From: Rhodanobacter soli | GTDB lineage: Bacteria; Pseudomonadota; Gammaproteobacteria; Xanthomonadales; Rhodanobacteraceae | Assembly (NCBI RefSeq): GCF_040548735.1 | Contig: NZ_JBEPSD010000003.1 | Coordinates: 372,001-436,000, forward strand | DNA: 64,000 nt | Reading direction: 5' to 3' | Part shown: in pieces, positions 1-64,000 of the stretch | Position numbering within the stretch: the stretch's first letter is position 1 | Layout of the letters: each line of letters begins with the position of its first letter | The notes under the pieces: generated by a model | Databases searched by the model: none | Told to the model about the DNA's origin: nothing | The model's input: only the letters and a program-made list of their open reading frames with translations | Position numbers and translations under genes: made by a program

Positions 1-693
1 CAGCTGTTGCTGGGCGCGTTCGGCGAGATCTATCCCGGCCCCTGCGGCCATTGCGACAACTGCATCGCGCCGCCGAAAACCTGGGACGCCACGGTGCCCG
101 CGCAGAAGGCGTTGTCGGCGGTGTACCGCACCGGCCAGCGCTTCGGCTCCGGCCACGTGATCGACGTGCTGCGCGGCGAGGAGACCGAGCGCGTGCTCAG
201 CCTCGACCATCACCGCCTCAGCACCTTCGGCATCGGCGCCGAGATGGACGAGAAGCAATGGCGCTCGGTGTTCCGCCAGCTGCTCGCCGCCGGCCTGCTG
301 GAAGCCGACGCCGAAGGCTACGGCACCTTGCGCCTCACCGCCGCCAGCCGCAGCGTGCTCAGCGGCGGCAAACCAGTGAAGCTGCGCGAGGACGCGCGCC
401 CCGAACGCGCCAGCCGTCGCCGGCGCGACAGCAAGCTGGTCACCGGCGGCGGCAGCCTCGGCATCGAGGCCTACGAGCAGGAATTGTGGGACGCGCTGCG
501 CGCCCTGCGCACGCAGCTGGCGAAGCAGCAGGGCGTGCCGCCGTACGTGGTGTTCCATGACGCCACCCTGCTGGCGATGCTGCGCGCCATGCCGGCCAAC
601 GAAGACGAGCTGGCCACCATCAGCGGCGTCGGCGAAGCCAAGCTCAAGCGCTACGGCGGCGATTTCCTGGCCGTGATCAACGCCGCGGAATAA
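1..693 (+). CDS. recQ: ATP-dependent DNA helicase RecQ, C-terminal part (5' end outside window)
   Basis: This is the last 230 codons of a RecQ 3'-5' DNA helicase, a DNA repair and recombination enzyme; the helicase core lies to the left of the window. The frame is open from base 1. Cysteines 15, 18 and 21 (CGHCDNC) are the end of the RecQ zinc-binding cluster. A winged-helix RQC region follows at about residues 35-120, with FGSGHVIDVLRG and the LSTFGIGAEM stretch. A C-terminal HRDC domain covers about residues 155-228, ending in the typical TISGVGEAKLKRYG helix-hairpin. A basic linker of about 35 residues separates RQC from HRDC. The gene is followed by 305 bp of regulatory DNA belonging to the next gene. 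Confidence 0.95.
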   Translation, partial: QLLLGAFGEIYPGPCGHCDNCIAPPKTWDATVPAQKALSAVYRTGQRFGSGHVIDVLRGEETERVLSLDHHRLSTFGIGAEMDEKQWRSVFRQLLAAGLLEADAEGYGTLRLTAASRSVLSGGKPVKLREDARPERASRRRRDSKLVTGGGSLGIEAYEQELWDALRALRTQLAKQQGVPPYVVFHDATLLAMLRAMPANEDELATISGVGEAKLKRYGGDFLAVINAAE

Positions 694-832
694 CCGACGC
701 GCGTGGTACTGCGTTCATAAATTTCCTGGCATCCAGGCCACTTGCCGTGCGCCAACGGGTGCTTCGATTCCCCATTCGCGATTCCCTCATCGGACGCGCT
801 GCGCGTGACTTGAAAGACAGGCTTGGCGAATA

Positions 833-848
833 ATGACAGCGCTGTCAT
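833..848. promoter_or_regulatory. LacI-family operator, TGACAGCGCTGTCA type (copy 1)
   Basis: Perfect 16-bp palindrome ATGACAGCGCTGTCAT with the central CG typical of LacI-family operators. The same 14-bp core recurs at 16910, 22267 and 22288, always before sugar-uptake or glycosidase genes. It lies 150 bp before the sugar porter start. The likely binder is one of the two LacI proteins in the window, most plausibly the one encoded just downstream of the porter. Confidence 0.8.
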
Positions 849-916
849 AGTGGCGGCCGACACGGGCAACCGATGCACCCTTCGGGGCAGGCGCCGGTGA
901 CTTTGCATTTTGCGCC

Positions 917-930
917 TGCATACGTATTCA
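917..930. promoter_or_regulatory. LacI-family operator, TGCATACGTATTCA type (copy 1)
   Basis: TGCATACGTATTCA is a near-perfect palindrome around a central CG. The identical 14-mer occurs at 15596, at 37128, and inverted at 37296, each time next to maltodextrin genes. Here it lies 68 bp before the sugar porter, downstream of a different operator class at 833. The porter therefore appears to be under two regulators. Confidence 0.8.
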
Positions 931-998
931 GCCGGACACGGTAAGGGCTGCAGTGCAGACTCGGGCGCATCTGGATGCCATGACGTTGGGGAGACGCG

Positions 999-2423
999 AT
1001 GAGCACGATGGAGATGACGGGCGACGGGCTGGGCCAGCGCGCCACCGCACGGGTGGTGTTGATCTCGGCGGCGGCGGCGCTGGGCGGGTTCCTGTTCGGT
1101 TTCGATACGGCGGTGATCAACGGCGCGGTCGACGCGGTCCGCGGCGGCTTCGCGCTGGACGCGGCGCAGATCGGCTTCGCGGTGTCCTGCGCGCTGCTCG
1201 GTTCGGCGCTGGGCGCGTGGTATGCCGGCATGCTGGCCAACCGCTTCGGCCGCGTGCGCACGATGCAGGTGGCGGCCGTGTTGCTGGTCGCCAGTGCGCT
1301 GGGCTCGGGGCTGGTGACCGCGGTGTGGGACCTGATCCTGTGGCGCCTGGTCGGCGGCATCGGCGTGGGCGTGGCCTCGGTGATCGCGCCCACCTACATT
1401 GCCGAAGTCTCGCCCGCGCACATCCGCGGCCGGCTCGGCTCGATGCAGCAGCTGGCGATCGTGCTGGGCATCTTCGCCGCCCTGCTCAGCGATGCGTGGC
1501 TGGCCGGCGTGGCCGGCGGCGCGGCGGAACCGCTGTGGTTCGGGCTGGCCGCGTGGCGCTGGATGTTCCTGGTGGCGACGCTGCCGGCGCTGGTCTACGG
1601 CACCCTGGTGCTGGGCGTGCCGGAATCGCCGCGGCACCTGGTCGCCAAGGGCCGCATCGACGAGGCCCGCGTGGTGTTGCGCAAGGTGCTGAACATGCAC
1701 AGCGAGACGGCGTTGGACAACAAGCTGCGCGACATCAAGGACAGCCTGCGCTCGGAGCACCGGCCACGCCTGCGCGACCTGTGCGGCAAGACCGCCGGGC
1801 TGCTGCCGGTGGTGTGGATCGGCATCCTGCTGTCGGTGTTCCAGCAGTTCGTGGGCATCAACGTGATCTTCTACTACTCGTCCACCCTGTGGCATTCGGT
1901 GGGCTTCAGCGAAGCCGACTCGTTCACCATCACCGTGGTCACCTCGATCGTCAACGTGCTGGTGACCCTGGTGGCGATCGCGCTGGTCGACAAGATCGGA
2001 CGCAAGCCGCTGCTGGTGATCGGCTCGGCCGGCATGGCGATCACCCTGGGGTTGATGGCGTGGTGCTTCTCGCAGGCCACTGGCAGCGGTGCCACGCTGA
2101 GCCTGCCCGGCGCCACCGGCATGGTGGCGCTGGTCGCGGCGAATGCGTACGTGGTGTTCTTCGGCGTGAGCTGGGGCCCGGTGGTATGGGTACTGCTGGG
2201 CGAGATGTTTCCGAACCGGATCCGCGCCACCGCGCTGGCGGTGGCCGCGGCGGCGCAGTGGCTGGCGAACTTCGCGATCACCAGCACGTTCCCCGCGCTG
2301 GCCGAGCTGGGCCTCAGTTTCGCCTACGGCCTGTACGCCGGCTTCGCGCTGCTGTCGCTGCTGTTCGTGCTGGCCGGCGTGCGCGAGACGAAGGGCATCG
2401 AGCTGGAGGACATGCGCGCATGA
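999..2423 (+). CDS. MFS sugar porter (glucose/xylose/galactose:H+ symporter type)
   Basis: A 474-residue inner-membrane transporter of the major facilitator sugar porter family, expected to import a monosaccharide with protons. Family signatures are visible: NRFGRVRT in the loop between helices 2 and 3, PTYIAEVSPAHIRG near helix 4-5, PESPRHLV at the end of the sixth helix, QQFVGINVIFYYS in helix 7 and DKIGRKPLL between helices 8 and 9. Twelve hydrophobic segments fit the length. The ATG is preceded by GGGGAG. Two operator classes upstream, shared with a maltodextrin regulon and a beta-glucoside regulon, suggest it carries the common end product, glucose. That substrate is inferred from context. 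A LacI regulator follows after 144 bp. Confidence 0.9.
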   Translation: MSTMEMTGDGLGQRATARVVLISAAAALGGFLFGFDTAVINGAVDAVRGGFALDAAQIGFAVSCALLGSALGAWYAGMLANRFGRVRTMQVAAVLLVASALGSGLVTAVWDLILWRLVGGIGVGVASVIAPTYIAEVSPAHIRGRLGSMQQLAIVLGIFAALLSDAWLAGVAGGAAEPLWFGLAAWRWMFLVATLPALVYGTLVLGVPESPRHLVAKGRIDEARVVLRKVLNMHSETALDNKLRDIKDSLRSEHRPRLRDLCGKTAGLLPVVWIGILLSVFQQFVGINVIFYYSSTLWHSVGFSEADSFTITVVTSIVNVLVTLVAIALVDKIGRKPLLVIGSAGMAITLGLMAWCFSQATGSGATLSLPGATGMVALVAANAYVVFFGVSWGPVVWVLLGEMFPNRIRATALAVAAAAQWLANFAITSTFPALAELGLSFAYGLYAGFALLSLLFVLAGVRETKGIELEDMRA

Positions 2424-2567
2424 GGATCATCTCTCGGCCAGCGTCCATGGCGACATGCACCTGCCTCGACCAGCGGCGGACGGTATACGACAAGCGGCGC
2501 GCAAACCGGCTAGGATTTGGCACGGACGGCATGGCGCCGTCGCAAAAGCTTGCGGGTCGCGCTGCGG

Positions 2568-3590
2568 ATGAAGGCAAAAGCCACATCGATCGACATTGCC
2601 CACCTGGCCGGGGTATCCCAGGCCACGGTGTCGCGCGCGCTGCGCGGCAGCCCACTGGTCAATGAGGAAACCCGGCGGCGCATCCAGGCCGCCGCCGAGC
2701 AGCTCAACTACAAGGTCGACAAGAACGCCTCCAACCTGCGCCGAATGCATTCCGGCACGCTGGCGCTGCTGTTCTTCGAGGACCCCACCGCCGACGAGTC
2801 GCACATCAACCCGTTCTTCCTGTCGATGCTGGGCTCGATCACCCGCGCCTGCGCGTTGCAGGGCTATGACCTGCTGATCTCGTTCCAGCAGTTCTCGCAC
2901 GACTGGCACGCCGACTTCGCCGACAGCAAGAAGGCCGACGGCCTGATCCTGCTCGGCTACGGCGACTACCTGGCCTACCGCGACAAGCTGGAGAAGCTGG
3001 TTGCCCAGGGCACCCGTTTCGTGCGCTGGGGCGCGGTGCTGCCGGACCAGCCCGGCGTGTCGATCGGCTGCGACAATTTCCGCGGCGGCCAGGCGGTGGC
3101 CGAACACCTGCTGGAGCGCGGCTGCCGCCGCATCGCCTTCCTCGGCGACGCGTCCAGCCACTACCCGGAGTTCTTCGGGCGCTATCGCGGCTACGTCGAT
3201 GCCCTGCAGCGGGCCGGGGTGGAAGTCGACCCCGCGCTGCAGGAAAACGCCGAGAGCACCGAGCGCTTCGGCTATGAGGCGATGCGCAGCCTGATCCTGC
3301 GCGAGGCCGGCTTCGACGCGGTATTCGCCGCCAGCGACCTGATCGCGATCGGTGCCATGCGCGCGCTCAGCGACCACGGCCTGCGCATACCGCAGGATGT
3401 GGCGCTGGCCGGCTTCGACGACATCCCCATGGCCAGCTTCGTGAATCCGCCGCTGACCACTGTCCTGCAGGACACCAAGCAGGCCGGCGAGGTACTGGTG
3501 GACAGCCTGCTCGGCCTGATCCGCGGCGAACCGGTGGACAGCGAGGTGCTGTCGGTGAAGCTGGTGGTGCGGCGGTCGAGCCTGCGCTGA
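2568..3590 (+). CDS. LacI-family transcriptional regulator (candidate regulator of the TGACAGCGCTGTCA sites)
   Basis: A 340-residue LacI/GalR-family repressor. The N-terminal helix-turn-helix (SIDIAHLAGVSQATVSRALRG, residues about 8-28) and hinge helix are followed by a periplasmic-binding-protein-like sugar-sensing domain from about residue 65 to the end, with ASDLIAIGAMRAL and VALAGFDDIPMASF typical of the family. I chose the ATG at 2568 because it directly precedes the helix-turn-helix. A TTG at 2550 and an ATG at 2517 are also in frame, and no strong ribosome binding site decides. It follows the sugar porter in the same direction. Assignment to the TGACAGCGCTGTCA operators is inference from this neighbourhood and from the other LacI protein having its own adjacent site. 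Confidence 0.88.
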   Translation: MKAKATSIDIAHLAGVSQATVSRALRGSPLVNEETRRRIQAAAEQLNYKVDKNASNLRRMHSGTLALLFFEDPTADESHINPFFLSMLGSITRACALQGYDLLISFQQFSHDWHADFADSKKADGLILLGYGDYLAYRDKLEKLVAQGTRFVRWGAVLPDQPGVSIGCDNFRGGQAVAEHLLERGCRRIAFLGDASSHYPEFFGRYRGYVDALQRAGVEVDPALQENAESTERFGYEAMRSLILREAGFDAVFAASDLIAIGAMRALSDHGLRIPQDVALAGFDDIPMASFVNPPLTTVLQDTKQAGEVLVDSLLGLIRGEPVDSEVLSVKLVVRRSSLR

Positions 3591-3681
3591 AAGCGCCGTG
3601 GCGTAGTCGTTGCGGCCTTCATGCGCGATCGCTTAACCTGCCTTGGCTGCCTACCCACTTGCATGACGGGACGCTCGCACC

Positions 3682-6180
3682 ATGGATCACCCGCGGCTGG
3701 AACTGGACTTTCATCAGGTGTTCGAGCGGGTCACCGATGCCTACGTGGCGCTGGATCGGGACTGGCGCTACACCTACGCCAATGCGAAGGCCTGCCAGCT
3801 CTTCGGGCGCGCCGTCGGGGAACTGATCGGCCGGCACATCTGGACGGAATTTCCGGAAGGCGCCGGCCAGCCGTTCCATCACGCCTACGAACAGGCGATG
3901 GCCGAACAGCGCCCGCTGCAGATCGAGGCGTTCTATCCGCCGTACAACCGCTGGTTCGAGAACCGCATCTATCCGTCGGCGGACGGGCTGACGATCTATT
4001 TCCACGACATCACCGAGCGCAAGCGCGCCGAGCAACTGGATGCCGGCCAGCACGAGATTCTGGAGGGCATCGCCGCACAACGGCCACTGGTGGAAAGCCT
4101 CGAACAGATCGCCCGCCTGCACGAAACGATGAACCCCGGCGCGCTGTGCTCGCTGCTGTTGCTCGACGAGGACGGCCGGCATGTACTGCACGGCGCCGCG
4201 CCGAGCTTGCCGGAAACGTACAACCGCACCCTGCATGGGCTGGAGATCGGCGAGGCGCACGGCTCGTGCGGTACCGCCGCGTGGCATGGCGAGCGCGTGG
4301 TGGTGGCCGATATCGCCAGTCACCCGTACTGGGAGGACTACCGCGGGCCGGCGCTGGCGCATGGCCTCAAGGCGTGCTGGTCGACGCCGGTGTTCGGCAG
4401 CCATCACGAAGTGCTGGGCACCTTTGCGGTGTATTTCCGCGAGCCGCGCGAACCGCGTGAAGAGGAACTGCGCAGCATCGACCGCATGTTGCCGATCACC
4501 GGCATCGCGATCGAAAGCGCGCGCCTGGTCGAGCGCCTGCGCGCGCGCAACCGCTTCTTCGACATGTCGCAGGAAATCTTCTGCATCCTCGACCCGCGCA
4601 GCGAGCGGCTGCTGCAGTTCAATCCGTCATTGCCGCGCCTGACCGGTTACGGCACCGGCGAACTGACCTTGCGCAGTTACCGCGAATTCCTGCAGCCGGA
4701 GGGTCCCGGCGACGGCTCCGATCCGATGGTGGTGCTGGGCCGCTCCGGCGAGCGGGTCCACGAGTTCGTCAACCGCTGCCGCTGCCGCGACGGGAGCGAA
4801 CGGCTGCTGGAGTGGGTTTCGTTCGCCGCGCCCGACGGGCTGGTCTACGCGGTGGCGCGCGACATTACCGAGCGGCGCCGGGTACAGGCGGAACTGGCCC
4901 ACGCCTCCAGCCACGATCCGGTGACCGGGCTGCCGCAGCACCTGGAACTCGGGCGGGCGCTGCGAGCCATGCTGGAGGACACGCCGGCCCCGGTCTGGGT
5001 GCTGGTGATCGGGCTGGACCGCTTCCAGGGCGTCAACGAATCGGTGGGCCATCTCGCCGGCGACGACGTGCTGCGGCAACTGGCCGCCCGCCTGCAGGCA
5101 GCGCTGGCCGGGCAGGGCCGGATCGCCCGGTTCGCCGGCGACGAGTTCGTGGTGACCGTGGCCGGCCTGTCGGCGGATGGCGCGCATGCGCTGGCCGAGC
5201 GCCTACGTGCCGCCGTGGCCGAACCGGTCGAGGGCAGCGATTACCGGCTGCTGCTGACCGCCAGTGTGGGCATCAGCCATTCGCCCGATCACGGCACCGA
5301 CCCGAACAACCTGTTGCGCCGGGCCGAGGCCGCGATGAACCTGGCCAAGCGGGAAGGGCGCGACCGGGTGTCCGAGTTCTCCGTCGAGCAGATGCGCGAC
5401 CTGGAAGACCGCCTGGTGATGGGCAACCAGTTGCGCGACGCGATCCGGCACGGCGAGCTGGAGCTCCACTACCAGCCGCAGTATCGCGCCGCCGATCGCC
5501 GGCTGACCGGCTTCGAGGCGCTGCTGCGCTGGAACAGCCGGAACCTTGGCCAGGTCCCGCCGGCCCGCTTCATCCCGATCGCCGAGGCGCTGGGCCTGAT
5601 GCACGAGATCGGCGAATGGGTGCTCGACGCGGCCTGCCGGCAATTGCGCGCATGGCTGGACCGCGGCCATCGCGACTTCACCGTTGCGGTGAACGTGTCG
5701 GCGCAGCAACTGCAGCGTCACGGCCTGGTCGCGCAGGTCGGCGCGGCACTGCAACGGCACAACGTGCCGCCGGCGATGCTGGACATCGAGATCACCGAAA
5801 GCTCGTTCATGGAGAACGTGTGGCGCGTGCAGCGCACGCTGGCCGAGCTGAAGGCGCTGGGCATCAAGTTGTCGCTGGACGATTTCGGCACCGGTTATTC
5901 CAGCCTGGCGTACCTCAAGCAGTTTCCCATCGACAAGCTGAAGATCGACCAGGCTTTCGTGCGCGGCCTGCCGACCGACGCCGCCGATGCGGCGATCGTG
6001 CGCACCATCATCGCGATGGCGCACGAACTGCACATGTGCGTGGCGGCCGAAGGCGTGGCGAGCCAGGCACAGGCGGACTTCCTCGCCGCCGCCGGCTGCG
6101 ACGAACTGCAGGGCAACCATCTCGGCCCGGCATTGCGCACGCCGCAGGCCGGGGAGCGCTTCGTCGACGGCGAGCCTTGA
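3682..6180 (+). CDS. PAS-GAF-PAS-GGDEF-EAL cyclic-di-GMP signalling protein
   Basis: An 832-residue cytoplasmic protein with no signal peptide or membrane helix. Order: PAS (about 8-115), GAF (about 130-275), second PAS (about 285-395), GGDEF (about 405-565) and EAL (about 580-825). The cyclase signature is AGDEF (485-489) instead of GGDEF, and the RxxD inhibitory site upstream is absent. The EAL domain keeps E612-A-L, D733-D734 in DDFGTGYSSL and KIDQAF, so phosphodiesterase activity is likely. Later motifs drift: EGVAS where EGVET is usual. The balance between synthesis and hydrolysis cannot be told from sequence. It stands alone, convergent with the patatin gene 22 bp away. The exopolysaccharide operon in the window is one conceivable target of c-di-GMP control, but nothing here links them directly. 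Confidence 0.93.
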   Translation: MDHPRLELDFHQVFERVTDAYVALDRDWRYTYANAKACQLFGRAVGELIGRHIWTEFPEGAGQPFHHAYEQAMAEQRPLQIEAFYPPYNRWFENRIYPSADGLTIYFHDITERKRAEQLDAGQHEILEGIAAQRPLVESLEQIARLHETMNPGALCSLLLLDEDGRHVLHGAAPSLPETYNRTLHGLEIGEAHGSCGTAAWHGERVVVADIASHPYWEDYRGPALAHGLKACWSTPVFGSHHEVLGTFAVYFREPREPREEELRSIDRMLPITGIAIESARLVERLRARNRFFDMSQEIFCILDPRSERLLQFNPSLPRLTGYGTGELTLRSYREFLQPEGPGDGSDPMVVLGRSGERVHEFVNRCRCRDGSERLLEWVSFAAPDGLVYAVARDITERRRVQAELAHASSHDPVTGLPQHLELGRALRAMLEDTPAPVWVLVIGLDRFQGVNESVGHLAGDDVLRQLAARLQAALAGQGRIARFAGDEFVVTVAGLSADGAHALAERLRAAVAEPVEGSDYRLLLTASVGISHSPDHGTDPNNLLRRAEAAMNLAKREGRDRVSEFSVEQMRDLEDRLVMGNQLRDAIRHGELELHYQPQYRAADRRLTGFEALLRWNSRNLGQVPPARFIPIAEALGLMHEIGEWVLDAACRQLRAWLDRGHRDFTVAVNVSAQQLQRHGLVAQVGAALQRHNVPPAMLDIEITESSFMENVWRVQRTLAELKALGIKLSLDDFGTGYSSLAYLKQFPIDKLKIDQAFVRGLPTDAADAAIVRTIIAMAHELHMCVAAEGVASQAQADFLAAAGCDELQGNHLGPALRTPQAGERFVDGEP

Positions 6181-6202
6181 GCCCGCCGTTATCCGGGTGG
6201 CG

Positions 6203-7444
6203 TCACCGGCTTGCCGTGCCGGGCGACGCCGCCACGGGGCAGGCGGGGCGGTTCGAGGTGGCGGTGCGCCGCAAGCCCATGTTGCGCCGTACCGACTGCG
6301 CCGGGGTCAGCCACAGCAGGCCGCGTGCCGCGCAGTCGGCGGCGTAGTCGAACAACGCCTGCATGTGCGTCTGGTCGAAGTCGATGAAGCTGGCTTGCGG
6401 GTAGTCCACCGGGATCTCGGTGAGACGGAACTGCATGCCCAGCCGCTTCGCCGCCGCGATGTTGTCGATGATCGCCTCGCGGGTCTTGTAGGTCAGCTCG
6501 GCGGCGAAGGCGTTGGAGAGGATGTCGACGGTGTTGTAGCGCGTGGTCTGCGGCGCACGCGCGAGCTGTCCGTTGACGATCATGTACAGGTGCGCCCCGC
6601 GCAGCAGCGGCAATTCGGTGGACTGGATGCCGGCGATCAGCGGCGTGCTGAACACCGAGGTGGTGACGCCGCCGTCCACGTGCATCTCGTCGTACTCGCG
6701 GCTGCCGTCGCGCACGTGGATCAACACCGGCGGAAACACGCCCGGCACGCTGGCCGAGGCGACCAGCACGTCGCGGAACAGCGTGCGCGCCGCGTCGCCG
6801 CCGTGCTGCGCGATCTCGCCCAGGTTCCACAGCACGGTCTCGTGCTTGTCCAGGTCGGTCGTGGCCACCACCAGCCGGCGGCCCTTGTCGGCCTCGCGCG
6901 CCACGGCGTCGATCATCTCCATCGTGACGAAGTGGTCGACCAGTTCGAACAGCGGGTTGTGACGCGGCCGCCCGCGCGGCGATAGCAGGCGCGCCAGGAT
7001 GGTGCGGGTGGGCGAGCGCAGCAGGTGCGCGCTGCGCTCGCCGGTAAAAGCCTCCCGCATGCGCGCGTCCCACTCCGGTCCCAGGAACGCGAACGGCGCC
7101 AGCAGCGCGCCGGCGCTCACCCCGGTCACCATCTCGAATTGCGGCCTTGCATGCGCCCGGCTCAGCCCAGTCAAGGCGCCGGCGCCGTAGGCGCCGCCCG
7201 AGCCGCCGCCGGACAGCGCCAGGATGTCGACCGTGCCGTCGTTCGCCGCGTCGCGAATGCCGCCGAAGAAATCCGGCGCCAACGCGCTGAACGTGCGCTG
7301 GTCGGTGGTGACCAGCCGCACGCTGGGCGGGAATCCAGGCGGTGTCGCCGTACCGATCAATTCGAGTGGCGCCGCACGGCGTGGCGCGGTCTGGCAACCG
7401 GCCAGCAGCAAGCCCATCCACAGCAGCGCGAGCCTGCTTCGCAT
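6203..7444 (-). CDS. Patatin-like phospholipase, lipoprotein
   Basis: A 413-residue patatin-family acyl hydrolase. The chosen start gives a lipoprotein signal with LLAGC and cysteine 17 as lipidation site; an ATG 75 bp upstream lacks this logic. The oxyanion loop is GGGSGGAYGAG (79-89), the nucleophile serine 110 sits in GVSAG, and the dyad aspartate is in the later DGG motif (HVDGGVTTS). A lipid-anchored location in the envelope and phospholipid or acyl-lipid substrates are expected for the family. It is convergent with the GGDEF-EAL gene and is followed upstream by 154 bp without a gene before the ACT-domain gene. Confidence 0.9.
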   Translation of the reverse strand: MRSRLALLWMGLLLAGCQTAPRRAAPLELIGTATPPGFPPSVRLVTTDQRTFSALAPDFFGGIRDAANDGTVDILALSGGGSGGAYGAGALTGLSRAHARPQFEMVTGVSAGALLAPFAFLGPEWDARMREAFTGERSAHLLRSPTRTILARLLSPRGRPRHNPLFELVDHFVTMEMIDAVAREADKGRRLVVATTDLDKHETVLWNLGEIAQHGGDAARTLFRDVLVASASVPGVFPPVLIHVRDGSREYDEMHVDGGVTTSVFSTPLIAGIQSTELPLLRGAHLYMIVNGQLARAPQTTRYNTVDILSNAFAAELTYKTREAIIDNIAAAKRLGMQFRLTEIPVDYPQASFIDFDQTHMQALFDYAADCAARGLLWLTPAQSVRRNMGLRRTATSNRPACPVAASPGTASR

Positions 7445-7598
7445 CGTGGCTCTCCCGGACCAGGTCGCGGCAGTATGCGACGCGACGGAGCGCGCCATCA
7501 AACCCGGATCGCGTTCCACGGGGCGGGTGGGCTTCGGGCCCGATCACTCGACGTTGCCGCGCAGCGTTGCCGGAAGAACGCGGCGTAGCGCGACTTGG

Positions 7599-8021
7599 TC
7601 AGGTCGTGCCGGGATCTGGACCGGAACGCTCCTGCAGCGTTCGCAAGGCGGCGATCGCCTGGCTGGCCGACTCGACGGGCACGAAGAGATGGTCGTGATA
7701 CGCGGCGGCGACGACGTTGCAGCTGATGCCGGCCTCGGCCAGCGCGGTCGCGACGGCGGCGGTCAGGCCGACCGCCTGCAGGTCGGAGTGCACGGTCAGG
7801 GTGATCCATGCGGCGCGGAACAGGATCGGCAGTCCCGCATCCTTCGCCTGCTGCTCCTCGACGATCAGGGTAAGTCCCTCGCTCTCGCGGAACGTGGCGA
7901 TCGGCTCGATCCGATCCGGCACGCCGCCCACGGGCAGCGAGACGAACGCATACATGCCGCGATTCAACACGGGGTTCATCGAGTGCAGCAGTTCGGCGAG
8001 GTCCGAGACGGCGTTGCTCAT
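7599..8021 (-). CDS. ACT-domain protein (DUF2241-type)
   Basis: A 140-residue cytoplasmic protein. It has an N-terminal LHSMNPVLNRGMYAFVSLP segment and a C-terminal ACT-like domain (WITLTVHSDLQAVGLTAAVATALAEAGIS..., about 70-130). This two-part layout is that of small ACT proteins of unknown role; ACT domains usually bind amino acids. No enzyme gene is adjacent to suggest a partner. The start follows a weak GAGGAT ribosome binding site. Confidence 0.8.
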   Translation of the reverse strand: MSNAVSDLAELLHSMNPVLNRGMYAFVSLPVGGVPDRIEPIATFRESEGLTLIVEEQQAKDAGLPILFRAAWITLTVHSDLQAVGLTAAVATALAEAGISCNVVAAAYHDHLFVPVESASQAIAALRTLQERSGPDPGTT

Positions 8022-8048
8022 GGCGGCTGATCCTCGGGGCGTGATCGA

Positions 8049-8258
8049 TCAGCGTGCCGGCTGCGCAGCCCTGGGCTTGTACGCCATCCCGGCTCCCGCC
8101 GGGGCAGTCGGTTCGAAACCGAACTGGGCATACAACTCCTGCGCCTTGCCGTCCGCGATCAGGCTGACATAGCCGCTGGGCGGCACGTTCGCGTCGAGGT
8201 AATCCATGATCTCCCGCATGATGCGCTTGCCCAGCCCCTTGCCCTGATGCCCGGGCAG
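8049..8258 (-). pseudogene. GNAT acetyltransferase remnant, 5'-truncated
   Basis: The last 69 codons of a GNAT N-acetyltransferase are readable: the acetyl-CoA loop HQGKGLGKRIM, then VSLIADGKAQELYAQFGF, and an Ala/Pro-rich tail ending at the stop at 8049-8051. An in-frame TAG (8259-8261) lies exactly where the beta-4 strand should precede the acetyl-CoA loop, and the N-terminal half of the domain is absent. The small membrane-protein gene begins 14 bp further upstream, so the missing half has been deleted, not just shifted in frame. No activity is expected. Confidence 0.8.
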
Positions 8259-8272
8259 CTATCGGCGCCGGA

Positions 8273-8470
8273 TCATTTGCTCGCCGACGTCGATGCTGGC
8301 GCTGCAGGTGCCGTGCGAAACAGCCGCAGCCAGAACGCCAGCTCGAGCAGCACGCCGGCGAGAACCAGTACGGCGCCGACCAGCGGAGTGCCAAAAAACA
8401 GCGGCCCGATGCCGAGGGCATAGGCCGCGACAGCCGCGAGGAAGATGGCGAAAGTGATCAAGTGCCGCAT
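8273..8470 (-). CDS. Small inner-membrane protein, two predicted helices
   Basis: A 65-residue protein with two hydrophobic stretches (about residues 3-24 and 29-50) separated by a short GTP loop, then an Ala/Pro/Ser/Thr-rich tail. I do not recognise a family with a function. It overlaps no other gene and abuts the truncated acetyltransferase on its 3' side. Codon choice is GC-rich, like the neighbours. Confidence 0.6.
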   Translation of the reverse strand: MRHLITFAIFLAAVAAYALGIGPLFFGTPLVGAVLVLAGVLLELAFWLRLFRTAPAAPASTSASK

Positions 8471-8554
8471 GGGTTCACCTCATGGCGTAGCGCACTGCGC
8501 GTGGCTTCACGGACGGCTGCAGGCCGTTCCGCGGAAGGAAGGGCCGAAGCCGAT

Positions 8555-8902
8555 TCACACCGAACGGCCATCGTAGTGCCGGACCGGGATGGCTGAAAGG
8601 TCGATGCCCTCGATGCAACGGATGTTGATGGCAGCCATGGCATTGCCCTTCGGGTCCGTGCCTTCGCCGTACGGATGCACGCCGCAGACCGGGCAGAACC
8701 TGTGCTTGATGGCGTGCTTGTTGAACGTGTAGCTGCTTGCCGCATCATCGGGCGTGAGGAGATGAAGCTTCTCCCGCGGAACGAACCAGAGCAGCGAACC
8801 CTTGCGCTGGCAAATCGAGCAGTTGCACGCCAGGGCGCCCTCGATCTCGCCTTCCACCTCGAATGCGACCCTGCCACAGTGGCAGCTTCCCTTGTAGTTC
8901 AT
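8555..8902 (-). CDS. GFA-family zinc protein (glutathione-dependent formaldehyde-activating/CENP-V type)
   Basis: A 115-residue protein with the zinc-binding pattern of the GFA family: CHCG near the N-terminus, CNCSIC about 20 residues later, and CPVCG in the second half. The ATG at 8902 has GGGAGG at proper distance; an in-frame start 60 bp upstream has no such site and would add a non-family tail. Members are small beta-sheet zinc proteins. A few bind glutathione, but most have no proven substrate, so no reaction is assigned. Confidence 0.88.
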   Translation of the reverse strand: MNYKGSCHCGRVAFEVEGEIEGALACNCSICQRKGSLLWFVPREKLHLLTPDDAASSYTFNKHAIKHRFCPVCGVHPYGEGTDPKGNAMAAINIRCIEGIDLSAIPVRHYDGRSV

Positions 8903-9006
8903 TGCCGACCTCCCGAATTTCGCGTTCATGCCAGGTCCGTTCTTCTGCGGTGATGCAACCACGCTCGGTATTGATTGGAAGTTTCTTACAGAGTGGCTAG
9001 CGGCAA

Positions 9007-9357
9007 CTAGAAGACCATCACATGGTCGACCAAGTACCTGCCCTCACGCTGAACCAAGACGAGCTCCGCTACGAATTCGCCCGGCACTTTTGTGAACCGT
9101 TGCCGCCAAACCACGGCGACCGACTCCGGACGCTTGAAGGCCGCCACGAACTCGCGCTCGGCAAAGAATCCCTTGGTACTTTGGTATTGCTCGCAAATCG
9201 ACTGAAGTGCATCTTTGGATAGAACGCTTTTTGCACGTTCGGTGAAGTCCCGAGTGTGCCTCTCGTAGTCGATGGCTGTGGAGGCATCCATCAGGTTGTC
9301 CATGATGGGGGCAGCGACGGCCAAAATTTCCACGTCTGATTTTTGCGCCAAATCCAT
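9007..9357 (-). CDS. Hypothetical protein, 116 residues
   Basis: An unrecognised cytoplasmic protein without signal peptide or membrane helix. The C-terminal half (FFAEREFVAAFKRPESVAVVW... to LVQREGRYLVDHVMVF) has the alternating strand pattern of small alpha+beta proteins such as NTF2-like or DUF4019-type folds, but I cannot assign it. The base composition here is clearly lower in GC than the flanks (about 45-55% in samples I counted), which suggests later acquisition. Confidence 0.6.
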   Translation of the reverse strand: MDLAQKSDVEILAVAAPIMDNLMDASTAIDYERHTRDFTERAKSVLSKDALQSICEQYQSTKGFFAEREFVAAFKRPESVAVVWRQRFTKVPGEFVAELVLVQREGRYLVDHVMVF

Positions 9358-9424
9358 GATGTTTCTCTCGCGGGGCCAACGCTGTAGTTAAGCGGCAACG
9401 AAGCCGTCCACCCTGGATAAATTG

Positions 9425-9958
9425 TTACGTGTTGAGCGGCATCCCCATGATGTTGTCATCATAGTCTTTGCCACCAACGTTGAACTTGCGAGTCCCGAGC
9501 TTGCTAAAGCCGGCGCGCTCATAGAAGGCAATGGCGGATTGGTTGCGCGCGTAAACGCCGAGCAGCAGGCGCCTGGCGCCGGCGGCAATGGAGTGTGCCA
9601 CTGCAGTTGTAACCAGTCGCTTGCCGATACCACCGCCCTGAAACTTGCCTAGCAAGTAGATTCGCTTTAGCTCCAGGTCTCCTGCTGTGTCCGGTAGAGG
9701 CAGTTGTGGCGGCGCGACAACCATGAATCCGACAGGCGCGTTGCCAGGGTTACTCTCGACCAGCCACAAGGCGTACCTTGGATCCGTCAACCACTCACGA
9801 TAGATCTCGGCGGTATGAGCCTGTGCGCAATGGGCGACTATGTCCGTACCAGCAAGGATGCCGGCAAAGGTCTCCAGGAACGTGGCTTGGCCTACGAGAG
9901 CAAGAGAGGCCTCATCGCCTGGAACGCAAGGTCTTAAATTGGTATCAGCGGCAATGAT
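9425..9958 (-). CDS. GNAT-family N-acetyltransferase with a non-standard start (ATC or ATT)
   Basis: A GNAT acetyltransferase using acetyl-CoA, with GKFQGGGIGKRLV as the acetyl-CoA loop and the final YERAGFSKLGTRKFNVG strand. A TTG at 9790 would start inside the domain. The frame stays open upstream and encodes a convincing N-terminal half (LRPCVPGDEASLALVGQ, then TFLETFAGILAGTDIVAHC). In that extension there is no ATG, GTG or TTG. ATC at 9956-9958 and ATT at 9953-9955 sit 6-10 bases after GAGGT, exactly where a start belongs. One base change (ATG to ATC) would explain it. The full protein would be 177 residues, normal for the family. Either initiation is rare and inefficient, or the gene is damaged. 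Confidence 0.7.
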   Translation of the reverse strand: MIAADTNLRPCVPGDEASLALVGQATFLETFAGILAGTDIVAHCAQAHTAEIYREWLTDPRYALWLVESNPGNAPVGFMVVAPPQLPLPDTAGDLELKRIYLLGKFQGGGIGKRLVTTAVAHSIAAGARRLLLGVYARNQSAIAFYERAGFSKLGTRKFNVGGKDYDDNIMGMPLNT

Positions 9959-10043
9959 GGGTTCTACCTCGTTTTCGCGGACAGTTGAGTTAAGGCCGTG
10001 AAAGCCCGATCCCGAACCTCGATTCTGCGTTGAATTGGGTGGA

Positions 10044-11720
10044 TCAGCGCTCCGGATGCCCCCGCTCCTGCATCAGTCGCGTCAGCTCAGCCACCAGGTC
10101 CGCGCGCTTCGCTGCGGCATCCAGCAGATAGACCTGCACGTCGTGCGCCGGGACGCTGGTGCGCAGGTGGCCGCCTTCGGGCACATCGATCGCGGTGCCG
10201 CCGAGCGCCGGTTGCCAGTGGCCGGCCTGCAGGTAGTCGCTGATGTCAAACTGCGCGGCGGCGTCGCCCTTGTTGAGAAGGACCAGCGCGATCTGGTGGG
10301 TGTCGCCTTTCTGGTACACGCGGTAGAACGCAGCCTGGTTGCCGGCGAAGCGCAGTGGCAGCATCAGGCCGCGTTGCAGGGCGGGGGTGTTCTCGCGCAG
10401 TTGGACGATGCGTTTGAGCTGGCGGTAGATCGGGCTTTTCGATGCGGCGTCGATGCGCTGCTGGCCATAGTAGTTGCGGTTGCCCTGGTGTTCGGCCTTG
10501 CCACGTTCGAAGCCGGTTTCCGAACCGTAGTAGATCGCGGGAATGCCGCGGGCGGTGAACAGCCAGTTGTTGGCGTCGATGAAGCCGTTGTCGCTGGCGT
10601 TCAGGCGTGCCATGTCGTGGTTGTCGTAGAAGGTGACCAGCTCGTACGGGTTCTGGTATGGGCCATTGGTGAGGTACAGGCGGTCGAGCAGTTTCGCGTA
10701 GTCGCTGCCGGGGTGTTCGAACACGTCGGCGATGCGGCCGCGCAGCGGGAAGTCGAGCACGCTGATGCTGCCGCTCGAAGGCCAGGTGTACTGGCCGATG
10801 TTATCGGGGCTGTAGTCGAACGCTTCGCCGAACATGAAGAAGCCGGGGTGCTTCGCGCGGATGCGCGCGGCGAACTGTTTCCAGAACGCGGTGGACATGT
10901 GGCTGATGGTGTCGATGCGGAATGCGTCGGCACCCTGGTCGGCCCACTGATTGTACGCACCGACGAAGTAGTCCAGCACGGCCGGGTTCTGGTCGTCATT
11001 GTTGGACAGCTGCACCAGGTCGTCGTAGGCGTGGTAGAAGCGGTGCAGCGGGTTGCGCGCGGGGTCGAGCCGGTAGGGCGGCAGGTTCTGTTCGTCGGCG
11101 ATCAGCTTGCCGTCCCGGTCGTAGATCTGGCCGAACATCGGCTGCGCCTTGGGCATCGTGAAGGCGGGTGAGCCGTGGTTGGCGACGATGTCGAGCACGG
11201 TCCTCAGGCCGTGCGCGCGCATCTTCGCGGTGAACTGCGCGAAGTCGAGGCCCTTGCTGGGCAGGTGTTCGTCGAGCTTGTAGAAGTTGACGCCCCAGTA
11301 GCCGTGGAAGCCGGTCTTGCCGCGGTCGGTGAACTTCGAGCCCCAGCTCACCGGGTCGCCGCCGGTGAACGCCTCGTTCGGGTTGTCCACGATCGGGGTG
11401 ATCCACACGGCGCCGAAGCCCATGCCGCGGATGTAGCCGGCGTTGTCCAGCACGCCCTTGAAGTCGCCACCGAGGTAGCCGATGTTCGCGCTCTCGCCCT
11501 TCGGCGCGCCGGCCACCGGGATGTCGAAGGTGGGGTGGGCGCCGCCCTGGTCGCGCTGGTCGTTCGACGGATCGCCGTTGACGAAGCGGTCGGTCATCAC
11601 GAAGTAGATCGCGTTCGATGCGAACGGCGCATCGGTGCCGACGAATTCCGGCGTGGCGGCCTGCGCGCAGCCGCAGGCCAGCGTCAGCGCGCCGGCCAGC
11701 AGGGTGGTCCTTTTGATCAT
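10044..11720 (-). CDS. Exported GH13 alpha-amylase-family enzyme
   Basis: A 558-residue glycoside hydrolase family 13 enzyme with a Sec signal peptide (MIKRTTLLAGALTLACGCAQA). It should cut alpha-glucosidic bonds in starch-derived oligosaccharides in the periplasm or outside. Catalytic residues are D270 (ADAFRIDT), E299 (FMFGEAFD) and D369 (YDNHDMARL); LDIVANHG is conserved region I. The C-terminal beta domain follows from about residue 470. Its ATG overlaps the stop of the upstream transporter gene by 4 bp (ATGA), indicating translational coupling. It is the third gene of the operon starting with the six-hairpin glycosidase. Confidence 0.93.
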   Translation of the reverse strand: MIKRTTLLAGALTLACGCAQAATPEFVGTDAPFASNAIYFVMTDRFVNGDPSNDQRDQGGAHPTFDIPVAGAPKGESANIGYLGGDFKGVLDNAGYIRGMGFGAVWITPIVDNPNEAFTGGDPVSWGSKFTDRGKTGFHGYWGVNFYKLDEHLPSKGLDFAQFTAKMRAHGLRTVLDIVANHGSPAFTMPKAQPMFGQIYDRDGKLIADEQNLPPYRLDPARNPLHRFYHAYDDLVQLSNNDDQNPAVLDYFVGAYNQWADQGADAFRIDTISHMSTAFWKQFAARIRAKHPGFFMFGEAFDYSPDNIGQYTWPSSGSISVLDFPLRGRIADVFEHPGSDYAKLLDRLYLTNGPYQNPYELVTFYDNHDMARLNASDNGFIDANNWLFTARGIPAIYYGSETGFERGKAEHQGNRNYYGQQRIDAASKSPIYRQLKRIVQLRENTPALQRGLMLPLRFAGNQAAFYRVYQKGDTHQIALVLLNKGDAAAQFDISDYLQAGHWQPALGGTAIDVPEGGHLRTSVPAHDVQVYLLDAAAKRADLVAELTRLMQERGHPER

Positions 11721-13234
11721 GTCGGGGTTCCGGTAGCGAGAGCGGCGGGCGGCGCGTAGACCGGCTCGCGCACGCGCAGGGTGAACAGGCCGGCGACCAG
11801 CAGGCAGGCGCCGCCCAGCGCCAGCGCCCAGATCGGCTGGTTGTGGAAGCACAGCCGCAGCAGCAGGCCGAGCACGCTGGCGGCGAGCAGCTGCGGGATC
11901 ACGATGAAGAAATTGAAGATGCCCATATAGACGCCCATTTTCGCTGCCGGCAGGTTGTCCGACAGCAAGGCGTACGGCAGCGACAGGATCGACGCCCAGG
12001 CGAAGCCCACGCCGACCATCGAGGCCAGCAGCCACTGCGGGTCGCGGATGACCAGGAACGACAGCAGTCCTGCGCCGCCCAGCCCCAGGTTCAGCAGGTG
12101 GCTGATGCGCAGGCCCCAGCGGCGCACCATCAGCGGGATCACCACCGCCGCCAGCGCGGCGAAACCGTTGTACGCGGCGAACAGCACGCCGACCCAGTTG
12201 GCGCCCTCGTTGTAGAGGGCCGAACCGACGTCGGTGGTGCCGTAGATGGTCTGCGTCACGCCCGGCGTGGTGTAGATCCACATCGCGAACAGCGCGAACC
12301 ACGAGAACAGCTGCACCCAGGCCAGCCGGCGCATCGGCCCGGGCATGCTGTACAGGTCGCCCATCACCTCGCGCAGCATGCCGCGGCTGCGGGTGAAGGT
12401 GAGCCAGGCAAACAGCAGGCCGAACACGATCAGGCCGCCGGCGAGCAGGTACAACTCCTTCTCCAGCGCGAAGTGGCGGATCGCGAACAGCACCAGCACG
12501 CCGGCCGCCAGCAGCAGCAGGCCGAGTTTCCAGGCGCGCGACGCATCCACCGCCGGCTGCGCGGCCACGTTGTCGGTGAACGACTGCAGCTGGGCGGGCG
12601 GGTACTCGCGCGTGCGCAGGATCGTCCACAGCACGGCGCCCAGCAGCACCGCGCCGCCGGCGTAGAACGCGTACTTCACCGTGTCGGGGATGCCGCCGTC
12701 CGCGGCCACGTTGGCCACGCCGAATTGCGCCAGGATCCACGGTAGCGCCGACGCCACCACCGCGCCCACGCCGATGAAGAAGCTCTGCATCGCGTAGCCG
12801 CTCGGGCGCTGCTGCGTGGGCAACTGGTCGCCGACGAAGGCGCGGAACGGCTCCATCGACACGTTGATCGAGGCGTCCAGGATCCACAGCAGGCCGGCGG
12901 CCATCCACAGCACCGGCGCGTTCGGCATCCACAGCAGGGCCAGCGACGCGAATACCGCGCCGATCAGGAAGTACGGCCGGCGCCGGCCCAGCCGGTTCCA
13001 GGTGCGGTCGGAGAAGTGGCCGATGATCGGCTGCACGATCAGCCCGGTCAGCGGCGCGGCGATCCACAGGGCCGGGATGTCGTTCACGTCGGCGCCCAGG
13101 GTCTGGAAGATCCGGCTGACGTTCGCGTTCTGCAACGCGAAGCCGAACTGCAGGCCGAGAAAGCCGAAGCACATGTTCCATATCTGCCAGAACGACAGCG
13201 CCGGTTTGTTGTTCAAGAGGGTGCCGTCCTTCAT
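11717..13234 (-). CDS. SLC45/GPH-type MFS transporter, probable maltose carrier
   Basis: A 505-residue inner-membrane transporter with about 12 hydrophobic segments. GHFSDRTWNRLGRRRPYFLIG (about residues 71-91) matches the glycoside-pentoside-hexuronide/SLC45 branch, which carries disaccharides such as maltose or sucrose with protons. The chosen ATG overlaps the upstream glycosidase stop by 4 bp (ATGA at 13231-13234), and its own stop overlaps the next start the same way. Position between two alpha-glucan enzymes, under the TGCATACGTATTCA operator, argues for maltose or maltodextrin uptake; the substrate is inferred. Confidence 0.92.
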   Translation of the reverse strand: MKDGTLLNNKPALSFWQIWNMCFGFLGLQFGFALQNANVSRIFQTLGADVNDIPALWIAAPLTGLIVQPIIGHFSDRTWNRLGRRRPYFLIGAVFASLALLWMPNAPVLWMAAGLLWILDASINVSMEPFRAFVGDQLPTQQRPSGYAMQSFFIGVGAVVASALPWILAQFGVANVAADGGIPDTVKYAFYAGGAVLLGAVLWTILRTREYPPAQLQSFTDNVAAQPAVDASRAWKLGLLLLAAGVLVLFAIRHFALEKELYLLAGGLIVFGLLFAWLTFTRSRGMLREVMGDLYSMPGPMRRLAWVQLFSWFALFAMWIYTTPGVTQTIYGTTDVGSALYNEGANWVGVLFAAYNGFAALAAVVIPLMVRRWGLRISHLLNLGLGGAGLLSFLVIRDPQWLLASMVGVGFAWASILSLPYALLSDNLPAAKMGVYMGIFNFFIVIPQLLAASVLGLLLRLCFHNQPIWALALGGACLLVAGLFTLRVREPVYAPPAALATGTPT

Positions 13235-15420
13235 GGGGTGGCGTGGCCGGTGGCGAGCGGGGCGATCAGCAGGGCGTGCACGTCGGCCTGGTTCAAGGCG
13301 CCGTCGCTGCCGCCGCTGCCGCCGGTGTAGTGGGCGAAGTGGCCGAGGTAGCTCATATTGAAGCCGTCCTCGAGCGTGAACCGGCAGGTGGCGCCCGCCC
13401 TGGCGTCGAAGCGGCCCCAGGTGGATGGCTGCGTGCGCACGCTGTGCGGCATCACGATCGGCAGACGCTGCTCGTCGCTGCCCGCGCAGCGGATCACCAG
13501 CATCTTCACCGCAGCGGTGATGCCGGTATTGATCGGGCCGTGGTCGTTCGCGTAGTCGAGCGCGACGCGATAGCTGCCGCCGGCCGATGCAGTCCACGAG
13601 CGTGGCCAGTTTCCGGCGACCTTCGCCACCTCGCCCACGCAGGTGGCAGGACTGTGCAGCGACTCCAGGCCGTGCGCATCCACACGCGTGGCGCTGAGGC
13701 AGGCGAGGCCGGGTTGCCGCGCGAGATGGCCGTCACCGTCGACGCTGCCGTGGACGCGGCCGTTGAGGTAGAGCCGCACCTTGCCGTCCGTCGTGATCTT
13801 CCAGCCGTCGCCATCGGCACGCAGCAGCGGCGCGGCAGGCGCGATGGGTGCGTACAGCGGCGCATCGGTGCGCAGCGGCGCGTCCGGCACCTGTATCGCC
13901 TTGAGCGTAACCGTGGTGGCCGTGCCGCGTGTGGCGGTGTGGTCGGCGACGAGCAGGTTGCCGGCGATCTTTTCGGGCAGTTGCAAGGTGATCTGCCGGT
14001 CGCGCAGGTCGAGCGTGATCGCGCGGCGCTGGCCGAACAGCATCGGCACCAGCGAGGTGGGCAGCTTCGGTTCCACCCGGCCGTCTTCGCCGAGACCGAA
14101 CACGCCTTCGGTGACCACCGCGAAATAGGCTGCCACCGACCACAGCTGTCGCGGGGAATTCACCACCGGGCCGCTGAGCTTGCCTTCGTCCACGTGCTGG
14201 CCCTGGGTGAGCAGCTCGTAGTTTTCCATGTTGGAACCGTACAGTGCCGCGCCGCGCATCACCGATTCGATCTCGTGCGCGATGCGCGCGGGCTGTTCCG
14301 TCATGCGTGCGGCGCGTAACGCGTACGCGCTGACGAACGGCCAGATAGCGCGGTTGTGGTAGATCGGCTGGTCGGAACGCTCGGGCCAGATCACCGGGCT
14401 GCCCGCGGGCCAGGTCGGATAGTTCGCCAGCGCCTGCCGCGCGCGTTCGCCGTCGGCCACGCCGCTGTCGATCGCCAGCGCAATGCCGAGCAGATCGTAG
14501 GTGTCGTAGGGCGTGCCGTCGCCGCCGATGTAGCTCATGTACATGCCGCGGTCGGCGCGCCAGAAATGCGCGTTGATCGCGCTCTTCAGCGCGGCGGCCT
14601 GGCTGCGGTAGCCGGCCGCCGTCTTCGCGTCGTGCCGCCCGTCGGCCAGCGTGGCGGCCAGTTGCAGCGCCTGGTAGTGCAGCACGTTGGTGGACAGCGC
14701 GTAGGACTGCGCGATGAAGGTCACCTCGTCCGCTGTCCACGCGGGGTAGCTCTGCTCGCGCCAGTCGAGGAACGAGGTCTCGCCGCGGTACAGGCCGAAC
14801 GTGGCGTCGAACGCGTATTGGCGATCCTGCGCCAGCGTGGCGCCAAGCGCCTTGTCGACGTCGCCGGCAAAGGCCTTGTCCCCGAGCAGGTGGCGCGCGC
14901 CGAGGAACCAAACCACGCGATCGGTGCTGATCGGCCAGCTGCCGCCGGAGCCGGTGTCCTGCATCGGGTACAGGCCCTGCGGCGCGGACGGAACGCGCAC
15001 GTCGGACAGCTTGAACTTCAACCCGTTGAGCGAGCGCGCCGGGTCGAAACGCCACAGGCCCAGGTCGATCGCGTAGGACAGGTCGCGCGTCCATACGTAC
15101 GGCCACTTCAGGCCGGTCACGAAGCACTGGCAGGGAATCGGCTGGCCGTGGTCGAACGCGCCGTCGCGGATCGCGCTGACCGAATCCAGCGCCAGGTCGT
15201 CCTGCGCCATCGCGAACAGACCGTCGAACAACGCGCTGGCGGTCTCGGTGCGCAGTGGCTGCGCGGCGATCACGCGCTCGCCGTATGGCCACGCCAGCGT
15301 GTAGTTGTGCTGTGCGTCGCGGCTGATGGCGACGTGCACGCCATGCCAGTCCAGCCCGTCGTGCCAGGCCGGTGCGCCCGCGCTGGCGGCCATCGCCGCG
15401 GTCAGCAGCAGGCTCAGCAT
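13231..15420 (-). CDS. Exported six-hairpin glycosidase-like protein, family unassigned
   Basis: A 729-residue secreted protein with a signal peptide (first about 16 residues). The central part has the layout of (alpha/alpha)6 glycosidases: KWPYVWTRDLSYAIDLGLW near 105-125, SFLDWREQSYPAWT near 215-230 and WPFVSAYALRAA near 350. The C-terminal 200 residues look like a beta-rich accessory module. These features recall GH15/GH63-like debranching or glucoamylase-type enzymes, but I cannot place it in a family. As first gene of the operon with a maltose carrier and an amylase, with an upstream operator of the maltodextrin type, an alpha-glucan substrate is likely. Weak ribosome binding site: a 15-codon leader frame ends over its ATG. 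Confidence 0.75.
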   Translation of the reverse strand: MLSLLLTAAMAASAGAPAWHDGLDWHGVHVAISRDAQHNYTLAWPYGERVIAAQPLRTETASALFDGLFAMAQDDLALDSVSAIRDGAFDHGQPIPCQCFVTGLKWPYVWTRDLSYAIDLGLWRFDPARSLNGLKFKLSDVRVPSAPQGLYPMQDTGSGGSWPISTDRVVWFLGARHLLGDKAFAGDVDKALGATLAQDRQYAFDATFGLYRGETSFLDWREQSYPAWTADEVTFIAQSYALSTNVLHYQALQLAATLADGRHDAKTAAGYRSQAAALKSAINAHFWRADRGMYMSYIGGDGTPYDTYDLLGIALAIDSGVADGERARQALANYPTWPAGSPVIWPERSDQPIYHNRAIWPFVSAYALRAARMTEQPARIAHEIESVMRGAALYGSNMENYELLTQGQHVDEGKLSGPVVNSPRQLWSVAAYFAVVTEGVFGLGEDGRVEPKLPTSLVPMLFGQRRAITLDLRDRQITLQLPEKIAGNLLVADHTATRGTATTVTLKAIQVPDAPLRTDAPLYAPIAPAAPLLRADGDGWKITTDGKVRLYLNGRVHGSVDGDGHLARQPGLACLSATRVDAHGLESLHSPATCVGEVAKVAGNWPRSWTASAGGSYRVALDYANDHGPINTGITAAVKMLVIRCAGSDEQRLPIVMPHSVRTQPSTWGRFDARAGATCRFTLEDGFNMSYLGHFAHYTGGSGGSDGALNQADVHALLIAPLATGHATP

Positions 15421-15461
15421 GGGCGGGTCCAGTGAAGCGGGATGCGGATCGTGCTGGTCAT
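15414..15461 (-). CDS. Possible 15-residue leader peptide ending over the glycosidase start
   Basis: A short reading frame, MTSTIRIPLHWTRPC, has a good ribosome binding site (GGAGGG, 9 bases before its ATG). Its TGA overlaps the ATG of the six-hairpin glycosidase gene, which itself lacks a strong ribosome binding site. This is the arrangement of a translationally coupled leader. It is equally possible that the frame is chance. No attenuator-like hairpin is visible beside it. Confidence 0.35.
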   Translation of the reverse strand: MTSTIRIPLHWTRPC

Positions 15462-15558
15462 CGACGTGAGCCCTCCGGCAGCTGTTATGTCACGGTGCGG
15501 CATGTCCCGCATGTTGCGGTCGCAACATCGGCCACCGGCCGGCGTGGGGATGAGCCCT

Positions 15559-15568
15559 GCATGGTAGG
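15559..15568 (-). promoter_or_regulatory. Probable -10 region of the glycosidase operon promoter
   Basis: On the minus strand this reads CCTACCATGC, containing TACCAT, a four-of-six match to a -10 element. The same decamer lies at 37091-37100, with the same 27-bp distance to the same operator. That identical placement before two operons is the evidence for promoter function. Confidence 0.5.
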
Positions 15569-15595
15569 TAGCGTCGCAATGCAGCAACCAGTGGT

Positions 15596-15609
15596 TGCAT
15601 ACGTATTCA
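15596..15609. promoter_or_regulatory. LacI-family operator, TGCATACGTATTCA type (copy 2)
   Basis: Exact copy of the 14-mer seen at 917. It lies between the divergent glycosidase operon and the LacI gene at 15728, so it probably serves both and makes the regulator autoregulated. Relative to the presumed minus-strand -10 box it is centred near -48, just upstream of a -35 position. Confidence 0.82.
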
Positions 15610-15727
15610 TGGCGGTCGGCGGCGCGCGGCGCCGTTCGCCGCGCCTTCCGCGCCGGGTCGGTTCTTGTAAAGCGCAGGGCGATGGCGGCATAGTCGATCG
15701 ACACCAGCAACGACAGCGGGAGATTCC

Positions 15728-16738
15728 ATGCGGGTACGCCTCGAAGATGTGGCGCGCGCAGCGAGCGTATCGCCCAAGACGGTGTCCCGTGTGCTCAACG
15801 ACGAGGCCAACGTAAGCGATGCCACGCGCAAGCGCGTGCGCGCCGCTATGGAGGCGATGGATTACCGCCCGCATCCGTCGGCGCGCAGCCTGGCCGGGAA
15901 CCGCTCGTTCCTGGTGGCGATGCTGTACGACAACAACGACAACCCCGCCTCGACCTACCTCGCCGAGATCCAGGACGGCGTGCTCGAGGCCTGCGATGCG
16001 CATCGCTACAGCATGATGGTGCGCCCGCTGCGCATGCGCAGCGACGACTTCATCCGCCGCCTCGACGCGCTGATTTCAGACCACCACCCCGACGGCGTGG
16101 TGCTGACGCCGCCGATCACCGACTACGCGCCGCTGCTGAAACGCCTGCGCGAACGCGACGTGCCGTATGCCAGCGTGTCGCCGCAAAGCGGCGGCGGCAT
16201 CGGCGTGAGCATGGACGAGCAGGCGGCCGCGCGGGCGATCGTGGAGCACCTGCTGGCGCTGGGCCATCGGCGCATCGCCCATGTCGTCGGCATCGCCGAC
16301 CACGGCGCCAGCCGCTGGCGCCTGGCCGGCTATCGCGAGGCGATGGCTGCCGCGGGCCTGCCCGAGGACCCGGCACTGGTGGTGCAGGGCGCGTTTACGT
16401 TCGGCTCCGGCGTCACCGCCGCGCGCGAACTGTTCGCGCTGCAGCAGCGACCCACCGCCGTGTTCGCCGCCAACGACGACATGGCCACCGGCGTGATGTG
16501 GGCGGCCGGCGAGTATGGGCTGAAGGTGCCGCACGACCTTTCCGTCTGCGGCTTCGACGACACCCCGTTGGCGCGCCAGCTGTGGCCCGCGCTCACCACC
16601 ATCCAGCAACCCAGCCGCGAGATGGGCCGGATCGCCGCCCAGCAACTGCTGGGCGTGCTGCGCGGCCGCGGGCCCGGTGAACTGGTGCAGGTGCCGTTCG
16701 CCCTGCAGATCCGCGGCTCCACCGCCCGCGCTCCCTGA
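15728..16738 (+). CDS. LacI-family transcriptional regulator of the maltodextrin regulon (MalR-like)
   Basis: A 336-residue LacI/GalR regulator. The N-terminal helix-turn-helix is VRLEDVARAASVSPKTVSRVL (residues 2-22), followed by the hinge (YRPHPSARSLAG) and a sugar-binding effector domain with AVFAANDDMATGVMWA and LSVCGFDDTPLARQLWPALTT. GGGAG precedes the ATG. It is divergent from the glycosidase-carrier-amylase operon and shares with it the operator at 15596, so I infer it binds TGCATACGTATTCA. The same site at 37128 and 37296 would place the second maltodextrin locus under it. The effector is unknown. Confidence 0.9.
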   Translation: MRVRLEDVARAASVSPKTVSRVLNDEANVSDATRKRVRAAMEAMDYRPHPSARSLAGNRSFLVAMLYDNNDNPASTYLAEIQDGVLEACDAHRYSMMVRPLRMRSDDFIRRLDALISDHHPDGVVLTPPITDYAPLLKRLRERDVPYASVSPQSGGGIGVSMDEQAAARAIVEHLLALGHRRIAHVVGIADHGASRWRLAGYREAMAAAGLPEDPALVVQGAFTFGSGVTAARELFALQQRPTAVFAANDDMATGVMWAAGEYGLKVPHDLSVCGFDDTPLARQLWPALTTIQQPSREMGRIAAQQLLGVLRGRGPGELVQVPFALQIRGSTARAP

Positions 16739-16800
16739 GTTCCTGCAAGAGCGCCCCCTCCACGTGGGACCTCCTTCGGTCGTGCGCGATGCCTCGCGTC

Positions 16801-16869
16801 GTAGGGCGGGCAATGTCCGCTGCTCTTGCCGAGGCGCATCGGAGAGCCGGCGGGCAGTGCCCGCCCTAC
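16801..16869. repeat. REP-like inverted repeat after the LacI gene
   Basis: Two 20-bp arms, 16801-16820 (GTAGGGCGGGCAATGTCCGC) and 16850-16869, are inverted copies with two mismatches, separated by 29 bases. Such GTAGGGCGGGC palindromes are typical of repetitive extragenic elements in this bacterial group. It could also end transcription from the LacI gene, though no T-run follows. Confidence 0.6.
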
Positions 16870-16909
16870 AACGGCCACCCGCGGATCGCGGCCATGTTGC
16901 GCAGCAAAT

Positions 16910-16923
16910 TGACAGCGCTGTCA
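16910..16923. promoter_or_regulatory. LacI-family operator, TGACAGCGCTGTCA type (copy 2)
   Basis: A perfect 14-bp palindrome, identical to the core at 833, 58 bp before the GH3 gene. Its left half forms TTGACA (16909-16914), a consensus -35 element, so a bound repressor would cover the promoter. TATGCG lies 19 bp further as a poor -10 candidate. Confidence 0.82.
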
Positions 16924-16981
16924 TTCCTGTCAGTATGCGGTTTCGACGCGTGCCGCCGGTGCGCCAGCCTGGAGCCATGCT

Positions 16982-19540
16982 GTGCCCTTGTCGTCCCCAT
17001 CGCCCCTGTTCCTGCGTCGCATTTTCCTGACCGCATCCCTCGCTGGCGCGCTGATCATGCCCATTCATTTCGTGCTGGCCGCGGACACCGCCGCCACGGT
17101 CCACCCCGCATCGTGGCCGCAGGGCCGCTGGCCGCTGCCGCCGGATCCCGCGCTCGAGGCCAGGGTCAGGGCGCTGCTGGCGAAGATGTCGGTGGAGGAC
17201 AAGGTCGGCCAGATGATCCAGGCCGACATCAAGTACGTGACCCCGGATGACGTGCGCACGTATCGTCTCGGCTCGATCCTGGCCGGCGGCAATTCCGGGC
17301 CGGACGGCCAGCAATACGGCACGGCCGCGCAGTGGCAGAAACTTTCCGATGCGTTCTACCGCGCGTCGATGGATACCTCGGGCGGGCGCCTGGCGATCCC
17401 GGTGCTGTTCGGCATCGACGCGGTGCATGGCCACAACAACCTGGTCGGCAGCACCTTGTTCCCGCAGAACGTGGGCCTGGGCGCCACCCGCGATCCGCAG
17501 TTGATCCACGCGATCGGCGACGTCACCGCGCGGGAACTGCGCGCCAGCGGCATCAACTGGACCTTCGCACCCACCCTCACGGTGCCGCAGGATGGCCGCT
17601 GGGGGCGTGCCTACGAGGGCTATTCGCAGAACCCGGCGCTGGTGGCGCAATACGCCAGCGCCGTGGTCGAGGGCCTGGAAGGCAGGCTCGGTACGCCGCA
17701 CTACCTGGATGCCGACCACGTGATCGCCACGGCCAAGCATTTCGTCGGCGATGGCGGCACCCGCGACGGCAAGGACCAGGGCGACGCCGAAGTCAGCGAA
17801 GCGGTGCTGCGCGACGTGCACGCGGCCGGTTATCCGCCGGCGATCGAGGCCGGCGTACAGGTGGTGATGGTCTCGTTCTCCAGCTGGAACGGGGTGAAGA
17901 TGGCCGGCAACAAGGCGCTGATCACCGACGTGCTGAAGGGCCGCATGGACTTCGGCGGCATCGTGCTGGGCGACTGGAACGCGCACGGCCAGGTGCCCGG
18001 CTGCACCAACGAGGATTGCCCGGTGGCGTACAACGCCGGGCTGGACATGCTGGAGGCGCCCGATTCCTGGAAGGGCCTGTACAAGAACACCCTGGCCGAG
18101 GTGAAGTCCGGGGTGATCCCGATGGCCCGCGTCGACGACGCGGTGAGCCGCATCCTGCGCGTGAAGCTGCGCCTGGGCATGTTCGAGGCCGGACTGCCGT
18201 CGGCCAACCCCTTGGTGATCAAGTCGGCGCAGGTGGTCGGCAGTCCCGCGCATCGCGCGCTGGCGCGCCGGGCCGTGCGCGAGTCGCTGGTGTTGCTGAA
18301 GAACGACGGCGTGCTGCCGATCGATCCGCGCAAGCACGTACTGGTCGCCGGCGACGGCGCCGACAACATCTCCAAGCAGAACGGCGGCTGGACGCTGACC
18401 TGGCAGGGCACCGGCCTGACCAATGCGAATTTCCCGGGCGCGACCTCGATCTTTGCCGGTATCCAGGCGCAGGTGAAGGCGGCCGGCGGCACCGCGGAGC
18501 TGTCGGTCGACGGCAGCTACAAGCAGAAACCCGACGTCGCCATCGTGGTGTTCGGCGAAGACCCTTATGCCGAATTCCAGGGCGACCTGCCGAACCTGGC
18601 GTACCGGCCCGGCAACGATCACGACCTCGACCTGCTGCGTCGCCTGCACGCGCAGGGCGTGCCGGTGGTGGCGGTGTTCCTCACCGGCCGGCCGCTATGG
18701 ATGAACCGCGAGATCAATGCATCGGATGCGTTCGTGGTGGCGTGGCTGCCCGGCAGCGAAGGCGAGGGCATCGCCGACGTGTTGCTGCGCACGCGCGACG
18801 GCCGCGTCGCGCATGACTTCCACGGCAAGCTGGCGTACGCGTGGCCGCGCACGGCGGTGCAGATTCCGGTCGCCGCGGCCGCGCGCGGCGAGCAGCCGCA
18901 GTTTCCCTACGGCTTCGGCCTGACCTATGCCGATCGCGGCGACACCGGCCCGCTGTCCGAGGATGCCGGGATCGAACTGAGCAGCGCGCGGGCCGGCGTC
19001 TACTTCACCCATGGCAAGCCGGCGCAGGGTTTCACGCTGCGCCTGACCGGCGCCAACGGCGCGGCCGCCAACGTCACCGCCACGCCCGCCGCGACGGCGG
19101 ATGGCAGCCTGCGCATCGTCGCGCTCGACTACAAGGCTCAGGAGGACGCGCGCAGCCTGGACTGGTCGGGCCGCGGCACCGCGCGCGCCGCGCTGGTGGC
19201 GCCGGCGCCGCTGGACGTGGAGCGCGAGACCAATGGCGACGTGATGCTGGTGACCACCCTGCGTATCGACGCGGTATCGGCGCAAGGCGCCACGGTCGGC
19301 GTCGCCTGCGGCAGCGGTTGCGGCGCCGCGGTGCCGATCGGCAAGCAGTTGGCTGCACTGCCGCGCGGGCAGTGGCTGCGCGTGGGCGTGCCGTTGAAAT
19401 GTTTCCGCGACGCCGGCGCCGACATGAGCAAGCTGGACCGGCCGTTCGAATGGACCAGCGGCCCGGGCGAACGCATCGCCGTCACCGACGTCTCGCTGGG
19501 CACGGTGGCGGACCGGACGCTGGACTGCCGCGCGCACTAG
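16982..19540 (+). CDS. Exported GH3 beta-glucosidase (1,4-beta-glucan glucohydrolase type)
   Basis: An 852-residue glycoside hydrolase family 3 exo-enzyme that removes glucose from beta-glucan oligosaccharides. The N-terminus has a twin-arginine-like signal (LRRIFLTASLAGAL). The GH3 barrel covers about 60-400, with KHFVGDGGT and nucleophile D331 in VLGDWNAHG. The second domain (about 420-640) carries the acid/base E526 in FGEDPYAE. A C-terminal region of about 190 residues (beta-rich, to SLGTVADRTLDCRAH) follows. The start is GTG at 16982 with GGAG 7 bases upstream; an ATG 5 bases earlier is out of frame. The operator at 16910 links it to the receptor/halogenase pair downstream. Specificity (1,3 or 1,4) is not decidable. 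Confidence 0.94.
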   Translation: MPLSSPSPLFLRRIFLTASLAGALIMPIHFVLAADTAATVHPASWPQGRWPLPPDPALEARVRALLAKMSVEDKVGQMIQADIKYVTPDDVRTYRLGSILAGGNSGPDGQQYGTAAQWQKLSDAFYRASMDTSGGRLAIPVLFGIDAVHGHNNLVGSTLFPQNVGLGATRDPQLIHAIGDVTARELRASGINWTFAPTLTVPQDGRWGRAYEGYSQNPALVAQYASAVVEGLEGRLGTPHYLDADHVIATAKHFVGDGGTRDGKDQGDAEVSEAVLRDVHAAGYPPAIEAGVQVVMVSFSSWNGVKMAGNKALITDVLKGRMDFGGIVLGDWNAHGQVPGCTNEDCPVAYNAGLDMLEAPDSWKGLYKNTLAEVKSGVIPMARVDDAVSRILRVKLRLGMFEAGLPSANPLVIKSAQVVGSPAHRALARRAVRESLVLLKNDGVLPIDPRKHVLVAGDGADNISKQNGGWTLTWQGTGLTNANFPGATSIFAGIQAQVKAAGGTAELSVDGSYKQKPDVAIVVFGEDPYAEFQGDLPNLAYRPGNDHDLDLLRRLHAQGVPVVAVFLTGRPLWMNREINASDAFVVAWLPGSEGEGIADVLLRTRDGRVAHDFHGKLAYAWPRTAVQIPVAAAARGEQPQFPYGFGLTYADRGDTGPLSEDAGIELSSARAGVYFTHGKPAQGFTLRLTGANGAAANVTATPAATADGSLRIVALDYKAQEDARSLDWSGRGTARAALVAPAPLDVERETNGDVMLVTTLRIDAVSAQGATVGVACGSGCGAAVPIGKQLAALPRGQWLRVGVPLKCFRDAGADMSKLDRPFEWTSGPGERIAVTDVSLGTVADRTLDCRAH

Positions 19541-19721
19541 GCCACCCGCCATACGGTGGCTCCGACCCGGACGCTGCGCGGCCGGGATCGACCGATGAAT
19601 GCCATCGCCTTTGCCCGACACCGCCTCGCGTGCCGGCGCGGGGTCCGGCTGACCTGTGCTGGGACGGACGGATCTCCGGTCCGACTGTGCGTTCGGGATT
19701 ACCGCCTGCGCCATGTCCCGC

Positions 19722-19753
19722 AAAAAAAAGGATGCCCCGTTGCCGGGGCATCC
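19722..19753 (-). terminator. Rho-independent terminator of the TonB receptor gene
   Basis: On the minus strand a perfect 10-bp stem (GGATGCCCCG paired with CGGGGCATCC, 4-base loop) is followed directly by eight T residues. It lies 45 bp beyond the stop of the receptor gene at 19799. The plus strand has no T-run after the hairpin, so it should not stop the GH3 transcript. Confidence 0.92.
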
Positions 19754-19798
19754 AGTGGCGACAGGGGAGGATCGGTCGCCAGGGGGGAAGGGTGAAAC

Positions 19799-22204
19799 CT
19801 AGAACCACACGCCGACGTTGACGCCGTAAGTGCGCGGCGGCAGGTATTGCGAGGTGTAGGCGAAGCTGCCGTCGGGCAGGGCGAAACGGCCGGCACTGGT
19901 GCGCACCTTGCTGTCGCTGACGTTCTGCACGTAGGCGCCGATCCACCAGCGGTCCTGCGGCTCGTTGTAGCGCAGCGAGATGTCGCCGCGGCCGTACGCC
20001 TTCTGCTTGTCGCCGTCGCCCAGGTTGAACGTGCTCAGCCATTGCGAGCTCTGGTACTGCGCGGAGATGCGCGGAGTTAGCCGGCCGCCGTTGGCCAGGC
20101 GGAAGTCGTGCTCGTAGATCGCGGTGAGCGAGGCGTTCGGCGCATGCGGCAGGTCGTTGCCGCTGACGTCGATGCAGGCGCTGATGCCGGACGCCGGGTC
20201 GCAGGCGGGCAGGCCCTGGTAGTCGTTGCTGCCGGCATACTTGAGCGTGCCCAGTTCCTTCTTCGGGATCGCCGAGAACACCAGGTTGAGGCGGTCGTTC
20301 TCGCTGGACAGCGCCAGCTCCGATTCGAAGCCCATCACCTTGGTGGTGCCCTTGACGTTGGAGAAGCCCAGCCCGCGGTTGCCGTCGGGGTAGGTGATCG
20401 GCGCGGCCAACTGGAAGTTCTTGAACTGCTCGTAGTAGATCGCGCTGTTCCACGTCAGGTGGCCGTCGAGGAAGCTGAACTTCGAGCCGACTTCGTAGTT
20501 GGTCAGCGTCTCCGGTTCGTACAGCGTGCCGGCGTCCTGGGTGCCGCCGGACTTGTAGCCGGTGGATACGCTGGCATACAGCAGGCCGTGCTGGCCCATG
20601 TCGGTATCCAGCCTGGCCAGCCAGGTGACCTTGCTCTTGTCGTACTTCGCATCGTTGACGGTGGAGACGTTGAAGCCCACGTTGCCCGGTTCGACGTCCG
20701 GCGAGATCGGCACCTGCGGCACCGTCGGGTCGTAGGCCCAGCCCCAGCCGCGGCCACCCTCGTTCTTCTTGACGTCGTTGGACCAGCGCGCGCCGCCGGT
20801 CAGGCGCAGGCCGTCGGTGATGTGCCAGGTGGCCTGGCCGAAGAAGGCGGTGGTTTCCACGGTCTCCTTCGGCTGGATGAACGAACCCTGCCAGGCCACG
20901 GTGCCCTGCGCGGTGCCGTTGAGGATCGGGATGTCGAAGCGGATGTTGTTGTCCTCCGCCGCGTAGTAGGCGCCGAGGATCCAGTCCACCGCGTTGTCGC
21001 CGGCCGACTTCAGGTCCAGTTCGTGGCTGTAGTTCTTGTAGTTGGAGAAGTTGGTGCGGTCGGCCTGGTAGGACGCGCCGGTGGTGAAGCTGGTCGGCAC
21101 CTGGACGCCGTTGTCCTGGTCGAAGTTGCTCTTGCCGGAGAAGCGGTTGAAGCCGGCGACGTAGCTCAGCGTCATCGCGTCGTTGATGTTGAAGTCCATG
21201 CGGCTGCGCACCGTGTGCGAGTCGCGCTTCAGGTAGGGCGCGGTGTCGATCAGGGCCGACCAGAAATCCTGGCCTGCGCGCGGTTGCTGCATCAGGCTCA
21301 TGCCGGGCGTGCCGCGGTCGCGGAAGTATTCGTAGGACAGGTTCCAGGTGAACGCGTCGCTCGGCTGCCACATTGCGCTGACGCGCGCCGCCGACTGGTC
21401 CTGCGCGTTGTACTTGTCGCCGCCGGTCACGTAGTTGCTGGCGTTGATCGGCTGGAATGTGGCGAGCGTGCCGCCGCTGGCCAGGTAGGCCGCCTGCTGT
21501 TGCGCCACGCTGGGCAGTTGCTGCGACGGGTTCTGGAAATCCACGTAGCCGTCATGCTGCTCCTGCGCCATCGCCACGCGCATCGCGAAGGTGCTGCTGA
21601 TCGGCAGATTCACCGTGGCGCGGGTGCCGACGTGGCTGTAGTTGCCGGCCTCGATCTGTGCATTGCCATAGAAGCCGCTGGTGTCCGGCTTGCCGGTCTG
21701 GAAATTGACCACGCCGGCGGTGGAGTTGCGCCCCCACAGCGTGCCCTGCGGACCGCGCAATACTTCCACGCTTTCGATGTCCAGCAGCAGGCCGGCGGCC
21801 GCTTCCGGGCGCGGCGAATACACACCGTCGATGAACATCGCCACTTCCGGATCGGCATACTCGGTCTTGGCGCTGTCGTTGCCGATGCCGCGCATGGTCA
21901 GGGTGACCACGCCATGATCGCCTTGCGACGTGGCCTGGAAGCCCGGCACCAGCTTGGTGATGTCCTGCACCGTCATCACCCGCTCCTTGTCGAGCGTGTC
22001 GGCGCTGATCGCGCTGATCGCGACCGGAGTCTTCTGCAGCGGAGTCTCGCGTTTGGTCGCGGTGACCTGGACGCTGTCCAGATCCTTCACCTTCCTGCTG
22101 GCCGCCGTGTCTTTCGGGGCAGGGTCCTGTGCCGCAGCGTAGACGGCGCCCGAGGCAAATATGGCGGTCATGGCGACGTACAAAGCCGAGTAGCGTAATT
22201 TCAT
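19799..22204 (-). CDS. TonB-dependent outer-membrane receptor (beta-glucoside locus)
   Basis: An 801-residue outer-membrane receptor for energy-dependent uptake. A signal peptide (MKLRYSALYVAMTAIFASGAVYA) is followed by a TonB box region (DSVQVTATKRE, about 45-56), the plug domain (about 60-170, with VEVLRGPQGTLWGRNSTAGVV) and a beta-barrel to the C-terminal phenylalanine (TYGVNVGVWF). The ATG at 22204 is preceded by GGAGAGGG; an upstream in-frame ATG lacks a signal peptide. Divergent from the halogenase-like gene, sharing two TGACAGCGCTGTCA sites with it, and next to GH3, so I infer import of beta-glucan oligosaccharides. Its plug has the shape of general siderophore/sugar receptors, so the substrate is not certain. 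Confidence 0.92.
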   Translation of the reverse strand: MKLRYSALYVAMTAIFASGAVYAAAQDPAPKDTAASRKVKDLDSVQVTATKRETPLQKTPVAISAISADTLDKERVMTVQDITKLVPGFQATSQGDHGVVTLTMRGIGNDSAKTEYADPEVAMFIDGVYSPRPEAAAGLLLDIESVEVLRGPQGTLWGRNSTAGVVNFQTGKPDTSGFYGNAQIEAGNYSHVGTRATVNLPISSTFAMRVAMAQEQHDGYVDFQNPSQQLPSVAQQQAAYLASGGTLATFQPINASNYVTGGDKYNAQDQSAARVSAMWQPSDAFTWNLSYEYFRDRGTPGMSLMQQPRAGQDFWSALIDTAPYLKRDSHTVRSRMDFNINDAMTLSYVAGFNRFSGKSNFDQDNGVQVPTSFTTGASYQADRTNFSNYKNYSHELDLKSAGDNAVDWILGAYYAAEDNNIRFDIPILNGTAQGTVAWQGSFIQPKETVETTAFFGQATWHITDGLRLTGGARWSNDVKKNEGGRGWGWAYDPTVPQVPISPDVEPGNVGFNVSTVNDAKYDKSKVTWLARLDTDMGQHGLLYASVSTGYKSGGTQDAGTLYEPETLTNYEVGSKFSFLDGHLTWNSAIYYEQFKNFQLAAPITYPDGNRGLGFSNVKGTTKVMGFESELALSSENDRLNLVFSAIPKKELGTLKYAGSNDYQGLPACDPASGISACIDVSGNDLPHAPNASLTAIYEHDFRLANGGRLTPRISAQYQSSQWLSTFNLGDGDKQKAYGRGDISLRYNEPQDRWWIGAYVQNVSDSKVRTSAGRFALPDGSFAYTSQYLPPRTYGVNVGVWF

Positions 22205-22266
22205 TTCACCCTCTCCCCAAATTGTCGTGGACATGCAGTGGTCGTGGACATGCGGTAATCTTTGCA

Positions 22267-22280
22267 TGACAGCGCTGTCA
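22267..22280. promoter_or_regulatory. LacI-family operator, TGACAGCGCTGTCA type (copy 3)
   Basis: A perfect palindrome in the 167-bp divergent region. Read toward the receptor, it supplies TTGACA as a -35 element, with TTACCG 17 bp downstream, so repression by promoter occlusion is likely. It lies 21 bp (two helical turns) from the next copy. Confidence 0.85.
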
Positions 22281-22287
22281 AATTAAA

Positions 22288-22301
22288 TGACAGCGCTGTC
22301 A
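22288..22301. promoter_or_regulatory. LacI-family operator, TGACAGCGCTGTCA type (copy 4)
   Basis: Second perfect palindrome, start-to-start 21 bp from copy 3, so both face the same side of the helix and could bind two dimers cooperatively. It is the one nearer to the halogenase-like gene, 70 bp before its ATG. Confidence 0.85.
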
Positions 22302-22371
22302 TCGAGGGCGATCCTACTGCGAAATTCGACAATTGGCTTGTTGCGCAGCAACAAGCGGGGAGGGGAGTGGC

Positions 22372-23955
22372 ATGGCGCGCATTCAGAGGATTCTGGTCGT
22401 GGGCGGCGGTACTGCCGGCTGGCTGACGGCCTGTTATCTGGCCAAGGCGTTGAATACCGCGGCGCCGGAAAGCATCCGGGTCGAACTGGTCGAATCGCCG
22501 AACATCGGCTTGCTCGGCGTGGGCGAGGCCACGTTTCCGTCGATCCGCGGCACGCTGGCCGCGATCGGCCTGGACGAGCGCCGCTTCCTGGTCGGTGCCA
22601 GCGCAACCTACAAGCAGGGCATCCAGTACGTGAACTGGGTGCGCCCGCCCGGCGAACCGGGGCCGGACCGTTTCTTCCACCCGTTCAGCCTGCCTAGCCA
22701 GCGCAGCGGCAGCCCGGAGCTGTTGCCGTACTGGCTGCTCGGCGGCGCCCCCGGCGGCATGGCCTTCGCCGAGGCGGTGACCATGCAGCAACGCCTGATC
22801 GATCACGGCCGGGCGCCGAAGCGCGCCACCGATCCCGATTACCAGGGACCGATGAATCACGCCTATCACTTCGATGCGGCCTGCTTCGCCGCCGTGCTGG
22901 CCGAGCATGGCCAGAGCCTGGGCGTCAGGCGTCACCTGGCCACGGTGGAACGGGCCGAACTGGACGGATCAGGCGCGATCGCGCGCATCGTCACCAGAGA
23001 AATCGGCGAACTGAGCGCCGACCTCTACGTGGATTGCACCGGCCTGCGCGGCGCCCTGATCGGCGGAGCGATGCAGTCGCCGTTCCACAGCCGGCGCGAC
23101 GTGCTGTTCGCCGACCGCGCGGTGGCGTTGCAGGTGCCGTATCCACGCCCAGACGCGCCGATCCTGCCGTTCACCCGCGCCACCGCGCAGGAAGCCGGCT
23201 GGATCTGGGACATCGGCCTGCAGAAACGGCGCGGCATCGGTTACGTCTATTCGTCGCGGCATAGCGATGCGAACCGCGCGGAAGAAGTCATTCGCAACTA
23301 CGTTGGCGAGCAGGCGGCGGGACTGGAAGCACTGCATATCAAGTTCGAGACCGGCTATCGACCGGAACACTGGCGTCGCAACTGCGTGGCGGTGGGGTTG
23401 GCCGGCGGCTTCGTCGAACCGCTGGAATCCACCGGCATTGCCCTGGTCGAACTGGCCGCCTACCTGATCACCCATCTGTTGCCGGGCGACGTCGACGACA
23501 TGGAACGCACCGCGCGTCGCTTCAACGACATGATGGTGGCGCGCTACGAGCGCGTCATCGATTTCATCAAGATGCACTACTGCCTCACGCAGCGCCGTGA
23601 CAGCGCGTTCTGGATCGACAACACCGACCCGGCCGGCATCCCGCAGACCCTGCAGGACAGACTTGCGCTATGGCGCCATCGCCCGCCGCACCGGCTGGAC
23701 TTCGTCACCGACCTGGAGATGTTCATGCCGGCCAGCTGGCAATACGTGCTGTACGGCATGGAGTTCCGCACCGACCTCGAACCGATGCGCAGCGCCTACC
23801 CGCAGATGGAGGCGGCGCAGCGCGAGTTCGCGATGATCCGGCAGATGGCCGGCCATGCGTTGAACGACCTCCCGGACCACCGTGCCCTGGTCGAGCAATT
23901 GTGCCGCGAGCAAGTGCAGCGGAAGATGGACAGGCTTGTCGGGGCGGATGGCTGA
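22372..23955 (+). CDS. Tryptophan-halogenase-family flavoprotein (beta-glucoside locus)
   Basis: A 527-residue FAD-dependent protein of the tryptophan halogenase family. The N-terminal FAD site is VVGGGTAGW; the catalytic lysine is K81 (ATYKQG) and the active-site glutamate E352 (PLESTGI). The WxWxIP motif is present as W277-I-W-D-I-G282, with glycine for proline. The start at 22372 has GGGGAGGGG just upstream. Related enzymes from Brevundimonas and Xanthomonas halogenate indole in vitro, and such genes often sit beside TonB receptors, but their physiological role is unknown. No flavin reductase, which the reaction needs, is encoded nearby. Co-control with the divergent receptor through the two operators is the strongest functional clue. 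Confidence 0.88.
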   Translation: MARIQRILVVGGGTAGWLTACYLAKALNTAAPESIRVELVESPNIGLLGVGEATFPSIRGTLAAIGLDERRFLVGASATYKQGIQYVNWVRPPGEPGPDRFFHPFSLPSQRSGSPELLPYWLLGGAPGGMAFAEAVTMQQRLIDHGRAPKRATDPDYQGPMNHAYHFDAACFAAVLAEHGQSLGVRRHLATVERAELDGSGAIARIVTREIGELSADLYVDCTGLRGALIGGAMQSPFHSRRDVLFADRAVALQVPYPRPDAPILPFTRATAQEAGWIWDIGLQKRRGIGYVYSSRHSDANRAEEVIRNYVGEQAAGLEALHIKFETGYRPEHWRRNCVAVGLAGGFVEPLESTGIALVELAAYLITHLLPGDVDDMERTARRFNDMMVARYERVIDFIKMHYCLTQRRDSAFWIDNTDPAGIPQTLQDRLALWRHRPPHRLDFVTDLEMFMPASWQYVLYGMEFRTDLEPMRSAYPQMEAAQREFAMIRQMAGHALNDLPDHRALVEQLCREQVQRKMDRLVGADG

Positions 23956-24029
23956 TCGGGTGGCAGCCCCGCCGCAGTGCCGGAAACTCACCCTGACCCG
24001 GTCTTGGCGCGATCCTACTGGAGCCTCCC

Positions 24030-24557
24030 ATGCAATTGACCCGTCTCGTTTTCGCTGGCGTGCTGCTGACGCTCCCGGCCCTCGATGGCTGTTCGAAACG
24101 TCCCGCCGAGGCGACACCGGCGGCGGTTGCTGTATCGCCACCATCCGTGTCGGTCCCGGGAAAACCACCCAGGGAAGATGCCCGGGCATGCGATCTGGTC
24201 ACCCCGCAGGAAATGTCCGCGATTCTAGGCAGCGCCGTGGTCGGTGCCGAGCCAAGCCACAAATCGTCCGGCAAGACCGAATGCATCTACAAGCCGGCCG
24301 ATGGGGCCAGCCCCTACGTCGAGTTCTCGGTCGAATGGGGTGAAGCCGAGACGGCGATGAGGGCGGCGGGCGCGATGGGCCACGGCAAACCGGGCGCAGA
24401 CGACCCTTACGCGGGCATCGGCGACCAGGCGGTATCCGTCGGAACGTCACTGTGGATTCGCAGCGGCGAGGACTTTGTGCAGATCGTATTTTCGGGTGTG
24501 GACGACGCGCCGGCGAAAGCGAGGAAAATCTTCGACACCGCGAAGGCGAGGATGTGA
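24030..24557 (+). CDS. Hypothetical lipoprotein, 175 residues
   Basis: The N-terminus is a probable lipoprotein signal: a hydrophobic stretch ending in ALDGC, cysteine 21. The aspartate at -2 makes the lipobox imperfect. A Pro/Ala/Val-rich linker to about residue 50 is followed by a globular part beginning CDLVTPQEMSAILG, with a second cysteine in TECIYK. The pattern resembles small secreted proteins with a DUF3558-like fold, but I do not assign it. It is convergent with the GH39 gene, 43 bp away. Confidence 0.65.
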   Translation: MQLTRLVFAGVLLTLPALDGCSKRPAEATPAAVAVSPPSVSVPGKPPREDARACDLVTPQEMSAILGSAVVGAEPSHKSSGKTECIYKPADGASPYVEFSVEWGEAETAMRAAGAMGHGKPGADDPYAGIGDQAVSVGTSLWIRSGEDFVQIVFSGVDDAPAKARKIFDTAKARM

Positions 24558-24600
24558 CAAGCCGTTAGCGTGGGTTTCGCGTTGAGCCGGCGGGCCCGAC

Positions 24601-26154
24601 TCAACGCAACTCCACCACGACCAACCCCTGCACCGGCACGGTGATCTCGAACCGGCCGTCGCGCACGCTCGACGATGCCGGCGCGGCCAGCTTGCCGGCT
24701 TCGCGCAGTTGCATGATCTGCGCGCGGCTGGGGGAGTCGGGACGGCCCATGCGGTCGAACGCTGCGATGGCGTTGCCGTGGCTTTCGTCCAGCCGCCACA
24801 CGGTGGCGTGGGCGCCGGCAGGCAGGTGTCGTACGTCGATGCTGAAGTGCTTCGGCGTGCCGGCGGGTTCGCCTGGCGTGTAGCTGGCGGTGTTGCCGAT
24901 GGGCGGGGCGTAGTTCCATAGCGCGATGACCACGCTGCCGTCGTCGCGGCGGGTGGCCAGGGCGGAGTCGGAATTCACCGCGAGGCGCTTGTCGCCCAGC
25001 TTGTGCAGCATGGCGAATGCGTTGAACGCGGGCTTGGGAATGCGGTTGGCGGCGATCAGGCCGAAGCCGCCGTAGAACGGGTTGCGCACGACGCCCTGTT
25101 CCTCGAACACGTCGGAGAACGACCAGTAGCTCATCGCCTCGACCTTGCCGGCGCACAGGCGGATGGTGTTGGCGATCCACGGGCCCATGAACACGGTGTC
25201 GGTGACGTTGGGCAGGTTGGCGTAGCTGGCGTTGTATTCGCTGAAGATCAGCGGCATGTGCGGGTAGGGCGAGGCGGCGATTTCCTTGTGCACCTTGTCC
25301 ACCGCACGGCAGACCATGTCGGCGCGTGGAATTTTTTCGCTGGTGTGGAACACGTTGTCGGCGGTGTCGTCGCCGTAGACATGCGTGCTGACGAAATCGA
25401 CCGGCACGTTGTTCTTGTGCGTGTGCGCGAGGAAATCGGTGGCCCACGCGGCCTGCGCCGTGGACGGACCGCCCACGCGGATGCGCGGATTCACCGCCTT
25501 GAGCGCGCGCACGGTGTGGTCGTACAGGGTGAAGTAGCTGGCTTGCGCCGGCTTGCCGACCCAGAAGCCGATGTTCGGCTCGTTCCACACCTCGAAGTAC
25601 CAGCTGGCCACCTCGTCGATGCCGTAGCGCTCGACCAGGTGTCGTGCCAGCGCGCCGATCATCGCGTCCCATTCGGCGTAGTCCTCCGGCGGCGCAACGT
25701 TCGGGCGGTACCAGAATGCCTGCAACGCGGCCGGGTCGGAGGTCAGCTCCGGCGGCATGAAGCCGAGCTCGACGAACGGCTTGAAGCCGTGCTCGAGCAG
25801 GCCGTCGTAGATCTGGTCGACGTAGGAGAAGTTGTAGGAAATCTTCCCCTGCGCGTCGCGCTGCACCAGGCCCACGTCGTGGTCGAGGATGCCGTGGAAG
25901 CGGATGTAGCCGACGCCGGTGGCCTGGTGCACGGCGTCCAGATCCTTGCGGTAGTCGTCGCGCAGCGCCAGCGACGCGCGGCCGGAGCCGAGCATCTGCT
26001 CCCAGAAATGCGGGAAGGGCGTGCCCTGCGCGCTGGCGTCGATATGCAGGCGGGTGGTGGTTGCCGGCGGCGCGGCGCTGACCGTACTGGTGAACAGCAG
26101 GGCGGCGGTGCAAACCGCCAGGGCCAGGCTTCGCAACTGTCCGGAAAAAGTCAT
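24601..26154 (-). CDS. Exported GH39 glycosidase (beta-xylosidase type)
   Basis: A 517-residue family 39 glycoside hydrolase with a Sec signal peptide (about 28 residues). The acid/base E192 is in EVWNEPNIGFW and the nucleophile E306 in FSEYNASY, both on the (beta/alpha)8 barrel; a C-terminal beta domain follows from about 400. Family members cleave beta-xylosides, and some act on other beta-linked residues, so xylosidase is the likeliest but not the only reading. It is the only gene behind a 32-bp palindrome with core TGTAAACGTTTACA, unlike either operator class of the neighbouring loci, which supports a separate substrate. Confidence 0.9.
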   Translation of the reverse strand: MTFSGQLRSLALAVCTAALLFTSTVSAAPPATTTRLHIDASAQGTPFPHFWEQMLGSGRASLALRDDYRKDLDAVHQATGVGYIRFHGILDHDVGLVQRDAQGKISYNFSYVDQIYDGLLEHGFKPFVELGFMPPELTSDPAALQAFWYRPNVAPPEDYAEWDAMIGALARHLVERYGIDEVASWYFEVWNEPNIGFWVGKPAQASYFTLYDHTVRALKAVNPRIRVGGPSTAQAAWATDFLAHTHKNNVPVDFVSTHVYGDDTADNVFHTSEKIPRADMVCRAVDKVHKEIAASPYPHMPLIFSEYNASYANLPNVTDTVFMGPWIANTIRLCAGKVEAMSYWSFSDVFEEQGVVRNPFYGGFGLIAANRIPKPAFNAFAMLHKLGDKRLAVNSDSALATRRDDGSVVIALWNYAPPIGNTASYTPGEPAGTPKHFSIDVRHLPAGAHATVWRLDESHGNAIAAFDRMGRPDSPSRAQIMQLREAGKLAAPASSSVRDGRFEITVPVQGLVVVELR

Positions 26155-26203
26155 GGCGGGATCCTGTTCGACGGCCCGGAAACCGGCCGGGCGAGGCCTG
26201 CAA

Positions 26204-26235
26204 CCATCGGGATGTAAACGTTTACATCCCGATGG
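26204..26235. promoter_or_regulatory. 32-bp perfect palindrome, LacI-type operator before GH39
   Basis: A perfect 32-bp inverted repeat with core TGTAAACGTTTACA (26213-26226) and flanks of CCATCGGGA type. The centre is the CG usual for LacI-family operators. It lies 50 bp before the GH39 ATG. No T-run follows on either strand, so it is not a terminator. No gene for a cognate regulator is evident here. Confidence 0.75.
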
Positions 26236-26345
26236 AGTTTCCTACACGTCGGGGACCCGCGTCCAGCCATCCGCAGCCGGATTCCGCGGGATCGAAAGCG
26301 GTCTCGCGGCGGCGGAGCGAATCCGCCCGTCGCCATGAATCCGGT

Positions 26346-28439
<2,094 letters not shown>

Positions 28440-28467
28440 TCAGGAAACCTTGGGCCGCCGGCCGGTC

Positions 28468-30846
28468 CTACATGGCGATCGTGATCTGCGCGGCACGCGC
28501 TGCGGCCACCCGTACGTAGGTGACGTCGCCGTAGCGGTCGTGGCCGCGGGCCCAGCCTTCGCCGCCGCTGCGCTGCAGGGCGGCGGGATCGGCAAAGGCT
28601 TTCAGCTGGCCGACGCTGGCGGCCGCAGCGCCGTGGATCTTCAGCAGGTAGAAACGCAGTGCCGGCTTGAAGCTGCCGCTGGCGGCGCCGAGTTCCAGCT
28701 CGATCGCGTTGCCGCGGCGTTGCGCCGACAGCGGCTGCAGGAAGTACGCGCCGTGCTCGTAGTCGTAGCTGCTGCCGTCGTCGTCGTAGTAGTCGAATGT
28801 GCTGCGCCGTGCGGCGGGGAACACGTCGACGTCGAGCTGGACCAGCGGCTGCTCGCCCACGTAGTCCTCGGGGGGACGGGTCGGGATGATCGCGCCGTCG
28901 CGGACGAACAGCGGGATGTCGCTCCACGTCTTGCTGTCGATCGCCAGGCGGATGCTGCGGCCGCCCTCGTAGACCTTGCCGCTGAACCAGTCGGTCCAGC
29001 GCCCGGCGGGCAGGTAGATGTCCTTCGCGGTCTGGCCCTGCACGACCACCGGTGAGGCCAGCAGCCAGTCGCCGAACAGCCACGAATCGACGTCGTTGCG
29101 CACGTTCGGATCCTCGGGCCAGTCGAACAGCAGCGGACGCACCAGGCCGACGCCGGTGGCGCGGCGTGCATGCTCGTAGCTGTAGATGTAGGGAATCAGC
29201 GCGTAGCGAAGGCGGATCGCAGCGGTCGCGGCCTTCTCCGCGACCGGGCCGTACACCCACGGTTGGCGCTTCTGGCCGAGCTCGCCGTGCACGCGGAAGA
29301 TCGGCGTGAACGCGCCGAACTGGATCCATCGCGCGTAGTTCTCCGGCGTCGGCGTGCCGTCCTTGAAACCGCCGCCGTCCATGCCCCACTGCATCGCGCC
29401 CACGTTGATCGCGCTGAGCATGCGCGCGCGCTGGCCGGCCATGCTGGCGAAGCCGGTGGGGATGTCGCCGGACCACAGGCCATAGGCGTAGCGCTGCGAG
29501 CCAAGCCAGAAGTTGCGGTTGATCGACCACACACGCTGGTTCGAGACGCCGCGCTGGCTGTCGTACAGCGCGCGCTGCATGTTCATGAACTCGGTATCGC
29601 TGCCGGTGGTGTCCGCCTCGTCGTTCCACCAGCCCACGATGCCGTCGTCGTAGCCGTACTTGATCGCCAGGTCGCCGAACCAGCGGCGCGCGGCGGCCAG
29701 GTCGAAGTCGATGTTCTTCACCGGCTTGTGCGAAAAATAATCGTCGCTGACTGCTTCGCCCGGCACCCAGAAATCGTGCGCGCTGGCATAGCGTCCCTCC
29801 ACCGTGTCGACGTGGATGCGCGGTTTCATGATGCCGGTCAGCTTGATCCCGCGGGCGTCCATCTGCTTCTTCAAGGCGCCGCTGGGACCGTCGGGGAACT
29901 TGGTCGGGTTCCAGCGGAACTCGCCGTAGTTGTCATCGCCCCAGGCCTTCCAGTCGAAGTCCAGCGTGATGTTGTCGATCGGGATGTGCTTGGCGCGGTA
30001 GGTGTCGACGATCTGCAGCAATTCCTTCTGATCGATGCCCCACTGGCTGTTGGTGAAGCCCATCGCCCACTTCGGGAACAGCGGCGTGCGGCCGCTGAGC
30101 TGCGCCAGCGCGCCGAACAGCTGCGTCGGCGTGCCGAGCAGGATATAGACGTCCGTATCCTTGCGTGGGCTGTCAGCGCCGATCATGCCGGGTTGCAGCG
30201 TGAACGTGGCGCCGTCGCTGTCCAGCAGCACGCCGTAGCCGGCGCTGCTCCACACGAACGGTGCGCCGGCATGGCCTTGCTCGCCGGCGCTGGCCACCTG
30301 CTTGCCGCTGCGCAGCATGCCGGCGGAAGCATCCTCGGTGGCGTTGTAGCCGCCGATGCCGTACAGCGCGTCGTCGCCGGCGTGCTGCGCCTGCAGCCGG
30401 CCGTGGCGCAGGGCGTCGACGTCGATGCGCAGCAGCGTGCGTTGCCGTGCGTCGTCGATGCGCAGCTGGCGATGCTGGCGATCCCAGTGGACCGAGGCAG
30501 CGGCGGAAGCGAGGCTCGCGCCATCGGCGTCCTTCGCGCCGCGTACCTGCGCGAAGCGCGTCGGTGCGGCGGCGGGGTCGAGCACCAGCGTGGGCATGCC
30601 GGTATGGCGGCCGGGTTCGAAATGCACGCGCACGATGCCGGGCGCGATGAAGTGGACATCCAGCCGGTCGGCACCGAAGTCGATCGTGATGGCGTGGTTG
30701 GCAAGTTGGGCCATGGGGGATGCCTGTGCAGTCTGCGCGGGGACGGCCGCAGCGATGCCGCCCGCCGGAGCCAGGGCGAGGCCAAGCCACAGCCAGGCGG
30801 CCAGGGTCGGGCCGGGTTTTGCGGTGCGGGTGGGGGGGATGGTCAT
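28468..30846 (-). CDS. Exported GH31 alpha-glucosidase/alpha-xylosidase-type enzyme
   Basis: A 792-residue family 31 enzyme. The signal peptide spans about 33 residues (to GIAAA). An N-terminal beta-sandwich (to about 230) is followed by the barrel with nucleophile D409 in GWWNDEAD and acid/base D461 in WSGDIPTG, then two C-terminal beta domains from about 590. GAGGAG precedes the ATG; a start 48 bp upstream adds a tail with no signal-peptide character. Position within the maltodextrin run suggests exo-alpha-glucosidase action on oligosaccharides in the periplasm. GH31 also includes alpha-xylosidases and transglycosylases, so exact specificity is open. Confidence 0.92.
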   Translation of the reverse strand: MTIPPTRTAKPGPTLAAWLWLGLALAPAGGIAAAVPAQTAQASPMAQLANHAITIDFGADRLDVHFIAPGIVRVHFEPGRHTGMPTLVLDPAAAPTRFAQVRGAKDADGASLASAAASVHWDRQHRQLRIDDARQRTLLRIDVDALRHGRLQAQHAGDDALYGIGGYNATEDASAGMLRSGKQVASAGEQGHAGAPFVWSSAGYGVLLDSDGATFTLQPGMIGADSPRKDTDVYILLGTPTQLFGALAQLSGRTPLFPKWAMGFTNSQWGIDQKELLQIVDTYRAKHIPIDNITLDFDWKAWGDDNYGEFRWNPTKFPDGPSGALKKQMDARGIKLTGIMKPRIHVDTVEGRYASAHDFWVPGEAVSDDYFSHKPVKNIDFDLAAARRWFGDLAIKYGYDDGIVGWWNDEADTTGSDTEFMNMQRALYDSQRGVSNQRVWSINRNFWLGSQRYAYGLWSGDIPTGFASMAGQRARMLSAINVGAMQWGMDGGGFKDGTPTPENYARWIQFGAFTPIFRVHGELGQKRQPWVYGPVAEKAATAAIRLRYALIPYIYSYEHARRATGVGLVRPLLFDWPEDPNVRNDVDSWLFGDWLLASPVVVQGQTAKDIYLPAGRWTDWFSGKVYEGGRSIRLAIDSKTWSDIPLFVRDGAIIPTRPPEDYVGEQPLVQLDVDVFPAARRSTFDYYDDDGSSYDYEHGAYFLQPLSAQRRGNAIELELGAASGSFKPALRFYLLKIHGAAAASVGQLKAFADPAALQRSGGEGWARGHDRYGDVTYVRVAAARAAQITIAM

Positions 30847-30871
30847 GGCGGGCTCCTCGCGGGTCGCGGGT

Positions 30872-32419
30872 TCAGTCCAGGATGGCGCTGGCATAGGGAG
30901 GCAAGGTCAGGTGGTCGCGCCGCAGTGCGGTGCCGGCGCGGCTGTGTCGCAGCAAGTGGCGGAAACGGGTGTCGCCCAGCGGCACCTGTTGCGGTTGGCC
31001 GGACAGATTGTGCAGCACCAGCACGTGGCTGCCGGCATCGTCGAGCTGCCAGGCGGCGATGTGCGGGTTGGCCAGCGCGGGCGCGGTGAGCGTGCCGTCG
31101 CGCAGCGCGCTGATCTCCCGGCGCCAGCCGATCAGCATGGCGTAGTAGTGCAGCAGCGAATCGCCGGCCTGCTGCTCGGCCTCCACCGAGACGTCGGAGC
31201 CGTCGCCGGCACTGAACGTTTTCCAGCGTGTCTCGCCCGTGCCGTGCGGATCGCGGTGCCAGCGCATCGGCTCGCGCAGGTCCGGGTCGGGCTTCTTTCC
31301 GCGCATGCCCAGTTCCTCGCCGTAGTAGACGAACGGCTGGCCGGGCAGGGTGAGCAGCATCGCGGCGGCCATGCGCATGTGCTGCGGGTTGCCGTCGAGC
31401 TGGCTCATCACGCGTTCCTGGTCGTGGTTGGACAGGAACGGCGCGTCCACGCCGGATTTGCCGGCGACCTTGCGGTAGGCGGAGTCGGTGTGCGCGAGCA
31501 GTGCGCCGAGATTGCCGGCGCGTTCGTGCTTCGCGCTGTCGATCAGCTGCACCGCCAGCGGGAAGTCGAACACCGCATCGAGCGGCTTGAAGTACGGCGC
31601 CAGTTCGTCGGCGGAGTCGCGGGTCACCTCGCCGACCACATAGGCCGCGGGGTTGACCGTATTCAGGCCCTGGCGGAATTCGGACCACCAGGCGAGGTTC
31701 TTCTTGAGCGTGAGCGGATTGTCGGCATCCGCCTTGAAGTCGTAGTAGATGTGCTGCGCGGCGTCGAGACGGAAGCCGTCCACGCCCTTCTTCAGCCAGT
31801 ACTGGCCGAGCTTGACCATTTCCTTGCGCACCGCCGGCGTGTCGTAGTCGAGGTCCGGCATGTTGGCGGAGAAGTCGCCCAGGTAATGCGCCGTGCCGAG
31901 TGCATGCCAGGCCTGCGAACCGGCGGCGTCCGCGGCGTGCAGGTCGGTGTGCGGGCCGGCCCAGCTGTACCAGTCGTGATGCGGATCGGCGGGATCGCGG
32001 GCGGCTTCGAACCAGGGGTGCTGGTCGCTGGTGTGGTTGATCACCAGGTCGATGATCACCTTGATGTGGCGCTTGTGCGCCTCGCGCAGCAGGCGTTCGA
32101 AGTCGGCCATCGTGCCGTACTGCGGGTTGATGGCGTAATAGTCGGTGACGTCGTAGCCGTGGTAGCTGGGCGACGGATTGATCGGCATCAGCCAGATGCC
32201 GCCGACGCCGAGCGACTTGAGGTAGTCGAGCTTCGCGGTGACGCCGTTGAGGTCGCCGGTGCCGTCGCCGTCGGTGTCGTACCAGCTGCGCACGAAGATC
32301 TCGTACCACACACCGGAGGGCGCCGATGCAGCAGGAACGGCCGGCGCGGCCGCGGCCGGCGCGGAGCTGCCCAGTGCGAGCAGGGCGAAGAGCAGGGATG
32401 AAGCGATGCAGCGGATCAT
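30872..32419 (-). CDS. Exported GH13 alpha-glucosidase/alpha-amylase
   Basis: A 515-residue family 13 enzyme with a signal peptide (MIRCIASSLLFALLALGSSAPAAA, cut near residue 25). Region I is DLVINHTS; the catalytic triad is D219 (DGFRLDAAQ), E264 (VVGEVTRD) and D333 (SNHDQERV). There is no N-terminal starch-binding module, in contrast to the GH13 enzyme two genes downstream, so the two probably divide longer and shorter substrates. The gap to the next gene, GH31, is 25 bp, and to the halogenase-like gene upstream 35 bp, consistent with one transcript. Confidence 0.92.
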   Translation of the reverse strand: MIRCIASSLLFALLALGSSAPAAAAPAVPAASAPSGVWYEIFVRSWYDTDGDGTGDLNGVTAKLDYLKSLGVGGIWLMPINPSPSYHGYDVTDYYAINPQYGTMADFERLLREAHKRHIKVIIDLVINHTSDQHPWFEAARDPADPHHDWYSWAGPHTDLHAADAAGSQAWHALGTAHYLGDFSANMPDLDYDTPAVRKEMVKLGQYWLKKGVDGFRLDAAQHIYYDFKADADNPLTLKKNLAWWSEFRQGLNTVNPAAYVVGEVTRDSADELAPYFKPLDAVFDFPLAVQLIDSAKHERAGNLGALLAHTDSAYRKVAGKSGVDAPFLSNHDQERVMSQLDGNPQHMRMAAAMLLTLPGQPFVYYGEELGMRGKKPDPDLREPMRWHRDPHGTGETRWKTFSAGDGSDVSVEAEQQAGDSLLHYYAMLIGWRREISALRDGTLTAPALANPHIAAWQLDDAGSHVLVLHNLSGQPQQVPLGDTRFRHLLRHSRAGTALRRDHLTLPPYASAILD

Positions 32420-32454
32420 GGTCGGTCCCCGGTCACGGTGGAATGCGGCGGTGC

Positions 32455-33963
32455 TCATGCGGCTAGGCTGCCGGCCGCACGCGCCACGAATTCGTGGTGC
32501 GGCGGCAGCGTGTTCTTCGCGCGGCCGACCAGGGTGCGGATGTCGGCGAGGAAGCCGTCCAGCTGCTCCGCGGTCAGCGCGTCGGCCAGCGGGTGATGGC
32601 GATCCGGCTCGATGCGCTGGCCCAGCAGTACCTGCACCCAGCCGCTCTCGGTGAACAGCTCGTCGGCTTCGCGGAAGATCATGCCGGTGCGGCGGAACAG
32701 TTCGATGCGGTGCGCCAGCGCCGGCGGGATATCCATCGCGCCGCACTGCTGCCAGAACGGCGTGTCGGTGCGCTCGGTGGCCTTGTAGTGCAGGATCAGG
32801 AAATCGCGCACGCGCTCGTACTCGAAGCGGGTCTGGCGGTTGTACTCGTCCACCAGCTGCTGCTCGCAGTGGCGGTCGGGGAACATCGCCAGCAGGCGGT
32901 TGATGCCGGACTGCACCAGGTGGATGCTGGTCGACTCCAGCGGCTCCATGAAGCCGGCAGCCAGGCCCAGTGCGAGGCAGTTGCGGTTCCACGCCTGATT
33001 GCGCATGCCAGTGACGAAGCGCAGCGGACGCGGGTCGCCCAGCGCTTCGGTCTCCAGGTTCGCCAGGAGTTGCGCGGCGGCTTCGTCGTCGCTGATGAAG
33101 CGGCTGCAGTACACGTGGCCGTTGCCCACGCGGTGGCGCAGCGGGATGCGCCACTGCCAGCCGGCCGTGCGCGCGCTGGCCTGGGTATATGGGCGCATCG
33201 GGCCGCCCGGGGCGCTGGCCACGGCCAGCGCACGGTCGCAGGGCAGCCAGTGCTGCCAGTTCTCGTAGCCGGTGTTCAGCGCGCCCTCGATCAGCAGGCC
33301 GCGGAAGCCGGAGCAGTCGATGAAGAAGTCGCCCTCGACGATCTCGCCGTTGTCCAGCTGCAGCGATTCGATGAAGCCGTCGCCGGCGCGCAGGCGCACG
33401 TCCACCACCTTGCCTTCGATGCGCTGCACCGCGCCCGGCGCGATATGTTCGCGCAGGTATTGGGCGTAGCGCGAGGCGTCGAAATGGTAGGCGTAGCGGA
33501 TGCCGCCGATCGGGCTGCCCGGTACGGATTCCAGCGGCGCGAAGCGGTTCTCGGCCGCGGCCGCGGCGTTGAGCGAATACGCCCACAGGTCCGGCGCGTC
33601 CGCCCGGCTGCGGCTTCTCAACCAGTAGTGGTGGAACGGCGTCAGGCCCAGCGGCAGGCCGAGGTCGCCGAAGGCGTGCAGATAGGAATCGCCGAGGCGG
33701 CCGAAGCCGTTGAGCTGCACGCCCAGTTTGTAAGTGCCGTGGACGGCACGCAGCATGTCGTCCTCGTCGATGCCGAGGAAGCGGTTGATGTGGCGGATCT
33801 GCGGGATGGTGGCCTCGCCCACGCCGACGGTGCCGATCTCGGCCGATTCGACCAGGCGTATGGCAACACCCGCTCCGAGAGCCTTCGCGAGCAGCGCTGC
33901 TGCCATCCAGCCGGCGGTGCCGCCACCGACGATCACGATGCGGCGGATGCGGGGATCGTTCAT
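32455..33963 (-). CDS. Tryptophan-halogenase-family flavoprotein (maltodextrin locus)
   Basis: A 502-residue FAD-dependent halogenase-like protein. It shows the FAD motif VGGGTAGW (13-20), catalytic lysine K79 (TYKLG), the canonical WQWRIP (269-274) and glutamate E343 (PLESTS). All residues known to be needed for halogenation in the family are kept, more faithfully than in the paralogue at 22372. It is the first gene after the TonB receptor, 126 bp downstream, and precedes three glycosidases in the same direction. A direct role in sugar use is not known; no flavin reductase is adjacent. Confidence 0.88.
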   Translation of the reverse strand: MNDPRIRRIVIVGGGTAGWMAAALLAKALGAGVAIRLVESAEIGTVGVGEATIPQIRHINRFLGIDEDDMLRAVHGTYKLGVQLNGFGRLGDSYLHAFGDLGLPLGLTPFHHYWLRSRSRADAPDLWAYSLNAAAAAENRFAPLESVPGSPIGGIRYAYHFDASRYAQYLREHIAPGAVQRIEGKVVDVRLRAGDGFIESLQLDNGEIVEGDFFIDCSGFRGLLIEGALNTGYENWQHWLPCDRALAVASAPGGPMRPYTQASARTAGWQWRIPLRHRVGNGHVYCSRFISDDEAAAQLLANLETEALGDPRPLRFVTGMRNQAWNRNCLALGLAAGFMEPLESTSIHLVQSGINRLLAMFPDRHCEQQLVDEYNRQTRFEYERVRDFLILHYKATERTDTPFWQQCGAMDIPPALAHRIELFRRTGMIFREADELFTESGWVQVLLGQRIEPDRHHPLADALTAEQLDGFLADIRTLVGRAKNTLPPHHEFVARAAGSLAA

Positions 33964-34028
33964 GTCATGGCTCCTCGGCGTCCTGTCTTCGCTGTCGCGC
34001 CGCCGCCGCTGCGGATGCGCGGATCATG

Positions 34029-34062
34029 AAAAAAAACCCCGCCGGAGAATACACAGCGGGGC
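34029..34062 (-). terminator. Terminator/attenuator between TonB receptor and downstream glycosidase genes
   Basis: On the minus strand a short GC stem (GCCCCGC with GCGGGG, loop about 14 bases) is followed by eight T residues. It sits between the receptor stop (34090) and the halogenase-like gene (33963). It would end most receptor transcripts and let a fraction read on into the enzymes, since no separate promoter is obvious in the 126-bp gap. Confidence 0.75.
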
Positions 34063-34089
34063 ACCATGGGGAGGTAATGTCGATACGGC

Positions 34090-36975
34090 TTACTGGAACT
34101 TGTACGAGACGCCGATATCGTAGCGGCGGCCGTAACGCTCCCACGTCAGCACCTGGCGTGGGTCGTCGTTCTGGTAGGTGATGAAGGTCTTGTTGGACAG
34201 GTTGGAGCCCTGCACGATGAAGGTCAGACCCTTCAGGCTGCCGCTATCGATGCTGTAGCTGACCTGGGCATCGTAGGTGCTGCCGCCCTGGATGGTCTGC
34301 TCGATGCGCGACGCGCTGATGCCCGACACCTCGCCCAGGAAGCTCGAACGGTAGCTGTCGCTGATGCGGGCTTCGAAGCCGCTGTGCTGGTAGTACAGCG
34401 TGGCGTTGGCGACCCACTTCGACAGGCCCGGCACGGTGATCGGCGTGCTGTTGCCGGCGAACACCAGCGAGCTCTTGGTGCGGTTGCCGGTGAGGATCGC
34501 TCCGAAGCCGTCGAGTGCCGGCGTGACCAGGTTGAACGGCAGGTTCAAGGTCACCTGGGCGCCCTTCACGTAGCCGTGGCCGTCGTTGGTCGGGCCGGAG
34601 ACGATGCCCTGGGTGGTGCCGAGCTGGGCCAGCTGGTCCGGCGTCAGGCCGAACGGCAGGAAGGCGCTGAAGTCGTACAGGAAGGCTGCGTTCGGGTTGA
34701 TGTAGTCCTTCAGCTTGAGGAAGTAGCCCGACAGTGCGACGTAGCCACCGCCGCCGCTGCGGCAGATGTCCGAGTTCTTCGCTTCGGCGGCGTTGCACTC
34801 GTAGCCGTTGCCGCCGGAGAAGTAGTGCTCGTAGCTGACGTTGTAGTTGTCGGCCATGGTCGGCTTGAGCTTGGCGTTGCCGCCCGAGGCGCTGAAGTAC
34901 GCCTGGTTCGGGTCGGTGTTCTGCAGACGGGTGAAGTTGCCGCTCACCCCCAGGCTGGCGTTCATCTGATCCATGCGCGGGCGGGCCAACGTACGCGCGG
35001 CGCTGACGCGCAGGTCATCGTTGTCGCCGAAGCCGAAGATCAGGTTGGCGCTGGGCAGGACCTTGGTGTAGCTGGTGCTGCCGACCACCGGGATCAGCGT
35101 GATCGCGTTGCCGGTGATCGCGCTGCCGGGCGCCACGCGTTCGCCGGTCGAACGCTGCGAGGTGTGCTGTGCCTGCACGCCGAAGTTGCCGCGCAGGCTG
35201 ACGCCGCCAAGGTAGGTGTCGAGGTTGAACTGCACGAACGGGGTCAGCGTCTTTTCGCGCACGTTCCAGTTCGGTGGCATCGCCAGCGACGAGCCGAAGG
35301 TAGGCACGCTTACCAGGGTGCCGTCGCTGATCAGATCGAACGGGTTGTAGCAGGTCTGCGCACCCACGCCCATCCAGGCCAGCGGGCTGCAGCTGGTGCC
35401 GCTGAACGGCGCGGTCTCGACGGCGCTACCGCCGCTGATGGTGCCGCCGCCAAGGGTCAGGAAGCTCTGGTCGATGTGGTAGGTCTTGTCGCGCGTGCTG
35501 TGCGCCACGCCGAACTCCAGGCTGGAGAACGGACCGCTGGAGAAGCTGCGCTCAGCGCTCAGGCGCAGGTTGGCCAGGTAATCCACGGTGTGCGGCGCAT
35601 TGATGAAGCCGGCCTGCACCACGTCGTTGCCGCCGCCCCAACCCTGCGGATCGGTCAGCACCATGCCGTTGCCGTAATCCAGCGACGGGTTGACGTAGAA
35701 CAGTCCGTCGTTGCGCTCGACGAAACCGAGCGTGTCCCTGGCGCCGTTGTTCGCGCCGAAGGCCGTGCCGGAATAGCTTTCGAGATTGACGTCGCGGCGC
35801 GTGGCGCGCGAATAATTCGCGTCGAGATCGGCCGTCCAGTCCTCGTTGATGGTGAACTTGTTGTCCCAGTTGAAGTTGTAGACCCGGGCGCTGGTGCTGT
35901 TGTAGTCGTTGCGGATGACGGCCTTGACGCCGTCGTAGGTGCCGCTCTGCACGAAGCCGTTCTGCACGTTGCCGCCCGGCTGCAGTGTCGCGTTGCCCCA
36001 GAACAGCGGGAACTCCATGCCCTTGGCCTGCTGCACTTCCTTGAAGTTGTCGTAGGTGAGGTCGACGACGCCGTTGTACCAGTCGTTCGGCTGCCACTGC
36101 ACGGTGGCCAGCACGCCGCGACGCTTCATCGTGTCGGAGATGCCGTAGTTCTTCGCGCCACCGATCACGGCGTCACCATTCGCGTCGCCCGGGTAGCCCC
36201 ACGGCGCCTGGTGCTGGATCTGCGCGGGGTTGGATTCCATGTCCACGCCCAGGGTGACGCCGAGGGTGTGGTCGGCGAACTGGTGCACCCACACGCCGTT
36301 GACGTTGTAGCCCTTGTCGCTGACGCCGGGGCCACTCGCCAGCTGGGACATGTCGTTCCAGATGTAGTGGGCATTCAGCGCCGCCTCGGGACCGCTCTTT
36401 TCCAGCGGGCGGATGGTGTGCATGTCGACGGTGCCGGTGAGGCCCTGGCCGATCAGGTCGGCCTGCGGGGTCAGGTGCACCACCACGTTGTCAAACCAGC
36501 TCGACGGGTACTGGTCGAACTGCACGTCGCGGTTGTTGGACGTGGAAACCTGCTGGCCGCCGTTGACCAGCGCGGTGGAGAAATCCGGGCCCAGGCCGTG
36601 GATGGTCAGCACCTGCGGGCGACCGCTGACGGTCTGCACGGCGAGGCCGGGTAGGCGACCGAGGGTATCGGCGATGCTCACGCCGGGCAGCTTGCCGACC
36701 TGTTCGGCCGACACGGCCTCGACGATGCTGCTGGCATTGCGCTTGAGCGCGGTGGAGTTCTCGATGCTGCTGACGAAGCCGTTGACCTCGACGGCCTGCA
36801 GCTTCTTCGTCTTGTGCTTGCCGTCGGTGTCCTTGTCGGTCGACGCCGGCTGGGCCTGATCTTGCGTGTCCTGCTGCTGGCCGGCCGAGGGTGCGGTCCC
36901 GGCGTACGCCGTGGCGCAGACGCCAAGGCACACCGATGCAATCGCCATCGCCAGCACGTTATGTTTCAGAACCAT
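34090..36975 (-). CDS. TonB-dependent receptor of the Xanthomonas/Caulobacter type, probable maltodextrin receptor
   Basis: A 961-residue outer-membrane receptor. The signal peptide (MVLKHNVLAMAIASVCLGVCATAYA) is followed by a Lys-rich linker, a TonB box-like QAVEVNGF, the plug (about 70-190; SIADTLGRLPGLAVQ and IHGLGPDFSTALVNG) and a long barrel ending GVSYKFQ. The plug pattern is that of the large Xanthomonas/Caulobacter receptor subfamily, whose known member MalA imports maltodextrins. The ATG at 36975 has GGAGGGGAG upstream; a longer frame lacks a signal peptide. The operator at 37128 lies 152 bp before the start, and a transcription-attenuating hairpin follows the gene. Maltodextrin is inferred from the linked GH13/GH31 genes. 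Confidence 0.93.
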   Translation of the reverse strand: MVLKHNVLAMAIASVCLGVCATAYAGTAPSAGQQQDTQDQAQPASTDKDTDGKHKTKKLQAVEVNGFVSSIENSTALKRNASSIVEAVSAEQVGKLPGVSIADTLGRLPGLAVQTVSGRPQVLTIHGLGPDFSTALVNGGQQVSTSNNRDVQFDQYPSSWFDNVVVHLTPQADLIGQGLTGTVDMHTIRPLEKSGPEAALNAHYIWNDMSQLASGPGVSDKGYNVNGVWVHQFADHTLGVTLGVDMESNPAQIQHQAPWGYPGDANGDAVIGGAKNYGISDTMKRRGVLATVQWQPNDWYNGVVDLTYDNFKEVQQAKGMEFPLFWGNATLQPGGNVQNGFVQSGTYDGVKAVIRNDYNSTSARVYNFNWDNKFTINEDWTADLDANYSRATRRDVNLESYSGTAFGANNGARDTLGFVERNDGLFYVNPSLDYGNGMVLTDPQGWGGGNDVVQAGFINAPHTVDYLANLRLSAERSFSSGPFSSLEFGVAHSTRDKTYHIDQSFLTLGGGTISGGSAVETAPFSGTSCSPLAWMGVGAQTCYNPFDLISDGTLVSVPTFGSSLAMPPNWNVREKTLTPFVQFNLDTYLGGVSLRGNFGVQAQHTSQRSTGERVAPGSAITGNAITLIPVVGSTSYTKVLPSANLIFGFGDNDDLRVSAARTLARPRMDQMNASLGVSGNFTRLQNTDPNQAYFSASGGNAKLKPTMADNYNVSYEHYFSGGNGYECNAAEAKNSDICRSGGGGYVALSGYFLKLKDYINPNAAFLYDFSAFLPFGLTPDQLAQLGTTQGIVSGPTNDGHGYVKGAQVTLNLPFNLVTPALDGFGAILTGNRTKSSLVFAGNSTPITVPGLSKWVANATLYYQHSGFEARISDSYRSSFLGEVSGISASRIEQTIQGGSTYDAQVSYSIDSGSLKGLTFIVQGSNLSNKTFITYQNDDPRQVLTWERYGRRYDIGVSYKFQ

Positions 36976-37090
36976 GTACTCCCCTCCCACAAAGGTGTGT
37001 CGCCGTCGATCTCGGTTATTGGATTCCCCCGCGCTTCCGTCGGCGACGACCGTCGGCAGGTGCGCTACCGAGCTTTTCGGCGGCGTGTTT

Positions 37091-37100
37091 GCATGGTAGG
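37091..37100 (-). promoter_or_regulatory. Probable -10 region of the TonB receptor promoter
   Basis: CCTACCATGC on the minus strand, containing TACCAT. It is identical in sequence and in its 27-bp distance from the operator to the box at 15559-15568. The sequence between operator and box is not conserved, which makes the shared box meaningful. Confidence 0.5.
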
Positions 37101-37127
37101 CCGGCATTTCCGCAGCGAAGCATTTTC

Positions 37128-37141
37128 TGCATACGTATTCA
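37128..37141. promoter_or_regulatory. LacI-family operator, TGCATACGTATTCA type (copy 3)
   Basis: Exact copy of the 14-mer at 917 and 15596, placed upstream of the TonB receptor promoter on its -35 side. Confidence 0.83.
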
Positions 37142-37295
37142 TGGTGGGTGCCCTGTCGCGCTTATCGCATTGCAGCATCGTGCCTCCGGGAGGAGGGGCC
37201 GGCGGCGCGGACCGCGGTGCGACTCGGCATCGGCGCATGGCGCATGGACCGCATCGGCACACCGCGCACGCGGCATGCCGCGACTGCAGCACGAA

Positions 37296-37309
37296 TGAAT
37301 ACGTATGCA
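37296..37309. promoter_or_regulatory. LacI-family operator, TGCATACGTATTCA type (copy 4, inverted)
   Basis: The reverse complement, TGAATACGTATGCA, on the plus strand, 97 bp before the GH13 glucosidase start. A TAAGCT hexamer 30 bp further matches the position of the -10 boxes at the other sites. The two operators of this region are 168 bp apart (16 helical turns), so looping between them is possible. Confidence 0.82.
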
Positions 37310-37406
37310 CATCCGTGCTGGTCGCAACGGAGCTGCAGCTAAGCTGATCGGCATTCAACGACGGGCGATCGAATGTGCCCGCCTCATGCTGAGGGGACGC
37401 GTTCAA

Positions 37407-39029
37407 ATGAGTGATGCACCCTGGTGGCGCGGAGCCGTCACCTACCAGATCTATCCGCGCAGCTTCCTGGATACCGATGGCGATGGCGTGGGCGATCTGC
37501 CGGGCATCATCGAGCGGCTCGACTACGTGGCCAGCCTCGGCGTGGACGCGATCTGGATCGCACCGTTCTTCCGCTCGCCGATGGCGGACTTCGGCTACGA
37601 CATCGCCGATTATCGCGACGTCGATCCACTGTTCGGCACGCTGGCCGACTTCGACGCGCTGCTGGCGAAGGCGCATCGCCTTGGCCTGAAGGTGATGATC
37701 GATCAGGTACTCAGCCATACCTCGATCGAGCATGCCTGGTTCAGGGAAAGCCGTGAGAGCCGCGACAACCCGAAAGCCGACTGGTACGTGTGGGCCGACG
37801 CGCGCGAGGACGGCAGCGCGCCGAACAACTGGCTGTCGCTGTTCGGCGGGCCGGCCTGGAAGTGGGAGCCGCGTCGCGGCCAGTACTACCTGCACAACTT
37901 CCTCGCCTCGCAGCCCGACCTGAATTTCCATCATCCCGACGTGCGCGCGGCGATTCTCGACAGCGTGCGCTTCTGGCTCGACAAGGGCGTGGACGGCTTC
38001 CGCCTGGACGCGATCAACTTCTGCTTCCACGATCGCGAGCTGCGTGACAACCCGCCCAAGCCGAAGGAGAAACGCGTGGGCCGCGGCTTCAGCCCGGATA
38101 ATCCGTACGCGTTCCAGTACCACTACTACAACAACACGCAACCGGAGAACCTGGCCTTCCTCGGCGAGTTGCGCACCTTGATGGACCGTTACCCGGATGC
38201 GGCCACGCTGGGCGAGATCTCCTCGGAGGACTCGCTGGCGACGATGGCCGAGTACACCCGCCCGGGCCGGTTGCACATGGGTTACAGCTTCGAGCTGCTC
38301 ACCGACGACTTCAGCGCCGCGCACATCCGCGGCACGGTGCAGGCGCTGGAAGCGCAGATGACCGACGGCTGGCCGTGCTGGGCGATCTCCAACCACGACG
38401 TCGAGCGCGTGCTGACGCGCTGGGGCAGGGATCAGCCCTCGCCGCAACTGGCCAACCTGCTTGCCGCGATGGTCTGTTCGCTGCGCGGTTCCGTGTGCGT
38501 CTATCAGGGCGAGGAACTGGGCCTGACCGAGGCCGAGCTGCCGTACGAGTCGTTGCAGGATCCGTACGGCATCGCGTTCTGGCCGCAGTTCAAGGGCCGC
38601 GACGGTTGCCGCACGCCGATGCCGTGGAATGATGCCGACGCGCATGCCGGCTTCAGTCGCGGCATGCCGTGGCTGCCGGTGCCGCAGGAGCATCGTGCGC
38701 TGGCGGTGAGCCGGCAGGATGCCGATCCGCATTCGGTGTTGAACGGTTTCCGCGCCTTCATGCGCTGGCGCAAATCGCAGCCCGCGCTGCGCTGGGGCGA
38801 CATCGCGTTCATCGACACCGCCGAGCCGGTGCTGGCATTTACACGCCACCTGGACGGGCAGACCGTGCTGGTGGTGTTCAACCTGGCCGGTGCGCCCATC
38901 GCCATCCACTTGCCCGCGGCACTCGGTCAGCCGCGCCCGCTGGACGGCCATGGCCTGCTGCAGGGACATGTCGACGGCGGCCAGTTGCGATTGCCCGGCT
39001 ACGGCGCCTGGTTCGCCAGCGTGGAATGA
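37407..39029 (+). CDS. Cytoplasmic GH13 alpha-glucosidase (oligo-1,6-glucosidase/maltase type)
   Basis: A 540-residue family 13 enzyme without signal peptide, hence cytoplasmic, unlike the other GH13 genes here. It starts directly at the barrel (WWRGAVTYQIYPRSF). The triad is D201 (DGFRLDAIN), E270 (LGEISSED) and D331 (SNHDVERV). The ATG at 37407 has GAGGGGA 10 bases upstream; earlier in-frame ATGs add a non-homologous tail that would cross the promoter. It should split maltose or short maltodextrins brought in by the SLC45-like carrier. The esterase gene overlaps its stop by 4 bp. Confidence 0.94.
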   Translation: MSDAPWWRGAVTYQIYPRSFLDTDGDGVGDLPGIIERLDYVASLGVDAIWIAPFFRSPMADFGYDIADYRDVDPLFGTLADFDALLAKAHRLGLKVMIDQVLSHTSIEHAWFRESRESRDNPKADWYVWADAREDGSAPNNWLSLFGGPAWKWEPRRGQYYLHNFLASQPDLNFHHPDVRAAILDSVRFWLDKGVDGFRLDAINFCFHDRELRDNPPKPKEKRVGRGFSPDNPYAFQYHYYNNTQPENLAFLGELRTLMDRYPDAATLGEISSEDSLATMAEYTRPGRLHMGYSFELLTDDFSAAHIRGTVQALEAQMTDGWPCWAISNHDVERVLTRWGRDQPSPQLANLLAAMVCSLRGSVCVYQGEELGLTEAELPYESLQDPYGIAFWPQFKGRDGCRTPMPWNDADAHAGFSRGMPWLPVPQEHRALAVSRQDADPHSVLNGFRAFMRWRKSQPALRWGDIAFIDTAEPVLAFTRHLDGQTVLVVFNLAGAPIAIHLPAALGQPRPLDGHGLLQGHVDGGQLRLPGYGAWFASVE

Positions 39030-40000
39030 TGGCGCGGCGCTGGTTCATGCGGGGCTTCCTGTACGGCGTGCTGCTGGCCGGCAGCGTGCCGTCGGCGCTA
39101 GCGTCGAACGAAACCGGCGTGGTGCAACTGCAACTCGATGCACCGGCGTTCGCGCCGGAGAAGATCGCGGTCACGGTGTATCTGCCACCGGATTACGACC
39201 ACGCCGCGGCACGCCGCTATCCGGTGCTGTATGCGAACGACGGCCAGGACATGGAGGCTGTCGGCCTGCAGCCGACCCTGGCGCAGCTGTATCGGGACAG
39301 GGCGATCGAGCCGGTGATCGTGGTGGCGATCAGGATGCTCGCCGATCGCGCGAGCGGCTACGGCCTGTCCGACCGTGCCGCGGCATGCAGCCTGGTCGGC
39401 GGTTCGCGGATCGGTCCGATCGGCACGCGCGCGCAGGATTATTCCGCCTGGGTCGCCACGGCACTGGTGCCGTATGTGGACGCGCATTACCGCACGCGCC
39501 AGTCCGCGCGCGGGCGCACGATGCTGGGCTGGTCGCTGGGCGCGTTGAACGCGTTCAATCTCGGCTGGCAGTATCCGGAGGTGTTCGGTCGCATCGGCGC
39601 ATTCTCGCCCTCGTTCTGGCTGGCCGCGGATCGCAGCAGCGCCACGGCGGTGCAGCACACGCGGCTGGCGCAGGCGATGGTCGATCGCGGCCGCAAGCGC
39701 GCAGGCTTGCGCATGTGGTTCGCGGTGGGTACGGCGGAGGAAACCAAGGATCGCGACGGCGACGGCATCAACGATACCGTCGACGATACACAGGACCTGC
39801 TGCAAGGCTATCGCGGCGCCGACGGCTTTCGCCTGCGCGGGCTGGAGCAACTAGGCTACACGGTCAACATGGATGTCGCGAGGCATCCGTCGCGCCACGC
39901 CGACGCCACACTGTTCCTGCTGCCCGGCGGCGCGCACAACCAGGCGTCGTGGAAGCGGATGCTGCCGGTGTTCCTGCGCTGGGCCTACGGCCGGTATTGA
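39026..40000 (+). CDS. Exported alpha/beta-hydrolase esterase with calcium-loop insertion
   Basis: A 324-residue putative esterase of the enterochelin-esterase/esterase D-like group. A signal peptide (to about residue 26, PSALA) exports it. The nucleophile serine is in GWSLG (about 165-169) and the histidine in PGGAHNQASW near the end. Between them is DRDGDGINDTVDD, a calcium-binding-like Asp-rich loop found in relatives of this family. The ATGATG start overlaps the glucosidase stop (ATGA), so the two are co-translated. Removal of acetyl or other acyl groups from sugars would fit the locus but is inferred. Confidence 0.85.
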   Translation: MMARRWFMRGFLYGVLLAGSVPSALASNETGVVQLQLDAPAFAPEKIAVTVYLPPDYDHAAARRYPVLYANDGQDMEAVGLQPTLAQLYRDRAIEPVIVVAIRMLADRASGYGLSDRAAACSLVGGSRIGPIGTRAQDYSAWVATALVPYVDAHYRTRQSARGRTMLGWSLGALNAFNLGWQYPEVFGRIGAFSPSFWLAADRSSATAVQHTRLAQAMVDRGRKRAGLRMWFAVGTAEETKDRDGDGINDTVDDTQDLLQGYRGADGFRLRGLEQLGYTVNMDVARHPSRHADATLFLLPGGAHNQASWKRMLPVFLRWAYGRY

Positions 40001-40010
40001 CCGCTGTTGC

Positions 40011-40115
40011 TCCTCCCCCTGCCCGCAGGGGGAGGTTGGGAGGGGGTTGCTGAGGGTGGCAAAAAAGGTCAAGAGCTGACCCCACCCCAACCCTCCCCTG
40101 CGAGCAGGGGAGGGC
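40011..40115. repeat. Pair of inverted REP-like elements between esterase and peptidase genes
   Basis: Two hairpin units, around 40016-40033 (CCCCTGCCCGCAGGGGGA) and 40091-40114 (arms CCCTCCCC/GGGGAGGG), face each other. The flanking GGAGGTTGGGAGGGGG and its imperfect inverted partner make the second unit an inverted copy of the first. They lie in the 134-bp gap between two convergent genes, the usual place for extragenic palindromes, and may act as a two-way terminator. Confidence 0.7.
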
Positions 40116-40134
40116 GTACATCGGGAACCCCGGG

Positions 40135-41787
40135 CTACTTCCGCTCGGCGGCGCTGGCGTCGCGGGTGCCGCGGAATTCGGAGTCCTTGCCCCAGTTCGG
40201 CCACTGGTCGGAGTTCGCCAGGTCGTGACCGACGATGTAGAGCAACTGCAGGTCGCGCGCCATGCCGGTGAACGGCCAGTTGGCCTGCCATTCGTCGGCG
40301 GGTTGGTGATAGCGCTTGGCGGTGTAGTCGTCTTCCGCCGCCTTGCCGGCCGCGAGGCCGCCGTCGATCCAGTCGTTGCCTGAGCCGAACGAGATGGCGG
40401 GCACGCCGCGCTTGGCGAACGAGAAATGGTCGGAGCGGAAGAAATGGCCGGCTTCCGGTTTCGGGTCCGAGGTGTAGACCACGTCGTGCTGCTTCGCCAC
40501 GGCGACCAGGTCGTCCAGCAGGCCGAGTTTCGCGCTGCCGGAGATGGTGAAGTTGCGCGCGGGGCCGTGCGGGTCGAGCGCATCCATGTTGATCACGCCC
40601 ACGGTGGTGGCCAGCGGGTACAGCGGGTTGGCGGCGTAGTACTCGGAACCGAGCAGGCCCTTCTCCTCGGCGGTGACGTTGAGGAACACCACCGAGCGCT
40701 CGGGCTTCGGCCCCTGCGCGAACGCGCGGCCCATCTCGATCAGCGCCGCGGTGCCGGTGGCGTTGTCGACGGCGCCGTTGTAGATGCGGTCGCCTTTCGC
40801 GTCCGGCGCGCCGACGCCGAGGTGGTCCCAGTGGCCGCTGTAGATCACCGTCTCGTCCGGACGCTTGCTGCCCTCGACGCGGCCCACGATGTTGTGCGAG
40901 GTGATCACATCGGAATCGACCTTGAAGTTCGCCGACAGGCTCTCGCCCTTCAGCACCACCGGCTTGAAGTCGCGCGTCTGCGCCTGCTTCTTCAGCGCAT
41001 CGAAATCCAGCCCGGCGTGCTTGAACATCTGCACGGCCAGGTCGCGCTGGATCCAGCCTTCCAGTTCCGGGTGCACCGCGGCCGGCTTGTCGCGCACGAT
41101 GTCGAACATCGCGTTGGTATTGGAGTTCTTCACCGTGGCCCAGCCGTACGAAGCCGGCGCGGTCTCGTGGATCACCAGCATGCCGAGCGCACCCTGCCGC
41201 GCGGCTTCTTCGTACTTGTAGGTCCAGCGGCCGTAGTAGGTCATGGCCTTGCCGCCGAAGTCGCCGTGGCCGGTCTCGAAGTCGGGGTCGTTGACCAGCA
41301 CCACGGCGATCTTGCCGTGCAGGTCGACGCCCTTGAAGTCGTCCCAGTTGCGCTCCGGCGCCTTGACGCCGTAACCCACGAACACCAGCGGCGCGTTGGC
41401 GACCGCCACGGTGGTCGAGCCGTCCATCGGCGCGCGCACGGCGATCTGCTCGCCCTGGGTCAGCGTTTCATGTTTGTCGCCCAGGCTCAGTTTCAGCGCG
41501 GGCGTGCCCACGATCTGGCTGCGCCGCAGTGGCACCGCCTGGGTCCAGCTGCGCTTGCCGTCCTTGAGGTCGCCGCCGGGTTGCAGCCCGGCGGCCTTCA
41601 TCTGCGCGACCACGTAGTCGATGGTCTTCGTCTCGGCCGGCGTGGCCGGGCCGCGGCCCTCGAAGGCATCCGAGGACAATGTCTTCACTTCGGCGGACAG
41701 TCGCTGGGTGCTGAAGGTCGGCGTGTCGGCGGCCTGCACGGCCGAGCATGCGGCCATGATCAGGGCAGAAAGGAGCAGTCGCTTCAC
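40135..41787 (-). CDS. Exported M28 zinc aminopeptidase with PA domain
   Basis: A 550-residue family M28 metallopeptidase with a signal peptide (MKRLLLSALIMAACSAVQA). A PA-type insert (about 115-250) precedes the catalytic core, which shows all five zinc ligands in order: GHWDHLG (His), VDNATG (Asp), TAEEKGLLGS (Glu, with the catalytic Glu beside it), NMDAL (Asp) and RYHQPADE (His). It should release N-terminal amino acids from peptides in the periplasm or outside. The start is GTG with AGGTG 8 bases upstream. It is unrelated to the sugar locus next to it and convergent with it. Confidence 0.93.
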   Translation of the reverse strand: MKRLLLSALIMAACSAVQAADTPTFSTQRLSAEVKTLSSDAFEGRGPATPAETKTIDYVVAQMKAAGLQPGGDLKDGKRSWTQAVPLRRSQIVGTPALKLSLGDKHETLTQGEQIAVRAPMDGSTTVAVANAPLVFVGYGVKAPERNWDDFKGVDLHGKIAVVLVNDPDFETGHGDFGGKAMTYYGRWTYKYEEAARQGALGMLVIHETAPASYGWATVKNSNTNAMFDIVRDKPAAVHPELEGWIQRDLAVQMFKHAGLDFDALKKQAQTRDFKPVVLKGESLSANFKVDSDVITSHNIVGRVEGSKRPDETVIYSGHWDHLGVGAPDAKGDRIYNGAVDNATGTAALIEMGRAFAQGPKPERSVVFLNVTAEEKGLLGSEYYAANPLYPLATTVGVINMDALDPHGPARNFTISGSAKLGLLDDLVAVAKQHDVVYTSDPKPEAGHFFRSDHFSFAKRGVPAISFGSGNDWIDGGLAAGKAAEDDYTAKRYHQPADEWQANWPFTGMARDLQLLYIVGHDLANSDQWPNWGKDSEFRGTRDASAAERK

Positions 41788-41868
41788 GGGCGGTCACCTG
41801 TCGAGGGAAGGAACCGCCGATGGTAGTGAGCATCCGCCTGCCGGTCCATCCGGCGCCCGGCAACGTAT

Positions 41869-41902
41869 CGCTGGCAGGGTGTTGAAGAACACCCTGCCAG
41901 CG
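41869..41902. repeat. Perfect 15-bp-stem hairpin between PepSY and peptidase genes
   Basis: GCTGGCAGGGTGTT and its exact complement form a stem of about 15 bp around a GAAG loop. Both neighbouring genes run on the minus strand. No T-run follows on the minus strand, so it may be an extragenic palindrome or an mRNA-stabilising end of the PepSY transcript. A second, looser inverted repeat (GTTGAA ... TTCAAC, 41916-41946) with a stretch of six T on the minus strand lies closer to the PepSY stop. Confidence 0.55.
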
Positions 41903-41953
41903 CGGGACTCGGCGCGTTGAAAAAAGGCAGGACAGCCCTCTTCAACGACTGGC

Positions 41954-42388
41954 CTAGTAAGTGCCGATCACCTTGCCGCTGGTGGCGTCGATCTTCAGTT
42001 TGACGCGGTTGCCGGCAGGGTTGTCCGCCTTGGCCTTCCACATGCCGTCCTCGAATTCCACGTCGTGCACGTTGGTGTAGCCCTGGGTTTCCAGCGACGC
42101 ACGCACGTCCTGCTTGCTCAGCTGCGACACCTGCTCGTCCGGGTACACCTGGCCGGTCCGCGCGTCGATGCGCAGGTCCACCCGGTCGCCGTTCGCGCTC
42201 TTCGCCTCGGCGTACCACATGCCGTTCTTGAACTTCAGGTCGTGCACCTTGGTATAGCCTTGTGCGGTGAGCTGGCTCTGCACCTGCGGTTCGGTCATGG
42301 CCTGCTGTGCCGCCGCGGCAGCGGAGACTCCCAGCGCCAGCGTCCCCAGCGCCAGAGTGAAAGTCAGTGAAGTGAGCTTGTTCGTCAT
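41954..42388 (-). CDS. Periplasmic protein with two PepSY-like repeats
   Basis: A 144-residue exported protein (signal peptide to about residue 26). Two similar repeats of about 55 residues follow: GYTKVHDLKFKNGMWYAEA and GYTNVHDVEFEDGMWKAKA, each ending in RIDARTGQVY or KIDATSGKVI. This is the PepSY fold, a small domain in secreted proteins often thought to bind peptides or inhibit proteases. The start at 42388 has GAGGTG at good distance. It is upstream of the M28 peptidase in the same direction, which may be meaningful, but 166 bp and a hairpin separate them. Confidence 0.85.
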   Translation of the reverse strand: MTNKLTSLTFTLALGTLALGVSAAAAAQQAMTEPQVQSQLTAQGYTKVHDLKFKNGMWYAEAKSANGDRVDLRIDARTGQVYPDEQVSQLSKQDVRASLETQGYTNVHDVEFEDGMWKAKADNPAGNRVKLKIDATSGKVIGTY

Positions 42389-42549
42389 GGGGAGCACCTC
42401 GTTGCCTGCGGGAAACCCGAGTCTCGAGCAGCCCCGCTCAACCCGCAGTGAACACGGCCAGCCGCGGCCGGCTGCCGTTCAGGCACGTGACTTCTGCGTC
42501 AACGATTTATGACACCGCCGGGTGCCGGGTCGTCCCCCAGTTGGTTATA

Positions 42550-42566
42550 GTTCGAACTGGTTCGAA
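42550..42566. promoter_or_regulatory. Direct repeat GTTCGAA x2 before the FHA gene
   Basis: GTTCGAA occurs at 42550-42556 and 42560-42566, ten bases apart (one helical turn), 15 bp before the FHA protein start. TATAG just upstream could be part of a -10. The binding factor is unknown. The repeat could be chance, but the spacing is suggestive. Confidence 0.35.
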
Positions 42567-42580
42567 GGCATGGGGGTTCG

Positions 42581-43117
42581 ATGAGCGATCGTGGTCAGGC
42601 ACCGTTCCGCTCCGGCGAACGATCTTCAGGACCGCAGGGCACCCGGTTTTTTTCCACCGAGGCATTGCGGCAGTACGCCAGCGATGCCGGGGAGAGGGTG
42701 GATGACCGGGCCAGCGTGCACGAGCCGGTGCTGGAAGGCAGCAGCCCCGGTATCGAGGGACGCCGCTTCACCCTTCGCCCGGGCCGGCAGGCCATCGGCC
42801 GCCGGGTCGACAACGAGATCGTCGTCGACGACCTCAGCGTATCCGGCAGCCATGCCTGGATCACCAATCAGCAAGGCCGCTGCATCATCGTGAATACGCT
42901 GTCCACCAACGGCACGTTCGTGAACGACCGGCGCATCCACGAGGTGACCTTGCGCCACGGCGACCACATCCGGCTGGGCCAGGCGGAGTTCGTGTTCCTG
43001 ACCCGTGAGCGCGACCTGCCGAGGCCCGCATCCCGGCGCTGGATCGGCGCGCTCCTGCTGCTTGCCGCGCTCGCCGTCCTGGGCGCGTTGGCATGGTGGT
43101 TCCTCGGGTCGCCGTGA
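42581..43117 (+). CDS. FHA-domain protein with C-terminal membrane anchor
   Basis: A 178-residue protein. After an unstructured N-terminal 60 residues, an FHA domain (about 62-140) shows the phosphothreonine-binding signature: GRRVDNEIVVDD, SVSGSHA and NTLSTNGTFVNDRRI. A C-terminal hydrophobic helix (about 155-176) tethers it to the inner membrane with the FHA domain in the cytoplasm. It overlaps the downstream kinase gene, so it is probably the kinase's substrate or docking partner. The ATG is preceded by a GGGGG stretch. Confidence 0.9.
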   Translation: MSDRGQAPFRSGERSSGPQGTRFFSTEALRQYASDAGERVDDRASVHEPVLEGSSPGIEGRRFTLRPGRQAIGRRVDNEIVVDDLSVSGSHAWITNQQGRCIIVNTLSTNGTFVNDRRIHEVTLRHGDHIRLGQAEFVFLTRERDLPRPASRRWIGALLLLAALAVLGALAWWFLGSP

Positions 43118-44823
43118 GCGAGACCGCCATTCCGCAGCAGGTCGGCCGCTATCGCGTCGAGGGCATTCTCGGCGAAGGCGCGATGGCCGTCGTCTACGCG
43201 GGTTTCGATCCGGGCATCGAGCGCAAGGTGGCTATCAAGTGCCTGCACCGGGAGATTGCCGCCGATCCCGCCTACCGGCGCCGGTTCCTGGTCGAGGCGC
43301 GTGCCGCCGGCCACCTGACCCATCCGCACATCGTCACCATCTTCGACGTCGGCGAGACCGACGACGGCCGCTCCTATATCGCGATGGAGCGCCTCTCGGG
43401 CGAGACGCTCGCCAGCGCGGTCAGCCGCGAGGGGTTTCCGTCGCTGCCGGTGATCATCGACCTGGTGGGACAGCTCGCTGCCGCGCTCGACTATGCGCAT
43501 GCCCGGGGCATCCTCCACCACGACGTCAAGCCCGAGAACATCATGCTGGCCGATGGCTGGAGCTACGCCAAGATCAGCGACTTCGGCATCGCCGAACGCC
43601 GCGGCTCGCCGCGTGACGCCGGCGGGATGCCCGCGGAAATCGGCGGCACACCGGCCTACATGGCGCTGGAGCGCCTGCGCGGCGAGCGCAGCGACGCACG
43701 CAGCGATCTGTTCTCGCTGGGCGTGGTGCTGTACTGGCTGCTCACCGGCAAGCTGCCGTGGCCGGACATCGGCAACGTGCAGCAGCTGGTCAGGAAGCGC
43801 CTGCGCTCGCCGCGTCCGCTGATCCGGCCGCGCGACCCGGCCACGCCGTCGATCCTGATCAGCATCGTGCGCACCTTGCTGGCGCCCACAGCGGAGTCGC
43901 GCTACCAGCGCGGCGCGGAAGTCATCGACGACCTGCGCCTGGCCGCACGCGAATACGAGCGCGAACGCGAAAATCCGCTGGCGACCCGCATCATTTCATT
44001 GCGCCTGCGCTGGGCCAGCAGCCTGGGCGCGATTCTCAGCCTGGTGCTGATGCTGGGGTTGGCTGCGATCTACGCCAAGCAGAGCACCGCGGTGACCGGC
44101 GTGGCGCTGGATTTCGGCAGCTCGATGGGGCGCATGATCGCCAGCGAATCGGCCGAGAACCTGCTGCTCGACGATCACGCCGCCACCCGTGCCCTGGTCA
44201 CCGACGTCTCGCGCAACCAGCAGATCCACTACCTGGCGATCGCCGACCGAGCCGGCGACATCATTGCCAGCACACGGCAGGAGGAGGTCGGCCACCAGTT
44301 GCCTGATCCACAGGGAATGGAATACCTGCCGCGGCCGGACGATATCCAGAGCTATCTCAGCCGGACCGCGGACGACCGCGAGCAGGGCGGCATGCTGCTG
44401 TTCGACGTGCCCATCCACTACCAGGCGAAGACGGTGGGCGACCTGCGCCTCGGGATCAGCAATGCGGCCCTGCGCGCGGCGCAAAGGACCACGCTGGGGG
44501 TAATCGCCTTGGTGCTGGTGCTGACCCTGGCGGCCGTCGTCGGCGCGGCCTACTGGCTGTTCCGCCGGCCGCTCAACACGCTGGACCTGCTGGGCGATGC
44601 GCTGCTGCGGGTGGCGCGCGGCGATTTTCGCCATCGTATCCGGCTGTCTCGCCGCGATGAGCTGGGCCGGTTGTTCGCCGCCTTCAACCTGATGAACGGC
44701 GCGCTGCAGGCACGGCAACACCGGTCCGGGGAGTCCGCGCCGGCAAGCGCCGCTGCGGACGTGACGCGGCCGACGCAGATCATGTCGGCGATAGCCGAGG
44801 AGGGCGGCGCCAGCGAGGCCTGA
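43093..44823 (+). CDS. Membrane Ser/Thr protein kinase with periplasmic sensor and C-terminal HAMP
   Basis: A 576-residue protein: Hanks-type kinase (about 15-285), membrane helix (about 307-328), periplasmic segment of about 135 residues, second helix (about 467-492) and a HAMP domain (about 490-545), then a short tail. Kinase residues are present: glycine loop GEGAMAVVYAG, K49 (AIKCL), D144 in HHDVKPEN and D163 in DFG. The HRD arginine is histidine, so it is a non-RD kinase. HAMP normally passes a signal on to a following output domain; here the output lies before the membrane. The start may be this ATG, or the GTG at 43114, which overlaps the FHA stop; both are in frame. It is convergent with the LysM gene one base away. 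Confidence 0.9.
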   Translation: MVVPRVAVSETAIPQQVGRYRVEGILGEGAMAVVYAGFDPGIERKVAIKCLHREIAADPAYRRRFLVEARAAGHLTHPHIVTIFDVGETDDGRSYIAMERLSGETLASAVSREGFPSLPVIIDLVGQLAAALDYAHARGILHHDVKPENIMLADGWSYAKISDFGIAERRGSPRDAGGMPAEIGGTPAYMALERLRGERSDARSDLFSLGVVLYWLLTGKLPWPDIGNVQQLVRKRLRSPRPLIRPRDPATPSILISIVRTLLAPTAESRYQRGAEVIDDLRLAAREYERERENPLATRIISLRLRWASSLGAILSLVLMLGLAAIYAKQSTAVTGVALDFGSSMGRMIASESAENLLLDDHAATRALVTDVSRNQQIHYLAIADRAGDIIASTRQEEVGHQLPDPQGMEYLPRPDDIQSYLSRTADDREQGGMLLFDVPIHYQAKTVGDLRLGISNAALRAAQRTTLGVIALVLVLTLAAVVGAAYWLFRRPLNTLDLLGDALLRVARGDFRHRIRLSRRDELGRLFAAFNLMNGALQARQHRSGESAPASAAADVTRPTQIMSAIAEEGGASEA

Positions 44824-44824
44824 G

Positions 44825-45745
44825 TCAGTACTGCTTGAGCCGCTGCTTGAGCTCGCGCGCGCGGGTGCGGTAGACGATCGCCGGCTCGTAGTCCGGCGCG
44901 ATCGCCAGCACCCGATCCCACAGCGCGATGGCCTGGTCCAGTTGCTGGTCGCGGTACAGCACGATCGCGCGCTCGTGGTACGAGTCCAGCAGCTGCGTTC
45001 GCAGCGCGGTCGCCCCGGCTCCGGCCGGTTTCAATTGCGGGTCGATGGCCAGCGCCTGGTCGAGGCGGGCGAGCGCCTGGTCCTTGTGTCCCTGGCCGAG
45101 CAGGGACACGCTCTCGTTCTGCAGCCGGCGCGCCTCTGCCGTCGGCGATTCGGTACCCCGCACGATCGCCGTGGGCATCGTCGTGGCGGCCGGTGATTGG
45201 GCTGCAACCGCGGCATCGGCGCCGGCGGACAGTGGCATGCGCAATGTCTCGCCTGCGCGCAGCATCGAGGGATTGGTCGAGCCGTTGTAGCGGGCCAGGA
45301 TCAGGAACAGGTTCGGGTCGCCAAGGTAACGGCCGGCCAGGGTGCTGTAGGAGTCGCCCGGCTGCACGACATGCACGCGCCAGCGCTCGCCCAGCACCTG
45401 GCGGGGATCGGCGATGAGCTGGCGCAGCATGGCCTGTGCCGCGCGGTCGCCGGGATGCTGTTTCAGGTAGCGCCGCAACGCTGTCTCGCCCTCGGCGTAG
45501 TGGCCAAGCTGTAGCTGATTGCGGATGATCGCTGCCAGCGAAGGCTGCCGGGACGTGCCTGCTGGCGCCGGCGATGCCGTCGGCGATTGCGGCGAAGTGA
45601 CCACCACCGTGGAATGCCCGCCGCGCAACGTGGCACAGCCGCTCGCGCCCAGCGTGAGCAGGGCCACGGCACCCCATAGCGTCCGTGTTCGCCACTGCCG
45701 GCCAGTACCAGGCAGCAGTGCGTGGATGTCGATTTGCATGCTCAT
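44825..45745 (-). CDS. LysM/TPR lipoprotein
   Basis: A 306-residue probable lipoprotein: a long N-terminus with a hydrophobic helix ending in GASGC (cysteine 37). A TPR-like helical region (about 70-125), a LysM peptidoglycan-binding domain (about 127-172; VVQPGDSYSTLAGRYLG to AGETLRMP) and further TPR repeats to the C-terminus follow. Such proteins sit in the periplasm on peptidoglycan and scaffold others. It is tail-to-tail with the kinase gene, so a shared function is suggested but not shown. Confidence 0.86.
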   Translation of the reverse strand: MSMQIDIHALLPGTGRQWRTRTLWGAVALLTLGASGCATLRGGHSTVVVTSPQSPTASPAPAGTSRQPSLAAIIRNQLQLGHYAEGETALRRYLKQHPGDRAAQAMLRQLIADPRQVLGERWRVHVVQPGDSYSTLAGRYLGDPNLFLILARYNGSTNPSMLRAGETLRMPLSAGADAAVAAQSPAATTMPTAIVRGTESPTAEARRLQNESVSLLGQGHKDQALARLDQALAIDPQLKPAGAGATALRTQLLDSYHERAIVLYRDQQLDQAIALWDRVLAIAPDYEPAIVYRTRARELKQRLKQY

Positions 45746-45858
45746 CGTCCGGCAGTCCCCCGTCGCAGCATCCGTCCAGGAAGGGCGGGCCGCACCGTCG
45801 GCAAGGCAGTATAACTCCGGCCTCCGCAAGAGCTGCTGCCGGATGGGTCCAGGCGCAG

Positions 45859-46137
45859 CTACGCCTTGCGCGTCCGCCGCGGCTTCGCCTGCGCCGCCAC
45901 GATCAGCTGCTGCAGGTAGGCAATGCCTTCCTCTTCCGGGAAGAACGCCACCACATCCGCCACGCTCAGCTCATGCCGCTTACGCAATACCAGGAACTCC
46001 TCCCGCGCCATCGCGAGCCGCTGTGCCGCCGCGGCTTTCTTGCCGAGCGGCTTGGCCGGCTGCTGCTTCTCGACCTTGCGTTCAAGCTTGGCGAGCTCTT
46101 CCTGGAACTGGCGGAAGTCGTATTTCTGGGTGGTCAT
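45859..46137 (-). CDS. Small basic coiled-coil protein, unassigned
   Basis: A 92-residue cytoplasmic protein with a charged helical N-terminal half (FRQFQEELAKLERKVEKQQ) and a C-terminus ending in PRRTRKA. It recalls the dimerisation half of H-NS-type proteins, but the DNA-binding motif of that family is absent, so I do not call it one. A start 15 bp upstream (46152) is equally possible. It is divergent from the exopolysaccharide operon. Confidence 0.6.
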   Translation of the reverse strand: MTTQKYDFRQFQEELAKLERKVEKQQPAKPLGKKAAAAQRLAMAREEFLVLRKRHELSVADVVAFFPEEEGIAYLQQLIVAAQAKPRRTRKA

Positions 46138-46394
46138 GAGGTAGGGCGCCATCGATGGATGCCCGATTTTCGCACGTCGGCGCGCTGCGGCGCAGACGTG
46201 GCGCGTTCGCTGCCGGTCATGCCTGCATTCGGCAGCGGTACCTTCGTCTCTTTCGGCGTGCGCCGGTCAGTCAGGCGCAGAAGCCCCATTACTCGCCATG
46301 CCGGCGTTGTGGCTTGCGGTGCGCGGTCACCGTTCCTCCCGGCGTTTTCACGGGAAGATCACTTGTTCAAGGCTAAAGCTGGAAAGACGTGGCG

Positions 46395-46443
46395 GTTTGA
46401 ACCCGAAGGGCAGCGGCCCCGGTTTCAAGAGCCGGGTTCAAAC
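46395..46443. repeat. Inverted repeat with two mutually exclusive hairpins
   Basis: GTTTGAACCCG (46395-46405) pairs perfectly with CGGGTTCAAAC (46433-46443) around 27 bases. Inside, CCCGG (46418-46422) can instead pair with CCGGG (46432-46436), which shares bases with the outer arm. It lies just upstream of the AT-rich promoter, so it is either a protein site or part of a longer leader if transcription starts further left. Confidence 0.5.
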
Positions 46444-46484
46444 GTTTCGTGCGCGCGATTTTAACATATAAAGTCAATTAAAAA

Positions 46485-46500
46485 CGTGACTTGCGCCACA
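46485..46500. promoter_or_regulatory. CRP/Clp-like binding site in the exopolysaccharide promoter
   Basis: CGTGACTTGCGCCACA matches the CRP-family consensus TGTGA-N6-TCACA in 8 of 10 positions. It overlaps the -35 position of a putative promoter with TATAAC at 46508 (CGTGAC, 17 bp, TATAAC). In Xanthomonas the CRP homologue Clp responds to c-di-GMP and controls exopolysaccharide genes; that link is knowledge from relatives, not seen here. Confidence 0.45.
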
Positions 46501-46579
46501 TTTAGAGTATAACGGTCCTCCCTTCTGTCACGATCGGTCCTGCCGACGGAAGGATTCGTTGCTGCGGGGAGGCGCAAAC

Positions 46580-47980
46580 ATGTACGGATTATTCCGCTTC
46601 CGTGCGCTGCACTGGCAGTTGTTGCTGGTGTCGGCCGAGTTTGTACTGCTGGTGGCGAGTGTCTATGCCGCAGTGGTGCTGCGTTACTTGGGCAATGTCG
46701 ACACCCAGGTTGCGTTCAGCGCGGCGCTGCATTGGCGTGGGTTGCTGGTGGCGGCGGTGCTGATTGTCTCGATGGCGGCGCTGGGGTTGTACGAGGTCTA
46801 CCTGCGGGCGGGCTGGATCGGGCGGCTCAGTCGGCAAGGCGTTGCCTTCATGCTGGGTGGCATCGCGCTTACCGTGTTGTATTACGTGGTTCCTCCGACC
46901 TATCTGGGCCGCGGGGTTCTGGGCATCGCGCTGATGGTCGGCTACTTCGTCCTGGCGTTGTGGCGGATTGCGTTCCTGGGTTTCGTGGACGCCGACCTGT
47001 TCAAGCGCCGCGTGGTGATGTTTGGCGCCGGCGAGCGTGCCGCCGAGGTGAGCCACAGGATGCGCCGCAAGACCGATCAACGCGGTTTCAAGGTCTTGGG
47101 TTACGTGCCGGTTGGTGCCGATCCGGTGTCCATCCCCGCGCCTTTGCTGCTGCATCCCGACAGGAACTTGTACGAATGGGCGACCCGGCTTGGCGTCGAC
47201 GAAATCGTGGTGGGGCCGGACGATCGTCGCGGCACCTTGCCGGTGGACGCGTTGTTGGAATGCAAGCAGCGCGGCATGGCGGTGACCGAACTCACCGAGT
47301 TTTTCGAGCGCGAGGCCGGCAGGATCAAGATGGATCTCACCAACCCTTCGTGGCTGATATTTTCGGATGGCTTCTACAGCTCCCCGATACGGCGCACGAT
47401 CAAGCGAGCCTTCGACGTGACCGTCGCCGCGCTGGTGTTGCTGGTGGCATGGCCGGTCATGCTGTTGACGGCCATGGCCATCCGGCTGGAGTCGGGTCGC
47501 GGCGCGCCGGTCCTGTATCGCCAGGAACGGGTGGGTGAAAACGGCCGGCTGTTTTCGTTGATCAAGTTCCGCAGCATGGGCACCGACGCCGAGCGCGATG
47601 GGGTGGCCCGTTGGGCCAGCAAGAACGACAGCCGGGTGACCCGGGTCGGGCATTTCATCCGCAATGCCCGGTTGGACGAGTTGCCGCAACTCTGGAACGT
47701 GCTGTGCGGCGATATGAGCATCATCGGCCCGCGCCCGGAGCGGCCGCAGTTCGTGGACGACTTCAACACCCGCATCCGCTATTACCGCTTGCGTCATTGC
47801 GTGAAGCCGGGGCTGACCGGCTGGGCCCAACTGCGCTACCCGTACGGTGCGTCCCTGGAGGACGCCGAGCAGAAGCTGAATTTCGACCTGTTCTACGTAA
47901 AAAACCACAACCTCGTGTTTGATCTGGCCATCCTGGTCCAGACCGTGGAAGTGGTGCTGTTCGGACGTGGCGCACGCTGA
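46580..47980 (+). CDS. XrtA-system initiating sugar-phosphate transferase (polyprenyl glycosylphosphotransferase)
   Basis: A 466-residue inner-membrane enzyme that starts repeat-unit synthesis by moving a sugar-phosphate from a nucleotide sugar to undecaprenyl phosphate. Four N-terminal membrane helices (to about 125), a Rossmann-like middle (about 145-250) and a C-terminal catalytic module (about 270-466) with a preceding helix. Signatures: RQERVGENGRLFSLIKFRSM, RLDELPQLWNVL, GDMSIIGPRPERP and KPGLTGWAQ. The layout is that of the PEP-CTERM/exosortase-associated group. The start at 46580 has GGGAGG upstream. First gene of the operon. Confidence 0.93.
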   Translation: MYGLFRFRALHWQLLLVSAEFVLLVASVYAAVVLRYLGNVDTQVAFSAALHWRGLLVAAVLIVSMAALGLYEVYLRAGWIGRLSRQGVAFMLGGIALTVLYYVVPPTYLGRGVLGIALMVGYFVLALWRIAFLGFVDADLFKRRVVMFGAGERAAEVSHRMRRKTDQRGFKVLGYVPVGADPVSIPAPLLLHPDRNLYEWATRLGVDEIVVGPDDRRGTLPVDALLECKQRGMAVTELTEFFEREAGRIKMDLTNPSWLIFSDGFYSSPIRRTIKRAFDVTVAALVLLVAWPVMLLTAMAIRLESGRGAPVLYRQERVGENGRLFSLIKFRSMGTDAERDGVARWASKNDSRVTRVGHFIRNARLDELPQLWNVLCGDMSIIGPRPERPQFVDDFNTRIRYYRLRHCVKPGLTGWAQLRYPYGASLEDAEQKLNFDLFYVKNHNLVFDLAILVQTVEVVLFGRGAR

Positions 47981-47998
47981 AATCGGGGAGAACAAGGA

Positions 47999-48619
47999 AT
48001 GAAACCGCTACCGGGAAACTACGTCTTCTGGCTGGTGATGGCGGCTGGCTTGCTGCTTGGCGGTTGCAGCAGTGCACCGACTGTCGATGGCACGGCCGCG
48101 GCGACGCCGCCGGTGGATCGCTACATCATCGGTCCGGGCGATTCGCTGGAAATCTTCGTGCGCGACAATCCCAGTCTGAGCACCACCGTGCCGGTGCGTC
48201 CCGACGGGCGTATCTCAATCCCGTTGGTGCAATCCATCGTGGCCGCCGGCGAAACTCCGGACAAACTGGCTGGCGACCTGGAGAGCGCGTTGAGCCGCTA
48301 CGTCCGTTCGCCGCTGGTGACCGTGATCGTCAAGAATTTCGTCGGTGCCTATAGCCAGCAGGTGCGCGTCGTCGGGCAGGCAGCGATGCCCAAGGCCGTG
48401 CCGTACCGTAGCGGCATGACCCTGCTCGACGTGATGATCGAAGTCGGTGGCCTCACCAAATTTGCCGCTGGCAACGGTGCGAAGGTCGCGCGCCGGTTGC
48501 CCGACGGCAATGAGCAGACCATCCCGGTGCGGCTCGGCGACCTGATGAACGGCGCGATCAAATACAACATGGTCATGTACCCCGGCGACATCCTGATCAT
48601 TCCGCAGTCATTGCTTTGA
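47999..48619 (+). CDS. XrtA-system polysaccharide export lipoprotein (Wza/GumB-like)
   Basis: A 206-residue outer-membrane lipoprotein (lipobox LLGGC, cysteine 23). The polysaccharide export domain (YIIGPGDSLEIFVRDNP to SPLVTVIVKNF, about 42-115) is followed by a SLBB-like segment (QVRVVGQAAMPKAVPYRSGMTLLDVMIEVGG). It forms the outer-membrane exit pore for the polysaccharide. Shorter than E. coli Wza, as usual for this exosortase-linked group. 18 bp after the transferase. Confidence 0.93.
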   Translation: MKPLPGNYVFWLVMAAGLLLGGCSSAPTVDGTAAATPPVDRYIIGPGDSLEIFVRDNPSLSTTVPVRPDGRISIPLVQSIVAAGETPDKLAGDLESALSRYVRSPLVTVIVKNFVGAYSQQVRVVGQAAMPKAVPYRSGMTLLDVMIEVGGLTKFAAGNGAKVARRLPDGNEQTIPVRLGDLMNGAIKYNMVMYPGDILIIPQSLL

Positions 48620-48672
48620 CGCGACGGGCGCGAGTACCTGGCAACCGTCAATGACATCGGGGAAGGGAAGCG

Positions 48673-50262
48673 ATGCAGAAACAATCGATCGATTTGCGTG
48701 AGCTGTTTCAGCATGTACTGCTGGAGGCGCGCACCACGTGGCGCTACCGCTGGCATGCGCTGATCGTCACGTGGTGCGTGACGATCGTTGGCGCGCTGCT
48801 GGTGTTCAGCCTGCCGAACAAGTACGCGGCCAATGCCCAGGTGTATGCCGACACCGAGGCGTTGACGAATCCGCTGCTGCGTGGGGTGGCGGTGCAGCCG
48901 GATGTGCGTGGGCGCCTCCAGATCATTACCCAAACGTTGCTTTCGCGTCCCAATCTCGAGGCGGTGGCAGACAAGACCGGGCTGTCTCTGCGCGCCACGA
49001 CCCCGGCCGACAAGGATGAGTTGTTGGTGAACCTTGGCGCTGCCGTCACGGTGAAGGGCGCTGGCCCCAAGGACCTCTACGACCTGAGCTATGTCGATCC
49101 CGACCGGCAGATGGCGCAGAAAGTGGTACAGGCGTTCCTGCAGATTCTCATGAACGACACGCTGGGCGCGAATACTGCGTCCACCGAGACGGCGCAGAAT
49201 TTCCTGCAGCAGCAGGTCCAGGCTTATGCCAGTCGGCTGAACGAGGCGGAGCAGAAGCTTGCGGATTTCCAGAAGGCCAACGTCGGCTACATCCCAAGCC
49301 AGGGTGGCAGCAATTACTTCACGCGCCTGCAGGACGCCGAGGCCCAATTGCAGAACTTGCAAGGCCAGTACGACACGGCCGTCGCCAGTCGCGCAACCAT
49401 CCAGCAACAGATGCACGCCATGGCAAGCAGCAGCCCGACCTCATCGGGAATCGATCCGCGCACGCAGGAGGTCGACAAGCAGATTGCCGCCTACCAGCAG
49501 CAGCTCAACCAGCTGTTGCTGAGTTATACGGATGAATACCCGGACGTGATTTCCACCCGGCGCATGATCGCGCAACTTCAGGCGCGGCGCGAAACCCTGC
49601 GGAAGAATGCATCCGGGACCTCGATGATGGGCGTGGTTTCGGACAACCCGGTCTACCAGGAGATGCAGAAATCCATGTATTCCACCCAGGTCAGCATTCA
49701 GACGCTGGCCACGCAAGTCGCCCTGCAGAAACGGCAGGTTGCCGACCTCAAGGGCAATGTGGACAAGATCTCCGACGTGCAGGCCACCTTGCAACGGCTG
49801 ATGCGCAATTACGACGTCACCAAGAAACAGTACGACCAATTGGTGGAGCGTTTGAACACGGCCGAGCTGTCTCAGGACGCAACGCAGAGCGGCAACAATC
49901 TGAAATTCCGCGTTATCAACCCACCGGTCGTTCCGCCGCTGCCGGTGAGCCCGAAACGCGGGCTGTTGTTATTGCTGGTGCTCGCGCTGGCGCTGGCTAT
50001 CGGCGGTGGTTTTGCGTACTTCCTGCATAAGATGAATCCGGTGTTCGTGAGTCTCAAGGGTTTACGGGAGTCCGGCGATTATCCCGTGCTCGGTGCGCTC
50101 AGCTTGATCGTGTCGCCATCGCGCCGCCAGGATCAGCGCCGCCAGGTGGTCGGGTTTTGCGCCGGGGCCGGTCTGCTGGCCGTGGTGCTGGTGCTGGGGT
50201 TCGCCTTTGACGGACAGCTTACCCAGCTGGTGCAGCATTTCTTTGTGGTGGGGGCCGCATGA
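48673..50262 (+). CDS. XrtA-system polysaccharide chain-length determinant (Wzz/GumC-like)
   Basis: A 529-residue inner-membrane protein with an N-terminal helix (about 36-56), a long periplasmic coiled-coil part (about 170-395; QNFLQQQVQAYASRLNEAEQ and KRQVADLKGNVDK) and a second helix near 430 after the PPVVPPLPVSPKRG proline motif typical of chain-length proteins. An extra C-terminal hydrophobic segment follows (about 490-520). It works with the tyrosine kinase encoded next; the ATGA overlap at 50259-50262 couples them. Confidence 0.92.
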   Translation: MQKQSIDLRELFQHVLLEARTTWRYRWHALIVTWCVTIVGALLVFSLPNKYAANAQVYADTEALTNPLLRGVAVQPDVRGRLQIITQTLLSRPNLEAVADKTGLSLRATTPADKDELLVNLGAAVTVKGAGPKDLYDLSYVDPDRQMAQKVVQAFLQILMNDTLGANTASTETAQNFLQQQVQAYASRLNEAEQKLADFQKANVGYIPSQGGSNYFTRLQDAEAQLQNLQGQYDTAVASRATIQQQMHAMASSSPTSSGIDPRTQEVDKQIAAYQQQLNQLLLSYTDEYPDVISTRRMIAQLQARRETLRKNASGTSMMGVVSDNPVYQEMQKSMYSTQVSIQTLATQVALQKRQVADLKGNVDKISDVQATLQRLMRNYDVTKKQYDQLVERLNTAELSQDATQSGNNLKFRVINPPVVPPLPVSPKRGLLLLLVLALALAIGGGFAYFLHKMNPVFVSLKGLRESGDYPVLGALSLIVSPSRRQDQRRQVVGFCAGAGLLAVVLVLGFAFDGQLTQLVQHFFVVGAA

Positions 50263-51167
50263 GCATCGTTGAGAAGGCAGTCGAGAAGCTCAAGACCCTG
50301 CAGCCTGAACTGCTGGCATCGCCATCTGTCGAGGCGGTAGCACCGCATTCGGCGTCGACGATCGAGCGTTTGTCGGGCAGGGCGCGGACGGAGCAGGCCA
50401 CGGAAAGCGCACCGCTCTGGCACGTGGATCAAATGGCGCTCGAGCGCGCGGGGTTGCTCCCCGCTGGTAACGAGGCCAACGATCGGCTCGCGGATGAGCT
50501 CCGCCGCGTCAAACGGCCGCTGATGGACAATGCCATCGGAAATGGCACCAAGGTATTGGCGCACGCAGGGCGCATCGTGGTGACCAGTGCGGTGCCGGGC
50601 GAAGGCAAGACCTTTACTGCATTGAATCTCGCCCTGAGCCTGGCGCGCGAGCTGGATTTCGAGGTGTTGCTGGTGGACGGCGATATACCGAAATCCCATA
50701 TCACCCGCGTTTTGGGGCTCAGCGGGCGACCCGGTTTGATGGACGTGCTGGTGGACGAACGGCGCCATCCCGCCGAGGTCATCGTGCGAACCGATGTACC
50801 GAATCTGCTGGTGGTGCCGGTAGGGGAACGTCATCCACTGACCGCCGAGTTGTTCGGCAGCCTCCGCATGGAATACGTGCTTGAGGAACTTGGCGGACGG
50901 AACCTGCACCGTCTGGTGGTGTTTGACTCTTCGCCATTGCTGGCGACTTCGGAGTCGCAGGTGCTGGCTTCCCACATGGGCCAGGTTGTTGTGGTGATAG
51001 CCGCAGGTCACACAGGCCAGCATGCCGTCAATTCCGCTCTGCAAAGTTTGAATGACTCGCAATATGTCGGCCTGATTCTCAATATGAGCTGCTTGCCGGC
51101 AAGCGAGAACCACTACGACAACTACTATGGCCTGTATTCCCGGGGCCGCTTTGCCGGGGAAGCCTAG
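50259..51167 (+). CDS. XrtA-associated tyrosine autokinase (BY-kinase)
   Basis: A 302-residue cytoplasmic bacterial tyrosine kinase, the separate cytoplasmic partner of the chain-length protein. Walker A is SAVPGEGKT (about 108-116), the Walker A' motif LLVDGDIPK and Walker B LVVFDSS. The C-terminus has the tyrosine cluster expected for autophosphorylation (NHYDNYYGLYSRGRF). It regulates assembly and length of the polymer. The first 85 residues are a low-conservation linker. Confidence 0.93.
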   Translation: MSIVEKAVEKLKTLQPELLASPSVEAVAPHSASTIERLSGRARTEQATESAPLWHVDQMALERAGLLPAGNEANDRLADELRRVKRPLMDNAIGNGTKVLAHAGRIVVTSAVPGEGKTFTALNLALSLARELDFEVLLVDGDIPKSHITRVLGLSGRPGLMDVLVDERRHPAEVIVRTDVPNLLVVPVGERHPLTAELFGSLRMEYVLEELGGRNLHRLVVFDSSPLLATSESQVLASHMGQVVVVIAAGHTGQHAVNSALQSLNDSQYVGLILNMSCLPASENHYDNYYGLYSRGRFAGEA

Positions 51168-52709
51168 ATGCGTGCCTTGTCGGCGTCGGTGGTTCTGTCG
51201 TCGATTACCCTGGGCGGCTGGCTGGCCGGGGCGGCAGCGCAGAACGTGGATATGGGGACGCAACCAGCGCTGAACTCAGCCTCCGGCGAACCCGCCGGGA
51301 GCTCCGAGAACCTGCCGCCGGGCGTCATCCCGCAGCCGAGCGTCGATTCCCCGGGCGTGGTCACGGGCGTCACGCTCGGTGAGCTGTACACCGATAACCT
51401 CATGCTTGCGGCCAGCGGCAAACCGAAACAGACGAGCTGGATCACCGAGATTCAACCGTTTATCAAGTCGGCCTACAGCGGGCCGCGATTTTCCGGAGTG
51501 CTTGACTACACGCTCACTGGATACCTGTACAAGGGACAATCGCGCCATAACCAATTGGCGCAAAACCTCGACACCCACGGCACGCTCACCCTTCTTCCGC
51601 AGCATTTCTTCCTCGACGGCAGTGCGTTGTACGGACGCGAGGTCATCAACAATGAATTGCCGGCCGGATCCGGCACGTTTTTTCTGGACGGTAACCGCGC
51701 CAATGTCGCGCGGGCCACGCTCAGCCCGTACTGGATCCAGGACCTTGGCAACGTTGGCACCGCGACGCTGCGTTACAGCTACGGGCGCGTGCTGTACGAC
51801 ACCAAGGGCATTGCCGCGCAAAACAACGATTTGTTGGCCGGCATATCCGACATCACCAGCAACGCGCTGCAGTTCGACCTTGTAAGTCCGCAGTACGAAA
51901 GGTGGAGTTGGAACCTCGGCTATTCCGATCAGCGCATCGAGTTTGACTCCGGCCGCAACTCGCGTTTTGCGATCGCCAAGCTGGGAGCCGCCGTGCATAT
52001 CCACGACAATGCCAGCTTGCTTGTCGATGTCGGCAGGGAAAACAAATTCCTCGCAGATGGAACGACGGACAGGCTGGGTGCGAGCTTCTGGGATGCCGGT
52101 GTCGAGTGGTCGAGCACGCTGAATAATCTCAAGGTGCTGGTCGGGCACCGGTTTTATGGCCGCAGTTACCAGTTGTCCTGGACGCGCGCAGCCGCCTTGC
52201 TGACCACCGTCGTAAGTTATGTGGAACAACCCACCGACCTCAACCAGCAGTTGCTGGGACAGGGAGTGGACGTTACCCCGTCACCCGGATTCCCTGTGAC
52301 TCCCTCACTCAGGGAGCAGCAGGTTTACCTCATGAAGCGCGCCACCGCATCGGCGGCCTACGAGATGCCCAAAGGCAGGTTGCAGGTGACGTTGTACGAC
52401 GAGCGGCGCACCTATTTCCTGTTGAACAGCGGTCAGGAAAAGGTGGCGAATGCGGATGTCACCTGGCTGTTCAACATCGGGGCGTCCACCACGTTGACCC
52501 CGACTTATGGCTGGCAGCGTTACCAGCACCAGGACGGGCAGACCAACTACAGCCAGTACGCGCAACTGGCACTCGTGCATCAACTCAACCCGAAAAATTT
52601 CGCCAGCCTGCGGCTGCGCCGTGATTCCCGCAATGTGCATACCGGATCGCCGGGCGCGCACGGGTACGGCGCAAACGTGATTTTCCTGCAGTTCACCCAC
52701 CTGTTCTGA
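51168..52709 (+). CDS. XrtA/PEP-CTERM-associated outer-membrane beta-barrel protein
   Basis: A 513-residue secreted protein with a short signal peptide (to about residue 24, AGAAAQ) and alternating hydrophobic strands ending in IFLQFTHLF, the terminal phenylalanine of outer-membrane barrels. Aromatic-rich turns and its place in the operon match the large outer-membrane protein that accompanies this system. Its role in polymer export or anchoring is presumed. It starts on the base after the kinase stop. Confidence 0.88.
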   Translation: MRALSASVVLSSITLGGWLAGAAAQNVDMGTQPALNSASGEPAGSSENLPPGVIPQPSVDSPGVVTGVTLGELYTDNLMLAASGKPKQTSWITEIQPFIKSAYSGPRFSGVLDYTLTGYLYKGQSRHNQLAQNLDTHGTLTLLPQHFFLDGSALYGREVINNELPAGSGTFFLDGNRANVARATLSPYWIQDLGNVGTATLRYSYGRVLYDTKGIAAQNNDLLAGISDITSNALQFDLVSPQYERWSWNLGYSDQRIEFDSGRNSRFAIAKLGAAVHIHDNASLLVDVGRENKFLADGTTDRLGASFWDAGVEWSSTLNNLKVLVGHRFYGRSYQLSWTRAAALLTTVVSYVEQPTDLNQQLLGQGVDVTPSPGFPVTPSLREQQVYLMKRATASAAYEMPKGRLQVTLYDERRTYFLLNSGQEKVANADVTWLFNIGASTTLTPTYGWQRYQHQDGQTNYSQYAQLALVHQLNPKNFASLRLRRDSRNVHTGSPGAHGYGANVIFLQFTHLF

Positions 52710-52716
52710 GAACGAT

Positions 52717-53781
52717 ATGTATCAGGCGTTTTACAAGCTGCGTGGCAAGCCTTTCCAGTTGACCCCGGATCCGGGAATGCTGTTCCCCAGCAAGGGTCAC
52801 AAGCGCGCCATGGCGTATCTGCTCTACGGTTTCGAGCAGGGCGAAGGCTTCGTGGTGATCACCGGCGCAGTCGGAACCGGCAAGACGCTGCTCATCCAGA
52901 AGCTGTTCGATGAACTCGCGCATCGCAACATTGCCGTGGCCAGTATCGCTTCGGCCAATCTCGATGGCGACGATATATTGCCGGCCGTGGCTTCGGCGCT
53001 TGACCTGCCTTATGAGGGGCGCAGCAAGGAGGCTTTGCTGCAAGACGTGAAACGGCACCTGATATCGCTGCACGCCCATCTGACGCACGCCCTGCTGGTG
53101 GTGGACGAGGCGCAAACGCTTACCCCGGCGGCACTCGAGATGCTGCGCATCCTGTCGAATTTCGAGTTCAAGGGCCATGCGCTCCTGCAGATATTCCTTG
53201 TCGGCCAGACCGAACTTCGGCGCATCATCGTCAGCAACCACATGGAACAGTTGCGCCAGCGCATCATTGCCTCCCACCGGCTCGAACCAATGAGCGAGGA
53301 AGAGAGCCACGCGTACATCCTGCACCGCCTGCATGCCGTCGGCTGGAACAACGACCCGGAACTGGCGCCGGAAATTTTCAGCGGGGTTTACCGGGTCAGT
53401 GGGGGCATCCCGCGCAAGATCAATCTCATCATGGACCGGCTGCTGTTGCACGGTTATCTGGAAGAACTGCACGACCTGGACCAAGCGGCGCTCACCGTCG
53501 TGCTTGACGAGATCCACGAGGAGATGGCCGGCGTGCCGCCGACACTGGAAGCTCCAGCGGTGCCCCAGGACCTGGATCTGACACGTGCTGCCGCGCCATC
53601 GAAACGGGAAGGCGGACTTGCCGCGCTGGACCTCGAACGCCACAAATTCATGTTGCAATTGATGCGCGAAGAGGTCCAACGCAGGGAAGCACTGCTGGCC
53701 GCGTCGTCGCTGGCACCGGTCGTGGACGAGGCGATGATTGCCGACGCGCGGTACCCGCGTTCCGGTCAGGAAGGCAAATGA
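52717..53781 (+). CDS. XrtA-associated AAA ATPase (ExeA/GspA-like)
   Basis: A 354-residue cytoplasmic ATPase. Walker A is GAVGTGKT (about 50-57), Walker B LLVVDEAQTL (about 127-136), with VGQTEL as sensor I and a later helical domain. It begins YQAFYKLRGKPFQLTPDP, the standard opening of ExeA-like ATPases. In exosortase loci the protein always travels with the cluster; its exact job is not known. The ATGA overlap at 53778-53781 couples it to the deacetylase. Confidence 0.92.
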   Translation: MYQAFYKLRGKPFQLTPDPGMLFPSKGHKRAMAYLLYGFEQGEGFVVITGAVGTGKTLLIQKLFDELAHRNIAVASIASANLDGDDILPAVASALDLPYEGRSKEALLQDVKRHLISLHAHLTHALLVVDEAQTLTPAALEMLRILSNFEFKGHALLQIFLVGQTELRRIIVSNHMEQLRQRIIASHRLEPMSEEESHAYILHRLHAVGWNNDPELAPEIFSGVYRVSGGIPRKINLIMDRLLLHGYLEELHDLDQAALTVVLDEIHEEMAGVPPTLEAPAVPQDLDLTRAAAPSKREGGLAALDLERHKFMLQLMREEVQRREALLAASSLAPVVDEAMIADARYPRSGQEGK

Positions 53782-54689
53782 GCACGGCCTCGCCACAGCT
53801 CGAGCCCGTCACCAACGCCATGACGGTGGATGTGGAGGACTATTTCCAGGTGGCAGCCTTCGAAAAGTGCATACGGCGCGAGGATTGGCCGCACTGGCCC
53901 GTCCGCGTCGAAGGCAATACCCGGCGCGTGCTGGACCTTTTCGAGCGTCACAGCGTGCACGCCACCTTCTTCGTGCTTGGCTGGGTGGCGGAGCGCTTCC
54001 CCGCGCTGGTGCGCGACATCAGCGCCGCCGGCCATGAGGTCGCAAGCCACGGTTTCGGCCACGAGCGTCTGACGAATCTGAGCCGGGCGGAGTTTCGCGA
54101 CAGCATTACGCGCACGAAACTTCTGCTTGAGGACGTCACCGGTACCGTAGTGCATGGCTACCGGGCACCCAGTTATTCCATTGGACCCACCACGTTGTGG
54201 GCCCACGAGGAATTGCGCGAAGCGGGTTACCGCTACAGTTCCAGCATCGTGCCGATCCACCATGATTTGTACGGCATGCCGGCGGCGCCGCGATTCCCGT
54301 TTTTTGCGAAGCGCTCCGGCTTGCTGGAAATCCCGGTGACGACGGTGCGGCTATGCGGGCGCAACTGGCCGTGCGGCGGCGGCGGTTATTTCCGCTTGCT
54401 GCCGTATGCGCTGTTCAAGCGCGGCCTGCGGCGCGTCAACCGGAGCGAGCGGCGCTCCGGCGTGTTCTATTTTCATCCATGGGAAGTGGATCCGCAGCAG
54501 CCCCGGGTGCCCGGCGTGACGCTCAAGAACCGGGTGCGCCACTATTTGAACCTGGCCCGCACGATGCCCCGACTTGAGCGGCTCGTGCGCGACTTCCGTT
54601 TCGACCGCATGGATCGGGTATTTCTCGCCCGCACCCACGCCGATTATCCGGTGGTAGTGCTGCAGGCCGCCGAACTCCGTGCGCATTGA
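53778..54689 (+). CDS. XrtA-system polysaccharide deacetylase
   Basis: A 303-residue NodB-like polysaccharide deacetylase. MTVDVEDYFQVAAFE gives the catalytic Asp and first metal ligand; HEVASHGFGHERL carries the SHGxxH metal motif; GYRAPSYSIGPTT is motif 3; FYFHPWEVDPQQPR is the C-terminal His region. It has no signal peptide. It probably removes acetyl groups from N-acetyl-sugars of the polymer. All metal-binding residues are present. Confidence 0.92.
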   Translation: MSTASPQLEPVTNAMTVDVEDYFQVAAFEKCIRREDWPHWPVRVEGNTRRVLDLFERHSVHATFFVLGWVAERFPALVRDISAAGHEVASHGFGHERLTNLSRAEFRDSITRTKLLLEDVTGTVVHGYRAPSYSIGPTTLWAHEELREAGYRYSSSIVPIHHDLYGMPAAPRFPFFAKRSGLLEIPVTTVRLCGRNWPCGGGGYFRLLPYALFKRGLRRVNRSERRSGVFYFHPWEVDPQQPRVPGVTLKNRVRHYLNLARTMPRLERLVRDFRFDRMDRVFLARTHADYPVVVLQAAELRAH

Positions 54690-54702
54690 GGGGGGATGCG
54701 AC

Positions 54703-55764
54703 ATGCTCGACCGTGCGGACGACCGTCATTCTGCCGACTCTTGCACCGTCAAGCGCTTGGGAAGGGACGACGAGCGGCGCTGGGACACTTTTGTCGAGAG
54801 TGCGCCGCAGGCCACGTTTTTCCATCGGCTGGCCTGGCGCGGGATCCTTGAGCAGGTGCTTGGCCACCGCTGCCACTATTTGTACGCGGAACGGCATGGG
54901 GTCATCACGGGCGTTCTGCCACTCACCGAGATGCGCAGCCGGCTGTTTGGCCACGCGCTGATTTCAACGCCATTTTGCGTGTATGGCGGGGTGGTGGCGG
55001 GCGACCCGGACAGCGAGGCGCAGCTCATCCAGGCCGCGACCGCGCTCGCCGACGAGCTACGCGTCGATTATCTCGAACTGCGCGACCGCGAGTTGCGCCA
55101 CCCCACGTGGCCGGTCAAGGACCTGTACGTCAGCTTCCGCAAAGCGATCTGTCCGGACCACGACAAAAATCTCAAGGCGATCCCGCGCAAGCAGCGCGCC
55201 ATGGTGCGCAAGGGTGTGGGTGCCGGCTTGCAAGCGCGTCATGACGGCAGTATTGGCGAGTTTTACCGGGTGTACGCCGAGAGCGTGCGAAATCTGGGTA
55301 CGCCGGTGTTGTCGCGCAACTATTACGCGAGCCTGCAACAGGCGTTTGGCGAGGATTGCGAGGTTACCGTTGTTACCCACCAGGGGCAGCCGGTGGCTGC
55401 GGTCATGAGCTTCTACTTTCGCGATGAAGTGCATCCGTATTACGGCGGCAGCGTGGCGCGTGGCCGTGATCTCGCGGCCAACGATTTCATGTACTGGGCG
55501 GTGATGCAACGTGCCGTTGAGCGCGGCGCCCGGCTGTTCGACTACGGCCGCAGCAAGCAGGACAGCGGTTCCTATCACTTCAAGAAGCATTGGGGCTTTG
55601 AGCCGCAACTGCTGCCCTATGCCTATTACCTGGTGCGTGCCAGGACGGTTCCCAATATCAGCCCCACGAACAGCAAATACAGTCTGTTCATCGAGGCTTG
55701 GAAGCGGCTGCCGCTGCCGGTGAGTTGTGCGCTGGGCCCATGGCTTGCGCGGGATCTGGGTTAG
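54703..55764 (+). CDS. XrtA-associated FemAB-like aminoacyl transferase
   Basis: A 353-residue protein of the GNAT/FemAB fold family. Two GNAT-like halves are visible: ATFFHRLAWRGILEQVLGHRCHYL near the N-terminus and PVAAVMSFYFRDEVHPYYGG followed by ANDFMYWAVMQRAVERGARLFDYGRS later. FemAB relatives add amino acids to cell-wall precursors; in this system the acceptor is presumed to be a polymer or lipid-linked sugar. I chose ATG 54703 (GGGGGGATG just upstream) over a GTG at 54679 that overlaps the previous gene. Confidence 0.9.
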   Translation: MLDRADDRHSADSCTVKRLGRDDERRWDTFVESAPQATFFHRLAWRGILEQVLGHRCHYLYAERHGVITGVLPLTEMRSRLFGHALISTPFCVYGGVVAGDPDSEAQLIQAATALADELRVDYLELRDRELRHPTWPVKDLYVSFRKAICPDHDKNLKAIPRKQRAMVRKGVGAGLQARHDGSIGEFYRVYAESVRNLGTPVLSRNYYASLQQAFGEDCEVTVVTHQGQPVAAVMSFYFRDEVHPYYGGSVARGRDLAANDFMYWAVMQRAVERGARLFDYGRSKQDSGSYHFKKHWGFEPQLLPYAYYLVRARTVPNISPTNSKYSLFIEAWKRLPLPVSCALGPWLARDLG

Positions 55765-55767
55765 CGC

Positions 55768-57021
55768 ATGCAATCGGTATTGTTCCTCTGCCACCGGCTG
55801 CCCTGGCCGCCCAGCAAGGGCGACAAGATCCGCTCGTACCACGTGTTGCAGCGGCTCGCCGAACGCTACCGCGTGTATCTCGGCACGTTCGTGGACGATC
55901 CGGCTGACTGGCGACACCTTGCGCCGGTCGAGGCCTTGTGCGCCGAGGTGTGTGTCCGGCCTTTGCCGCCTTGGCGCGCGGGCTGGCGCGCGCTTGCCGC
56001 GCTGACGCGGGGCGAAGCGCTTACCGTTGGGGTTTACCGTGACCGCGTGATGCGGCACTGGGTCGAGCGCTTGTTGGCCGACCACAAGCTGGAGCTGGCC
56101 TTGTGCTATTCGTCTGGCGTGGCGCCGTTCGTCATGCGGCACACCCAACTGCGCCGGGTCATGGATTTCGTGGACGTGGACTCCGACAAATGGCACCAGT
56201 ATGCGCAGCAGGCCCGTGGAGGCGTGAAGCGCATGCTGTACCGGCGGGAAGCGCGGCGGCTGGCGGAATTCGAGCGCACGATTGCCGCGCAATTCGACGC
56301 CAGCGTGTTTGTCTCGGAAGCCGAAGCGGCGTTTTTTCGGCACCTGGTGCCGGAATCGGCCGGCCGGGTGCACGGTATCCCCAATGGGGTGGATGCCGGG
56401 TATTGGGATCCACGACGAACGTGTTCCAGTCCCTACCGGCCGGGGGAGCGGGCGGTGGTGTTTGTCGGTGCCATGGATTACCGCGCCAACGTGGATGCGG
56501 TGCACTGGTTCGCGCACGAAGTCTGGCCGCGGATTGCCGCCGGGCGGCAGGACGCCTGCTTTTACATCGTGGGGAGCAGGCCGACAGCCGCGGTCCGCGC
56601 GCTGGGACAGCTCGCGGGTATTACGGTTACCGGGCGGGTAGAGGATGTGCGGCCGTACTTGGCGCATGCCCATGCCGTGGCGGCACCGTTGCGGATCGCG
56701 CGCGGCATTCAGAACAAGGTGCTGGAGGCGCTGGCCATGGAGAAGGTCCTGCTGGCGACGCCTGCGGCCTACGCGGGCGTCGCGGATTTCGCGGGTCGCC
56801 AGGGCTGCGTCGATGCATCGCCCGAGGTCATGGCGACGGAAGCCTTGCGCTGGCTGGATGCGCCGCAAGCCGTGCGGGTGCCGGCGGCTCGCGCCGAGGT
56901 GCTGTCCCGCTATGACTGGGTGCGCAGTCTCGACACGTATGAAAACGTGCTGTGCAATGCGCAGACCGGTACTGCCTCCGTGGATGCCGTGGACACGGCA
57001 GGGTTGGAGGCGTGCCCATGA
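55768..57021 (+). CDS. XrtA-associated glycosyltransferase, group 1
   Basis: A 417-residue GT4-type glycosyltransferase of the exosortase-linked kind. It opens LFLCHRLPWPPSKGDKIRSYH, has the two Rossmann halves joined near 210, and keeps the C-terminal donor-binding pattern (VAAPLRIARGIQNKVLEALAM) typical of group 1 enzymes. It adds one sugar of the repeat unit on the cytoplasmic face. It starts 3 bases after the FemAB gene and overlaps xrtA by ATGA. Confidence 0.9.
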   Translation: MQSVLFLCHRLPWPPSKGDKIRSYHVLQRLAERYRVYLGTFVDDPADWRHLAPVEALCAEVCVRPLPPWRAGWRALAALTRGEALTVGVYRDRVMRHWVERLLADHKLELALCYSSGVAPFVMRHTQLRRVMDFVDVDSDKWHQYAQQARGGVKRMLYRREARRLAEFERTIAAQFDASVFVSEAEAAFFRHLVPESAGRVHGIPNGVDAGYWDPRRTCSSPYRPGERAVVFVGAMDYRANVDAVHWFAHEVWPRIAAGRQDACFYIVGSRPTAAVRALGQLAGITVTGRVEDVRPYLAHAHAVAAPLRIARGIQNKVLEALAMEKVLLATPAAYAGVADFAGRQGCVDASPEVMATEALRWLDAPQAVRVPAARAEVLSRYDWVRSLDTYENVLCNAQTGTASVDAVDTAGLEACP

Positions 57022-58586
57022 ACCGGCCGCTTGCCGCCGTGGCTGGCTTTTCCGCGCGCACTCCCGACTGGGTGCTGGCCGCGGCCGCCTTCGCCGTCGC
57101 CGTCGCCGTGCTGCTGGTCTGCTACTGGCAGACCGTGCAATCGCTGGTGTGGACCTGGGATCACGATGGAACTTACCAGTACGGCTTTCTGATCTTTCCG
57201 TTGAGCCTGTGGACGGTATTCAATCTGCGCCATCAACTCCAGGCGAACCCGCCGGTGCCGAGTGTCTGGGGTCTGGCAGGGGTGACTGCGTTGGTGTTTG
57301 TCTGGTATGCCGGCCGCCTGCTCGACATCAATCTGGCGCAGCATTTCGCATTCGTGGCGCTGTTTCCGGCGCTGGTGCTGGCCTGCTGGGGATGGCGCGC
57401 GCTATGGGTGTTGGCGTTCCCACTCGGCTATCTGGTGGTGTTCGCGGTTCCCTGGGGCAACGCGCTGGTGGGTCCGCTGCAGGACATCACGGCGCATTTT
57501 GCCGTGCGTGCGCTGGAGCTGACCGGCACACCGGTCCTGCTCAACGGCCGGGAGATCATCACGCCCTCCGCGGTATGGATGGTGGCCGATGCATGCAGCG
57601 GCGTGAAGTTCTTCATCGCCTGCACTGCACTCGGCTGCCTGTATGCCTACCTGATGTACCAGCGCTGGTGGAAGCGGGTGGTTTTCGTGGCAATGGCGGC
57701 GGTGGCGCCGGTCGTCGCGAATGGCTTGCGGGTGTATTTCACCGTGCTGATCGGCGAGACCTGGGGGCTGGAATACGCGACCGGCACGGACCACATGATT
57801 TTTGGCTGGCAGTTCTTCGGCTCGGTGCTGGTACTGCTGCTGCTGGCCGGCTGGTTTTTCCGCGACCCACTCGTGGCGCCGGAGCATCCCACCGCACGTG
57901 GCGGCATGCCCGCCAGGGCGCGCACCGTGGTTTGGCTGGCGGCGGTGGCGCTGTTGATCGCGGGCCCGGCCTTGGCCGCCGGACTCGCGGCATCGGCACC
58001 ACCGGAAACCATGCGCTTGACCGCACCAGCGATCGCGGGCTGGAGCGGCCCGCAAGCCGCCACGGACGGCTGGCGGCCGACCTTCAAGGGGGCGGCAGGG
58101 CAGGTACGCGCGTCCTATCACTCGGACGCCAATGGTGATGTGGTCGAGTTGTTTCATGCCATCTATACCGGCAAGCCACGCCGCGGACATACCCTGATCA
58201 CCTACGGCAACGATCTCTACGATTCGGCGCATGCGCAAATCCTGAGCCGTGCCAGCCGGCAGGTGGAGCTCGCCAACGGGTGGAGCACGACTGCCGGGGA
58301 GCTGCGGCTGGCCGGTGCGACGGGCTCGCGGTTGGTGTGGTACTGGTATTGCGTGGAGCGCCGCTGCACCCGCTCGCCAGTGTTGGCCAAGTTGCTGCAG
58401 GCGTGGGGTGTACTGCGCGGGCAGGTGCCGCGATCTTCGGTGTGGGCATTGTCGTCGTCGGTTGTCAGCGACGATGCCGATCGGGTGCGGACGAAGTTGC
58501 ACGCCTTTGCGCAGGCGCTGCCCGCGCCCGGCGCGCCGGATATGCAGGCGCAGCGGCCATCCGGTCTTGCGGGGAGCCAGCCATGA
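57018..58586 (+). CDS. xrtA: Exosortase A fused to an EpsI-like domain
   Basis: A 522-residue inner-membrane protein. About eight helices to residue 300 form the exosortase; the transpeptidase-like triad is C193 (DACSGVKF), R238 (NGLRVYF) and H259 (TGTDHMIFGW). Exosortases cut PEP-CTERM proteins and pass them to the cell surface. After a ninth helix (about 310-325) comes a periplasmic EpsI-type domain (about 340-500; GWSGPQ, VELFHAIY, YWYCVERRCTRSPVLAKL). The fusion of XrtA and EpsI is a known form. ATGA overlaps at both ends. No PEP-CTERM substrate is encoded in the window. Confidence 0.95.
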   Translation: MNRPLAAVAGFSARTPDWVLAAAAFAVAVAVLLVCYWQTVQSLVWTWDHDGTYQYGFLIFPLSLWTVFNLRHQLQANPPVPSVWGLAGVTALVFVWYAGRLLDINLAQHFAFVALFPALVLACWGWRALWVLAFPLGYLVVFAVPWGNALVGPLQDITAHFAVRALELTGTPVLLNGREIITPSAVWMVADACSGVKFFIACTALGCLYAYLMYQRWWKRVVFVAMAAVAPVVANGLRVYFTVLIGETWGLEYATGTDHMIFGWQFFGSVLVLLLLAGWFFRDPLVAPEHPTARGGMPARARTVVWLAAVALLIAGPALAAGLAASAPPETMRLTAPAIAGWSGPQAATDGWRPTFKGAAGQVRASYHSDANGDVVELFHAIYTGKPRRGHTLITYGNDLYDSAHAQILSRASRQVELANGWSTTAGELRLAGATGSRLVWYWYCVERRCTRSPVLAKLLQAWGVLRGQVPRSSVWALSSSVVSDDADRVRTKLHAFAQALPAPGAPDMQAQRPSGLAGSQP

Positions 58587-59779
58587 ACGAGCGGCCGCTG
58601 ATCGTGCATGTGCTCTACCGGCTGGACACCGGTGGCATGGAGCGCGTCGTGGTGTCGCTGATCAACGCGACGCATGATCGTTACCGCCACGCGGTGATTG
58701 CGCTGACGGGCTTCGGAGCATTGCGGCACGAAATCGAGAACGCGGTCATCGCATGCGTGTCGCTTGAAAAGAAGCCGGGCAAGGACTGGCCCTGCTATTT
58801 TCGATTCTGGCGCGCGCTGCGCGCGCTGAAGCCCGACCTGGTGCAGACCTACAACATCGGGGCGCTGGATCTGGCGCCGGTGGTGAAATTGGCCGGCGTA
58901 CACCGACTGGTCCACGCCGAACACGGACGCGACGCTGCCGATCCGGGTGGAGACAATCCCAGATACCACCGGTTGCGGCGCTGGATGGCGCCGCTGGTTG
59001 GGCGATATGTCGTGGTGTCACCGGACTTGCGAATCTGGCTCACGGAGCGTGTGCGCATTCGATCGTCCAAGGTGACGCATATCGCGAACGGAATCGACGC
59101 GGCGCCGTTCGATGTACCGCGTATTCGCTCCGGGCCGCGCAGGCAGCTTGGCGATTTTGCGCCGCCGGGCACCGTGCTGGTTGGCAATGTGGCACGCCTT
59201 GACAAGGTCAAGAATCACGCCGGTTTGCTCCTCGCGTTCAAGCTTTTGTGTGAAGAAGACGGGCGCAAAAATGCCGCATGCCGCTTGATCATCGCCGGTG
59301 ACGGGCCGCAACGCGGGGAATTGGAGCAGCGGATTGTCCAGCTTGGCCTGACGGAAACGGTGCGGCTGCTCGGCAACCGCGGTGATGTGGCGCAACTGCT
59401 GGCGGAGTGTGACGTGTTTGCCTTGTCTTCGGTTGCCGAAGGCATGCCGATCACCTTGCTGGAAGCCATGGCCGCCGGGCTGCCCGTGGTCGCAACCGAC
59501 GTCGGGGGCGTAGCCTCGATGGTCGAGGCCGGGGTGACCGGTACGCTGGTGCCGGCCGGCGATCCGCACGCCCTTGCGGCGGCTCTGCGCGCCTATGTCG
59601 CAGACGAAGAACTGCGGTGTCGGCATGGCGACGCCGGGCGTGCGCGCGTCGCTGCGCATTTCAGTTTGCGCGCAATGGTGTCCGCGTATGTCGCACTGTA
59701 CGACGAACTGTTGGGCCGGCAGGCGGACGCCGTACAGCCACGCGTGATGTCCGGCTTGACCGGGCACAAGGAGAATTGA
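58583..59779 (+). CDS. XrtA-associated glycosyltransferase, group 2
   Basis: A 398-residue GT4-type glycosyltransferase opening with VHVLYRLDTGGMERVVVSLI, the pattern of the second exosortase-linked glycosyltransferase. The C-terminal donor site shows VFALSSVAEGMPITLLEAMAAG and VATDVGGV (EX7E motif glutamates in SSVAEG and LLEAM). It acts in repeat-unit assembly. The start overlaps the xrtA stop by 4 bp. Confidence 0.92.
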   Translation: MNERPLIVHVLYRLDTGGMERVVVSLINATHDRYRHAVIALTGFGALRHEIENAVIACVSLEKKPGKDWPCYFRFWRALRALKPDLVQTYNIGALDLAPVVKLAGVHRLVHAEHGRDAADPGGDNPRYHRLRRWMAPLVGRYVVVSPDLRIWLTERVRIRSSKVTHIANGIDAAPFDVPRIRSGPRRQLGDFAPPGTVLVGNVARLDKVKNHAGLLLAFKLLCEEDGRKNAACRLIIAGDGPQRGELEQRIVQLGLTETVRLLGNRGDVAQLLAECDVFALSSVAEGMPITLLEAMAAGLPVVATDVGGVASMVEAGVTGTLVPAGDPHALAAALRAYVADEELRCRHGDAGRARVAAHFSLRAMVSAYVALYDELLGRQADAVQPRVMSGLTGHKEN

Positions 59780-59780
59780 C

Positions 59781-61730
59781 GTGTGTGGTCTGACCGGAAT
59801 CGTCTCGTCGAAGCATGCCAGTGTGGATGAAAGAATCCTGCTGGCCATGCGGGATGCGCAACGGCACCGCGGACCGGATGCGGCCGGGCTGTATCTCGGC
59901 CAGGGCGTGGGTCTGGGGCATCGTCGCCTGTCCATCATCGACCTGGACAATGGGCGGCAGCCGATGGTGGATGAAGCGGCTGGTCTCGCACTGGTCTACA
60001 ACGGCGAGCTGTACAACTTCCCATCGCTCAAAGCCGAACTGGAGGCGCGGGGCGTGGTGTTTCGCAGCCGCTGCGACACGGAAGTCCTGCTGCGTGCCTG
60101 GCAACAGTGGGGTGAAGCCTGCCTCACGCGCCTCGTTGGCATGTTTGCGTTCGCGGTGTGGGACATGCGTACGCAGCGCCTCTATCTGGCCCGCGATCAC
60201 CTTGGCATCAAGCCGCTGCATTACGGCTTCACCAGTTCCGGCGATCTGGTGTTCGCTTCCGAACTCAAGGGACTGCTGGCACATCCCGGCGTGGAACGCC
60301 GGCTCGATCCGCAGGCGTTGGAGGACTATCTCGCACTCGGCTACGTGCCAGACCCGAAAAGCATCTATCGCGGAATTTTCAAACTGTCGCCCGGTCATTG
60401 GTTGAGCTGGCACGCCGGCGAGCCGGAACCGGTTCCCCGGCAATACTGGGACGTGCCGTTCAATCTTGCGGCCGACATGACTGCGGACGAGGGCGCAGTG
60501 CAGCTCCGCAGCTTGCTGGACAGAGTCGTGGCAGGCCAGATGATCGCGGACGTTCCGCTCGGCGCGTTTCTTTCCGGCGGCGTGGATTCCAGCGCCGTGG
60601 TGGCCAGCATGAGCCGGGCGTCGCACCAACCGGTGCGCACCTGTTCCATCGGTTTCGACCATGGCGGTTTCGACGAAACCGCCTATGCGCGGCGCGTGGC
60701 CCGGCATCTGCATACGCAGCATTTCGAGCAACGGGTCGGCGCCGATGATTACGCACTCCTCGACACGCTGGCGGCGGTTTACGACGAACCGTTTTCCGAC
60801 AGTTCGGCGCTGCCGACGTACCGCGTGTGCGAGTTGGCGCGCACCCAGGTGACCGTGGCGCTGTCCGGCGACGGCGGCGACGAGAATTTCGCCGGCTACC
60901 GGCGCTATCGCCTGCATGCGTGGGAAAGTGGGCTGCGCGCGCGCCTGCCGCTGGCGTTGAGAAAGCCGGTGTTTGGTTTATTGGGCAGCATCTATCCCAA
61001 GGCTGACTGGGCACCGCGCCCGCTGCGCGCCAGGACCACACTGCAAGCCCTCGCCCGCGACGATGTGGAAGCCTATTTCCACACCGTCAGCACCACCTCG
61101 GCGGCGCTGCGCCAGCAGCTGTACAGCGCGAGCTTCAAGCGCGAACTTCAGGGTTACAGCGCGCTTGCCGTGTTCCGCGCCCACGCAAAACGCGCGCCCA
61201 CCGATCATCCGCTGCTGCTGGCCCAGTACCTGGACCTCAAGACCTGGCTTCCCGGCGACATCCTGACCAAGGTGGACCGCGCCAGCATGGCGCACAGCCT
61301 GGAGGTCCGCGTACCTCTGCTCGATCACCGTCTGGTCGAGTGGGCGTCCTCGTTGCCGCCCGGGCTGAAGCTGAGAGGAAGTACCAGCAAATACATCCTC
61401 AAGAAAACGCTCGAAGCGGATTTGCCGCACGACGTGCTGTACCGGACCAAGATGGGTTTCAGTGTGCCGCTGGCGGCATGGTTGCGTGGCCCACTCGCAC
61501 GGCGCTCTCGGGACGCCTTGCTTGCCGGAGCCATTGCTGAATGCGGGTATTTCGAGCCGGCCGTGCTCGATCGGCTGGTGCGCCAACATGCGGCTGGCCG
61601 GCACGATCACAGCGCGACGCTGTGGAGCCTGCTGATGCTGGACGCCTTTCTGCGCCACATGCAGCAGCCCGCTGCCGCGGCCCCCGCCGGGCCCGCGCGC
61701 AGGGTCGTGGCCGCTGGGGCACAGCCATGA
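59781..61730 (+). CDS. XrtA-associated asparagine synthase-like amidotransferase
   Basis: A 649-residue protein like asparagine synthase B. The GTG start is immediately followed by Cys2, the Ntn-type glutaminase nucleophile (MCGLTGI), with AAGGAG upstream, which fixes the start. The glutaminase domain covers about 1-210 (RGPDAAGLYL, YNGELYNF), the synthetase domain about 220-600 with the PP-loop SGGVDSS (265-271) and VALSGDGGDENFAGY. It probably amidates a sugar acid or amino acid of the polymer. One base separates it from the glycosyltransferase. Confidence 0.93.
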   Translation: MCGLTGIVSSKHASVDERILLAMRDAQRHRGPDAAGLYLGQGVGLGHRRLSIIDLDNGRQPMVDEAAGLALVYNGELYNFPSLKAELEARGVVFRSRCDTEVLLRAWQQWGEACLTRLVGMFAFAVWDMRTQRLYLARDHLGIKPLHYGFTSSGDLVFASELKGLLAHPGVERRLDPQALEDYLALGYVPDPKSIYRGIFKLSPGHWLSWHAGEPEPVPRQYWDVPFNLAADMTADEGAVQLRSLLDRVVAGQMIADVPLGAFLSGGVDSSAVVASMSRASHQPVRTCSIGFDHGGFDETAYARRVARHLHTQHFEQRVGADDYALLDTLAAVYDEPFSDSSALPTYRVCELARTQVTVALSGDGGDENFAGYRRYRLHAWESGLRARLPLALRKPVFGLLGSIYPKADWAPRPLRARTTLQALARDDVEAYFHTVSTTSAALRQQLYSASFKRELQGYSALAVFRAHAKRAPTDHPLLLAQYLDLKTWLPGDILTKVDRASMAHSLEVRVPLLDHRLVEWASSLPPGLKLRGSTSKYILKKTLEADLPHDVLYRTKMGFSVPLAAWLRGPLARRSRDALLAGAIAECGYFEPAVLDRLVRQHAAGRHDHSATLWSLLMLDAFLRHMQQPAAAAPAGPARRVVAAGAQP

Positions 61731-61831
61731 GTCGCTGCATTCTGGTGTTCGGAATGCCGCGCTCCGGCACTGCCTGGATCGGCAAACTGTTCGACAGCCA
61801 TCCGGGCGCGCTGTCGAAGGCCATGCCATGA
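61727..61831 (+). pseudogene. Sulfotransferase remnant (N-terminal 34 codons)
   Basis: The frame begins MSRCILVFGMPRSGTAWIGK and runs on for 14 more codons. This is the start of a PAPS-dependent sulfotransferase: the strand plus 5'-phosphosulfate loop PRSGTAW (11-17) and IGKLFDSHP. A full enzyme has about 250-300 residues; here TGA stops at 61831 and the rest of the domain is missing. The ATG overlaps the amidotransferase stop and its TGA overlaps the next ATG, so it still behaves as a link in the coupled chain. Loss by an internal deletion is the likely history. Activity is not expected. Confidence 0.8.
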
Positions 61832-63147
61832 AGACGGCATCGGTCAATGGTGTCGCCGACGGTGTCATGCCGTCGGCAGAGGAAAAATTCGACGCGGCGC
61901 GGCGAAGCGCCGGAAGCAGAGCTGAAGCGGGTGGCGAACGCAGGATCCGCCTGCTGGTATTCACCAGCCTGTATCCGAATGCCGTCCAACCGCGCCACGG
62001 CGTATTTGTCGAGGAGCGGCTGCGCCACCTCGTGGATTCCGGCCGGATTACCGCGACTGTTGTAGCGCCGGTGCCATGGTTTCCGTTTCGGCATCAGCGC
62101 TTCGGGGCCTACTCGGCATTTGCCAGGGTGCCTGCGCATGAGCAGCGCCATGGCATCCAGATCAGCCATCCCCGCTATCCGGTCATTCCGAAACTGGGCA
62201 TGAACATCGCGCCATGGCTGATGTATCGCGCGCTTCTGCCGGTCCTCCGGGAACTGCAAGCCAGCGGGACCGACTTCGATCTCATCGATGCCCACTACTT
62301 CTACCCGGATGGCGTGGCTGCAGTACGGCTTGGTGCGGCCCTGGGCAAACCGGTGGTGATCACCGCGCGCGGTACCGACGTGACGTGGATCCCGCACTAT
62401 CGTCGACCCAGGGCGCAAATCCAGTGGGCGGCAGGGCGCGCCGCTGCCATCGTGGCTGTATCGCAAGCGCTCAAGGACCAAGTCACCGCCTTGGGTGTGG
62501 ATCCCGGGAAGATTACGGTTCTGCGTAATGGCGTTGATCTCGATCGTTTCGAGCCACGGGACCGCGCGGTGATCCGCGCCAAGTTGAGCCTCACGGGTCC
62601 GGTGTGGTTGACGGTGGGCCATCTGGTCGCACTCAAGGGCGTGCACATCGTCATCGCGGCGCTGGCGCGCGTGCCGGATACGACGCTGTTGATCGTCGGC
62701 GAGGGGCCGGAACAGCGCAAGCTGCGCGGCCTGGTGGAACAACTTGGTCTCCACGCGCGCGTGCGGCTGCTTGGCGCCATCTCCCACGCGGACCTGTGTG
62801 ACTACTACAACGCGGCAGACGTGCTGGTGCAGGCATCGAGCCGTGAAGGCATGCCCAACGTCGTGCTGGAATCCCTGGCCTGTGGTACGCCGGTGGTGGC
62901 CACGCCGTTTGCCGGAGTCAGCGAATTGCTGGATACGCCCGAAGCGGGGGAGATCGCCGCACAGCGGAGTGACGAAGCCATTGCCGCGGCATGGCTGCAG
63001 TTGCGGGACCGGGCGCCGACACGTGCCGCCACCCGCGGCGTGGCGGAGCGGCTGGGGTGGCAGCCGGTCGTGGAAGCGCAGCACGCACTTTATGCGCAGG
63101 TGTCGTTGGCCGCTGCAGGTGGCGCGACACCCGGGGCAGAGCCATGA
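61828..63147 (+). CDS. Glycosyltransferase family 4 with unusual N-terminal extension
   Basis: A 439-residue GT4-type glycosyltransferase. The fold begins near residue 41 (IRLLVFTSLYPNAVQPRHGVFVE); HYFYPDGVAA, VSQALKDQV and the C-terminal ASSREGMPNVVLESLACGTPVVATPFAGV are family signatures. The first 40 residues are polar and low-complexity, unlike a normal member, and the DNA there holds an 8-bp inverted repeat. The start at 61828 is the ATGA overlap with the sulfotransferase remnant; ATG 61867 is a later possibility. Repeat-unit assembly is the expected role. Confidence 0.88.
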   Translation: MKTASVNGVADGVMPSAEEKFDAARRSAGSRAEAGGERRIRLLVFTSLYPNAVQPRHGVFVEERLRHLVDSGRITATVVAPVPWFPFRHQRFGAYSAFARVPAHEQRHGIQISHPRYPVIPKLGMNIAPWLMYRALLPVLRELQASGTDFDLIDAHYFYPDGVAAVRLGAALGKPVVITARGTDVTWIPHYRRPRAQIQWAAGRAAAIVAVSQALKDQVTALGVDPGKITVLRNGVDLDRFEPRDRAVIRAKLSLTGPVWLTVGHLVALKGVHIVIAALARVPDTTLLIVGEGPEQRKLRGLVEQLGLHARVRLLGAISHADLCDYYNAADVLVQASSREGMPNVVLESLACGTPVVATPFAGVSELLDTPEAGEIAAQRSDEAIAAAWLQLRDRAPTRAATRGVAERLGWQPVVEAQHALYAQVSLAAAGGATPGAEP

Positions 63148-64000
63148 ACGACGTCTTGAGCATCGCGCAGCGTCAAGCTCGGCCGGGGACGTCGGCCGAC
63201 CGGCCGTTGCGTATCCTGCACGTGCTCGACCATTCGCTGCCCTTGCACAGCGGTTATACATTCCGGACGCTCGCCATCCTCGGGGCGCAGCGTGCGCTGG
63301 GGTGGGAAACGATGCAACTGACCGGTCCCAAGCAGGGCAACGACCGGCAGCGTGAGGAACATGTCGGTGACTGGATGTTCTACCGCACCCCGCCGGCGTC
63401 CGGCTTGCTGGCGAGGTTGCCGCTGCTCCAGCATCGTTACCTGATGCGCGCATTGCAGACCCGGCTGGCCGAAGTGGTGGACAGCGTGCGTCCCGACATT
63501 ATCCATGCGCACTCCCCGGCGCTGGACGCGTTCCCCGCGCTCGCGGTGGGCCGGGCCGTCGGCATCCCGGTGGTGTACGAAGTCCGTGCGTTCTGGGAAG
63601 ACGCTGCCGTCGACCTCGGTACGGCGCGAGAGGGAGGGCCGCGATATCGGTTGACGCGCGCGCTGGAAACCCGGGCCCTGCAACGGGCAGACGCCGTGAC
63701 CACGATCTGCGACGGCTTGCGTGGCGACATGCTGAAGCGCGGCATTCCCGCAGACAAGATCACCGTCATTCCCAACGCCGTGGATACTTCCCAATTTCGA
63801 TTCACGGCCACCAACGATGTGGAGTTGCTGGAGGCATATGGACTGACGCGCGGGAGCACGCTGGGGTTCGCCGGCTCGTTCTACGCCTATGAGGGGCTGG
63901 ATATGCTGCTCCGGGCAATGCCGCTGGTGCTGCGCGCAGTGCCGCAGGCACGCCTGCTGTTGCTGGGCGGGGGACCGCAGGACGCCGATCTGCGGGCGCT
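63144..64000 (+). CDS. XrtA-associated glycosyltransferase (3' end outside window)
   Basis: The first 285 codons of a GT4-type glycosyltransferase. After about 20 residues it opens LRILHVLDHSLPLHSGYTFRT, the start typical of the exosortase A-associated glycosyltransferase. PDIIHAHSPALDAFPAL, VYEVRAFWEDAAVD and ITVIPNAVD follow, then the C-terminal Rossmann half begins (GFAGSFYAYEGLDMLL). The ATG overlaps the previous stop by 4 bp. The frame is open to the window edge, so the operon continues. Confidence 0.9.
   Translation, partial: MNDVLSIAQRQARPGTSADRPLRILHVLDHSLPLHSGYTFRTLAILGAQRALGWETMQLTGPKQGNDRQREEHVGDWMFYRTPPASGLLARLPLLQHRYLMRALQTRLAEVVDSVRPDIIHAHSPALDAFPALAVGRAVGIPVVYEVRAFWEDAAVDLGTAREGGPRYRLTRALETRALQRADAVTTICDGLRGDMLKRGIPADKITVIPNAVDTSQFRFTATNDVELLEAYGLTRGSTLGFAGSFYAYEGLDMLLRAMPLVLRAVPQARLLLLGGGPQDADLRA

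Follow-up and report, generated by a model that had tools for sequence, protein, structure and literature searches.

How is one sugar importer controlled when operators of two LacI-family regulators lie in front of it, and does release of either operator suffice or must both be vacated? This question is raised by a 64,000-nucleotide stretch of the Rhodanobacter soli genome (the window, numbered from its first letter), in which the gene of an MFS sugar porter of the Sugar_tr family (999..2423, + strand) is preceded by a perfect copy of the operator S1 (TGACAGCGCTGTCA, 834-847) and a perfect copy of the operator S2 (TGCATACGTATTCA, 917-930), both as the first-pass annotation had reported. S1 is a perfect 14-bp palindrome with CG at its centre and S2 is a palindrome with a CG centre and one mismatched pair, and both have the form of an even palindrome with a central CG that is given for LacI operators in the sections consulted of the survey of Ravcheev et al. 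(2014, PMC4052901). The same sections place LacI-family sites upstream of the start codon, mostly at 140-30 bp; S2 begins 82 bp upstream of the porter start codon and S1 begins 165 bp upstream, slightly beyond the usual band, and we counted the location of both as typical. In the 3.9-Mb genome S1 has four copies in total, and still four when one mismatch is allowed, and a reversed S1 used as control had no match genome-wide; S2 has four exact copies and one 1-mismatch site outside the window.

The surrounding genes have the composition of a CUT locus, with two TonB receptors, GH genes, the porter and two LacI regulators within 1-39 kb. The two LacI-family genes in the examined part of the window are lacI-A (2517..3590, +, likely start 2568), directly behind the porter, and lacI-B (15728..16738, +), before a gene for a GH3 exo-1,3/1,4-beta-glucanase-like enzyme (16982..19540, +). 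Other exact copies of S1 in the window are found only before this GH3 gene (16910-16923) and as a pair 21 bp apart (22267-22280 and 22288-22301; 22267..22301 in all) between the genes of a TonB-dependent receptor (19799..22267, -, likely start ~22204) and a tryptophan-halogenase-like flavoprotein (22333..23955, +), both of the beta-glucoside group. Besides the porter, exact S2 accompanies GH13/GH-like genes and TonB receptor genes: it lies at 15596-15609, in the gap between lacI-B and a GH-like gene of the S2 group (13231..15420, -; (alpha/alpha)6-barrel-like, with weak Pfam matches), at 37128-37141 before the TonB-dependent receptor gene of the maltodextrin group (34090..37107, -), and at 37296-37309 before a gene for a GH13 alpha-glucosidase-like enzyme (37305..39029, +, the longest frame, whose true start is probably downstream). 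No strand is assigned to any operator copy. The earlier statement that all remaining S1 copies lie at beta-glucoside genes and all remaining S2 copies at maltodextrin genes thus holds for S1 and for exact S2, and has to be relaxed for S2, because the 15596 copy sits in a gap shared by the GH-like gene and lacI-B, and S2-like sites with one or two mismatches occur at zwf and pyk. The 15596 copy is ~119 bp before lacI-B, a position that it also has in most genus genomes carrying LacI-B. Its target is probably the divergent GH-like gene, and it is possible that lacI-B itself is controlled by LacI-A through this site. The S2-like palindromes before zwf (TGCATACGAATTCA, one mismatch; L155:6193-6206, G000:C1:1772192) and before pyk near gapA (TGCATACGAATGCA, two mismatches; L156:6247-6260, G000:C6:6247) may mean either that LacI-A reaches glucose catabolism or that a 43% paralog (C3:166374) reads a near-identical motif.

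The porter passed the cut-offs of both PF00083 (356.7 bits against 22.3, E 2.5e-106) and TIGR00879 (363.2 bits against 237.8), and XylE and GlcP are among its best solved relatives, in the XylE/GlcP/GLUT family. The glucose-specific models failed their cut-offs for this protein, with 250.8 bits against 750 for GlcP and 375.7 against 608 for the XylE model. Signal-like N-termini are present in the GH3, GH31, GH39 and GH-like proteins, and the GH3 enzyme most resembles exo-1,3/1,4-beta-glucanase. Because of the XylE/GlcP/GLUT kinship of the porter and the signal-like N-termini of GH3 and several alpha-glucan enzymes, glucose import is plausible, and the porter may plausibly be the shared exit for glucose released by periplasmic enzymes.

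Both regulators carry the LacI helix-turn-helix (PF00356, LacI) and a periplasmic-binding-protein-like domain (PF13377, Peripla_BP_3), and we compared their occurrence with that of the operators across 233 genomes of the family. LacI-B and S1 occurred together in 86 genomes, LacI-B alone in 3, S1 alone in 13 and neither in 131, and the corresponding numbers for LacI-A and S2 were 152, 8, 6 and 67. Thus, S1 is present in 86 of 89 LacI-B genomes and S2 in 152 of 160 LacI-A genomes (Fisher p 2e-45 and 7e-42, respectively, values that ignore kinship), and the association of the cross-pairings, LacI-A with S1 and LacI-B with S2, was far weaker. Moreover, LacI-A and S2 occur without LacI-B and S1 in 71 genomes, and LacI-B and S1 without LacI-A and S2 in 17; on this double dissociation S1 is assigned to LacI-B and S2 to LacI-A, and the conclusion that they are sites of two separate regulons is well supported by the genome comparison. 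Within the genus, LacI-A is nearly universal and LacI-B is patchy, and exact S1 is confined to genomes with LacI-B. Together with the strict conservation of both sites described below, this family-wide pattern gives good support to the view of the first-pass annotation that the porter is a member of two distinct LacI regulons.

The arrangement of the two sites suggests tandem modules, a distal promoter that carries S1 and a conserved proximal one flanked by S2. The candidate distal promoter P1 (TTGGCG-N17-CATAGT, 823..851, +) has S1 in its spacer, touching the second hexamer, and the string that permits this reading (TTGGCGAAnnnTGACAGCGCTGTCATAGT) is the same in five genomes. The P1 hexamers differ between genomes, most other S1 promoters have TATGCT 8-11 bp before S1, and a consensus scan scored another hexamer pair, at 805-834, as P1 candidate; under every one of these readings S1 overlaps the core promoter or start region. 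The proximal promoter P2 (933..961, +) consists of CGGACA (933-938), a 17-bp spacer and CAGACT (956-961), with S2 directly upstream and centred near -44. CGGACA, found in nearly all copies, and CAGA(A/C)TCG keep a near-constant spacing from S2 across the genus, CAGAATCG at P2 is found also in Dyella and Luteimonas, and the P2 hexamers are kept next to S2 even where S1 and the entire S1 region are absent. The distance from S2 to the -10-like element is 25 bp at the porter (in most of 42 sequences) and 29 bp both at the GH-like gene, as measured in 19 loci, and at the maltodextrin TonB receptor, as measured in the window alone; in the 19 loci of the GH-like gene S2 is followed at a fixed distance by CCTACCATGC, which stands at the same distance from S2 at the receptor gene in the window. 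At these latter two promoters the -35 is poorly conserved and S2 lies upstream of it. Relative to the inferred starts S2 centres at ~-44 to -49, and this position upstream of the -35 would fit LacI-A as an activator as well as a repressor. At the GH3 promoter, where ATTGACAGCGCTGTCA is invariant in ~40 loci, S1 overlaps a TTGACA -35-like element, which points to a repressor layout. The S1-S2 spacing before the porter varies from 79 to 101 bp with no helical rule, and for this reason a fixed loop between S1 and S2 was rejected. Behind the porter, TAGGAT (2511..2516, +) is the probable -10 of lacI-A's own promoter, and a CTAGGATTCGG-like string is present in the porter-lacI-A gap of most genomes; transcription of lacI-A thus probably does not depend solely on the porter promoter, and no terminator was seen between the two genes.

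The two operators differ in their history at the porter. S2 stands before all 35 porter copies of the genus, 80-91 bp from the start, and also before the porters of Dyella and Frateuria, and hence is old. S1 stands before 13 of the 35 copies, in 12 genomes, and the exact S1-gap-S2 pattern with a gap of 60-90 bp occurs in 12 of 233 genomes, each of them from this genus, so both operators are kept in several species. Conservation in relatives, a check proposed by the first-pass annotation, gave a mixed result: S2 is universal before the porter, and S1 is patchy there and restricted to genomes that have the beta-glucoside regulator. Among 10 distinct promoters that carry it, S1 shows 98.6% identity, against 27-34% for the adjoining 20-bp blocks; for S2 in the 35 porter copies the figure is 100%, with ~30% for its upstream flank. 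Sites conserved in this way amid flanks of ~30% identity are held by selection, and it is this conservation, rather than counting, that excludes chance. A chance origin of S1, with its four-copy genome count, was ruled out, and so was conservation of S2 merely through youth of the region.

S1 was found at the porter in 12 of the 21 genus genomes with LacI-B and in none of the 13 without it (Fisher p 6e-4). The porter tree requires at least 5-6 changes of S1 state, and wherever the two members of an independent pair differ in S1 and in LacI-B, the member with S1 is the one with LacI-B (4-5 of 7 pairs, 0 in the other direction; p 0.06-0.125, the pairs being few). S1-less relatives have unrelated sequence upstream of S2, often the end of the neighbouring gene. 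Nine porter-bearing LacI-B genomes have no S1 at the porter, and a replacement was seen in one of the four loci that were fetched, which indicates that S1 control is dispensable. In that one (G004, L270:12326-13636), whose shared porter lacks S1, a second sugar porter, 36% identical, lies ~57 bp behind the S1-controlled GH3 gene; the inspected LacI-B loci of G012, G025 and G040 have no replacement porter near their S1 sites, and a replacement porter under S1 as the rule for such genomes was rejected. Nor do we claim that S1 arose twice before the porter, since the differing promoter groups may share an ancestral YATGCT ~10 bp before S1. At the porter, S1 is a patchy add-on and S2 the older control. 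Further palindromes were seen in some of the promoters. A conserved LacI-like palindrome (GTAATCGTTTACCGG) lies between S1 and S2 in the S1-bearing genomes G011, G013 and G005 (L130, L042 and L046), where a third porter regulator is possible, and in G018 (L134) the S2 core ATACGTAT forms part of a perfect palindrome (CAATACGTATTG) that stands directly before S1 and overlaps its edge.

Could S1 at the porter nevertheless be a relic or chance copy with no effect? Its patchiness and its absence from nine porter-bearing LacI-B genomes would agree with such a view, but a site that is 98.6% identical in 10 distinct sequences with flanks of ~30%, that is never found at the porter without LacI-B, and that has just four copies in the R. 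soli genome makes it highly improbable. Nearly as improbable is that the true readers of S1 and S2 are different LacI paralogs, such as C1:1734474 (41%) or C3:166374 (43%). The former adjoins an S1-like palindrome (TGACAACGTTGTCA), and nine genomes of the genus g2 (G045, G047-G049, G051, G053, G057, G058 and G060) have exact S1 and no close LacI-B ortholog, so that another regulator likely reads S1 there. However, TGACAACGTTGTCA and S1 have different bases next to the central CG, and genomes of the genus that keep the 41% paralog without LacI-B have no exact S1; this paralog is therefore disfavoured as the S1 reader. The copies of this palindrome (L153, G000:C1:1732738; G000:C2:301994 and 302127) lie near the 41% paralog, an MFS-like protein and a TonB-receptor-like protein, and they depart from S1 only beside the central CG.

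With S1 assigned to LacI-B and S2 to LacI-A, the most likely arrangement, in which we have reasonable confidence, is that the porter is shared by the two LacI-family regulons with OR logic through the tandem promoters P1 and P2. From the sequence we infer the effectors, the predicted LacI binding, glucose as the substrate, P1 and the OR logic itself, and the wiring would be as follows. LacI-A would bind S2 and tie the porter to the maltodextrin genes, as the older control at P2, and LacI-B would bind S1 and tie it to the beta-glucan genes. Since S1 lies on the core of the distal promoter, bound LacI-B should block P1, and beta-glucan breakdown products would take LacI-B off S1 and open P1, while a maltodextrin signal through LacI-A would open P2; either pathway would then bring more of the hexose freed by its periplasmic enzymes, probably glucose, into the cell. 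OR logic is favoured because P2 is separable from P1-S1, because the S1-S2 spacing is variable, and because of the physiology. The same two regulators could also act in an AND-type manner, with S1 and S2 acting on one promoter or with LacI-A at S2 blocking elongation from P1: S2 lies 79-101 bp downstream of S1, bound LacI-A would stand in the path of P1 transcripts, and P1 is only loosely identified. Roadblocking of this kind could give a partly AND-like outcome. Nevertheless, a spacing of 79-101 bp without helical rule argues against a joint complex or loop of fixed geometry, P2 and S2 are complete without S1 in most relatives, and an importer that can serve either pathway would hardly gain from a requirement for both sugars, so we consider AND-type control unlikely. 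Somewhat better placed, as a minority possibility compatible with OR logic, is that LacI-A is an activator at S2 and that the porter has an activated P2 and a repressed P1. At three promoters S2 precedes the -10-like element by a set distance (25, 29 and 29 bp), and at the promoters of the GH-like gene and the maltodextrin TonB receptor the -35 is poorly conserved and S2 lies outside the core promoter, unlike S1; yet the -35 of porter P2, CGGACA, is conserved and would be partly covered by a dimer on S2, and the LacI-family regulators studied so far are mostly repressors. More tentatively still, P1-S1 may be a plug-in module that was repeatedly lost or gained before the shared importer in step with the patchy beta-glucan cluster and its regulator, the OR gate then being built from a LacI-B-repressed and a LacI-A-activated promoter.

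The combination of two repressors at tandem promoters is known in principle, and by analogy the porter may be likened to the deo operon. The E. coli deo operon has the tandem promoters deoP1 and deoP2 and the repressors DeoR and CytR, of which one is LacI-type. As is proposed for the porter, it has two promoters before one transcription unit and two regulators; in deo, however, the repressors belong to two families and serve one operon, whereas the porter has two LacI-family regulators of separate regulons, and one of its modules comes and goes with its regulator. Xanthomonas has carbohydrate loci in which a TonB receptor is accompanied by a porter and a LacI-type regulator, one of them for maltodextrin (PMC1790865). 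The maltodextrin CUT locus of X. campestris, whose TonB receptor XCC2469 is induced by maltose, is alike in locus type, and the portions consulted of that paper describe no second LacI operator at its transporter (PMC1790865). The sucrose sux CUT locus of the same organism (suxA TonB receptor, suxB, suxC porter and LacI-type suxR), as described in these portions, likewise has a LacI-type regulator beside its porter, but it has one regulator for one sugar, whereas the Rhodanobacter porter has two regulators. According to the sections consulted of the Ravcheev survey, ~20% of LacI-regulated operons have more than one site, and the S1 pair at 22267/22288 resembles the typical pairs of 21-22 bp given there; those sections treat multiple sites as belonging to one regulator, in contrast to the porter, and contain neither a two-regulator porter nor the term Xanthomonad (PMC4052901). 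In Bifidobacterium several MalR paralogs co-regulate the same carbohydrate genes (PMC4746261), so that several LacI-family proteins act on the same genes as proposed here, but those paralogs share one motif and the motifs of LacI-A and LacI-B are distinct. Our literature searches for the S1 string, for Rhodanobacter LacI or maltose, and for two-LacI promoters found nothing on point. The dual wiring is real and conserved and of a familiar kind, with an unusually clear pattern of presence and absence.

For some Rhodanobacter soil bacteria, these observations mean that breakdown of either starch-like or cellulose-like sugars probably turns on the same importer. The locus is a clean natural case in which two separate sugar regulons meet at one transporter, through an old S2 link and a patchy S1 link, and motif-regulator pairs are now fixed for two LacI regulators in the family. 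Since S1 and LacI-B are present in some close relatives and absent from others, the locus would allow tests of how regulons gain and lose a target that they share, and of whether bacteria wire a common exit by OR or by AND.
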